Virus record (IMG/VR): IMGVR_UViG_3300006033_000076
Location: 1 to 32,440 of that record
DNA from: a virus
Reading direction: 5' to 3' (one strand)
Length of the DNA: 32,440 nucleotides
Part shown: in pieces, positions 1 through 32,440 of the stretch
How positions within the stretch are numbered: the stretch's first letter is position 1
Layout of the letters: every line of letters starts with the position of its first letter
The notes under the pieces: generated by a model
Database searches by the model: none
What the model was told of the DNA's origin: nothing
Seen by the model: the letters and a program-made list of their open reading frames with translations, nothing else
Position numbers and translations under genes: made by a program

Positions 1-1
1 C

Positions 2-85
2 AAGCGGGCTGTGGTAACCGAAGGTGCAAATGGCATGTCTGATGCCGACAAGCGCCGTCTGTTGGTTACAGCGGGTCTTGCTTAA
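2..85 (+). CDS. C-terminal end of an upstream gene, probably the prohead scaffold (gp22-like)
   Basis: An open frame enters from the left edge and ends at a TAA 20 bases before the capsid start. Only 27 residues are visible, ending in KRRLLVTAGLA. In T4-like phages the gene just before the major capsid gene encodes the core scaffold protein gp22, so this assignment rests on position alone and no scaffold motif can be seen. Codon use (GGT, CGT, CTG, AAG) resembles the strongly expressed capsid gene that follows. Confidence 0.5.
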   Translation, partial: KRAVVTEGANGMSDADKRRLLVTAGLA

Positions 86-105
86 TTCAGAAAGGAACAA
101 AGACC

Positions 106-1428
106 ATGAACTTGTTTGAAAATTGGACCGAAGCCAAAGAAACCCTCCTGACGGGTTTGTCTGGCGACAAGCGCAGCGTGATGGACACTCTGCTGGAAAA
201 CCAAAAGCAGCACGTGCTGAATGAATCTGCCGTGGCAGGCTCAACTCAGGCGCAAGACATTGCTGGTTTCCGCAACATCCTGATCCCGATGATTCGTCGT
301 ATCATCCCTGGTACGATCGCCACCGAACTGGTTGGTGTGCAGCCAATGAAGGCACCTGTGGGCATTGTGTACTCAATGCGCTACAAGTACAACGAAACGC
401 TGCCTGCTCCTGGAACCGTGACTGCTGGTGAAGAAATGTTCGGTAACGCTGAGCCTGTTCGTCGCTACTACTCTGGTGCCACTGATGGCGTGGTTGCTCC
501 TGGTATGTCTGGCTTTGACGCTGGCACCGGCCAACCCAACATCTCTGGTGTTCCTTCTGGCGACGGTTGGGGTGCAAATCCTGGCTACTCTGCACTGGAT
601 GGCTGTACCGTTGGTGGATCTGGTGGTACCTTGGAAGGCTCCGGCGGCCGTAAGGTTTCTTTGGAACTGGTGAGCCAGCCCATCGAAGCCCGCGCTCGCA
701 AGCTGCAAACCAGCTGGACAATCGAAGCCATGCAGGACATGAACAGCCAGCACGGCAAGAGTATCGAAACCGAGATGACCACTGGCATGTCTGCTGAAAT
801 CGTGCAAGAAATTGACAACGAAATCATCAGCGACCTGTTGGCTCTGGCCGGTACCGTTGGCAACTGGAACGGCGCCCTCCCCGGTGCTCCTGGGTATTAC
901 ACCCCCACCTTCGCTGGTGACCGCTACGCGCAACTCGGCAACCTGATCAACGGTCTGGCAAACGAAATTGCACGTAAGACTCGTCGTGGACCTGGCAACT
1001 TCATCGTTGTGTCGCCCATGATCGTGTCGATCCTGCAAAGCGCTGCCAAGTCTGTGTGGGCTCCTGCTGTGCAAGGTTCTTTCAAGGGCCCGAACAACAG
1101 CATGCTGGTTGGCACACTGAACGGCTCCATCAAGGTCTACAGCTATCTGTGGAACCAGACAGTGGCAACCGACTTCGGTGGCACTGGCGACGATGAGATC
1201 CTGATCGGATTCAAGGGCGGCAACGGCGAGCAAGATGCTGGCTACTTCTACTGCCCATACATCCCGCTGATGAGCACTGGTGTGATCATGAACCCCGTGA
1301 CCACCCAGCCGATGATGAGCCTGATGACTCGTTACGGCAAGGCTCAGTTCACCAGCACGGCCACATCGCTTGGAAATTCCAGCGACTACTATGCCAAGTG
1401 CGTCTGCACTGGCGTCAGCTTCGCGTAA
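106..1428 (+). CDS. Major capsid protein, T4 gp23-like
   Basis: A 440-residue precursor of the T4 gp23 family that builds the hexamers of the head shell. The block at about residues 58-95 (ILIPMIRRIIPGTIATELVG followed by VQPMKAPVGIVYSMRYKY) is the family's conserved region, and the C-terminal part (FIVVSPMIVSILQSA, YFYCPYIPLM) also fits. An AAAGGA Shine-Dalgarno motif precedes ATG 106. The N-terminal tail contains LNE followed by SAVAG at residues 38-41, matching the (I/L)xE cut site used by T4-type prohead proteases, so the mature protein probably starts at Ser41. Codons are strongly biased to fast ones, as expected for an abundant protein. A strong terminator follows at once. Folding may depend on the GroES encoded at 5218. 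Confidence 0.96.
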   Translation: MNLFENWTEAKETLLTGLSGDKRSVMDTLLENQKQHVLNESAVAGSTQAQDIAGFRNILIPMIRRIIPGTIATELVGVQPMKAPVGIVYSMRYKYNETLPAPGTVTAGEEMFGNAEPVRRYYSGATDGVVAPGMSGFDAGTGQPNISGVPSGDGWGANPGYSALDGCTVGGSGGTLEGSGGRKVSLELVSQPIEARARKLQTSWTIEAMQDMNSQHGKSIETEMTTGMSAEIVQEIDNEIISDLLALAGTVGNWNGALPGAPGYYTPTFAGDRYAQLGNLINGLANEIARKTRRGPGNFIVVSPMIVSILQSAAKSVWAPAVQGSFKGPNNSMLVGTLNGSIKVYSYLWNQTVATDFGGTGDDEILIGFKGGNGEQDAGYFYCPYIPLMSTGVIMNPVTTQPMMSLMTRYGKAQFTSTATSLGNSSDYYAKCVCTGVSFA

Positions 1429-1442
1429 GCGTTGATACCCTC

Positions 1443-1471
1443 AAAAAACCCGCAGATTCTGCGGGTTTTTT
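1443..1471 (+). terminator. Intrinsic terminator after the capsid gene
   Basis: A stem of 13 pairs (AAAAAACCCGCAG with CTGCGGGTTTTTT) closes an ATT loop and ends in a run of T. It lies 15 bases after the capsid stop codon and separates the abundant capsid message from the homing endonuclease gene downstream. Confidence 0.92.
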
Positions 1472-1513
1472 ATTGCGCGGTCGGAAATTCATCAGACTCT
1501 AACGACGTTGAGA

Positions 1514-1519
1514 TATAAT
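1514..1519 (+). promoter_or_regulatory. Sigma70-like -10 box for the homing endonuclease
   Basis: A perfect TATAAT lies here. The -35 region about 17 bases upstream (ATCAGA) is poor, so this would be a weak host-type promoter. Transcription would start near 1526, after the TTG codons at 1508 and 1523 and before ATG 1550, which favours the ATG as the start of the gene. Confidence 0.5.
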
Positions 1520-1549
1520 AGGTTGATCCTAGCTAACCTCATCGAAATC

Positions 1550-3193
1550 ATGCCATCCGAAGGCCAAATCAGCGCAAGTTACCCAACACTCCTTGAGACG
1601 GAGAACAAAATCAAACTGCTTGAGCCATTTAAAGGCGCAAAAGCACATCACCAAATGCAGTGTTTGGTGTGTGGTCACGTTTGGAGTGCTACTCCTCTTT
1701 CCAAACGACAAACACTCAAGAAGCATGGAGTTGGTGGGTGCCCATCATGCAACAACGCTAGGCGTGACGATAGGTGTGCAGAAACTAGGTCTGCTTCATT
1801 AGATGCGCTGCGTGCACGGGGTATAGAGGTCGTTGACCAGAACTACGATGGACGCAGGCATGTTGTAGCAGGTGAGTACAGCAAGGTCCGTGTTAGGAAC
1901 ACAAAATGTGGGCACGAGTGGGAATGTTCGCCAACAAATTTGTTTGTTAACTTGGTCGAATGTGGTGTCTGTGGTCCAACCAAGCGAGCAGACATACTCA
2001 TCGCGATCCAGAAGATCAAATCTGCAAAGTGGCGAGAAACTGCTTCGGAGTGGCACATCTATCGATCGAAGGTAAGCGCTCTGACGAAGATCGCATACAA
2101 CACTCACAAGAAGCGGATCAATCCGAACAATCTTCCACGTGGGAAAGCTGGAGTTGATGGTGCATATCACGTTGATCATAGGGTGCCCATTCGGTTCTGC
2201 TTTGACAACAACATTCCACCAGAAGTGTGTGCAGGCGTCGACAATCTCCAAATGATGGGTTGGAGAGAAAACCTTGGATCACGGCACTACATCAAAGGGT
2301 CAATTCCACTGACGTTCTTGAACTACATTGATGTGAATTCAAAATTGAAGCAGCATGCGGCAACGATTCAGAAGATGCTACCAGGGAGCGAAACCTTTGT
2401 TGCTGTGGCGGACATTGTTGCAACTGTGTATCACGAGGGGCTGAACAGAGCAGTCGTCGTAATTCCACTCGATGCGTCGCAGGGAAATCTGAAGACAGCG
2501 CTTGCGACAAAAAAGTCGTTGGACGCAGCTGGAATCCAGCATACGATCCTGTTTGAGGATGAGTTGATCAATCCTGGGTTGATTGCAGCAAAGTTGCAGC
2601 ACTATGCTGGTGCAAGTGTTGCGAAGTTGCTGCATGCACGGAAGCTGGACATCCGTGTACCAACTGAAGAGCACAAACGCACACTGCTGAATGAAAATCA
2701 CACACAGGGTAATGACCGTGCTGCGATTGCATGTGGGGCATACGATGGAGACAAACTGGTGGCGGTGATGACATTCAGTCGGCCGAGAGTGGCACTTGGT
2801 CAACGAAAGGCGCAACCTGGATACTGGGAGCTCAGCCGCTTTTGCACAGATATTCGGTACCGGATACCAGGGGTAGCCTCGAAACTACTCGAGCACTTTA
2901 AGCGGAACCATGAGTGGGTCAGAATATACAGCTACGCTGACAAGCGTTGGAGTGTAGGGAACATGTACACCCAACTTGGCTTCACACTCACGGTCGACAA
3001 CCCACCAGACTACACATATGTGGTTGATGGTCGGAGACGGCACCGATGGAACTACCGAAAGGATGTGATCAAACATACCCTCGAAAATTACGATCCAGCT
3101 CTCACAGAATACCAAAATATGGAAAATCATGGGTTTTGGCGGATTTGGGATTGTGGCACGCTGCGGTATGATCTAGTGCACCCTCTAGCATGA
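1550..3193 (+). CDS. Composite freestanding homing endonuclease (zinc ribbons, HNH-like, Vsr-like remnant, GNAT-like tail)
   Basis: A 547-residue protein from ATG 1550; the frame is open further upstream from TTG 1508. Two zinc-ribbon modules come first (CLVCGHVW with GCPSC at about residues 37-67, then TKCGHEW with CGVC). Next is an HNH-type nuclease core (YHVDHRVPI at about 205, GVDNLQMMGWRENL at about 228). The stretch ILFEDELINPGLIAAKLQHY up to HARKLDI resembles the C-terminal half of Vsr/DUF559-type nucleases. The last 190 residues (LNENHTQGNDRA, YWELSRFC, YSYADKRWSVGNMYTQLGF, FWRIWDCG) match a GNAT-like domain common at the end of phage homing endonucleases. Such enzymes cut alleles lacking the gene and spread by repair; the gene lies just after the capsid gene, a typical target zone. 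The substrate site is unknown. Confidence 0.85.
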   Translation: MPSEGQISASYPTLLETENKIKLLEPFKGAKAHHQMQCLVCGHVWSATPLSKRQTLKKHGVGGCPSCNNARRDDRCAETRSASLDALRARGIEVVDQNYDGRRHVVAGEYSKVRVRNTKCGHEWECSPTNLFVNLVECGVCGPTKRADILIAIQKIKSAKWRETASEWHIYRSKVSALTKIAYNTHKKRINPNNLPRGKAGVDGAYHVDHRVPIRFCFDNNIPPEVCAGVDNLQMMGWRENLGSRHYIKGSIPLTFLNYIDVNSKLKQHAATIQKMLPGSETFVAVADIVATVYHEGLNRAVVVIPLDASQGNLKTALATKKSLDAAGIQHTILFEDELINPGLIAAKLQHYAGASVAKLLHARKLDIRVPTEEHKRTLLNENHTQGNDRAAIACGAYDGDKLVAVMTFSRPRVALGQRKAQPGYWELSRFCTDIRYRIPGVASKLLEHFKRNHEWVRIYSYADKRWSVGNMYTQLGFTLTVDNPPDYTYVVDGRRRHRWNYRKDVIKHTLENYDPALTEYQNMENHGFWRIWDCGTLRYDLVHPLA

Positions 3194-3273
3194 CGTGCCA
3201 TATGATGTGTTCGTCTGTTGCTGCCAACTCTCCTCGGTAGGAAAGTTCTTGTGCACATCAACGAACACCCATC

Positions 3274-3615
3274 ATGACCACACCAACAAATACTCCAACT
3301 GCAGCGACGGTCGACGAGGGCGCTGATTCTGGAACCACGTCCCCAAAAACATGGACATTTGATGAAGCAGTTCAACACTGCAAGGATACATACTGGCAGG
3401 GGAAAGAGCGTTGTCCACTTCGACCAACTGCTTCCGACACCTGGTCATCAATTGATGGGTTTCGTACACAACAGAGCATGTCAACTTCGCCGCAGTGGAA
3501 GCTGTATGCAATGGTTTCCCGCGAAACTCCCTCGTCGAAGCCCGGAAGTCGATCAATGGTTCTTGAGGTGATTGCATACCACATCGACGAACGACCCCAT
3601 GAAGTAGTGGCGTAA
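3274..3615 (+). CDS. Hypothetical protein, 113 aa
   Basis: Not recognised. The first 25 residues are rich in Thr, Ala and Ser and look disordered; the rest is a compact mixed domain beginning WTFDEAVQHCKDTYWQGKERCP. It contains two cysteines, at QHCKD and ERCPL, but no full metal site. It has no signal peptide or membrane segment. It lies between the homing endonuclease and the exported nuclease, 80 bases after the former and 9 bases before the latter, on the same strand, so it could share a transcript with the nuclease gene. No clear Shine-Dalgarno motif precedes ATG 3274; a TATGAT box at 3201 is a possible weak -10. Confidence 0.6.
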   Translation: MTTPTNTPTAATVDEGADSGTTSPKTWTFDEAVQHCKDTYWQGKERCPLRPTASDTWSSIDGFRTQQSMSTSPQWKLYAMVSRETPSSKPGSRSMVLEVIAYHIDERPHEVVA

Positions 3616-3624
3616 ATATGACCT

Positions 3625-4065
3625 ATGATGAAATCCTTCAAATGTTTGGTTACCTGTTCAACCCTAGCTTTTTTCTCCCTCTGTTCTTCCAATGTTTTTG
3701 GATCCCCGTATACCTGGGAAGTCGTGAGGGTAACGGACGGGGACACGATCGTAGTGAAGGCTCCGTGGATACTCCCTGAACTCGGAACCACTATATCGAT
3801 CCGGGTATACGGAATCGATACCCCTGAGAAAGGGAAGTTGGCGAAGTGTGCTCGAGAAGCTCAGCTGGCTGACTTGGCGAGTGGATACACCAAAGGGTTG
3901 ATCAGGGTTGGGGACACAGTTGATGTTACAAACATTCGGCGCGACAAATACTTCCGACTGCTTGGGTCCGTGTCTGTTGACGGCAAGGATCTTGGCGCTG
4001 CATTAATTGATGCTGGATTCGCCCGTCCATACTACGGGAAGACAAAATCTAATTGGTGTCGTTGA
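3625..4065 (+). CDS. Exported staphylococcal-nuclease-like (thermonuclease) protein
   Basis: A 146-residue protein with an N-terminal signal peptide (basic start, hydrophobic core ending near SSNVFGS, about residue 26) and one complete SNase domain. The family's catalytic features are visible: DGDT (calcium-binding Asp), IRVYGIDTPE (Arg, Asp, Thr and Glu of the active site) and RDKYFRLLG (second Arg). The C-terminal part DLGAALIDAGFARPYYG is also typical. Such enzymes cleave DNA and RNA using calcium. Export suggests action in the periplasm or outside the cell after lysis. ATG 3625 is followed directly by ATG 3628; either could start the protein, and neither has a clear Shine-Dalgarno site. 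Confidence 0.9.
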   Translation: MMKSFKCLVTCSTLAFFSLCSSNVFGSPYTWEVVRVTDGDTIVVKAPWILPELGTTISIRVYGIDTPEKGKLAKCAREAQLADLASGYTKGLIRVGDTVDVTNIRRDKYFRLLGSVSVDGKDLGAALIDAGFARPYYGKTKSNWCR

Positions 4066-4081
4066 CCCTGTAAATTCGCAT

Positions 4082-4127
4082 CATAGTGAGGTGGATATAT
4101 AGAACCACCTTTATCTTCCTCACTATG
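4082..4127 (+). promoter_or_regulatory. Hairpin that contains the start codon of the Asp-box gene
   Basis: CATAGTGAGG at 4082-4091 is perfectly complementary to CCTCACTATG at 4118-4127, giving a 10-pair stem whose last three bases are the ATG start codon. A further TGG/CCA pairing can extend it inside the 26-base loop. No other reason for the complementarity is visible, since the upstream gene ends at 4065. A role in lowering translation until the stem opens is inference. Confidence 0.5.
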
Positions 4128-5144
4128 TTTCTCAAAAAGCTCGCAAAAGCAATTCCTGGCGTTAACTGGTCTGCACCCCTAGCTCTCGCTCAAACCGGAT
4201 GGGGGTACAGCACCATTCGCCACGCAGTTGTTGCAGGTGACACGTTGGTAGTTGTTGGGAGTACAGGACGTGTTGCAACGACGACTGACCGCAATACCTG
4301 GACATACAAACCTGCGCTCCTCGATGGCGGAGCGATCACGTCAGCAGTTGCAGTTGTTTGGACAGGCACCACGCTAACGGTATTTTCATCCAACGGATAT
4401 CTCGCAACCAGCACTGACATGGGAACAACTTGGACGACTCGAATGGAGTTGCAGGCGCTGACAACAGCCAATTCCTTCTTTTCGATCACTGGTGCCATTT
4501 GGGATGGAACTCAGTATGTTGTGACAGGAACATCTGGTCGGATCGTGGTGAGTTCGAACGGTACGGATTGGACACTTCGCGATGGGCTTCGCATCACCGG
4601 GTGGGGTACATCAACTGCAGTACGCACAATCGTCAAGACACCAACAAAGTACCTTGTTGCCGGAACCCAAGGCAAAATTGCGACAAGTACTGACACTGTT
4701 TTGTGGACATACGAGCCACAGCTCGCCACAACTGGATTTGGCGCTACGTCCGTCGTGGACACTATTTGGACAGGTACCGAATTTGCTGTTCTGTCTCAAC
4801 AAGGCAAATTCGCTACCAGCACAGACGGCAGCACATGGACATACTCACCTGGATTGGTTGGGCTGTTGACCAATGCATACTCGATCGCTCGTGTTGGCGA
4901 CAAGTACATTGTTGGTGGGTTGTTTGTTGTATACGACCCACTTGAGCTACCAACAGTTGGGATGGCAACCAGTTCCGATGGTGGTGTTACCTGGGCATCA
5001 ACTCCCAACACTCAAAAGGCGGCAATGAACTACATGACGAAGTATCTCACTGAAGATCGTGGAGCATTGGTTGTGTACAAAGCAGTGCCTGATGGAAATC
5101 GGACATGGTTCCTCGGTAGCTATGGGTGCACACTCACTACTTAA
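4125..5144 (+). CDS. Asp-box (BNR) beta-propeller protein
   Basis: A 339-residue protein built from about six repeats carrying Asp-box motifs (TTTDRNTWTY, TSTDMGTTW, SSNGTDWTL, TSTDTVLWTY, TSTDGSTWTY, TSSDGGVTW), about 40-60 residues apart. This is the pattern of a sialidase-like or Ycf48-like propeller. No sialidase catalytic arginine triad is evident, so binding rather than hydrolysis is more likely. The frame is open from GTG 4086, but ATG 4125 (MFLKKLAKAIPG) is preferred. There is no clear Shine-Dalgarno motif and the start codon lies in a hairpin stem. It is plausibly a virion surface or receptor-binding accessory, judged only from fold and phage context. Confidence 0.75.
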   Translation: MFLKKLAKAIPGVNWSAPLALAQTGWGYSTIRHAVVAGDTLVVVGSTGRVATTTDRNTWTYKPALLDGGAITSAVAVVWTGTTLTVFSSNGYLATSTDMGTTWTTRMELQALTTANSFFSITGAIWDGTQYVVTGTSGRIVVSSNGTDWTLRDGLRITGWGTSTAVRTIVKTPTKYLVAGTQGKIATSTDTVLWTYEPQLATTGFGATSVVDTIWTGTEFAVLSQQGKFATSTDGSTWTYSPGLVGLLTNAYSIARVGDKYIVGGLFVVYDPLELPTVGMATSSDGGVTWASTPNTQKAAMNYMTKYLTEDRGALVVYKAVPDGNRTWFLGSYGCTLTT

Positions 5145-5172
5145 TTTGGGTTGAGCACAAAGTGCTGAATGC

Positions 5173-5203
5173 AGAAAGTGTGACTGGCTCACACTTTCTT
5201 TTT
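5173..5203 (+). terminator. Intrinsic terminator before groES
   Basis: AGAAAGTGTGA at 5173-5183 pairs with TCACACTTTCT at 5189-5199 around a CTGGC loop and runs into a T tract. It lies 28 bases after the stop of the Asp-box gene and only 14 bases before the GroES start, so GroES would be translated from readthrough or from a promoter not visible here. Confidence 0.85.
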
Positions 5204-5217
5204 ATCTGGAACACACT

Positions 5218-5511
5218 ATGCCCCACAACATTCAACCTCTGTACGATTTTATTGCCATTCAAATGGATCCTGCTGAAACAGCCTCCCCTGGTGGGATCGT
5301 GCTGGTGCCAACAAAACAGGACAACACCTCTCAGCAGGGTACTGCAATTGCAGTAGGCCCAGGCGTTGTCGTTGATGGTAAGCGCGAAGCTCCGACTGTG
5401 AAAGTTGGTGACCGAGTGCTCTTCAATCGAGGTACTGGAGCGACAGTCGAAGTGGACAAAGAAAAGTACTTGTTCATTCGCGAGCGTGATTTGATGGGCA
5501 TCATTCGATAA
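5218..5511 (+). CDS. groES: GroES-type co-chaperonin
   Basis: A 97-residue cpn10 protein that caps the GroEL chamber. It begins IQPLYDFIAIQ as GroES does, has the mobile loop with the GroEL-binding tripeptide (PGGIVLVP at about residues 24-31), the AVGPG turn, VKVGDRVLFNRGTGATVEVD and the final strand YLFIRERDLMGII. Its length is that of bacterial GroES. In T4 the phage co-chaperonin gp31 replaces GroES so that GroEL can fold gp23, and a capsid gene of this family lies 4 kb upstream, which suggests the same job. Here the protein is a plain GroES homologue rather than a gp31-like one. The GGA in CTGGAACACACT may serve as its ribosome site. Its stop codon overlaps a late promoter. Confidence 0.95.
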   Translation: MPHNIQPLYDFIAIQMDPAETASPGGIVLVPTKQDNTSQQGTAIAVGPGVVVDGKREAPTVKVGDRVLFNRGTGATVEVDKEKYLFIRERDLMGIIR

Positions 5512-5514
5512 ATA
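5507..5514 (+). promoter_or_regulatory. T4-like late promoter GATAAATA
   Basis: The octamer overlaps the groES stop codon and lies 25 bases before ATG 5540. It matches the late promoter core TATAAATA of T4-like phages at seven of eight positions. Confidence 0.75.
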
Positions 5515-5539
5515 CGAGAAAATCAATCTACTTTACAAA

Positions 5540-5878
5540 ATGCTCTTGTGTCGCACGCGTGGAACTGCTGAGATGCAGCCACAATCAGTTACATATGAAG
5601 CCACGGTGGTGGCGAATCCAATTGGCCAACAAAACGGTTGGTACACTCGTACAGGAAGTTGGACAGAAACGGACCCACTTGCTGTTGTCCGTGAGTGGTA
5701 CGTCGTGTTCAATGGGGTTGTGATCTACAACAACAACACACTGCATCTCAGCGAAACCCCAACGAAGATTGTTGTTGGTAGTGTGGAGTACACACCAGGA
5801 CCATTCCGTGGCCAGTTGTACGGTTGGGGTGGGGACGTCTGCAACACTTTCGACCTTGTTGTCACACAGCTGCAATAA
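5540..5878 (+). CDS. Hypothetical late protein, 112 aa
   Basis: Not recognised. It is a beta-rich, tyrosine- and tryptophan-rich sequence (NGWYTRTGSW, VREWYVVFNGVVIYNN, YTPGPFRGQLYGWGGD) with no membrane segment, like small virion or carbohydrate-binding domains. The start is uncertain. ATG 5540 lies 25 bases after the late promoter, the usual distance here, but has no Shine-Dalgarno motif. ATG 5573 (MQPQSVTYEATV) has GGAA eight bases upstream and would give 101 residues. A bidirectional terminator follows the stop. Confidence 0.65.
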   Translation: MLLCRTRGTAEMQPQSVTYEATVVANPIGQQNGWYTRTGSWTETDPLAVVREWYVVFNGVVIYNNNTLHLSETPTKIVVGSVEYTPGPFRGQLYGWGGDVCNTFDLVVTQLQ

Positions 5879-5902
5879 AAAGGGCCCCTCGGGGCCCTTT
5901 TT
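5877..5902. terminator. Bidirectional terminator between convergent genes
   Basis: GGGCCCC and GGGGCCC form a GC-rich stem flanked by five A on the left and five T on the right, so it works on both strands. It ends the unknown gene at 5540 and the minus-strand PhoH gene, whose stop codon touches it. Confidence 0.92.
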
Positions 5903-6699
5903 CATTCTGCGTATCGTTCCGAGTGGATGATCCACGACTTGACAAATCCGCTTCGAACAATGTCGTCGTGTGTGAATTGCACCACGTCAAATTCCTCCAT
6001 GTCTTGCATGATCCGAAGTCCCATTTGGAACCCACTCACTTCAGTTCCGCGCTTTGAGTGCAGGTCGTTTTGATATCCATCGCCACACAGAATCAGTCGG
6101 GAATTCTGGCCAACGCGAGTGACTACACTTGACAATTCATGAGCATTCAGGTTTTGGAACTCATCGACGATGATGATTGCGTTGTCGAACGTCAGCCCAC
6201 GAACGTGTGAAGTTGTCATGAATCGAACAACACCGGCGTCACACATGTCGCCAAACGTAGACGCGCGACGGAACAAATCTTGGAAGATGTCCACATACGG
6301 GGCACGGTAGACGGCCTCTTTCTCGTCGAGTGTGCCTGGAAGGAAGCCCTGCGAGCGAGTTTCAACTGCACTGCGAATCACGATCAGTTGTTGTTGCTCT
6401 GTGGCGGAATTGAGTACTTCGTTGATTCCAAGGTAGCACGCCATGTAAGTTTTCCCAGTACCTGGAGAACCAACGAGAGCCAGACTGCTGTCGGTGCTCT
6501 GCAACCAACACTCAAACGCCTCTTGCTGACGATCCGTCAATGGAACCACATCTTTGCAATCTCGTTGGGACCAAGTCTTCCGTTTTTGTGTTTCGCGAAG
6601 TTGCGTTGGAGTCTCAACGAGTGTGAGTTGTGGATTTCCACGACTCCGGTGTGTTGGCCTCACGACGCTGGCTCGTGCAGTATTGGATTTACGTCCCAT
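5902..6699 (-). CDS. PhoH-like P-loop ATPase
   Basis: A 265-residue PhoH-family protein. It has Walker A GSPGTGKT at about residues 77-84, the family motif IVIRSAVETRSQGFLPG after it, Walker B IIIVDEFQN at about 174-182 and the sensor-like LILCGDGYQND. The first 50 residues are basic and probably flexible. PhoH-like genes are frequent in marine and freshwater phages; they are predicted ATPases or RNA helicase-like proteins whose role in infection is not settled. The GAAAGA six bases upstream of ATG 6699 is a fair ribosome site. The start overlaps the end of a possible 43-codon ORF on the same strand. Confidence 0.92.
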   Translation of the reverse strand: MGRKSNTARASVVRPTHRSRGNPQLTLVETPTQLRETQKRKTWSQRDCKDVVPLTDRQQEAFECWLQSTDSSLALVGSPGTGKTYMACYLGINEVLNSATEQQQLIVIRSAVETRSQGFLPGTLDEKEAVYRAPYVDIFQDLFRRASTFGDMCDAGVVRFMTTSHVRGLTFDNAIIIVDEFQNLNAHELSSVVTRVGQNSRLILCGDGYQNDLHSKRGTEVSGFQMGLRIMQDMEEFDVVQFTHDDIVRSGFVKSWIIHSERYAE

Positions 6700-6820
6700 G
6701 TGGTTCTTTCAGGTTGGAGAAAATACAGCTGCAAACAGAAAGGGCGACACCACATAAAGCAGTGTCGCCCTCGAATGGGATTGCAGCGAGCTTGGAAAAA
6801 CGCTTTGGTTTAGCAGTCAT
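6689..6820 (-). CDS. Possible small gene upstream of phoH, 43 aa
   Basis: An ATG-started frame (MTAKPKRFSKLAAIPFEG...) runs from 6820 and overlaps the start of the PhoH gene by 11 bases. It begins 31 bases downstream of the minus-strand CATAAATA motif at 6852-6859, close to the spacing of other late genes here. It has a basic N-terminus and a cysteine-containing middle. Against it: there is no Shine-Dalgarno motif and a perfect 10-pair hairpin runs through its codons, so it may instead be an untranslated leader. Confidence 0.3.
   Translation of the reverse strand: MTAKPKRFSKLAAIPFEGDTALCGVALSVCSCIFSNLKEPHGT
6741..6771 (-). terminator. Perfect hairpin upstream of phoH, possible terminator or leader element
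   Basis: AGGGCGACAC at 6741-6750 pairs with GTGTCGCCCT at 6762-6771 around an 11-base loop. Read on the minus strand the stem is followed by TTCTGTTT, a weak terminator tail. It would stop transcripts from the small-gene operon at 7798-6851, or modulate entry into the PhoH gene. Confidence 0.45.
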
Positions 6821-6850
6821 TGATGTGACGGCAATTCAAATTGGTCAAAG

Positions 6851-7120
6851 TTATTTATGGTCGTCTGAATTTGGGGTACTATCCAATTCGACCCACACCT
6901 TGTCGTTGACGTGGTGCACCTCACCATCATCGATCTCCGCGGTCCATAGTTGAAGGGGACACTCTGACCCTCGGAGCCGCACTTTGAGGGGGATTATGCA
7001 CCCACATTGAGTACACAGGTGGAACACAGACTTGTGTGCACTATGTGGGCAATTCTCACACACAGCCAGTCGATGTGCGATTGTCCGTTCAGTTGAAAAC
7101 ATACTACTCACGAGTGGCAT
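6851..7120 (-). CDS. Small zinc-ribbon protein, DUF6171-like
   Basis: An 89-residue protein with the spacing C-x2-C ... C-x2-C-G-C ... CP ... W (CENCPHSAHK, CTQCGCIIPLKVRLRG, CPLQLW). This pattern, ending in a CP-x-W element, recurs in small phage proteins and fits a zinc ribbon holding one or two metal ions. Function is unknown; such proteins may bind nucleic acid or a partner protein. The ribosome site is strong: GGAAGGA eight bases before ATG 7120. It follows the preceding minus-strand gene by four bases, so the three genes from 7798 downward form one operon. Confidence 0.75.
   Translation of the reverse strand: MPLVSSMFSTERTIAHRLAVCENCPHSAHKSVFHLCTQCGCIIPLKVRLRGSECPLQLWTAEIDDGEVHHVNDKVWVELDSTPNSDDHK
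6852..6859 (-). promoter_or_regulatory. T4-like late promoter CATAAATA, minus strand
   Basis: The motif overlaps the stop codon of the zinc-binding gene at 6851..7120 and points toward PhoH. ATAAATA is exact. The nearest ATG downstream is at 6820, then PhoH at 6699. Confidence 0.5.
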
Positions 7121-7124
7121 GTGC

Positions 7125-7403
7125 TTATCCTTCCACAGTGATGGGGATCTTCCTGTAAGTTAGGATCTGGTTGGCTAATGAAAATGATGAAGCAGCCGCT
7201 GAACGAAGAAGAGCCATCTCAGCTGCGGTCACTACAACGGTTGTTGGTGTCACTCGGTAGTTGTTGGCAAATCGATCGAATGCAGTTACCATCGATCCAG
7301 CAGGATCTTCTGGGTGAATGGTGTACGGGGCGGAGTTCAACACTGTTTGGTTGCTTCGACCTCCACAACATGACGCGTGGTTGTATTTGAATTTGAAGTG
7401 CAT
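7125..7403 (-). CDS. Hypothetical protein, 92 aa
   Basis: Not recognised. The visible parts are a short basic N-terminus with a CCGG motif and a C-terminal helical segment (AAEMALLRSAAASSFSLANQI). There is no membrane segment. Its ATG overlaps the TAA of the preceding gene by one base (TAATG), which suggests translational coupling, and it ends four bases before the zinc-ribbon gene. Confidence 0.65.
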   Translation of the reverse strand: MHFKFKYNHASCCGGRSNQTVLNSAPYTIHPEDPAGSMVTAFDRFANNYRVTPTTVVVTAAEMALLRSAAASSFSLANQILTYRKIPITVEG

Positions 7404-7798
7404 TATCGGAGACTGTCGTGGATAGATTTCAACTGAGCAACCAGTGCTTTCTGCTCTCCCTGGGGGAGCTTGTCGAGTTTTCCTAGTTTGGTGAGCAGTG
7501 TTGTCTGCATCGACGGAAGTCGCGCACCTGCTGTCATCACATGATGAGCAGCAGCTTTGTTGCTCGTCAGCTGTGCTAGGATTTTTCGATATGTGGCGTC
7601 GTCAATTTCAACCGATTTGCGAAAAGTCGGCTTGGATAGTACGTACAACCCAGTGACAATGGTTGCTATTTTTTCACGGAGTTGTTTCTTTGCGCCAGAA
7701 ATTTCAGCTGGTTTTGACATGATCAATCCAGCAATTTTGTCCAAATATACCATTGCTTGGTTGGACTGAGTCTGCTCGAGTAGGGTGCGAAGTTTCAC
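7403..7798 (-). CDS. Hypothetical helical protein, first gene of a minus-strand operon, 131 aa
   Basis: Not recognised; mostly helical and Lys/Gln/Leu-rich (KLRTLLEQTQSNQ, KKQLREKIATIVTGLYVLSK, LLTKLGKLDKLPQGEQK). The frame is open up to 7921, but the longer versions would begin upstream of the minus-strand late promoter at 7821-7828 and overlap the divergent neck gene. GTG 7798 is chosen because it lies 22 bases after that promoter, has AGGA six bases upstream and avoids the overlap. The C-terminal end is coupled to the next gene. Confidence 0.7.
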   Translation of the reverse strand: MKLRTLLEQTQSNQAMVYLDKIAGLIMSKPAEISGAKKQLREKIATIVTGLYVLSKPTFRKSVEIDDATYRKILAQLTSNKAAAHHVMTAGARLPSMQTTLLTKLGKLDKLPQGEQKALVAQLKSIHDSLR

Positions 7799-7820
7799 GA
7801 CAGTCCTGCAGTAGGTTCCG

Positions 7821-7828
7821 TATTTATC
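7821..7828 (-). promoter_or_regulatory. T4-like late promoter GATAAATA, minus strand
   Basis: TATTTATC on the plus strand reads GATAAATA on the minus strand, 22 bases before the GTG start at 7798. It lies 11 bases from the plus-strand late promoter at 7840, making a divergent pair. Confidence 0.75.
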
Positions 7829-7839
7829 GCACATCTGCT

Positions 7840-7847
7840 GATAAATA
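7840..7847 (+). promoter_or_regulatory. T4-like late promoter GATAAATA before the neck gene
   Basis: It lies 21 bases before ATG 7869. The leader between them (CACGCGCTCAACACAACA region) has no Shine-Dalgarno motif. Confidence 0.78.
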
Positions 7848-7868
7848 ACCCACGCGCTCAACACAACA

Positions 7869-10733
7869 ATGACATCGACCACATTCTTTGATGCTCCAGG
7901 TGGAATCCGAAAAGAAGGCAATTCTCAAACTCTGACGTTCACTCGTACGTCGGATACCACAGGTACGTTGTGCTGGGCTCCAACTCCTCCAACCCCATCA
8001 ACTGGATGTGGCACACCAAGTGGACATTACAGTGGGGGGCTGTTGGTTGGCAGCACGTCTCCTATCGAACAACCCAACAAACCAACGGACGGTGTCTGCT
8101 GCTACAAAGGGGATCCGACGTTCGACCCACTGGCATTTGCGGGAGACATGCTCGGAAATGCTCGTGTATTGTGGAGCAGCAACACTGACACGAAAACTGG
8201 TTGTGTTACTGTTGACGGCTTGGATGCAAAATGCACTGCGTACTATTTTGCATTCTTCGCGATCGACAACGTATGTCGATACAACCAAGATGGGATTTAC
8301 AGTTACTCGCTGAACCACGGTGGTCCGAAGATTGAGTGTGTCTCTGGATCGCAAACCATCCTCACAAATGGAGCCGACCTAACAAGCGAGATCCCAGCCA
8401 CAGTCGATCGTCTAATCAACTATCCGGTTACGATGGTCGTAGATGGTAAGCCCCTCGAGCTGGTGCTCCGTGGGAGTGAACTCACCACATACCAGAGCGC
8501 AATCGATGAGCTAACCTCTGCGTGGAAACACATCGTTCCACCACTAGAGTCAGAGTATCCTCCATTCTACGGTCAGTTTCTCCAACTTGGTGAGCGTTGG
8601 TACCAGCACAATGGTGTGAAGTACAACGAAGTGTTTCCGAAGCTACAGAGCACAGATCCCACATTGGCGATTGACGGGGATCTGTGGTTTGACACTACCG
8701 CACGAGTACTGCGGGAATTTACAATCGCTCTGGGGTGGTCACAGGTTGAACCAGTCATCACCCATCCAACAGACCCAACGATTGTTGCCAACGAAGAGAT
8801 GTGGTTTGACGGCACAACGGTGAGGTGGTTTGATGGTGCTGTTTGGGTACCAGTAACCGCCGTATACTCCCAATCGACTGACCCCAAACTTGCTCCCACT
8901 CTGACGGGGACCACGGTGTGGAAGCGTGATGGAGAGTTCCTTAGATGGAACACATCACGCAACAAATGGATCCCTGCAACTGCGCTTGTGTATGCAGGGG
9001 ACCTAGCAGCGATCCCCAACGGCACGCTGTGGTTCGATCTATCGGGCAACGCGCTCCGGATGTGGAATGGAGTTGACTGGATTGCCCAGGCAGCCACAGT
9101 TGCAACGCAGGCACCAATTAACCCCACACTGAATCAAGTTTGGGTAGATCCAGTTGCCCGTGTTGTTCGACGTTACAACCCACTGATCCCTCAGTGGGAG
9201 ACGATCTCTGCAACTTTCTATCACAAACAGCTCGACATTGAAGCAGCTGGTGACCTACATTATGATCCAGTCGCTGAGACGCTGGCGATTTACGATGCGA
9301 TGACTCTGTCGTGGGTGGACATCACATCGACTCTGTTTGCCACGGCGTTGGATCCATCTCTTCCACCCACGATTCCGCTCGACGCTGTGTGGTTCAACAC
9401 CACACATTCCTTGTGGTTCATCAATTCTGAGTGTGGTTGGGAGGGGACGCAGGAGGTCATCCACAGTGCTGTGGACCCAAGGACCATCACAACTGGGTTC
9501 TGGTTCAATTCAGCAACGCAACTGTGGTATGAACGAGATGGCTTGTTGTGGACAGCATTGAACCCAACCATCTCAGCAATTGACCCAACTATTCCAACAC
9601 TTGGGTCAACGTGGTTTGATGGGGTGACGCTGTATCAACGGTCTACACCAACAGACTGGACTGCTGTCCCATTTGAGACGACTCCGTCTGTTGTTGATGT
9701 TGGGGCACGATGGTTGGACAACGCTGGAACGCTGCACGTTTGGACAGGAACCCAATGGGACACTGTGACGCCACCATACACTGTTGCCACAACAGAGACT
9801 GACAACATTGTGATTACTTCTGCATTTTGTGGAAGTGGGTCATACATCGACATCACTAAGGAAACGCTATTCTCCGCTCTGCGGTTCACGCTCTGCACTC
9901 CACGCCAAGGAAATGACGGTACATCTGGGGTTCCAATGTACGACGAGTTGGGAGTGGGTACAGACGGGTCTGTTGACGAACGCCGAAAGATCATTGACAA
10001 TCTGTACATGCGACTTGGTGCACCAACCATCAATGTTGAGTTGACGCGGGATCAGATGGATCTTGCTGTGCAACGAGGGTTGGACTACATCCGACGCGAC
10101 TCGGGTGCTGGCTACAACCGAGGGTATTTCTTCTTGGACCTCCAAGCTGGACAGCAGAAGTATGTGCTCACTAGCAAGGCAGTTGGCTTCCATAAGATCG
10201 TTGACGTGCTGTATCTTTACCGTCCACGTGGTGGATTCCTCAACTCTACATTTGGTGGTGAAATCTACGGACAGCAGTTGATGCAACAACTGTATGTTTC
10301 GGGGACGTTCGACATCCTTTCGTACCATCTGTTGGCTAGCTACCAGACAGTGGTTGCTAAGTTGTTTGCGTCGGAATTTCAATTTCAGTGGGTTGAGCGC
10401 ACACGAACGCTAACCATTATGCGGAAGATCCCCCGCGCTGAACGAATCCTTGTCGATGCCGTCATTGAACGAACAGAACAGGATTTGTTGACAGACCGCA
10501 CCACCAAAAATTGGATCGAGAACTGGGCTCTCACTGAAGCAAAGATCATGTTGGGGGACATGCGTGGCAAGTACGCCACACTGCCAGGGGCTGGTGGTGC
10601 TGTGACGCTCAACGCGAGTGAATTGAAAACTGAGGCTGTTGCGCTCCAGGAAAAGTTGGTGCGGGAGCTGGACGACTACATGGCGTCGGATGTTGAAACC
10701 TGGGGGCTTGGTGGCACAATTGCCAAGGGATAA
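7869..10733 (+). CDS. Neck (gp13-like) protein with a large adhesin-like N-terminal extension
   Basis: A 954-residue protein with three parts. Residues about 20-165 resemble a cysteine-containing fibronectin type III domain (VDGLDAKCTAYYFAFFAID). Residues about 260-632 hold roughly ten tandem repeats of 30-45 residues with the pattern DPT...LWFD.....L..W.g..W.pv (for example GDLWFDTTARVL, EEMWFDGTTVRWFDG, GTLWFDLSGNALRMWNG). From about residue 700 the sequence follows the T4 gp13 family (IIDNLYMRLGAPTINVELTR, YVLTSKAVGFHKIVDVL, LLASYQTVVAKLF, ENWALTEAKIMLGDMRGKY). T4 gp13 is about 309 residues and closes the filled head as part of the neck. The next gene follows by three bases. The repeats most likely make a fibre-like or carbohydrate-binding projection at the collar, which is inference. 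Confidence 0.82.
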   Translation: MTSTTFFDAPGGIRKEGNSQTLTFTRTSDTTGTLCWAPTPPTPSTGCGTPSGHYSGGLLVGSTSPIEQPNKPTDGVCCYKGDPTFDPLAFAGDMLGNARVLWSSNTDTKTGCVTVDGLDAKCTAYYFAFFAIDNVCRYNQDGIYSYSLNHGGPKIECVSGSQTILTNGADLTSEIPATVDRLINYPVTMVVDGKPLELVLRGSELTTYQSAIDELTSAWKHIVPPLESEYPPFYGQFLQLGERWYQHNGVKYNEVFPKLQSTDPTLAIDGDLWFDTTARVLREFTIALGWSQVEPVITHPTDPTIVANEEMWFDGTTVRWFDGAVWVPVTAVYSQSTDPKLAPTLTGTTVWKRDGEFLRWNTSRNKWIPATALVYAGDLAAIPNGTLWFDLSGNALRMWNGVDWIAQAATVATQAPINPTLNQVWVDPVARVVRRYNPLIPQWETISATFYHKQLDIEAAGDLHYDPVAETLAIYDAMTLSWVDITSTLFATALDPSLPPTIPLDAVWFNTTHSLWFINSECGWEGTQEVIHSAVDPRTITTGFWFNSATQLWYERDGLLWTALNPTISAIDPTIPTLGSTWFDGVTLYQRSTPTDWTAVPFETTPSVVDVGARWLDNAGTLHVWTGTQWDTVTPPYTVATTETDNIVITSAFCGSGSYIDITKETLFSALRFTLCTPRQGNDGTSGVPMYDELGVGTDGSVDERRKIIDNLYMRLGAPTINVELTRDQMDLAVQRGLDYIRRDSGAGYNRGYFFLDLQAGQQKYVLTSKAVGFHKIVDVLYLYRPRGGFLNSTFGGEIYGQQLMQQLYVSGTFDILSYHLLASYQTVVAKLFASEFQFQWVERTRTLTIMRKIPRAERILVDAVIERTEQDLLTDRTTKNWIENWALTEAKIMLGDMRGKYATLPGAGGAVTLNASELKTEAVALQEKLVRELDDYMASDVETWGLGGTIAKG

Positions 10734-10736
10734 ACC

Positions 10737-12500
10737 ATGAGCATTTTTCTTGACCCATCTGTGGATCGAGTGGTGTTGCCAAACACCACTACAACGATTC
10801 CATCACCAAAGAACACCTGCGAGCCCGTGACAGATACGTGTGGGACCTGTAAGCCACTGCCACATCTTCAGCAGCCAACGTGTGATACCAGTAACCCTGG
10901 CTGTATCATCCTGACCCCCGCTGGCGTGCAGCTTCCGGAGGGTGACAACTCCAGTTGTTCTAGCTTCCAGTTACAAAAGCAGACAGCAGACAATGCGTAC
11001 ATCAATGCTCTTGCCAATGAAAACTTGAATCTTGGTGGTGCAGATGCGTGTTTCTACAAACTACTTGGTGTCCAACAGCAGGGAACGCTAGTAGACGCCG
11101 CTGGTGGTGGGAAAGCGATCAGTAGTGACTCGCTTGCTGATTTTCCTCCGGACAACGCGTTTGACAGATTTGCAAGCTACTGGATGTCGTGTGCTTCGGG
11201 TCAAGGCGTATTGCAGAGTTGGATTGGGTATGACTTTGGATTGTTGAAGCACGCCTCTGGGCTACCAATGTATTCAACAGAAGCCAACGCACAGTCACGC
11301 AAGCACATTACAGCACTTGCAGTCAAACAGGGTGGCGACTCGTCAAATTGGGTATCTCGCATTCGGGTCGAGCGAAGTGACAATGGGGTACAGTGGCGAG
11401 GAGTCGATGTCGTTGATTTGCCGCAGACAGCAGAGCGTGTACAGATCCACATCAAACAGAGTGTGCCATCGAGAATGTGGCGCATCCGACCCATCGACAC
11501 AAAATCGACAGGAGATTGGAAAGTTGAAACGCTGGAGTTGTTTGAGTTCGCAATCACAGATTTGAACTACCTCCAAGAATCACCATTGTTTCAAGAGAAT
11601 CGTGATCGCTCGTACTGCATTAACCCAGTGAAGATCAAGATTTTTTACGACCTCGTCAACATTAGCACTGAGTTGTCGCGTTTTGGTATTGATCTGCCAA
11701 CAGCAACCATGACAATTGCTGTGAACTTTTCTGAAGCAGTGAAGCAGTTGGGACGGGGTGTGATCATTGGAGACGTCATTGAAATTCCAAGCGAAATGCA
11801 GTTCACTGCCGACATGAAGATTGTCCGGAAGTTTGTCGAGGTGTCGGATGTGACGTGGTCAACCAAAGGTTACACCCCTGGTTGGACTCCGCTGTTTCAA
11901 CAAATCACAGCAAAACCAATGCTCGCTCGTCAAGAGGTTCTCGACATCGTTGGATCGCTCGAGGCTGATCTTGGAGAGGATGGCACTGGATACAGATCCG
12001 ATGATCTGTTGTTCTCAGATATGGCACTTCGAGTCAATGAGCAGATACAAATTGCAGCAGATGAAATGCTTCCTCAGATGGGGCAAGATGCTGGGTTTGT
12101 TGCTGATGTGACGGAGATCCCAACACCCCAGATAGAAGCAGCGGCTGATCTTGGATTGAACCTAGCGAAGCTCACGACGACCTACACAGATTCGATTCGA
12201 GGGGAATCTCCCACAATGCGAACAGGAATGCCACCGTCTGGTACCGCTCCTGAAATGTTCACTACTGGGGACCATAGCGTTGGATTTCCGCAGAATCCAA
12301 AGAATGGGCAATACCATCGGATGTCGTATGAGTCTCTCACTACTGAGAAAATCCCACCCAAGTTGTATCGATACAGCTTGGCCAAAACACGGTGGATTTT
12401 CATGGAGAGTGACGAGCGATTCGAAACTCAGACTGGAAAGAATCGGTTGAAGTCGTACATGGTGTCTGAAGACAAAACCGACCTACACAACATGAGATAA
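10737..12500 (+). CDS. Neck protein (gp14-like) carrying a discoidin domain
   Basis: A 587-residue protein. The N-terminus is cysteine-rich (NTCEPVTDTCGTCKPL). Residues about 105-273 match the F5/8 type C (discoidin) fold: DNAFDRFASYWMS, SWIGYDFG, RKHITALAV, RVERSDNGVQWRGVDVVDL, RMWRIRPI and a final strand VETLELFEF. Residues about 285-400 resemble T4-like gp14 neck proteins (KIFYDLVNISTELSRFGIDL, GDVIEIPSEMQ, KIVRKFVEVSDVTW). The tail is long and variable. Gene order after the gp13-like gene and before the gp15-like gene supports gp14. Discoidin domains usually bind sugars or lipids on surfaces. AAGGGA seven bases before the ATG is a good ribosome site. Confidence 0.72.
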   Translation: MSIFLDPSVDRVVLPNTTTTIPSPKNTCEPVTDTCGTCKPLPHLQQPTCDTSNPGCIILTPAGVQLPEGDNSSCSSFQLQKQTADNAYINALANENLNLGGADACFYKLLGVQQQGTLVDAAGGGKAISSDSLADFPPDNAFDRFASYWMSCASGQGVLQSWIGYDFGLLKHASGLPMYSTEANAQSRKHITALAVKQGGDSSNWVSRIRVERSDNGVQWRGVDVVDLPQTAERVQIHIKQSVPSRMWRIRPIDTKSTGDWKVETLELFEFAITDLNYLQESPLFQENRDRSYCINPVKIKIFYDLVNISTELSRFGIDLPTATMTIAVNFSEAVKQLGRGVIIGDVIEIPSEMQFTADMKIVRKFVEVSDVTWSTKGYTPGWTPLFQQITAKPMLARQEVLDIVGSLEADLGEDGTGYRSDDLLFSDMALRVNEQIQIAADEMLPQMGQDAGFVADVTEIPTPQIEAAADLGLNLAKLTTTYTDSIRGESPTMRTGMPPSGTAPEMFTTGDHSVGFPQNPKNGQYHRMSYESLTTEKIPPKLYRYSLAKTRWIFMESDERFETQTGKNRLKSYMVSEDKTDLHNMR

Positions 12501-12503
12501 ATA
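12496..12503 (+). promoter_or_regulatory. T4-like late promoter GATAAATA before the tail completion gene
   Basis: It overlaps the stop of the gp14-like gene and lies 20 bases before ATG 12524. No Shine-Dalgarno motif lies between them. Confidence 0.78.
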
Positions 12504-12523
12504 GTCGACTCGCCAACCTCACC

Positions 12524-13300
12524 ATGAAGACACAACCATATTTTTACAGTCAGCAGATTGAGCGTTACCTCATTCAATTTGCCAATGTATTTTCTGGGTT
12601 CCAAGTGAAGGTTGGGATTGGTGAGAAGGAACAGATGGTTTCTGTTCCCATCATGTACGGAAGCATCGACAAGGTGGTTGCATCAATTGATGCGGGGAAT
12701 ACTCAGAATCGCCCCATCAGACTCCCGATGATGTCGACCCACATGACATCGATTGGACTTGCTGCTGAGTTGCGACATGGAGTGGGGCAAGAGGATCGGT
12801 TTTCATACCTCCAGTCTGGTGGCGTGATCCCAACTGATGTTCGGGTGCTGCATCGATACATGCCAATTCCATACAAGCTCACTTGTGAGGTGTATACCTA
12901 CTGCAGTAACCAAATCCAACAACTGCAATTGCTTGAGCAAATTCTCGTCTTGTTTGACCCATCGATGGTGATCCAAACAACAGATTCGACGTTTGATTGG
13001 ACCAAACTCACGTCTGTTGAGTTGACGGATGTGTCACTCGAAGAAAATATTCCAAGTGGAGATGCAGACCGGTTGATTGTCAGCAAGTTGACGTTTGAGT
13101 TCCCTGTTTGGATTACCCCACCTGCGAAGTCGAAGACTGATTTTGTGGAATCGATTGTGATTCGGTTGGCTGATTTGAATGAGTTGATCGACAACGCTGA
13201 AAACTTCTTCAATGGCTCCACAGAGATTGATAACGGGGTCACCAGTAAGTCGGTTCAGGTTGTTCAATACACCCCTACTGAGCCTCCTGAACCACGCTGA
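12524..13300 (+). CDS. Tail completion / sheath stabiliser protein, gp15-like
   Basis: A 258-residue protein of the T4-like gp15 family, which caps the top of the tail and joins it to the neck. Recognisable blocks are YFYSQQIERYLIQFANVFSG, VPIMYGSIDKVVASI, RYMPIPYKLTCEVYTYCSN, QLQLLEQILVLFDPSMVIQT and LTFEFPVWITPPAKSK, in the order and spacing of cyanophage gp15 proteins. Length is close to T4 gp15 (272 residues). The start is supported by the late promoter 20 bases upstream; the leader lacks a Shine-Dalgarno motif. Position after the two neck genes fits the T4 order 13-14-15. The last 26 bases overlap the end of a minus-strand ORF. Confidence 0.88.
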   Translation: MKTQPYFYSQQIERYLIQFANVFSGFQVKVGIGEKEQMVSVPIMYGSIDKVVASIDAGNTQNRPIRLPMMSTHMTSIGLAAELRHGVGQEDRFSYLQSGGVIPTDVRVLHRYMPIPYKLTCEVYTYCSNQIQQLQLLEQILVLFDPSMVIQTTDSTFDWTKLTSVELTDVSLEENIPSGDADRLIVSKLTFEFPVWITPPAKSKTDFVESIVIRLADLNELIDNAENFFNGSTEIDNGVTSKSVQVVQYTPTEPPEPR

Positions 13301-13589
13301 TGTGTGGGCAGCTCTTGCTGCAGAATTTGTTGTATCGATTTGTGTGGGAGTTGAATGCTGTGAAGCTCCCACACTTGACACAGCCAGGTGGGGCCTCCAA
13401 TTCGTGCAGCATGCAATACACAGCTTCGCGGATATCGTCATTGCACCAACTGTAGTAATCCAAAAATTCCCTGTATAGCTTGTGGACGCGCCCTGCGTAG
13501 AACTCCCACTTGGGGTTTAGCACCACCCCGCGAGAGGTGACGAGTAGTAGACGTTCGTTAATGAGGAGCTGTTTGTACGTTGAATGCAT
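13275..13589 (-). CDS. Zinc-finger ORF, probable homing endonuclease remnant
   Basis: A 104-residue minus-strand frame lying between the tail completion and sheath genes. The C-terminal part has C-x2-C ... C-x3-C (CVKCGSFTAFN, RYNKFCSKSCP), and the block before it (REAVYCMLHELEAPPG) resembles the N-terminal recognition module that precedes the nuclease in many phage homing endonucleases. No nuclease motif remains. The frame is open from GTG 13601; ATG 13589 is chosen, with AGG 11 bases upstream. Its opposite strand and its position between conserved late genes suit a mobile gene or its relic. It could also be a functional small zinc protein. Confidence 0.55.
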   Translation of the reverse strand: MHSTYKQLLINERLLLVTSRGVVLNPKWEFYAGRVHKLYREFLDYYSWCNDDIREAVYCMLHELEAPPGCVKCGSFTAFNSHTNRYNKFCSKSCPHISVVQEAQ

Positions 13590-13618
13590 CGAAAGCGGCA
13601 CCTAAAACATCGAGGGTC

Positions 13619-13626
13619 AATAAATA
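13619..13626 (+). promoter_or_regulatory. T4-like late promoter AATAAATA before the sheath gene
   Basis: It lies 26 bases before ATG 13653, and an AAGGA ribosome site lies between them, so promoter, leader and start agree. It rules out the upstream ATG at 13584 as the start. Confidence 0.8.
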
Positions 13627-13652
13627 AGGAGACAGCCTACAAGGATACACAA

Positions 13653-15785
13653 ATGGCATCTCTAGTTTCTCCTGGCGTAACAACACAACTCATCGACGAA
13701 TCGATGTATGTTCCAAGTGTTGCTGACACCGTTCCTCTGATTTTCATTGCAACCCAACAAGACAAACTGCAAACTGATGGTGTGCAAACTGCGTTGGGAA
13801 CGATCGAGCACAGCACTGTGCGCACAGTCACCTCACTCAAGCAGAGTCTTGAGTTGTACGGAGCGCCAAGTTTCCTCCGCACTGCAACGGGTCGCGATCT
13901 CCATGGTGATGCACGAAACGAAGTGGGTTTGTTTGCCCTGAACCGTTTCCTCGGAATTGGCAGCTTGGCGTATGTTGTTCGTGCCAACGTGAACTTGGAC
14001 GACTCTTACACATCCACCTCCAACCGTTGGATCACCAAGACAACTGCCGCTGCGTCTGAATTGCAGGCTCTGGCTGACGCATATCTGAACACCTACAACG
14101 TCCAGAATGGGTTCTCCCCCGCCGACGCTGGATATCGTTCGACGATCAACGCCACTGAGATGAACCTGTTTGCTCGTCAAGTGATGAGCCCGATTTTCGC
14201 TGATGTGACATTCGCCAATGCTGAATTTGACTTCTACGATGACAACGCCACTCCTGCACTGAGCACATCTGGCTACCAAGCGATCGACATGAACGCTGGT
14301 ATCACCGCAACGTCACTCCCCACAGGGCTGGCCGACACTGCTCAGATCTACTCGGCAATTGTTGCTGTGGATGGTGTGTCACGTGCTGTTGCTTTCACAG
14401 GCAATGTTGCACAGACGTTTGCTGACTTCATCACTCAAGTGAATGCAAAGTTGGCTGGTGTTGCCACGATCACTGTGTCGGGTGGAAACCTGCAAATCAC
14501 TGCATCATCTGTTGGCAGCAACAGTGTTGTGTCGATTGTGGATTCGAACCTGTTCAACAGCCTGACTGGTTTTGTGCAACTTCTGCAACCCATCGCTGGA
14601 ACGACCGCCGATGCAGCAGTGAACATGTATGAGAATGGATTCAACCAACCCGCAACCAATACATACGCTGGCTTCGATGGAATGGTTACCATCTGGTCTA
14701 CATCAAGCCCTGGTCCTGGCACCGGCGCAATCGACACTCAGTGGACACCGTACGAAGCTGGTCAGAGCCTGTTGGACATGGCGACAGACTACACGTTCAC
14801 TCAGGAATTCCTGAACAAGACAAGTCTGGGTTCTTACGATGCTGCTCGTCGTCTGACCATCGTTCGTGCACTGCAGGCAGCTGTCAACAGCAATACGGAA
14901 GTTCGTTCTGAACTGTATGAATACAACTTGATCGTTTGCCCAGGTTTCCCTGAAGTAACGGATGAGTTGGTGACGCTGTGTGAGGACATCGGTGAAGAGG
15001 CATTCGTGATCTCCGATACCCCATACACTGTGAACCCAGAGAACGCTGTGAACTGGGCAACTCCTGGTGTTGTGAATGCATCGTCTCCCGACTCGCTGCA
15101 TCAAGTGAACCGGAACGTCGCATACTACTACCCACACGGGATCAGCTCGAACGTGGATGGTCGTGATGTGTTTATTCCAGCATCTGCAATTGCACTCCGC
15201 ACGTATGCATACAGTGACCGCGAATCAGAAGTGTGGTGGGCTCCTGCTGGTCCACGTCGTGGCCAAGTGACTGGAGTGACTCGCGTTGGGTATCTGACTG
15301 GTGTGTTGGGTGAACCTACCACATTCGTTGACGTGGCTTTGAACAAAGGGCAGCGTGATGCGCTGTACAACTTCCCGCGGAACGTGAACCCGATTGTGAA
15401 CATGCCCGGCCGTGGAATCTTGGTGTTCGGTCAGAAGACTTCTGTTGGCCTGAACGCGTCTGCTCTGGACCGCATCAACGTGGCTCGCTTGTGTGCTCAC
15501 ATTCGTCGTCAGGCTCGGAAAATTGCGTTTGGGTTCTTGTTTGAACCAAACGACCAGATCACACGCGACAACCTGAAGTCGGCGATCGACGGAATGCTGA
15601 ACTCGATCCTGTCGAAGCGTGGTCTTGTGGACTTCTTGACAATCTGTGATGCATACAACAACCCCCCAGAGGTTGTCGATCGTAACGAGATTGTGTGTGA
15701 TGTTGGTATCGTCCCAATGAAGGTTGGTGAATTTATCTACATCCCAATTCGTGTCCACCCACAGGGCACGAACCTGACAGCATGA
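13653..15785 (+). CDS. Tail sheath protein, gp18-like
   Basis: A 710-residue contractile sheath protein. It begins MASLVSPGVTTQLIDESMYV as T4-like sheaths do, continues with DTVPLIFIATQ and the block LFALNRFLGIGSLAYVVRAN, and ends with the conserved assembly domain (ARLCAHIRRQARKIAFGFLF, NDQITRDNLKSAIDGMLNSI, CDAYNNPPEVVDRNEIVCDV, EFIYIPIRVHPQG). Residues about 210-318 form an insertion (TFADFITQVNAKLAG, TISVGGN-like strands, LFNSLTGFVQL) that resembles the IN motif of flagellar hook proteins and would face outward. The start has an AAGGA ribosome site and a late promoter. Codons are biased to common ones, as for the capsid gene. T4 gp18 is 659 residues. Confidence 0.95.
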   Translation: MASLVSPGVTTQLIDESMYVPSVADTVPLIFIATQQDKLQTDGVQTALGTIEHSTVRTVTSLKQSLELYGAPSFLRTATGRDLHGDARNEVGLFALNRFLGIGSLAYVVRANVNLDDSYTSTSNRWITKTTAAASELQALADAYLNTYNVQNGFSPADAGYRSTINATEMNLFARQVMSPIFADVTFANAEFDFYDDNATPALSTSGYQAIDMNAGITATSLPTGLADTAQIYSAIVAVDGVSRAVAFTGNVAQTFADFITQVNAKLAGVATITVSGGNLQITASSVGSNSVVSIVDSNLFNSLTGFVQLLQPIAGTTADAAVNMYENGFNQPATNTYAGFDGMVTIWSTSSPGPGTGAIDTQWTPYEAGQSLLDMATDYTFTQEFLNKTSLGSYDAARRLTIVRALQAAVNSNTEVRSELYEYNLIVCPGFPEVTDELVTLCEDIGEEAFVISDTPYTVNPENAVNWATPGVVNASSPDSLHQVNRNVAYYYPHGISSNVDGRDVFIPASAIALRTYAYSDRESEVWWAPAGPRRGQVTGVTRVGYLTGVLGEPTTFVDVALNKGQRDALYNFPRNVNPIVNMPGRGILVFGQKTSVGLNASALDRINVARLCAHIRRQARKIAFGFLFEPNDQITRDNLKSAIDGMLNSILSKRGLVDFLTICDAYNNPPEVVDRNEIVCDVGIVPMKVGEFIYIPIRVHPQGTNLTA

Positions 15786-15786
15786 T

Positions 15787-15810
15787 AAAAGGCCCTTCGG
15801 GGCCTTTTTT
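15787..15810 (+). terminator. Intrinsic terminator after the sheath gene
   Basis: AAAAGGCCC pairs with GGGCCTTTT around a TTCG tetraloop and ends in T6, directly after the sheath stop codon. Confidence 0.95.
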
Positions 15811-15867
15811 GTTGCGCCCACGATGTTGGCGACTGTAGAATTGGTGCTTCTTTAATAGGAGTCCCCC

Positions 15868-16146
15868 ATGACCGATCCCACCATCACCGTCGACGGCAAA
15901 CAATACCAGTACAGCTCACTCACGCTCAGCACTCAACAGCTCATTGTGGTGCGCCAGAAATGGGCGGCCAAACTGACTGAAAAGCGTCAGGAAGCATTGG
16001 CGCTGGAATTGGCAATCAATTCCATCAGTGCCACAATCGCCAAGTCAATTGAAGCGGAAACTGCTCGAGTTGCTGCCGAGCCTTCTGTAGGCGAGGAGCC
16101 CCAAGCGTCAGCTGACGAAGGAAAGCTGGAAGAAGCTGCAGACTAA
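15868..16146 (+). CDS. Small helical phage protein, DUF6447-like
   Basis: A 92-residue protein starting MTDPTITVDGKQYQYSSL, a beginning shared by short phage proteins of the DUF6447 type (a small strand pair followed by a helical hairpin). The middle is a long amphipathic helix (VVRQKWAAKLTEKRQEALAL to AKSIEAET) that could form a coiled coil, and the tail is acidic. Function is unknown; a place after the sheath gene suggests a late tail-related role or an assembly factor. AGGAG six bases before ATG 15868 is a strong ribosome site. Confidence 0.75.
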   Translation: MTDPTITVDGKQYQYSSLTLSTQQLIVVRQKWAAKLTEKRQEALALELAINSISATIAKSIEAETARVAAEPSVGEEPQASADEGKLEEAAD

Positions 16147-16172
16147 AAAAAGGGGCCTTTCGGCCCCTTTTT
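16147..16172. terminator. Bidirectional terminator between convergent genes
   Basis: GGGGCC pairs with GGCCCC around TTTC, with an A run on one side and a T run on the other, so it can stop transcripts from both the small plus-strand gene and the minus-strand lectin gene. Confidence 0.93.
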
Positions 16173-16173
16173 G

Positions 16174-17799
16174 TTACAGATTGTATGCTGTTGGAGGGGT
16201 AAATGCCTCGGTGTACCGAGCCGCTTTTGTGACCCTGAATGCATCAATCTTTCCAGTAAACATTTGGTTCGGAGCACCACTCACGTTCCGACCACCCAAC
16301 AGAATTGGATTTGTCGTACTGGCAAATGTTGCGGACGTTGTCACTGATCCAACGGGTTGTCCGTGGTAGAACCAAGTGATGGTGTTGCCATTGCGAACGA
16401 TGGCGTAGTGCCGCCACACTCCAGCTGGCGCTGTGGTAGTGAATGCTCTTTGGTTGATGATGTTGTACTGAGCAGAGCCATCCCCCATATAGAGGATCAC
16501 TGATTGGTTGACCACGTATATTAGGAATAGTTCCTGCAGATGTGTGTTGATTGTTTGGCACAGTACTGTCTTACCAACCAAGTTGGCGCCAGCGGTGATG
16601 TTGATGTACAACTCAATCGTGAAGTTTCCATTCCCCAATCCGAGTGAAGAGTCTGATCCAACTTGAACAATCGTCGATCCGTTGAACACACCACTTGCGT
16701 TCCCCATCGCATAATCGGTCGTGCTTGTTGTCAGTGCGCCAGTCCATTGGTTCACAATTCGACCAGTCAAATCACTGAGTGGGGCGGTGCTGTTGAAAGG
16801 CACCAACGCTTCCACATGCAGTGCATATGGGTCCGTAGATTGATAACTTGGGAAGCGACGACGTGGTGCTGTGAAATTTGATGTGTAGCGAGCAACTCCA
16901 GTTGTGATTCGCAACTCATCCATGTACCCAATGAATGGTTCACTGACGTCGTTTATTGCTCCAATTTCTGTTCTCGTTGCCCCAGCCAACGTACCCGTCA
17001 ATGTCGCTGTTGCGACCTGTGACCCATTTCGCCAAATACTGAACGTGTTACCATTTCGGGTGAGTGCAACGTGATACCATGTGTTGACGTTGATCACATT
17101 GGCGCTTGTCGTCAATGTACCGAGGCTGCTTTCGAATTGCAGTTGCCGTGTTGGTGTTGATCGGAACAGGAAATCCGAGTTTGACCGAATAAATTCTGTG
17201 TATGCGCTGGTGTTTGTTGGGTAGATCCACATTTCCACCGTGAAGTCGCCAGAACCAAAGTTCAGCAAATCCTCCATGCACTTCACAGAATACCCGCTGA
17301 AGTACCCCGACTTGCCAAATTTTGCAGGGGATGAACTGTATGACACCCCATTGTTGATGAATGTCCGTGATGGGTTGCGCTTGTCGAGGATCTCATCGTC
17401 GAATGTTAGGTGCGTTGACACATTGGTCCAATATGGATCACCCAACTCAACCGCATCTACAAATACCTCTGTCACGGAAGTGTCGTTAATTCCAATCGAC
17501 AGCGACCCCAATCCACCATCGAGAGATAGTGTTGCTGTCTCAGCGCCTTCTGTTGTTAGGTCTGCTGTTGCTGTGAGTGTAACGGCGCCAACGCCACCAA
17601 CGATTGTGAACACTCCAGTCAATGCAGCACCGCCAATGTCTGCAGATGAAATTCCTGTGATTGTGTATGGAACAGTTGTCCCATCATCGACCCCGGTTGT
17701 TGTGAGAGTAAAGGTAAATTGCGTTCCTTCATCCACGGCTGCCGCGCTTCTCGACAGTGTGTATGTTGTAGTTGTTCGCTTTACGAAATAAAGAAACAT
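16174..17799 (-). CDS. Calx-beta-like plus double LamG lectin-like protein
   Basis: A 541-residue beta-rich protein. Residues about 20-110 look like a Calx-beta or related Ig-like domain (AAAVDEGTQFTFTLTTTG, GVDDGTTVPYTITGISSADI, GAETATLSL). Two concanavalin-like LamG_3 domains follow at about 130-305 and 330-535, each with the marks HLTFDD / FNGSTIVQVG, GDFTVEMWIYP / GNFTIELYIN, WYHVALTRNGNTFSIWRNG / WRHYAIVRNGNTITWFYHGQ, and IGYMDELRITTGVARYTSNF / TGKIDAFRVTKAARYTEAF. These domains bind sugars or proteins, so it is probably a virion adhesin or decoration protein. A late promoter lies 21 bases before ATG 17799. It is encoded opposite its neighbours, between two terminator or promoter boundaries, as a movable cassette would be. 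Confidence 0.85.
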   Translation of the reverse strand: MFLYFVKRTTTTYTLSRSAAAVDEGTQFTFTLTTTGVDDGTTVPYTITGISSADIGGAALTGVFTIVGGVGAVTLTATADLTTEGAETATLSLDGGLGSLSIGINDTSVTEVFVDAVELGDPYWTNVSTHLTFDDEILDKRNPSRTFINNGVSYSSSPAKFGKSGYFSGYSVKCMEDLLNFGSGDFTVEMWIYPTNTSAYTEFIRSNSDFLFRSTPTRQLQFESSLGTLTTSANVINVNTWYHVALTRNGNTFSIWRNGSQVATATLTGTLAGATRTEIGAINDVSEPFIGYMDELRITTGVARYTSNFTAPRRRFPSYQSTDPYALHVEALVPFNSTAPLSDLTGRIVNQWTGALTTSTTDYAMGNASGVFNGSTIVQVGSDSSLGLGNGNFTIELYINITAGANLVGKTVLCQTINTHLQELFLIYVVNQSVILYMGDGSAQYNIINQRAFTTTAPAGVWRHYAIVRNGNTITWFYHGQPVGSVTTSATFASTTNPILLGGRNVSGAPNQMFTGKIDAFRVTKAARYTEAFTPPTAYNL

Positions 17800-17820
17800 G
17801 GTGTGTGTCTTGTGGTCAAC

Positions 17821-17828
17821 TATTTATC
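17821..17828 (-). promoter_or_regulatory. T4-like late promoter GATAAATA, minus strand
   Basis: It lies 21 bases before the start of the LamG gene on the minus strand; the leader lacks a Shine-Dalgarno motif. It is back to back with the host-type promoter of the DNA polymerase. Confidence 0.78.
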
Positions 17829-17844
17829 GCGCAAAACACACAAT

Positions 17845-17873
17845 TTGATCACATTGGCGTGTGGATATATACT
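17845..17873 (+). promoter_or_regulatory. Sigma70 promoter of the DNA polymerase
   Basis: TTGATC at 17845-17850 and TATACT at 17868-17873 are 17 bases apart. Transcription would start near 17880, leaving a 24-base leader before ATG 17904. This supports that ATG over earlier in-frame codons at 17772. Confidence 0.75.
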
Positions 17874-17903
17874 GATCGCTTCTCGTCCCAAGTCAACAAT
17901 CGC

Positions 17904-20900
17904 ATGTACCTATCTGCCAGCCGCCAATTCGACACTGTTATTGTGTGGGAACAACGCAACTCGAATGGTGTGCACAAGATACGCACATTCGACACACCAT
18001 ATGATTGCTACATCAAGGTTGATGATTGGCGCAGAATTCGGGATACATTAAGGGAGGCAGCTGAAGAAGGGCGAGCAGAACCTGCGCTCAAGTCGTTTGT
18101 TGCTCAGACGCGCGATTGGATCGACACCCGAAATGTCCATCTATCGATGTTTGGTGATGAGTTGTACCGCATTGAGTTTCCAGCTGGAAAACAGTGGCGC
18201 AAGTTCTTGGAATCAGTTCCAAATGACATTCGCTTGTGGGAAACCGATATCCCACCTGAATTGAAAGTGCTTTCGCGAGAATACTACAAAGCTACTGACC
18301 CAACAATCCGCACATCGTTTTACGACATTGAGATCGACTACGACCCAGCTGTGCCGTTTGAGGGGGCAATGAACCCTCAATTTCCTCTAAATTCGATTGC
18401 TTTCTACCATGTTTGGAAAGACGAATACGTTGTGTTTGCTGTCCCACCTCCAACATGGAAGAACACAACGGATCCATATTCAATCCTGGATCCTGATATT
18501 TTCGATGATGTTGCGAGTAAACACACAATCACTCTTTTCAACACTGAGGCTGAGTTGTTGGTTGCCATGGTGGAGGAGATCCAGCAGTGTGACTTGATGT
18601 CAGGATGGAACAGTGCATTGTTTGATGATCCATATATTGCACAACGTGTTGAAATGGTACTCGGTGACGAGTGGTTTCGGATGTTGTCATTTCCTCGCGG
18701 AAAGGCGCCATACTACCGCGAACTTGAGATCATGTTTCGGAAACAGAAGCAGGTCCAGTTCGATGGTCGAATCACAATCGACTACATGGATCTGTTCAAA
18801 AAGTTCACAGTGGAAGATCGAGATAGTTGGAGTTTGGAGAGTGTATCAGCAGACCACTTGGGAGACAAGTTCAAGAAGTTGGACTACGAAGGAACTCTGA
18901 ACGAGCTGTACACGGGAAACTACGCTAAGGCAAATTTATCTGGTGTGGGGGACGATAAGCTAGTGCAATCACGCTTTCGGCTCCAGCAAGTCCAGCAAGA
19001 ATTGGATCGTCGTGGACTTACTGTACCAGCTGATGCGCCATACACAATCTACTTTGACCCAGACTTCGACAACCTCCACCTGTTGGATGAGTTGGAGCTG
19101 TGCGCGTTGCATGAAGCAACTCACCAAGAGGTGGTGAAATACTCATTCAGCAAGTTCGTCCGATACAACATTCGCGACACAGAGGTGCTGGCTGGGTTGG
19201 ACAAGAAGTACAAGTATATTGATCTCGCCAATTGGATGATGCATTACAGCACATGCCAAATGAAGAACGTGTTGGGTACTGTGCGGAAAGCTGAAATGGC
19301 AGTGGCAAATTTCTGCTGGCACGAGCTTGGTCGACGAATTCCTGATACAGTCATGCTCAGTGAGCAGGGTCAAGCTCAAGGTGCATATGTGCTTGTTCCA
19401 CAAGGTGGAATCCAAACAGACCTATTTCTGATCGACATTAATAGCCTGTATCCGTCGTGTATAAAAAGCCTCAATATCTCTCCTGAAAAGTATATCGGGC
19501 AATTTGTTGATACGGAACGTGATCGTCAACAGATCCTTCAGAAGACTGACAAGTACTTGGTGTTTACAACTCACCTGAACGAGAAGGTGACTAAAACTGC
19601 TTGCGAGTGGTATGACTGGTTAGTAGAACACAAGTATGCAATGTCGGGGCATGGGACGGTGTATAACCAAGATTCTCCTGGAATCGTGCCCACGATTTTG
19701 GAATCGTGGCACCTGCGACGAAAAGAAGCGCAGGGGAAGTCGGCAAAAGCTAAACAACGAACGGAAGAGATCCTAAATGGAGCCAAAGCTCGCGTAGGGC
19801 GACAGGAGAGTTCCACAAAGTTGGTGGTTAAGGGGATCAAGCTAACTGATGAAGAATACGCTGAGTACATGGAGTTGTCCGCAGTAGTTGACTATAATGA
19901 TTCACTGTCGTATGCATTCAAAATTCTTCAAAACTCGTACTACGGAGCCCAGCTGAATCAAAACTTCAAGTTCTATGCAAAAGTTGCAGGTGAGAGTACT
20001 ACAGGAACAGGACGTCGAGTTCTGGAACACCAAATTCGAAAAACGTGTGAGCTATTGGATGGAAATTACTGGGTTGACCCAATTGTAGACGAAGAGGATC
20101 CACGTGCTTTACGTGGAGAGGTTGCTAGCCCCTCACTGATTTATGGTGACACTGATTCTGGCATCTTCACTTTGAAGAACATCCTCGTTGGTGACGAGAC
20201 TCAGGCTGAAAAAATCAAAATTGCTGACACTATTGCAGGGTTGGTGAACAAGAGTTTCCCAAAATTCATGATGGAGCAATTCTTGGTTCAGCCAGAGTTC
20301 TCTACCAAAATCAAAACGGGTCGTGAACTTTTCTCACCTGCTGCTTTCTTTGTGTCGAAGAAACGCTATGCAATGCATGTCACAGACAAAGAAGGTATCC
20401 CAAAAAACGACCTCAAGATCATGGGGTTGGATGCGAAAAAGACTACAACGCCTCGAAATGTGCGCAAGTTCCTGCGTCAGTGTGTGATGGATTTGTTGAC
20501 GGGGAAACCAGCCGCCGAGTTGGATGCATACATCATGGAATACCGAGACAACGTAATCGACAATGTCCCCATCATGGATGTTGGGCTCCCAAAAGGCGTC
20601 AAGAAGGTTGAGATGTACACCAAGGAGTTCTACAGCGATCACCGCACACGGCTTCCTGGCCACGTTGCAGCAAGCATTTTTTACAATGAAATGCGGGACG
20701 CAAATGGCGACACACTGTCGCTCCAGATTGTGAGTGGGATGAAGATCAAGGTATTCAATTTTGAGTACGATCTCGAGCATCGAGGTCGGAAGTTCAATTC
20801 AATTGCACTTCCGACAGACACAGAGATCCTCCCTCTGTGGTTTGTGAGAGATTTTGTACCACTCATTGATCGTGTGAAACATTCAAAGAAGTTGGTCGAC

Positions 20901-20990
20901 AACATGTTGCACAACATGTTTGACTCGATCCCCCGTCACGTCCCGACACGACACGTCGAAGCGTTGATGAGTGAGTTTGATTGGGGGTGA
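17904..20990 (+). CDS. Family B DNA polymerase, T4 gp43-like
   Basis: A 1028-residue replicative polymerase with 3'-5' exonuclease. Exonuclease motifs: FYDIEID at about 139-145, GWNSALFDDP near 235, YNIRDTEVL near 420. Polymerase motifs: A, DINSLYPS near 510; B, KILQNSYYG near 672; C, YGDTDS near 746; and KKRY near 819. All catalytic acidic residues are present. It is longer than T4 gp43 (898 residues). The start at ATG 17904 (MYLSASRQFDTVIVWEQ) follows a sigma70-type promoter by about 30 bases and aligns with the beginning of gp43 proteins, although no Shine-Dalgarno motif is seen. The gene sits in the late structural region rather than in a replication cluster, but its host-type promoter is consistent with early expression. 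Confidence 0.96.
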   Translation: MYLSASRQFDTVIVWEQRNSNGVHKIRTFDTPYDCYIKVDDWRRIRDTLREAAEEGRAEPALKSFVAQTRDWIDTRNVHLSMFGDELYRIEFPAGKQWRKFLESVPNDIRLWETDIPPELKVLSREYYKATDPTIRTSFYDIEIDYDPAVPFEGAMNPQFPLNSIAFYHVWKDEYVVFAVPPPTWKNTTDPYSILDPDIFDDVASKHTITLFNTEAELLVAMVEEIQQCDLMSGWNSALFDDPYIAQRVEMVLGDEWFRMLSFPRGKAPYYRELEIMFRKQKQVQFDGRITIDYMDLFKKFTVEDRDSWSLESVSADHLGDKFKKLDYEGTLNELYTGNYAKANLSGVGDDKLVQSRFRLQQVQQELDRRGLTVPADAPYTIYFDPDFDNLHLLDELELCALHEATHQEVVKYSFSKFVRYNIRDTEVLAGLDKKYKYIDLANWMMHYSTCQMKNVLGTVRKAEMAVANFCWHELGRRIPDTVMLSEQGQAQGAYVLVPQGGIQTDLFLIDINSLYPSCIKSLNISPEKYIGQFVDTERDRQQILQKTDKYLVFTTHLNEKVTKTACEWYDWLVEHKYAMSGHGTVYNQDSPGIVPTILESWHLRRKEAQGKSAKAKQRTEEILNGAKARVGRQESSTKLVVKGIKLTDEEYAEYMELSAVVDYNDSLSYAFKILQNSYYGAQLNQNFKFYAKVAGESTTGTGRRVLEHQIRKTCELLDGNYWVDPIVDEEDPRALRGEVASPSLIYGDTDSGIFTLKNILVGDETQAEKIKIADTIAGLVNKSFPKFMMEQFLVQPEFSTKIKTGRELFSPAAFFVSKKRYAMHVTDKEGIPKNDLKIMGLDAKKTTTPRNVRKFLRQCVMDLLTGKPAAELDAYIMEYRDNVIDNVPIMDVGLPKGVKKVEMYTKEFYSDHRTRLPGHVAASIFYNEMRDANGDTLSLQIVSGMKIKVFNFEYDLEHRGRKFNSIALPTDTEILPLWFVRDFVPLIDRVKHSKKLVDNMLHNMFDSIPRHVPTRHVEALMSEFDWG

Positions 20991-21016
20991 TGGAGCTCTA
21001 ATAGAGTGGGGTTGTG

Positions 21017-21045
21017 TTGACAAGTAGTTTTGTGGGGTATATAAT
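21017..21045 (+). promoter_or_regulatory. Perfect consensus sigma70 promoter
   Basis: TTGACA at 21017-21022 and TATAAT at 21040-21045 are separated by exactly 17 bases. The expected start of transcription (about seven bases after the -10) falls on the ATG at 21052. Confidence 0.92.
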
Positions 21046-21051
21046 ACACGC

Positions 21052-22266
21052 ATGACTACTACAACACAAACCCTCACACTGACGATTGCAGATCATCTGT
21101 CTGAACTGTTCTTTGTTCGGATGGATAAGCTGTCAAAGCTCGCCAAGAAATTGGGGGTGGTTGCCCCGTCCTACACCAAGACGGGTAGTGTCCCAATCGA
21201 GAAACGAGTCGATAGCAAGGCGTTTGGTGTACCATCAATGACCATCCGCATTGCTGCATCTCAATACACCGTGGAGTACTCGATCATTCGAGTGGAGGGT
21301 GATCGTACTTTTGTTGGGAAGATCACACACGATGAAGCTGGTACGATGGTGCGAGAAGTCCCTGGCTTCACAATCGATCCGAAGTTTCGGACTCGTCAGC
21401 TCTGTGACCACTGCGATGTTCGACGTTCGCGAAAAACATATGCGATGTTTGACACAGGAACCACACAGATCCAGATTGGCAGCACCTGCGTGAAGGACTA
21501 CATGGGGCACGATGCGTCTGCGCTCATTGGGTGGTTGGATGGAATCGCAGGATTGTCGTCCGATGAGGAGCTGCACGACATAGACGCTGATCGTGTTCCT
21601 CGTGGTATGTTTCTCTGTGATTGGGAGTTGACTCTTGGATCACTGATTCAAGAAGTGAGTCAAAATGGCTTCAAAAGTCGTCGACATGTAGAGGCAAAAG
21701 CGCTAACCAACCCTGGCCTCACCACAACTGCTGAAGATATCTCTGAATTGCTTGGTGCGCACTACTCCACGGTCCCACATCAGCACCAGCAGTTGAATGT
21801 TGGGGCGCAGTATATCGATCAAATCCCTCAGTTTATTGATTGGGTTGCTGCACAAGACAGCACCAGTGCTTTCTGGTTCAATGTTCAGGGAATCGTCAAC
21901 TTCCGTCACGGAGTTCCGTTTCGCAGTTTGTCGTCCCTTGCAGCTGGAGTTGGGATGTGGTTCGCTTCCAAGGTCCAGCGAGACACCCAGCCGACACAAT
22001 CCACCTTTCTTGGAAGCGTTGGAGAGAAACTCCATGTTGAGCTGAGTGTGGTTCGGAAGCATGTGTTCTCGACTCAGTTTGGGCGAAAGACGATGTTGGT
22101 TTCTCGCGATGGTGTTGGCAATAGTATTCTCCTTGAAGCAAACACAACATTGTTTGATGAAATTGACGCTGGTGCGAAGCTCACTGTGTCTGGAACTGTC
22201 AAAAAGCATGACGTGTACAAAGACATCCAGCAGACGGTGTTGAATCGCTGTAAACTCTGGAAATGA
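21052..22266 (+). CDS. Putative nucleic-acid-binding phage protein with zinc knuckle and OB-like C-terminus
   Basis: A 404-residue protein of a type seen in large phages and plasmids but without an assigned function. Residues about 117-150 carry LCDHCDVRRSRKTYAMF and GSTCVKDYMG, a C-x2-C ... C cluster that may bind zinc. The last 90 residues (GSVGEKLHVELSVVRKHVF, GNSILLEANTTLF, LTVSGTVKKHDVYKDIQQTV) look like an OB-fold strand set. Expression is driven by a perfect sigma70 promoter, so it is an early gene. ATG 21052 coincides with the predicted transcript start and has no ribosome site; ATG 21121 (MDKLSKLAKKLG) is an alternative, also without one. Confidence 0.7.
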   Translation: MTTTTQTLTLTIADHLSELFFVRMDKLSKLAKKLGVVAPSYTKTGSVPIEKRVDSKAFGVPSMTIRIAASQYTVEYSIIRVEGDRTFVGKITHDEAGTMVREVPGFTIDPKFRTRQLCDHCDVRRSRKTYAMFDTGTTQIQIGSTCVKDYMGHDASALIGWLDGIAGLSSDEELHDIDADRVPRGMFLCDWELTLGSLIQEVSQNGFKSRRHVEAKALTNPGLTTTAEDISELLGAHYSTVPHQHQQLNVGAQYIDQIPQFIDWVAAQDSTSAFWFNVQGIVNFRHGVPFRSLSSLAAGVGMWFASKVQRDTQPTQSTFLGSVGEKLHVELSVVRKHVFSTQFGRKTMLVSRDGVGNSILLEANTTLFDEIDAGAKLTVSGTVKKHDVYKDIQQTVLNRCKLWK

Positions 22267-22299
22267 TACAGTAGGGGTGATAAGTACCGCATTCGGTTT

Positions 22300-22791
22300 G
22301 TGCCACGAATGCAGTTTGATCACACCACTGAGACTATCACACCGGATTTAACCAACATCCTCACAGTTGGTGGGTCTGGTGCCATCGAGTTGCCGAGTGG
22401 TCCTTCGCAAGCTCGTCCACTGAACCCCATCCCAGGTGCACTTCGGTTTAACTCGTCGTTCGACCAGCTAGAGTTCTACGTTGATGGTGAGTGGGTATTG
22501 GTCCCTCAGGCCACATCGATTTCCAACGGGACAGTAGCCACGACTGTCGCCAACTATTCTGTGGGTGAGACGGAGTCTGTTGTACTGGCTGGGAATGCAC
22601 TCACAGTCACACTTCCACAACCAAGCACGTCCACCAATCGTGAGATTTCCATCAAGCGGATAGGAAACGCAGGTCCAGTGTTGGTGACTTCGCTGAGTGG
22701 TGCAATTGATGGTCAGTCCACGATCAGTCTAGCGACGAAATACACGTCGATCACGGTGGCGTCAGATGGCACAAACTGGTGGATCATTTAA
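22300..22791 (+). CDS. Probable virion surface protein, 163 aa
   Basis: Not assigned to a family. It is beta-rich and Ser/Thr-rich; residues about 42-66 (PGALRFNSSFDQLEFYVDGE) resemble the short strand repeats typical of phage tail fibres and the repeats of the neck protein at 7869. The end (SITVASDGTNWWII) is that of many tail-associated proteins. It starts at GTG 22300 or ATG 22309; neither has a clear Shine-Dalgarno motif. It is followed 18 bases later by another structural-type gene. Confidence 0.6.
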   Translation: MPRMQFDHTTETITPDLTNILTVGGSGAIELPSGPSQARPLNPIPGALRFNSSFDQLEFYVDGEWVLVPQATSISNGTVATTVANYSVGETESVVLAGNALTVTLPQPSTSTNREISIKRIGNAGPVLVTSLSGAIDGQSTISLATKYTSITVASDGTNWWII

Positions 22792-22809
22792 CACTCTACA
22801 AGGTACACC

Positions 22810-24000
22810 ATGTCTTTTGCACTTGGACAAGTAACATTTGCGCCTGGAATTCAGGATTCGTTTGCTCGCGTGCGGGTGTCAGACGCCAACACACAGTTTG
22901 AATCAAAATTCACATATGGCAACGAAGAGAAGTTGTTCAACACAACGACTGCAACGGGTGGAGCGGCCACGTTTCTATCCAATGAAGCTGCTTGGAATTT
23001 GACCACAACATCTAGTTCTGGATCTCGAGTTCTCCGCCAATCATACAACTACATGCAGTATCACCCTGGCAAAAGTCAGTTGGTTTTGATGACAGGTGTA
23101 TTTGGGTCACCAACCGCCAATTGTGTGAAGCGCATTGGAAACTACGATGACTCGGATGGACTATTCTTCATTCAAAACGGTACATTGGGGTTTGGTGTTG
23201 CTCGCCGAACCAGCACATCTGGGTCTCCTGTTGACACTATCACATACCAATCTAGTTGGAACATTGATCGGTTGGATGGCACGGGCCCAAGTGGGCTAAC
23301 GCTCGATCTCACAAAAACTCAGATTTTCATCATTGAATTCCAATGGCTTGGAGTCGGAGCTGTGAAATACGGATTCGACATTGATGGCATTCTTGTGTAT
23401 GTGCATCAGAGCAATCACGCCAACAACAGCTTCACTCAGGTGTACATGAAGTCTGGTTGGCTACCATTGAGGTATGAGATCCACAACATTGCCGCCACTG
23501 CTGCTTCATCGATGAAACAGATCTGCTCCAGTGTGATTTCCGAGGGTGGGTTTGAGCAAACTGGGTCGCTGTACAGTGCATTGAGCTCTGGAGCTGGGCG
23601 GAATGCACCAACTTCCACATGGACACCAATATTGTCAATTCGAGTTAACGACACGCTGAATGGCCAACTATTTCGTGGCAAGATTCAACTGACGCAGTAT
23701 CAAACAATCGTGACTTCTAACAACTCAGCGTCTGTCGCTGTGTTTGAAGGTGGAACGCTAACAGGTCCTTCGTGGGTTGGTGTTGGTGGTGCATCTGCAG
23801 TCTCTTATGACACCAGTGCAACAGCACTTACAGGTGGTGTAATTCGAACGGTGTCGTTTAATGGACGGACATCGTCGGAAACCGCACTCGCGTCCAATGA
23901 AATGACTGGCTACGCTGGGACAATCTACACGTTGTGCGCCAGAGGGATTGATGGTACAGTTGCAATCTTGGGTGCGCTGAATTGGCGTGAGATTGTGTAA
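22810..24000 (+). CDS. Virion structural protein of a widespread phage family, 396 aa
   Basis: The sequence has blocks seen in a family of phage structural proteins: RVSDANTQFESKFTYGNEEK near the start, RVLRQSYNYMQYHPGKSQLVL, MTGVFGSP, GNYDDSDGLFFI, TSGSPVDTITYQSSWNIDRL and TQIFIIEFQWLGVGAVKYGF, LPLRYEI, CSSVISEGG. Such proteins are found near tail or head decoration genes; a precise role is not known. It is beta-rich without a signal peptide. An AGG upstream of ATG 22810 is a weak ribosome site. It is co-oriented with its neighbours and probably co-transcribed with them. Confidence 0.72.
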   Translation: MSFALGQVTFAPGIQDSFARVRVSDANTQFESKFTYGNEEKLFNTTTATGGAATFLSNEAAWNLTTTSSSGSRVLRQSYNYMQYHPGKSQLVLMTGVFGSPTANCVKRIGNYDDSDGLFFIQNGTLGFGVARRTSTSGSPVDTITYQSSWNIDRLDGTGPSGLTLDLTKTQIFIIEFQWLGVGAVKYGFDIDGILVYVHQSNHANNSFTQVYMKSGWLPLRYEIHNIAATAASSMKQICSSVISEGGFEQTGSLYSALSSGAGRNAPTSTWTPILSIRVNDTLNGQLFRGKIQLTQYQTIVTSNNSASVAVFEGGTLTGPSWVGVGGASAVSYDTSATALTGGVIRTVSFNGRTSSETALASNEMTGYAGTIYTLCARGIDGTVAILGALNWREIV

Positions 24001-24017
24001 AATAGGATTCCAGAACC

Positions 24018-24278
24018 ATGACACAGAGTGTGATTGTCAACAAGCCGCAGTTCTATGCACTGCTGGATAGTGATGTGATGTCATTTGCGTTGTATATGAC
24101 GAGTGGGACTGCAACCGCCAATGCATTGAATTTCCTGTACAGTGGGTTGACTGTATTGGATCTCACTGGCAGCTTCATGCAGTCCCACCTCCTCCCAACA
24201 CTCGTCGCTGGGGGACACATTTCAGCCACCACAGCAACCAGAATCGCCAATTACATTACTGCATCAATTGGTAGTTGA
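24018..24278 (+). CDS. Hypothetical protein, 86 aa
   Basis: Not recognised. It is a short, mildly hydrophobic, mainly helical sequence (FYALLDSDVMSFALYMTSG, LTGSFMQSHLLPTLVAGGHI, TRIANYITAS) without charged clusters or a true membrane segment. It follows the preceding structural gene by 17 bases and precedes the glycosyltransferases, with an 8-pair hairpin in the gap. Confidence 0.6.
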   Translation: MTQSVIVNKPQFYALLDSDVMSFALYMTSGTATANALNFLYSGLTVLDLTGSFMQSHLLPTLVAGGHISATTATRIANYITASIGS

Positions 24279-24296
24279 CGCCAACGCGGCCACAGT

Positions 24297-24319
24297 AGAA
24301 GATTCGTCCAAAATCTTCT
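24297..24319 (+). repeat. Hairpin just upstream of the first glycosyltransferase
   Basis: AGAAGATT at 24297-24304 pairs with AATCTTCT at 24312-24319 around a seven-base loop. There is no T tract, so it is not a standard terminator. It ends two bases before the GGAG ribosome site of the next gene and may affect its message. Confidence 0.4.
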
Positions 24320-24331
24320 CTGGAGAGTGTG

Positions 24332-25345
24332 TTGAAAATTGCGATATACACCATTGCTAAAAACGAAACCAGCAATGTAGTTAGTTGGCATAACAGCAAT
24401 CGTGACGCTGACTACCACCTAGTTTGTGATACGGGGTCTACCGATAACACTGTGGATGCGCTTCGTGCTGCTGGGATCACCGTTGTCCCAATCACGGTTG
24501 ATCCGTGGAGGTTTGACGTTGCTCGCGGATGTGCTCTGAATCTGCTCCCTGCGGACATTGACATCTGCATCTGGCAGGATCTTGATGAACAGCTCCTCCC
24601 AGACTGGCGAGAAAATCTCGTTCGACATTGGACTCCCGAAACAACAACAGCCTTCCACCGATACAAAAATAACGACAACCCTTGGCAGTGGCACAGTAAG
24701 ATCCATGCCCGCCATGGCTGTACGTGGACTGGAATCGTCCACGAAACGCTATCGTGGCACATTCCTCAACACACGATCTGGCTACATGACGTGTGGCTCC
24801 GTGAATTTCAAGATGTGACAAAAGATCGCTCAAAGTACCTCCAAATGCTGGTGCAGAAGGTTGCTGAGGGAGATCGTGACTGGAAAACGTACTACTTTCT
24901 TGCGAACGAGTACCAATCCACCGACTTCAACAAATCGGTCCAATATCGGGAGCAGAGCTTCGATCTCTGCATGGACGGTCCAATCGCGAAGAGCTACATC
25001 GCACGCACATTGGCAGTGCAGTATGGGACTTGGGGCCAAGATGCTCTAGCTGAGCGTTGGTTTCAAACCAGCATTTCAATTTCAAATGAACGTGAGTCGT
25101 GGTACCACCGAGCGATGTTTTACAAACGCCGTGAGCAGTGGGACTTTTGTTTACTTGCTGTCATTCGGTGCACAGAAGTGACAGCACAGCGCGACGGGTA
25201 TACGTTCGATCCCGATGCTTGGTCGCCCAAGTTGTATGAGTGTGGAATCGAAGCAGCGACTGCAACGGGGATGTTGCACCATATTCCAAGATTTCAAACC
25301 GAGATCGATAAACTGTTCATCGAGTCTCGAGGAGTGGCAGCATGA
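24332..25345 (+). CDS. GT2-family glycosyltransferase with helical repeat tail
   Basis: A 337-residue enzyme. The N-terminal half is a GT-A fold: IAIYTIAKNET, VCDTGSTDNTVDAL (nucleotide-sugar site), WRFDVARGCAL and the metal-binding DxD within IWQDLDEQLLPDW. A pair of histidine-containing segments (HARHGCTWTGIVHETL) follows. The C-terminal half is TPR-like (YYFLANEYQSTDFNKSVQY, LAERWFQTSISISNE, WYHRAMFYKRREQWDF). Such enzymes move sugars onto glycans or proteins. GGAG at 24322-24325 suits TTG 24332 (six-base gap) better than GTG 24329 (three bases), so TTG is chosen. The stop overlaps the start of the next, related gene. Confidence 0.86.
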   Translation: MKIAIYTIAKNETSNVVSWHNSNRDADYHLVCDTGSTDNTVDALRAAGITVVPITVDPWRFDVARGCALNLLPADIDICIWQDLDEQLLPDWRENLVRHWTPETTTAFHRYKNNDNPWQWHSKIHARHGCTWTGIVHETLSWHIPQHTIWLHDVWLREFQDVTKDRSKYLQMLVQKVAEGDRDWKTYYFLANEYQSTDFNKSVQYREQSFDLCMDGPIAKSYIARTLAVQYGTWGQDALAERWFQTSISISNERESWYHRAMFYKRREQWDFCLLAVIRCTEVTAQRDGYTFDPDAWSPKLYECGIEAATATGMLHHIPRFQTEIDKLFIESRGVAA

Positions 25346-26454
25346 CCAAACAATTGAAGACGTGCGTCTACGCAATTGCGTTGAATGAAATCAAACACGT
25401 TGATGCGTTCATACAATCCTGTAGTGGGGCTGACTTGGTGCTTGTGTGTGACACAGGCTCAACAGACGGGACACCTGAGCGGTTGCGAGAGCTTGGAGCG
25501 ACCGTATGGGATATCACTCAACGCCCCTGGCGTTTCGATGTTCCTCGAAACACCGCACTCAGCTTGATTCCTGAATGGGTTGATGTTTGCCTGAGCATTG
25601 ACCTCGATGAACACCTCCAACCCGGCTGGGTGGAGGCACTCAACGCTGCATGGGTTGCATCAGATGGCAAACAGACTCGTTTCGCGTATGATTACATCTG
25701 GAGCTGGATGAGCGATGGGGTTACCCCTGACGTGCGGTTCAACACCGACAAAATTCATCATCGTCGTGGTTATCGGTGGCGCCACCCATGCCACGAAACT
25801 TTGTACTGGGAGGGGGATGGCCCAGAGCGCTCTGGTTTGGTCGATGGGTTGGTGTTGCACCACCGTCCCGATCCAACGAAAAGTCGGAGTCAGTATCTCC
25901 CACTGTTGAAAATGGCTGTCGATGAAGCACCAACCAATGATCGCATGGCTCACTACTATGCTCGCGAGTTGATGTTTCATGGGGAGTACCCCACTGCAAT
26001 ACGTGAGTTTGAACGTCATCTGGCGCTGCCAACATCAACCTGGCGCGAGGAACGATGTGCTAGCATGCGCTACCTGGCGAAGTGCCATACGGCACTGGAA
26101 CGCAACGCTGATGCGATTGGTTGGGCCCATCGTGCAGTGTTGGAGTGGTCAGCTGGGCGCGAACCTTGGCTTGATCTGGCTCTGACAGCGTACCGCAGTA
26201 GTGAATACGCCACAGGTTTTTGGGCGGTTCAGCAGTTGTTGGCGATCACCACTCGAACAACCAGCTACATGGGAAATGGAGCATGTTGGGGAGCGGAACC
26301 ATATGACATTGGAGCGATCTGTGCATACCACCTTGGGTTATATGGCAAGGCAGTTGAGTGGGGGACTACCGCGTGCGAACTATCGAATGATGAACGGATG
26401 CGGAACAACCTCACCTTCTACAAACTGTTGGTTGAGCAGTCATCTGATAAATAG
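25342..26454 (+). CDS. GT2-family glycosyltransferase, paralogue of the preceding gene
   Basis: A 370-residue enzyme with the same layout as its neighbour: CVYAIALNEIKHVDAFI, VCDTGSTDGTPERL, RPWRFDVPRNTAL, a DxD in SIDLDEHLQPGW, HHRRGYRWRHPCHETL, then TPR-like helices (MAHYYARELMFHGEYPTAIR, CASMRYLAKCHTALERN, AVEWGTTACELSNDE). The pair overlaps by four bases (ATGA), a sign of coupled translation, and probably arose by duplication. With virion surface genes just upstream, the pair may glycosylate a virion protein; changing host surface glycans is the alternative. Its stop codon overlaps a late promoter for the lysis genes. Confidence 0.88.
   Translation: MTKQLKTCVYAIALNEIKHVDAFIQSCSGADLVLVCDTGSTDGTPERLRELGATVWDITQRPWRFDVPRNTALSLIPEWVDVCLSIDLDEHLQPGWVEALNAAWVASDGKQTRFAYDYIWSWMSDGVTPDVRFNTDKIHHRRGYRWRHPCHETLYWEGDGPERSGLVDGLVLHHRPDPTKSRSQYLPLLKMAVDEAPTNDRMAHYYARELMFHGEYPTAIREFERHLALPTSTWREERCASMRYLAKCHTALERNADAIGWAHRAVLEWSAGREPWLDLALTAYRSSEYATGFWAVQQLLAITTRTTSYMGNGACWGAEPYDIGAICAYHLGLYGKAVEWGTTACELSNDERMRNNLTFYKLLVEQSSDK
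26446..26453 (+). promoter_or_regulatory. T4-like late promoter GATAAATA before the spanin genes
   Basis: It overlaps the stop of the second glycosyltransferase and lies 24 bases before ATG 26478, which favours that ATG over the GTG at 26469. Confidence 0.76.
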
Positions 26455-26477
26455 GTGCACAATCTGAAGTGTGTGGT

Positions 26478-26927
26478 ATGCTAGACCTACTCTCGCTGAT
26501 CAAAAATCGAGCATTCTGGGTGCTGATGCTCATCTTGGCATCAGCAGTTGGAACTGGCTACTATGTGTTGACAGATTCAGCGCGTCAGCTCCAACAACGG
26601 AACGCCGAACTTGCTGTCGCGCTTGCAGACTGTCAACAACGCGCGCAAGCAGCCGATGCTCAGTACACACTTAATGTGGCAACATATGAGACTGCGATTG
26701 CAAACCAGGCGGCCAAAATTGCCGAATGGCGTGCAGCAGCGGATGGGCAACAACAACGAGTTGCTGAGGCCACTCGTCAACTATCCAAACTTCGTGCAGA
26801 ACGAGAACAGCTAATCAAGCGACTCCGTGACACACCTGTCGACAAACTCGGGTGCGAAGCAAGCATTGGGTTGCTTGTGCAGTCGGCTCCGTCACTTGGT
26901 TGGAAAGTTGTGGAGAAGTCACCATGA
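26478..26927 (+). CDS. Inner-membrane spanin (Rz-like)
   Basis: A 149-residue protein with one N-terminal membrane anchor (AFWVLMLILASAVGTGYYVL, about residues 11-30) followed by a long periplasmic coiled coil rich in Gln, Ala and Arg (RQLQQRNAELAVALADCQQR to ATRQLSKLRAEREQLIKRL). That is the architecture of Rz i-spanins, which link to an outer-membrane lipoprotein and fuse the two membranes at the end of lysis. Its stop overlaps the start of a lipoprotein gene (ATGA), the usual Rz/Rz1 neighbour relation. No endolysin is recognised nearby. Confidence 0.82.
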   Translation: MLDLLSLIKNRAFWVLMLILASAVGTGYYVLTDSARQLQQRNAELAVALADCQQRAQAADAQYTLNVATYETAIANQAAKIAEWRAAADGQQQRVAEATRQLSKLRAEREQLIKRLRDTPVDKLGCEASIGLLVQSAPSLGWKVVEKSP

Positions 26928-27223
26928 AAAACGCTCTTGTTGTTCTATGCGCATTTGGTCTTGTTGGATGTGCGCATAATCCCACACCACCTCAGCCATG
27001 CCCTCCCCCAACTGTGAAAATTGTTGAGGTTGAGGTTCCTGTTCCGGTGTATCCATCTGTTGTGGTGCCAACTCGACCAACTCTCGCCATCGATGAAATC
27101 ACAGACACGTCAAAACCTGGGGTTGTTGCAAATGCTTACCGAATCACCGTTGCTCAGCTTCGTGAGTATGCGATAGAATTGGAAACATTGTTGAAATCGG
27201 TCAACAATCCCGAACCAAAATGA
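26924..27223 (+). CDS. Outer-membrane lipoprotein spanin (Rz1-like)
   Basis: A 99-residue lipoprotein. The signal peptide MKNALVVLCAFGLVGC ends in a lipobox (LVGC), so the mature chain starts at Cys16 with a lipid anchor. The next part is proline-rich (NPTPPQPCPPPTVKIVEVEV, PVPVYPSVVVPTRPTL), as in o-spanins, and the end is helical. The start overlaps the stop of the i-spanin gene by four bases, and the pair is arranged in tandem rather than embedded. The frame is open further upstream but only this ATG gives a signal peptide. The end overlaps the next gene's longest frame. Confidence 0.83.
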   Translation: MKNALVVLCAFGLVGCAHNPTPPQPCPPPTVKIVEVEVPVPVYPSVVVPTRPTLAIDEITDTSKPGVVANAYRITVAQLREYAIELETLLKSVNNPEPK

Positions 27224-27237
27224 AAGTAGAGGACGTC

Positions 27238-27537
27238 ATGGCTGAAGGTCATATGAGCAATTTCTTGACAGGTATTGCTGCCGGTGTGGCGGTTGGCATG
27301 GCTGGTCGGAAAAACCCAACAATTGCCAAATACGGATTGGTTGGAACAATCGCTGCAATCGCGGCGGCGGACCACCTCAAGCGGGTTCAGAACCGAATAG
27401 TGATTCGCGCAAAAGGATTTGACGACATGAATCGAGCTTGGGCAGAAGTAACCGACATGGTGTCCAAAGGGTACAAGCTCACGGGCCACAAGGTGATCAA
27501 TCAGTACACCAAAGAGTGGTACTTCGATCCGAAGTGA
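27238..27537 (+). CDS. Small membrane protein, holin candidate
   Basis: A 99-residue protein with two hydrophobic stretches (FLTGIAAGVAVGMAG and YGLVGTIAAIAAADHL) separated by a short basic turn (RKNPTIAK), then a soluble C-terminal part (KGYKLTGHKVINQYTKEWYF). Position after the spanins makes a holin possible, but the hydrophobic parts are short and Gly/Ala-rich and the soluble tail is large for a holin. The start is uncertain: ATG 27220 overlaps the o-spanin stop (ATGA), while ATG 27238 has GAGG five bases upstream and is preferred. Confidence 0.6.
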   Translation: MAEGHMSNFLTGIAAGVAVGMAGRKNPTIAKYGLVGTIAAIAAADHLKRVQNRIVIRAKGFDDMNRAWAEVTDMVSKGYKLTGHKVINQYTKEWYFDPK

Positions 27538-27542
27538 ACAGG

Positions 27543-27565
27543 AGAGCGCTGCAATGGCGCTCTTT
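27543..27565 (+). terminator. Weak terminator-like hairpin after the lysis genes
   Basis: AGAGCGC at 27543-27549 pairs with GCGCTCT at 27557-27563 around a seven-base loop and is followed by TT then CC. The T tract is short, so termination would be partial. Confidence 0.5.
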
Positions 27566-27594
27566 CCACTTGATCAGACGGCTGTATTGTCGTA

Positions 27595-27621
27595 TGCTGC
27601 TCCCACACTCTAGGAGCAGCA
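27595..27621 (+). promoter_or_regulatory. Hairpin that hides the ribosome site of the ygiC-like gene
   Basis: TGCTGCTCC at 27595-27603 is perfectly complementary to GGAGCAGCA at 27613-27621 around a nine-base loop. The right arm contains the GGAG Shine-Dalgarno motif of the TTG start at 27623. Without a T tract it is not a terminator. Blocking of ribosome binding is expected when the stem forms; what would open it is unknown. Confidence 0.65.
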
Positions 27622-27622
27622 C

Positions 27623-28846
27623 TTGGAACGTATTTCCGTAACCCCCCGTCCCGACTGGCAACACAAACTTGAATTGGTCGGCATCGACTTCCACTCAATC
27701 TCTCCTGAGGGGGATGACATGCGTGGAGTCGATCCGTCGAAGTTCTTCTATTGGCGCGAAGATGTTGCGTACAAATTCACCGAAGCTGAGATTGAGCGAA
27801 TTTGGGAAGCTACCAACCACGCTCACATCATTGCAATTGAGGCCGCAACTGACCTCATCAAGCGTGGTAACCTGGAGCGAATGGGGATCCCCACTGCTGT
27901 TATCCCACTGATTGAAGCCTCGTGGAATCGCCACGATCCAATGGTGTATGGGCGTTTTGACATGACGCTCGACCACACAGGACAGCCCAAGGTGTTGGAG
28001 TACAATGCAGATACTCCAACATCTCTTCCTGAATCCTCACTCGCACAGTGGTTCTGGAAGGAAGAGGTGCGCGAGCACGCAGATCAATTCAACTCGATTC
28101 ATGAGCGCTTGGTCCAACGTTGGACCGACGTTCGTGGGGGATCCGCTCAGTTGATTCACATGATGTGTTCATCCGATTCGATGGAAGACCTCGGTAATCT
28201 TCAATACATGACCGAGACTGCGCTGTTGGCAGGGTTCGAGACGAAGTTCGTTTGTGTTGGCGACATTGGGGTAACGGCTGATGGGCAGTTTGTCGACGCT
28301 GACGATGTCCCAATCCAAGCAATGTTCAAGCTGTACCCCTGGGAGTGGATCGCCGCGAGCGAGTATGGTGGGAACATCGCGACCTCAAAAACTGCGTACT
28401 TCGAACCAATCTGGAAGATGGTGCTGTCGAACAAAGCAATCCTCGCCGAAATGTGGGAGCGGTACCCAGGCCATCCAGTATTGCTCCCGACATATTACGA
28501 TGAAGGGTCAAAAATTGATGGGAACTACGTCAAGAAACCATATCTCTCACGAGAGGGGGCAAATGTTGCCATCCTCGATGCACGCGGCGTTCCGATCGCT
28601 CAAACTGGTGGCGAATACGATACGACAAAAGTGATCTGTCAGCAGTATTGCCCACTGCAGTCCTTTCCGGCCCCTGAAACAACCGGACATCTTGGTCCAC
28701 AAGAAAAAGTGTATCCAGTCATTGGGTCGTGGGTTGTTGGAACCAACAGCATGGATGGTGATGTGTCAGCTGGGATTGATATCCGCGAAGATGTGTCGCC
28801 AATCACAAAAGACACCTCATACTTTGTCCCACACTTTTTCATCTGA
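27623..28846 (+). CDS. Glutathionylspermidine-synthase-like ATP-grasp ligase (YgiC-like)
   Basis: A 407-residue protein of the YgiC/YjfC/GspS-C family. Key blocks are FYWREDVAYKFTEAEIERIW, GRFDMTLDHTGQPKVLEYNA followed by DTPTSLPES, WFWKEE, DQFNSIHERLV, KMVLSNKAILAEMWERYPGH, VKKPYLSREGANV (ATP-grasp loop) and GIDIREDVSPITKDTSYFVP. The family has an ATP-grasp fold and forms peptide-like bonds; true GspS joins glutathione to spermidine, but for YgiC-type proteins the substrate is not settled. The length is close to E. coli YgiC. The start is TTG with AGGAG six bases upstream, hidden in a hairpin. A YgiB-like lipoprotein gene follows by six bases, as ygiB and ygiC are adjacent in E. coli. Confidence 0.9.
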   Translation: MERISVTPRPDWQHKLELVGIDFHSISPEGDDMRGVDPSKFFYWREDVAYKFTEAEIERIWEATNHAHIIAIEAATDLIKRGNLERMGIPTAVIPLIEASWNRHDPMVYGRFDMTLDHTGQPKVLEYNADTPTSLPESSLAQWFWKEEVREHADQFNSIHERLVQRWTDVRGGSAQLIHMMCSSDSMEDLGNLQYMTETALLAGFETKFVCVGDIGVTADGQFVDADDVPIQAMFKLYPWEWIAASEYGGNIATSKTAYFEPIWKMVLSNKAILAEMWERYPGHPVLLPTYYDEGSKIDGNYVKKPYLSREGANVAILDARGVPIAQTGGEYDTTKVICQQYCPLQSFPAPETTGHLGPQEKVYPVIGSWVVGTNSMDGDVSAGIDIREDVSPITKDTSYFVPHFFI

Positions 28847-28852
28847 TCTACC

Positions 28853-29320
28853 ATGAAGTACTCAGCAATCCCCACTCGCAGCGCGATTGTTGCAGCAGCT
28901 GCTGCTCTCTGCGTTGGCTGTGTCGACAACACTCCTGATTTCTACACAGAACAACAAGTTCGACCAATCCAGCGTGGTGAGTACCGCTCGATGGACGATT
29001 GCCGCAAAGACTGGCATGATTCCCTCTGCGAGCGACCACCAGCTGGCGCGAGTGGACATGCCCACCCTGTTGTTGGACCATACTTCTTCAACTCTGGATC
29101 AGCTTCGCACGTGATCACCCCTGCTGGCACCGTCCAGCCGTTCACTCACAATGTTGCCAATGCTGCAAACACGACAACTGCCTCTCGTACGGTAGCCTCT
29201 GTGTACAACACTCCTGGAAACTACTCTGCTGGCCAGTCACGGTTTGCAGCCACTCGAGCAGCTGCTGTATCTCGTGGTGGGATGGCGTCGTCGCGTGGTG
29301 GCTCGTCATCTGGTGGGTGA
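28853..29320 (+). CDS. YgiB-like (DUF1190) lipoprotein
   Basis: A 155-residue lipoprotein. The signal sequence ends AAALCVGC (lipobox, Cys23). Similarity to E. coli YgiB is seen in the paired short segments YRSMDDCRKDWHDSLCE (YgiB has YATREDCVAEFGEGQCQ), the HPVVGPYFF block and the Ser/Gly/Arg-rich end (VSRGGMASSRGG). The rest is low-complexity Thr/Ala/Ser. YgiB-type proteins are envelope proteins of unknown function found next to YgiC-type ligases. Here the order is ligase then lipoprotein, six bases apart, on one transcript. Confidence 0.78.
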   Translation: MKYSAIPTRSAIVAAAAALCVGCVDNTPDFYTEQQVRPIQRGEYRSMDDCRKDWHDSLCERPPAGASGHAHPVVGPYFFNSGSASHVITPAGTVQPFTHNVANAANTTTASRTVASVYNTPGNYSAGQSRFAATRAAAVSRGGMASSRGGSSSGG

Positions 29321-29357
29321 TGTGGAGCAGTCCACGTCAAGTTGTTGCTAGTTACGG

Positions 29358-29385
29358 TTGATGATTTGCATTTCTCGGCTATAAT
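29358..29385 (+). promoter_or_regulatory. Sigma70-like promoter of the YqeY-like gene and tRNA island
   Basis: TTGATG at 29358-29363 and a perfect TATAAT at 29380-29385 are 16 bases apart. The transcript would start near 29392, about 20 bases before ATG 29412, with GGAG in the leader. Confidence 0.75.
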
Positions 29386-29411
29386 TAGCGCATTGTCCAC
29401 CGGAGAACCGC

Positions 29412-29855
29412 ATGTCCATCTACGAAAAAATCAAAGCCGACACACTGGCGGCACGACTCGCAAATCGTGTGAGTCCGAACCCTGTCTTGGTTGATCTCTT
29501 GGTTACACTGAAGAGTGACCTCGACATGATCGCCAAGACAACAAACGCCGCCCCAACCGACGAGAGTTGCGTTGCAACGATCCGCAAATTCTTGAAAGGG
29601 AACCAACTGGTGTTGAACGCTGCTCCAGATAATGCTCGGGGGTTGGCTGAAAAGTCGATCCTGGAGGGGTATCTCCCCACACAGTTGACGGAAGCGGAGT
29701 TGGAGGCGATCCTCGATGGGTACGCCAAGGACATGGGGAGCCCACTGAAGGTGGGTGCACTGTTGGGCAAGCTCGCTGGTGAACACGCGTCACGCTACGA
29801 CGGCAAGTTGGCGTCGCAAGTTGCGAATCGGATCATTCAAGCGCGGGCTGCCTAA
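29412..29855 (+). CDS. GatB/YqeY-domain protein
   Basis: A 147-residue protein of the YqeY family. The best part is the C-terminal half: EKSILEGYLPTQLTEAELEA, GSPLKVGALLGKLAGEHASR and YDGKLASQVANRII, which match the tail domain shared by YqeY and the GatB subunit of tRNA-dependent amidotransferase. In GatB this domain grips the tRNA; in YqeY it is free-standing with unknown role. The N-terminal helices are less conserved. The gene has a sigma70-type promoter and a GGAG ribosome site, and is followed 10 bases later by a tRNA gene, a CCA-adding enzyme and tRNA-Gln, so a tRNA-related role is likely. Confidence 0.88.
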   Translation: MSIYEKIKADTLAARLANRVSPNPVLVDLLVTLKSDLDMIAKTTNAAPTDESCVATIRKFLKGNQLVLNAAPDNARGLAEKSILEGYLPTQLTEAELEAILDGYAKDMGSPLKVGALLGKLAGEHASRYDGKLASQVANRIIQARAA

Positions 29856-29865
29856 ATAGCATCCT

Positions 29866-29952
29866 GGGAGATTGGTGAAATTGGTAGACACACCACGTTT
29901 AGGTCGTGACGCACGCAAGTGCATGCGAGTTCGAGTCTCGCATCTCCCACCA
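29866..29952 (+). tRNA. tRNA-Leu (anticodon UAG)
   Basis: An 87-base class II tRNA. Acceptor GGGAGAT pairs with ATCTCCC; the anticodon loop TTTAGGT gives TAG at 29900-29902; a long variable arm GCAC-GCAA-GTGC is present, as in leucine tRNAs; the T arm is GCGAG-TTCGAGT-CTCGC; the terminal CCA is encoded. The outer pair of the anticodon stem appears mismatched (C-A). UAG reads CUN leucine codons. Confidence 0.95.
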
Positions 29953-29977
29953 CAAACACAACTGTAGGTATTTCATC

Positions 29978-31018
29978 ATGTACATAATGCAGACGTTTCT
30001 CGTTGGTGGTGCTGTTCGTGACAGACTGCTGAACCGCCCCAGCAATGACAACGACTATGTTGTTGTTGGTTCCACAGTTGATGAAATGCTTCGACTTGGA
30101 TTCACCCAAGTTGGGGACCACTTCCCAGTATTCCTTCACCCCAAAACAGGCGAAGAATACGCGCTTGCACGAACTGAGCGGAAAGTTGCTCCTGGACACA
30201 CTGGATTTGAGGTGTTGTTTGATCCTTCAGTCACGCTTGACGAGGACCTGTCGCGTCGAGATTTCACGATCAACGCAATGGCGTATGAGGAGTCCACCAA
30301 CACGCTGTTCGACCCATTTGGTGGTCAACAAGACTTGGAGGCAAAAGTCATCCGCCACGTTGGTGATGCGTTTGGTGATGATCCGCTCCGTGTTCTCCGT
30401 GCGCTCCGATTCGCATCCAGGTTTGAATTCCAGATCCACCACACCACATCCGCGCTGATCAAGCAGGTTGCTCCATCCCTCGTTGAGTTGTCGCCCCAGC
30501 GTGTTGTGAATGAACTCATACTTGGGGCACTTCAAGCAGCTGCTCCGCACCACTACGTGGAGTTGTTGTCGCGATACAACGTCCATCGCTACATGCCTCC
30601 CGAACTTCGGGGATTCTTGATCCCAACTGTGGGAAAGCTATTGGTGCAGCAGCACAGCAACCCCTTATGGGTGTTGGCACAAGTGATTGACCCTGAACGC
30701 GTCAAGTATTCTGCGGTGCCTCGTAACCTTGCATCGATTGTGAAGCAAGTTTGGGCCATAGCACGATGGGATCGTCGGGATCCGTACGACACTGTGGATG
30801 TTGTGACGCATCTGGGGTTACACAAACACGCTCATTTGGTTGATTCGGATGCTGCTCAGTTCGCGATCGCGGCCGACAAACGTGCTTTGTTGGGGTACGG
30901 AACAATCTGTCGTGACATTGAGATCCCCCGATCTCCTGATATTGGGGCCGCAATTCGAGCACTTCGAGTTGAGAGAGTGTCTGATGTGATGCAAAGAATC
31001 GGTGTGTTGGAAGCATAA
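29978..31018 (+). CDS. cca: CCA-adding tRNA nucleotidyltransferase
   Basis: A 346-residue class II nucleotidyltransferase close in its first 230 residues to bacterial Cca. The visible motifs are LVGGAVRD at residues 8-15, the metal-binding pair DND (Asp24 and Asp26), VVVGSTVDEML, EYALARTERK, LSRRDFTINAMAY, DPLRVLRALRFASRF and ELSPQRVVNEL. The C-terminal HD phosphohydrolase domain of E. coli Cca (HDLGKG) is absent and the protein is about 65 residues shorter. It adds or restores the 3' CCA of tRNAs. Both phage tRNAs already encode CCA, so repair is the likely need. ATG 29978 has AGG nine bases upstream; ATG 29987 (MQTFLVGG) is an alternative. Frames from 29906 overlap the tRNA and are not used. 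Confidence 0.95.
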   Translation: MYIMQTFLVGGAVRDRLLNRPSNDNDYVVVGSTVDEMLRLGFTQVGDHFPVFLHPKTGEEYALARTERKVAPGHTGFEVLFDPSVTLDEDLSRRDFTINAMAYEESTNTLFDPFGGQQDLEAKVIRHVGDAFGDDPLRVLRALRFASRFEFQIHHTTSALIKQVAPSLVELSPQRVVNELILGALQAAAPHHYVELLSRYNVHRYMPPELRGFLIPTVGKLLVQQHSNPLWVLAQVIDPERVKYSAVPRNLASIVKQVWAIARWDRRDPYDTVDVVTHLGLHKHAHLVDSDAAQFAIAADKRALLGYGTICRDIEIPRSPDIGAAIRALRVERVSDVMQRIGVLEA

Positions 31019-31023
31019 TCGAG

Positions 31024-31053
31024 TTGCCTCACACAATCAGACGCATATATAAT
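31024..31053 (+). promoter_or_regulatory. Sigma70-like promoter of tRNA-Gln
   Basis: TTGCCT at 31024-31029 and a perfect TATAAT at 31048-31053 are 18 bases apart, ending 11 bases before the mature tRNA 5' end. It would also drive the structured RNA downstream. Confidence 0.65.
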
Positions 31054-31064
31054 TGTTTGCATGC

Positions 31065-31140
31065 AGGGGTGTAGCTTAGTTGGTAGAGCACCAGATTTTG
31101 ATTCTGGGTGTCGGTGGTTCGATTCCATCCACCCCTGCCA
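31065..31140 (+). tRNA. tRNA-Gln (anticodon UUG)
   Basis: A 76-base tRNA. Acceptor AGGGGTG pairs with CACCCCT, discriminator G, encoded CCA. The anticodon stem CCAGA/TCTGG closes TTTTGAT with TTG at 31098-31100. The T arm is GGTGG-TTCGATT-CCATC. UUG reads glutamine CAA and CAG. Confidence 0.95.
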
Positions 31141-31299
31141 TAGAACGTGTGAAGACCACAACAGTCAGTGGACTGTTGAAAACTGCAAGTGTCCTGGTCG
31201 GAATCCTTGCTCGAATGGGCAACCGACCTTGATCAGCGGCGACTCCGCGGAAGCAGGCCCCTTGAAATAATCGTCCCCAATTGGTCTCCACGAGAGACC

Positions 31300-31346
31300 T
31301 GTTGGGAGAGTGAGCTACGAGTGTGAATCAGCTCACTCTCCCAACA
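31300..31346 (+). repeat. Perfect 17-pair inverted repeat
   Basis: TGTTGGGAGAGTGAGCT at 31300-31316 pairs exactly with AGCTCACTCTCCCAACA at 31330-31346 around a 13-base loop. Neither strand has a T tract after it, so it is not a plain terminator. It is the strongest hairpin in the window. Confidence 0.9.
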
Positions 31347-31357
31347 ATAGGGTCAGA

Positions 31358-31491
31358 TGAGGTGGTGGTTCCGCCACACGGTGCGCAGTGAAATACCCCA
31401 AGGCCAGGAGGGTGAGCAATCACTCTCGACTGTGGATAGCCCGAATCTGCGACTTATCGGGGCGTTGGTAGAAGCCCGAGCCGCCACCTCA
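31358..31491 (+). ncRNA. Compact 134-base RNA domain with GNRA hairpin and possible pseudoknot
   Basis: Closed by TGAGGTGGTGG (31358-31368) with CCGCCACCTCA (31481-31491), ten Watson-Crick pairs and one G-U. Inside are CCACA (31374-31378) with TGTGG (31431-31435); a hairpin GAGGGTGA-GCAA-TCACTCTC (31408-31427) capped by a GNRA tetraloop; GCCCGA (31439-31444) with TCGGGGC (31457-31463); and CGCAG (31384-31388) with CTGCG (31447-31451) as a possible pseudoknot. GCCCGA occurs again at 31474-31479 and can pair with the same TCGGGGC, so two exclusive folds exist. Confidence 0.55.
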
Positions 31492-31523
31492 ATTTACCTT
31501 CCCCACTCCTGCTCCCAAGTAAC

Positions 31524-32084
31524 ATGACCCGACAACTTTCCGACAATGAAATTCGCGACATTATGTTAGCGAATGGGTTTACCATCAAAGACGGCTTGAC
31601 TGATCTCAAGCCGTATGTGTACGACGCAGCGAGAGCACTGCTGTCAGCTGCTTCAGATCCTCGACCCGTCAATCAACGAGACACAGGGTTGTATCCCAAG
31701 TACGCAGTTAACCGTTTGGATGGACGAGATCGTCCAGGCGAAGATCGAGCTGATGCGATGTACTTTGTGCTCGACTTGGTGTATGATGATTATGCACCAA
31801 CTGCGATGGCCGCATACGCGTCTGCGATTGATGTGGAGCGGTACCCCAAATTTGCTGCTCAGATGCGACAGCTGTACCCTCTGGCCAACACGAGCATCGG
31901 AGCAGTGCTCACTGCCGCCATTGACGCAATAGAGACGTCCACCAATGGACTCAAGTGGTACAATGACATGTATCCTGTTGCGCAGTCGTCGGTTGATGAT
32001 GAAATTATTGCAACAAATGACTCTGTGATTCAACAACTGCAGTTGCTTGTTAACCCACCCATACACAAAGAGGACCTGGCATGA
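31524..32084 (+). CDS. Phage protein of unknown function, 186 aa
   Basis: Function not recognised. The first 40 residues (LSDNEIRDIMLANGFTIKDG, LTDLKPYVYDAARALL) form an N-terminal motif that recurs in unrelated phage proteins. Residues about 54-115 (DTGLYPKYAVNRLDGRDRPG, DAMYFVLDLVYDDYAPTAMA, AYASAID) resemble a second small phage domain (KY.V.R.DG ... YFVLD). So it appears to be a fusion of two short phage-specific modules with a helical tail. It has no signal peptide. There is no clear ribosome site before ATG 31524. It is coupled to the next gene by a four-base overlap (ATGA). Confidence 0.72.
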   Translation: MTRQLSDNEIRDIMLANGFTIKDGLTDLKPYVYDAARALLSAASDPRPVNQRDTGLYPKYAVNRLDGRDRPGEDRADAMYFVLDLVYDDYAPTAMAAYASAIDVERYPKFAAQMRQLYPLANTSIGAVLTAAIDAIETSTNGLKWYNDMYPVAQSSVDDEIIATNDSVIQQLQLLVNPPIHKEDLA

Positions 32085-32440
32085 AACCATTCCGACAACT
32101 TTTCGCCATTGCTGCCATGGTGCTGATGGCAGCATCATCTGCTCACGCAACCAAGCTGGTCATCGATGCCGACAAGCTATCCCCACAACAAGTTGCAGAA
32201 ATTCGCCTGCAAGCTGAAAAAATGGCTGCTGAGCCAGCGAATACGTCGCGTGCAGTTCGAACCGAGCTGTCGGAGTGGGGAACAATGGGTGCGAACATCG
32301 GAACCGCGCTTGTGTCCGCTGCTCGCGAACTTGGAGTTGCTGCCAACGAATTTGGCCAAACGACTGTTGGGAAAATCACGATTGGGATCGTTGTGTACAA
32401 GATCGTCGGCCGTGACTTTCTCCGCACGATGGTTGGACTG
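32081..32440 (+). CDS. Exported protein, N-terminal part (runs off the window)
   Basis: An open frame from ATG 32081 to the right edge (120 codons, no stop yet). The first 23 residues are a signal peptide (MKPFRQLFAIAAMVLMAASS followed by AHA), with likely cleavage before TKLVIDADKL. A helical stretch (SPQQVAEIRLQAEKMAAE) follows, then a hydrophobic segment near the visible end (VGKITIGIVVYKIVG), perhaps a membrane anchor. The ribosome site is AGGA five bases upstream within AAAGAGGACCTGGC. The ATG overlaps the preceding stop. No family recognised. Confidence 0.75.
   Translation, partial: MKPFRQLFAIAAMVLMAASSAHATKLVIDADKLSPQQVAEIRLQAEKMAAEPANTSRAVRTELSEWGTMGANIGTALVSAARELGVAANEFGQTTVGKITIGIVVYKIVGRDFLRTMVGL

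Follow-up and report, generated by a model that had tools for sequence, protein, structure and literature searches.

The gene at positions 7869-10733 (+ strand) of this viral DNA encodes a 954-aa gp13-type neck protein, or head-tail adaptor (hereafter P0001), with an N-terminal arm of ~700 residues, and it raises the question of why a subunit that in phage T4 has 309 aa and no such arm should be enlarged in this way, and of what the added mass would do at the neck of the virion.

Genomic Context of the Neck Genes

The window, by which we mean the whole 32,440-nt stretch of DNA that was analyzed, comes from the genome of a jumbo myophage related to T4 and RaK2. It encodes a Gp23-type major capsid protein (106-1428, + strand; PF07068, E 1.3e-86), a gp15 tail sheath stabilizer (12524-13300, + strand; PF16724, E 5e-36), which served as the syntenic anchor and whose best PHROG match is a family named tail sheath, and a tail sheath (13584-15785, + strand; PHROG and Pfam matches), and these are surrounded by genes for DNA polymerase, PhoH, and tRNAs. 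The neck genes follow the order gp13-gp14-gp15 as in T4, a single gene lying between P0001 and gp15. Beside the tail sheath gene, but encoded on the other strand, is a 541-aa protein with two laminin-G/concanavalin-like domains (16174-17799, - strand; Pfam E 1.3e-33). Further along the window, two tandem genes at 24329-26454 each match phrog_13126 (beta-1,4-glycosyltransferase; E 4.8e-52 and 1.1e-100), and a glutathionylspermidine-synthase-like phage gene is found at 27623-28846 (phrog_6215, E 3.5e-116).

The C-Terminal Domain of P0001 Is a T4-Type gp13

Residues ~701-950 of P0001 are a true T4 gp13/head-tail adaptor domain (core, residues 701-954; 9969-10730, + strand). The initial annotation had likened the C-terminus to T4 gp13 and proposed a profile search of this part, which placed it inside the gp13 family, with the domain starting near residue 701. 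A family profile of the C-terminal domain matched T4 gp13 (PDB 9mkb, 9lu4) at E 4.5e-20, the runner-up in the PDB reaching 0.096, and hhalign aligned the core with T4 gp13 at 99% over 236 columns (T4 residues 5-299). Structure comparison gave the same result, T4 gp13 being the best PDB match of the predicted P0001 structure in Foldseek (6.5e-11) and matching the model in VIA with a Z of 13.8 (9lu4_A). Like its T4 homologue, P0001 precedes the gp14 position and gp15.

The only PHROG family matched by P0001 was PHROG 211, "head-tail adaptor Ad2", with an E-value of 5.7e-112 across residues 4-939; a search with just the gp13 core still gave 7.9e-53. The profile of this family has 976 positions, and T4 gp13 matches only its end (positions 721-959), showing that short and long forms already share one family in the database; the long form is thus filed under a head-tail adaptor name, with the arm itself drawing no comment in the papers found.

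With domain borders taken from the T4 structure paper (PMC12270204), the core consists of a helix bundle (residues 701-747 and 875-943), a swing domain (748-866), and an adaptor loop (~902-916). This gp14-binding loop is retained before the last helix, and R899, G900, K901, L905, P906, G907, G910, and N915 in its region are invariant or nearly so. T4 gp13 also has a fibritin-binding domain III (T4 residues 190-239), which in P0001 has shrunk to ~8 residues. The armless gp13s of other jumbo phages are likewise too short to hold domain III, so its loss is not tied to the arm; domain III is a T4-type feature that is not common to all members of PHROG 211.

Tryptophan-Rich Repeats and the Remainder of the Arm

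Residues 259-636 of the arm (8643-9776, + strand) are made up of ten W-rich units, each about 38 aa long, recognized by autocorrelation, by profile, and in the predicted model. Within residues 250-640 lie 25 of the 33 tryptophans of P0001, and the autocorrelation at a lag of 39 has a z of 4.35. A profile built from the ten units recovered all ten in P0001 and scored 8.6-151 bits on 34 other repeat-bearing relatives; its maximum on 720 locally shuffled sequences was 6.8 bits, and it scored -1.7 bits on a short gp13 (L068). The shuffle control rules out the repeats as an effect of composition or chance, and the count of ten tryptophan-rich repeats given in the initial annotation was confirmed. 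In three relatives (L040, L050, and L052) approximately two additional units are present in the middle of the array, so that the number of units ranges from 10 to about 12. Searches of P0001 and its relatives for a Pfam family covering the repeat returned sub-threshold matches only (OCRE, DUF2510), and the ten-unit array gave weak Foldseek matches to several beta-propellers at very low TM-scores.

An AlphaFold2 model of P0001 was computed from 36 sequences and has a pTM of 0.35, which makes the arrangement of its domains unreliable. The W-rich units were nevertheless predicted with a pLDDT of 80-91, each with 3-4 short strands.

At the N-terminus, residues 12-148 (7902-8312, + strand) were modeled as a beta-sandwich of lower pLDDT than the repeats (~30-75). 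The sequence preceding gp13 had been described as FnIII-like, a description that we retain as tentative for these residues: the model matches FnIII domains with a Z of 7.8 (VIA), but within a low-confidence stretch, and the Pfam fn3 family has no match in P0001 and reaches E 0.012-0.28 in relatives. Between sandwich and core, the model suggests a single domain with the ten units as an insertion in one of its loops; the possible first half of this domain comprises residues 155-235 (8331-8573, + strand) and the possible second half residues 637-688 (9777-9932, + strand). This suggestion draws on the pattern of strands and helices and on VIA, which treated the model range 155-685 as one domain and matched it to a baseplate chain of phage E217 (8env_A; Z 9.6, 112 residues). 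With the spliced halves of six relatives as queries, nothing significant was found among the named Pfam families. The sequence of this putative split domain may have a flagellin-IN-like look. If the repeats are indeed inserted, the array would begin and end at one place, which would favor a hairpin or a closed ring over a simple rod.

When the whole P0001 model was compared with BFVD, Foldseek returned, beyond gp13s, collagen-like proteins from the giant viruses Orpheovirus, Fadolivirus, and Hokovirus at low TM-scores; beta modules of the W-rich type may be widespread among fibrous proteins.

The Long Form Is Conserved and Forms One Clade

The full layout of P0001 recurs at about 31% identity in the cultured phages XacN1 (ORF268, BBA65416; 977 aa) and RAS14 (a Stenotrophomonas phage; WAX21693; 976 aa), both annotated as hypothetical only, as well as in CM1. 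It is also found in more than 30 IMG/VR contigs of environmental jumbo phages, the longest reaching 340 kb. Misassembly of the P0001 fusion is ruled out by this recurrence. Arm and gp13 form a single unbroken frame in dozens of lineages, and the full-length proteins are of near-constant length (954-1063 aa). No relatives of P0001 were found in a scan of bacterial and archaeal genome contigs.

The closest short gp13s, stand-alone proteins of about 250-266 aa with no arm, belong to the jumbo myophages RaK2, PA5oct, GAP32, PBECO4, SCTP-2, and Atu_ph07, and such a form is also present in Vibrio phage 2.275.O. When a tree was built from gp13 domains, the long forms fell on one side of one branch (support 93/98); T4 is a very long branch in this tree, and the root is uncertain. 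In addition, the Ralstonia jumbo phage RsoM2USA is reported to have a neck protein of 494 aa (ORF401), assigned by neck-protein homology (PMC8504454), which is half the length of P0001 and perhaps carries a shorter arm.

Comparison of P0001 with a relative (L003) showed 81% identity in gp13 and 74% in the FnIII-like part, falling to 39% in the repeats and 35-42% in the split domain; in nearly all other pairs as well, the repeats and the split domain were less conserved than gp13. Such rapid change, as read from these alignments, would fit surface exposure of the repeats, although a spacer would look alike.

A Discoidin-Like Domain at the gp14 Position

Between P0001 and gp15 lies a gene for a 587-aa protein (P0002; 10737-12500, + strand) with a core common to virion structural proteins of RaK2, PA5oct, and Atu_ph07 (phrog_11591). 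Its residues 117-274 (11085-11558, + strand) have the jelly-roll fold of an F5/8 type C (discoidin)/CBM32-like domain (VIA Z 15.8; Foldseek 4.2e-7). The Pfam match of this domain in P0002 (PF00754, 6.2e-5) is below the curated cut-off, and the XacN1 homologue scores above it. In the RaK2, PA5oct, and Atu_ph07 homologues the match to P0002 is confined to its C-terminal half, starting at about residue 255, whereas the discoidin-like domain is present in 23 of 23 aligned neighbors of long-form genes, so that the arm and a discoidin-bearing neighbor occur together.

The remainder of P0002, a virion core at residues 281-560 (11577-12416, + strand), is possibly gp14-like, on homologue matches and a weak hhalign comparison with T4 gp14 (probability 17%, 81 columns). 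In RaK2 and PA5oct the gene for the P0002 homologue is followed by a gene annotated as tail sheath. No gp14-type PHROG matched P0002 (T4 gp14 itself matches phrog_679 and phrog_460), and the canonical gp14 family phrog_460 was absent elsewhere in four long-form genomes. As the profile comparison was too weak to make P0002 a proven gp14, we keep the assignment positional. At the same position in a 340-kb relative (L033, 8944-11907) is a protein of 987 aa with C-terminal DUF285 repeats (Pfam E 1.2e-56), another case of an extended neck protein.

Possible Role of the Arm in the Virion

T4 gp13 forms a dodecameric ring under the portal (PMC12270204). In four long-form genomes, those of XacN1 and RAS14 and two large partial IMG/VR contigs, the gp13 domain is single-copy, so every ring subunit should carry an arm. 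If the ring of these phages is likewise 12-fold, there would be twelve arms per virion, ~75 kDa each and ~0.9 MDa together, arranged around the neck. P0001 is best read as the gp13 (neck 1) subunit of this T4/RaK2-related phage, with ~690 N-terminal residues that would form a permanent appendage composed of the FnIII-like sandwich and the possible split domain with the ten W-rich beta modules in its loop. With its CBM32/discoidin domain, the protein at the gp14 position would add to this stack of rings, and the presence of a CBM-type domain in the product of the next gene lends more weight to a decorated collar. We consider it somewhat probable that the ring subunits build a permanent external collar that binds glycans and/or the phage's own stalk proteins. 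Its contacts, with host-surface or environmental glycans or with fiber-type proteins of the phage, would be of low affinity, and the collar would do the job of separate whisker fibers with parts built into the ring. Of the earlier proposal that each gp13 copy bears a long projection, creating an adhesive collar, the fusion in one frame and the single gp13 per genome checked support the first element, but that the projection stands free and is adhesive we only infer.

A stronger form of this reading, which we regard as doubtful, is that the neck of XacN1-type phages serves, besides the baseplate, as a receptor-binding platform, on which the gp13 arms together with the CBM32/discoidin domain at the gp14 position (joined by DUF285 in one phage) would hold the virion on glycans of the cell surface or matrix. 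Under either form of the reading it is relevant that tail fibers of XacN1 were absent by electron microscopy and that no tail-fiber homologues were reported (PMC5852040), which is compatible with a host-contact role for the neck without proving it. However, RsoM2USA, of one clade with XacN1, possesses tail fibers (PMC8504454), so a lack of fibers does not explain the arm across the group.

The arm and the discoidin-type domain could, as an alternative, pack on the neck, the portal vertex, or the top of the sheath as structural armor that stiffens the joint between a very large head and its tail and binds nothing outside the virion. Phages Milano and 7-7-1 have a sheath-like, beta-rich collar around the neck (PMC10491603, PMC12796354), and the near-constant length of the long-form proteins would suit such a part, as would an array with both ends at one place, should the repeats really be a domain insertion. 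We nonetheless judge this explanation unlikely, because conservation is lowest in the repeats and the split domain, the number of units varies, the neighboring P0002 domain has a CBM32-like fold, and related jumbo phages of similarly large genome lack the arm.

The W-rich array could also be a docking scaffold, a socket for separate fiber proteins, in the manner in which T4 whiskers retain the long tail fibers. This idea arises because single W-rich modules are present in the N-terminal part of stalk proteins of XacN1 and RAS14. These proteins (phrog_15511) form clusters of six paralogues in each phage, at 4049-13105 of a piece of XacN1 (L091; 120000-140000) and at 4370-13047 of a piece of RAS14 (L092; 190000-206000); each has a conserved N-terminal part with one module, a Thr/Pro-rich stalk, and a variable C-terminal end. 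They resemble fiber proteins and may be fibers that were missed by the searches of the XacN1 authors. Strong phrog_15511 matches were found in 4 of 8 other long-form contigs. A shared module does not demonstrate contact, however, and the two contigs nearest the window, both of them fragments, have no phrog_15511 match; we consider the docking scaffold unlikely. Binding of glycans and docking of stalk proteins could both hold, and these readings overlap with the external collar.

Cleavage of the arm before or during assembly, after a chaperone or scaffold role, with the gp13 core alone entering the virion, had been named at the outset as an objection to a projecting collar and is highly improbable: a low-confidence linker is present in the model at residues 686-700, but no T4-prohead-protease-like site ([LIVF]xE[AGS], a motif of T4 specificity that may differ in these phages) was found between arm and gp13, the sole match being inside a gp13 helix at 888, the T4 neck is joined on after packaging (PMC12270204), and short relatives assemble without such an arm.

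Relation to Known Neck Appendages

The external collar that we favor would resemble the whiskers of T4, the neck fibers of A-1(L), the spikes of XM1, and the collar of Milano in lying on or around the neck ring (PMC10966104, PMC10491603). All of these, like every neck appendage known so far, are proteins in their own right that attach to the ring, whereas the appendage of P0001 is part of the ring subunit. The carbohydrate-binding module of the A-1(L) neck fiber did not bind its host (PMC10966104), and the neck collar of Milano seems to be structural (PMC10491603). T4 has a separate fibritin gene; in contrast, T4-type fibritin (phrog_1056) was not detected in XacN1, RAS14, or the two large partial relatives, the T4 positive control scoring 1.3e-207. 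This is compatible with the view of the initial annotation that the collar would stand in place of fibritin whiskers, but the loss of domain III, shared with armless phages, does not add to it.

No enlarged gp13 of the arm-bearing kind is described, and no comment on the arm made, in the literature that we searched, outside which most subscription papers lie; the text of the XacN1 paper makes no mention of ORF268 (PMC5852040), and no virion imaging or mass spectrometry of a long-form protein was found. A large external structure of a previously undescribed kind is probably present on the neck of these phages. If so, a ring subunit three to four times larger than usual, together with a domain of sugar-binding type on the protein at the gp14 position, would represent an alternative principle of collar construction and possibly a second site of host contact, built into the ring proteins. 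XacN1 is a phage studied for biocontrol, and the long-form lineage is widespread in environmental samples. Complete genomes are available for cultured members, and cryo-EM should reveal the extra mass of a 12-fold set of arms.

The enlargement of neck proteins may extend to other lineages. In Synechococcus phage S-BM1 (L096), the gp14 annotation starts at position 85 and spans 1464 nt, far more than the 256-aa gp14 of T4 would need.

What the first reader, a model, noticed from the sequence alone, without database searches (positions are those of the whole stretch)
31141..31523. Candidate large structured RNA after the phage tRNA-Gln
About 380 bases without a gene contain at least five long helices in a row on one strand, including a perfect 17-pair hairpin and a GNRA-capped hairpin inside a domain closed by an 11-pair helix. 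It follows a tRNA and a CCA-adding enzyme gene. Such density of helices in an otherwise tightly packed phage genome is hard to explain except as a functional RNA. T4 makes stable RNAs C and D of unknown role from its tRNA cluster, and GOLLD RNAs lie near phage tRNAs, so precedent exists. I do not recognise the class.
Basis: partly seen in the sequence, partly recalled or inferred. Interest (0 to 1): 0.85.

Follow-up and report, generated by a model that had tools for sequence, protein, structure and literature searches.

The report
Orphan hairpin-rich RNA candidate beside phage tRNA
A 383-base stretch without genes, just after a tRNA gene in a giant bacterial virus, can fold into an RNA with one very strong hairpin and several weaker helices, but no relative of it could be found anywhere, so whether it is a working RNA remains untested.

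Summary
The window is a 32.4-kb fragment of a jumbo myovirus related to Xanthomonas phage XacN1. Region 31141-31523 has no coding signal, is GC-richer than most of the window, and lies behind tRNA-Gln, which has a sigma70-like promoter (TTGCCT-18-TATAAT).
The described helices are there. The perfect 17-pair hairpin (31300-31346) is well beyond chance: 0 of 1,500 shuffles, and the longest perfect hairpin in the window. The rest is weaker. Whole-region z is -4.6 (plus strand), but falls to -2.5 without that hairpin. The 5' third (-0.6) is not above chance. A 14-pair closing helix arises in 2.6% of shuffles, and a coding stretch folds even better relative to its shuffles. The 3' domain is strand-specific (z -3.0 plus, -0.1 minus), as expected of an RNA.
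Rfam (E<=10), DNA similarity searches of phage and plasmid records, a covariance model of the 3' domain on 49 phage records, and pattern scans found no homologue. Fifteen apparent model matches were a selection artefact inside a coding gene. Covariation therefore could not be tested. It is not shown to be GOLLD or ROOL.
Best guess: a processed, structured non-coding RNA from a tRNA-Gln co-transcript (0.42); rivals are a lone processing hairpin and an mRNA leader.

The parts
31024..31053 (+). sigma70-like promoter TTGCCT-18 nt-TATAAT, about 12 nt before the tRNA
   Evidence: consensus scan, 10 of 12 matches; such matches are not rare in shuffles (mean 3.4 at the 9-of-12 threshold)
31065..31140 (+). 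tRNA-Gln (TTG)
   Evidence: ARAGORN; Rfam RF00005, 69.3 bits
31159..31178 (+). hairpin a, 8 pairs, loop AGUG
   Evidence: pair probabilities 0.89-0.98
31191..31233 (+). hairpin b, GGUCGG...CCGACC carrying an inner stem UUGCUC/GGGCAA
   Evidence: pair probabilities 0.62-0.99
31249..31516 (+). 3' part closed by a long-range helix 31249-31257/31508-31516, ending 7 nt before the next ATG
   Evidence: pair probabilities 0.50-0.99
31283..31299 (+). hairpin d, GGUCUC CACGA GAGACC, directly next to hairpin e
   Evidence: pair probability about 1.0
31300..31346 (+). hairpin e, perfect 17 pairs, 13-nt loop
   Evidence: 0 of 1,500 shuffles; longest perfect hairpin of the window; no U tract behind it, and not among the terminator-like sites
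31349..31500 (+). 3' domain: extended closing helix with 14 continuous pairs at 31358-31371/31478-31491
   Evidence: piece 31359-31490 has z -3.0 on the plus strand and -0.1 on the minus strand
31408..31427 (+). 8-pair hairpin with GCAA (GNRA) tetraloop
   Evidence: pair probability 0.95-1.0
31524..32084 (+). downstream gene, 186 aa, weak match to phrog_9572; no Shine-Dalgarno sequence

Best explanation
A structured non-coding RNA co-transcribed with tRNA-Gln. Inferred steps: a sigma70-type promoter at 31024-31053 starts a transcript close to the tRNA; processing at the tRNA 3' end releases an RNA of about 375 nt starting near 31141; this folds into small 5' hairpins plus a 3' part (31249-31516) closed by a long-range helix, whose stable hairpins protect it and present loops to a partner. 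It would accumulate during infection like other RNAs encoded beside phage tRNAs. Shown: no coding signal, hairpin e beyond chance, strand-specific folding of the 3' domain, promoter-like sequence. Not shown: transcription, processing, conservation, partner or function.
For: No coding signal. GC 55% against a window mean of 50% (only 5% of windows as high). Fold z -4.6 on the plus strand against -3.2 on the minus strand; domain z -3.0 plus against -0.1 minus. Hairpin e 0 of 1,500. Promoter-like site with a perfect TATAAT just before the tRNA. Precedent: GOLLD and ROOL RNAs are encoded in phages and prophages, often near tRNA islands (PMC12286853).
Against: No homologue in Rfam, the phage and plasmid collections, 49 phage records searched with a covariance model, or pattern scans of IMG/VR and GTDB contigs. 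The signal is dominated by one hairpin. Mostly coding pieces of the window reach similar z. No intrinsic terminator found behind the region. The predicted structure ends only 7 nt before the next start codon, leaving little room for a separate 3' end.
Confidence: 0.42

Rival explanations
1. Only the 17-pair hairpin, perhaps with hairpin d beside it, is functional: a processing or stabilising signal, for example an RNase III site, separating the tRNA-Gln precursor from the mRNA of 31524-32084, inside an otherwise unconstrained spacer. A DNA-level role of the inverted repeat, such as a protein-binding site, is a variant of this.
For: Hairpin e carries most of the excess stability: z falls from -4.6 to -2.5 without it and to -1.8 without it and hairpin d. 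It is the only element far outside chance. It lacks a U tract, so it does not look like an intrinsic terminator.
Against: The 3' domain keeps z -3.0 on one strand only, and the gap is about 380 nt, more than a processing signal needs.
Confidence: 0.26
2. A structured 5' leader of the gene at 31524 that controls its translation: the closing helix 31249-31257/31508-31516 occupies bases -16 to -8 before the ATG.
For: Position of the 3' strand of the closing helix; no Shine-Dalgarno sequence before 31524; same strand, with no terminator between.
Against: Other genes of the window also lack a Shine-Dalgarno sequence (3274, 12524, 27220, 28853). The genes with matches in JWF, JWAlpha and BcepF1 follow other genes directly, without a long leader.
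Confidence: 0.18
3. No RNA function: remains of a decayed gene or insert behind the tRNA, with helices by chance.
For: No homologue and no conserved synteny: none of the window proteins after DNA polymerase, except a short match of 22300-22791, is found in the fetched parts of the near relatives. Mostly coding pieces can fold as well.
Against: A 17-pair perfect hairpin is not expected by chance; GC is high, whereas intergenic phage DNA is usually GC-poor (general knowledge); no gene relic was recognised.
Confidence: 0.14

Closest known systems
GOLLD RNA (RF01998)
   Same: Encoded in phages and prophages, often near tRNA islands; one studied member lies downstream of a tRNA gene (PMC12286853)
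   Different: Many members exceed 800 nt; here about 380 nt and no match to any Rfam model
ROOL RNA (RF03087)
   Same: Large structured phage and prophage RNA near tRNA islands (PMC12286853)
   Different: No Rfam match; about 580 nt (general knowledge) against about 380 nt; pseudoknots and cage formation not testable here
Phage T4 RNA C and RNA D
   Same: Non-tRNA RNAs made from a phage tRNA cluster
   Different: Sequences not compared; no relation shown

Membership tests
GOLLD RNA | Match to the Rfam covariance model | tested here: not met
   No GOLLD match at gathering score over the whole window, nor among all matches with E up to 10 on 31000-31600
GOLLD RNA | Length, many members above 800 nt | tested here: not met
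   The gap between tRNA-Gln and the next gene is 383 nt
GOLLD RNA | Location near phage tRNA genes | tested here: met
   Directly behind tRNA-Gln
ROOL RNA | Match to the Rfam covariance model | tested here: not met
ROOL RNA | Homo-oligomeric cage | not testable with these tools
   Needs cryo-EM
tRNA, tmRNA or interrupted tRNA | Cloverleaf with or without an intron, or tmRNA | tested here: not met
   ARAGORN without introns and with introns up to 1 kb at normal thresholds finds no tRNA or tmRNA inside 31141-31523
Self-splicing intron, ribozyme or riboswitch held in Rfam | Match to any Rfam model | tested here: not met
   Only the tRNA and chance-level matches at E up to 10
Conserved structured RNA class | Compensatory base changes in homologues | tested here: inconclusive
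   No homologues found, so the test could not be made

The most novel reading that the evidence does not exclude
An undescribed class of structured non-coding RNA, smaller than GOLLD and ROOL, made from a tRNA co-transcript by jumbo phages of the wider XacN1 group, with its own fold and a trans-acting role in infection.
Probability: 0.25. Interest if true: 0.6.

Novelty: new variant of a known kind. Interest (0 to 1): 0.3.

Why it matters
If it is real, it adds a third, smaller kind of structured RNA to GOLLD and ROOL in phage tRNA regions, and a 383-nt orphan is easier to make and test than RNAs of 600-900 nt. At present it is a single sequence without relatives, so its value is as a candidate for transcript mapping.

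Tried and rejected
(1) Pattern AGTGAAATACCCCAAG in IMG/VR gave 15 loci scoring 21-29 bits with the covariance model. In the three loci read the match lies inside one conserved 212-aa gene and the score rests on the 16 bases used to select them: rejected as homologues. (2) The same core as a 17-mer in GTDB genomes: 19 loci, no alignment beyond the pattern. (3) Patterns GAGGTGGNGGTTCNGCC and CTTGAAATAATCGTCC: no extended similarity. (4) Relatives through the CCA enzyme, major capsid protein and glutathionylspermidine synthase-like gene: no contig shares this locus. (5) Interrupted tRNA in the region: none at normal thresholds. (6) Model without speed filters on three relative tRNA-array loci: best E 0.65, i.e. 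noise. (7) A D-loop-like 9-mer shared with tRNA-Gln (31464-31472) is expected by chance in 600 bases.

Full report
What the window is. G000 is a 32,440-base virus record. The protein at 106-1425 is a T4-type major head protein (phrog_138), 55% identical to that of Xanthomonas phage XacN1 (384 kb) and 54% to those of Stenotrophomonas phages CM1 and RAS14. With a tail sheath, DNA polymerase and PhoH gene, this is a fragment of a jumbo myovirus. The nearest contigs have a major capsid protein 76-100% identical and share gene order from capsid to tail sheath or DNA polymerase, but none of the window proteins after the polymerase, except a short match of 22300-22791, is found in their fetched parts. 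The 3' end of the window holds a YqeY-like gene, tRNA-Leu (TAG), a CCA-adding enzyme gene, tRNA-Gln (TTG), the region in question and a 186-aa gene.

Is the observation right? The gap 31141-31523 has no coding signal in any frame, and GC is 55% against 50%. Full-region minimum free energy is -151.4 kcal/mol, z -4.6 on the plus strand and -3.2 on the minus strand. The perfect 17-pair hairpin 31300-31346 is the longest perfect hairpin in the window and was never reached in 1,500 dinucleotide shuffles. The tetraloop hairpin 31408-31427 (GCAA) and the closing helix are there; the closing helix is 14 pairs with G-U. A further long-range helix, 31249-31257/31508-31516, has pair probabilities up to 0.99.

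How much is beyond chance? Removing the 17-pair hairpin brings z to -2.5, removing hairpin d as well to -1.8, and the 5' third alone scores -0.6. A closing helix of at least 14 pairs is found in 39 of 1,500 shuffles, and longer ones occur elsewhere in the window. In tilings of the window, mostly coding pieces score as well or better (29441-29590; 20800-21182). The best independent sign of an RNA is strand asymmetry: the 3' domain 31359-31490 has z -3.0 on the plus strand and -0.1 on the minus strand. Several helices inside that domain are uncertain (probability 0.2-0.3).

Is it known, and does it have relatives? No Rfam family matches, even at E up to 10, except the tRNA and chance-level hits. 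Blastn of the region against 50,697 phage records and 72,556 plasmids finds nothing credible. Forty-eight jumbo-phage records searched by DNA and 49 records searched with a covariance model of the 3' domain (R1, from this one sequence) give nothing, nor do 69 loci around glutathionylspermidine synthase-like genes or three relative loci with tRNA arrays searched without filters. R1 was built from one sequence, so distant homologues may be missed; the search tool itself warned that an empty answer without a known positive shows little. A pattern scan gave 15 loci with apparent full-length model matches; the loci read show these inside a conserved 212-aa gene, so they are artefacts of selecting by 16 bases of the model. 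GTDB genomes gave only chance matches. Covariation, the decisive test, could therefore not be made.

How it might work. A promoter-like sequence TTGCCT-18-TATAAT at 31024-31053 lies about 12 nt before the tRNA, so tRNA-Gln and the region are plausibly one transcript; tRNA 3' processing would free an RNA starting near 31141. No intrinsic terminator is seen behind the region, and the closing helix ends 7 nt before the ATG at 31524. The main reading is a processed structured RNA (0.42). The rivals are a lone processing hairpin (0.26), a translational leader of 31524 (0.18; the genes with matches in JWF, JWAlpha and BcepF1 follow other genes directly, and missing Shine-Dalgarno sequences are common in this window), and no function (0.14).

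Comparison with known systems. GOLLD and ROOL are encoded in phages and prophages near tRNA islands, and at least one GOLLD lies downstream of a tRNA gene (PMC12286853). Position is shared; sequence model and size are not. Membership is not met. The candidate resembles that kind by position and predicted fold only.

Verdict. Observation partly confirmed; interpretation cannot be decided. A reasonable candidate for transcript mapping, at present a single orphan sequence.

Noticed in passing
L214:1279-1426 (contig IMGVR_UViG_3300021137_000006): In a relative with 84% identical capsid protein, a tRNA-Thr(TGT) gene carries a 73-nt insert in the anticodon loop, beside an uninterrupted tRNA-Thr(TGT). 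It is found only when introns are allowed; too small for a usual group I intron.
   Followed up: partly
L213:18144-18302: Two further tRNA-Phe-like genes (GAA) in the same array appear only at lowered ARAGORN thresholds; the second matches the Rfam tRNA model (L213:18227-18299).
   Followed up: partly
window 29318-29385: Terminator-like stem followed by a promoter-like TTGATG-16-TATAAT before the YqeY-like gene and tRNA-Leu: possibly the start of the translation-related unit.
   Followed up: no
window 20800-21182 and 29441-29590: Mostly coding pieces with fold z below -5.5 on the plus strand, stronger than the candidate RNA; unexplained.
   Followed up: no
window 31307-31340 and 31408-31427: The stems of the 17-pair hairpin and of the GCAA hairpin share sequence (GAGAGTGAGC and GAGGGTGAGC; CACTCTC in both 3' arms), so the arms could exchange partners.
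   Followed up: no
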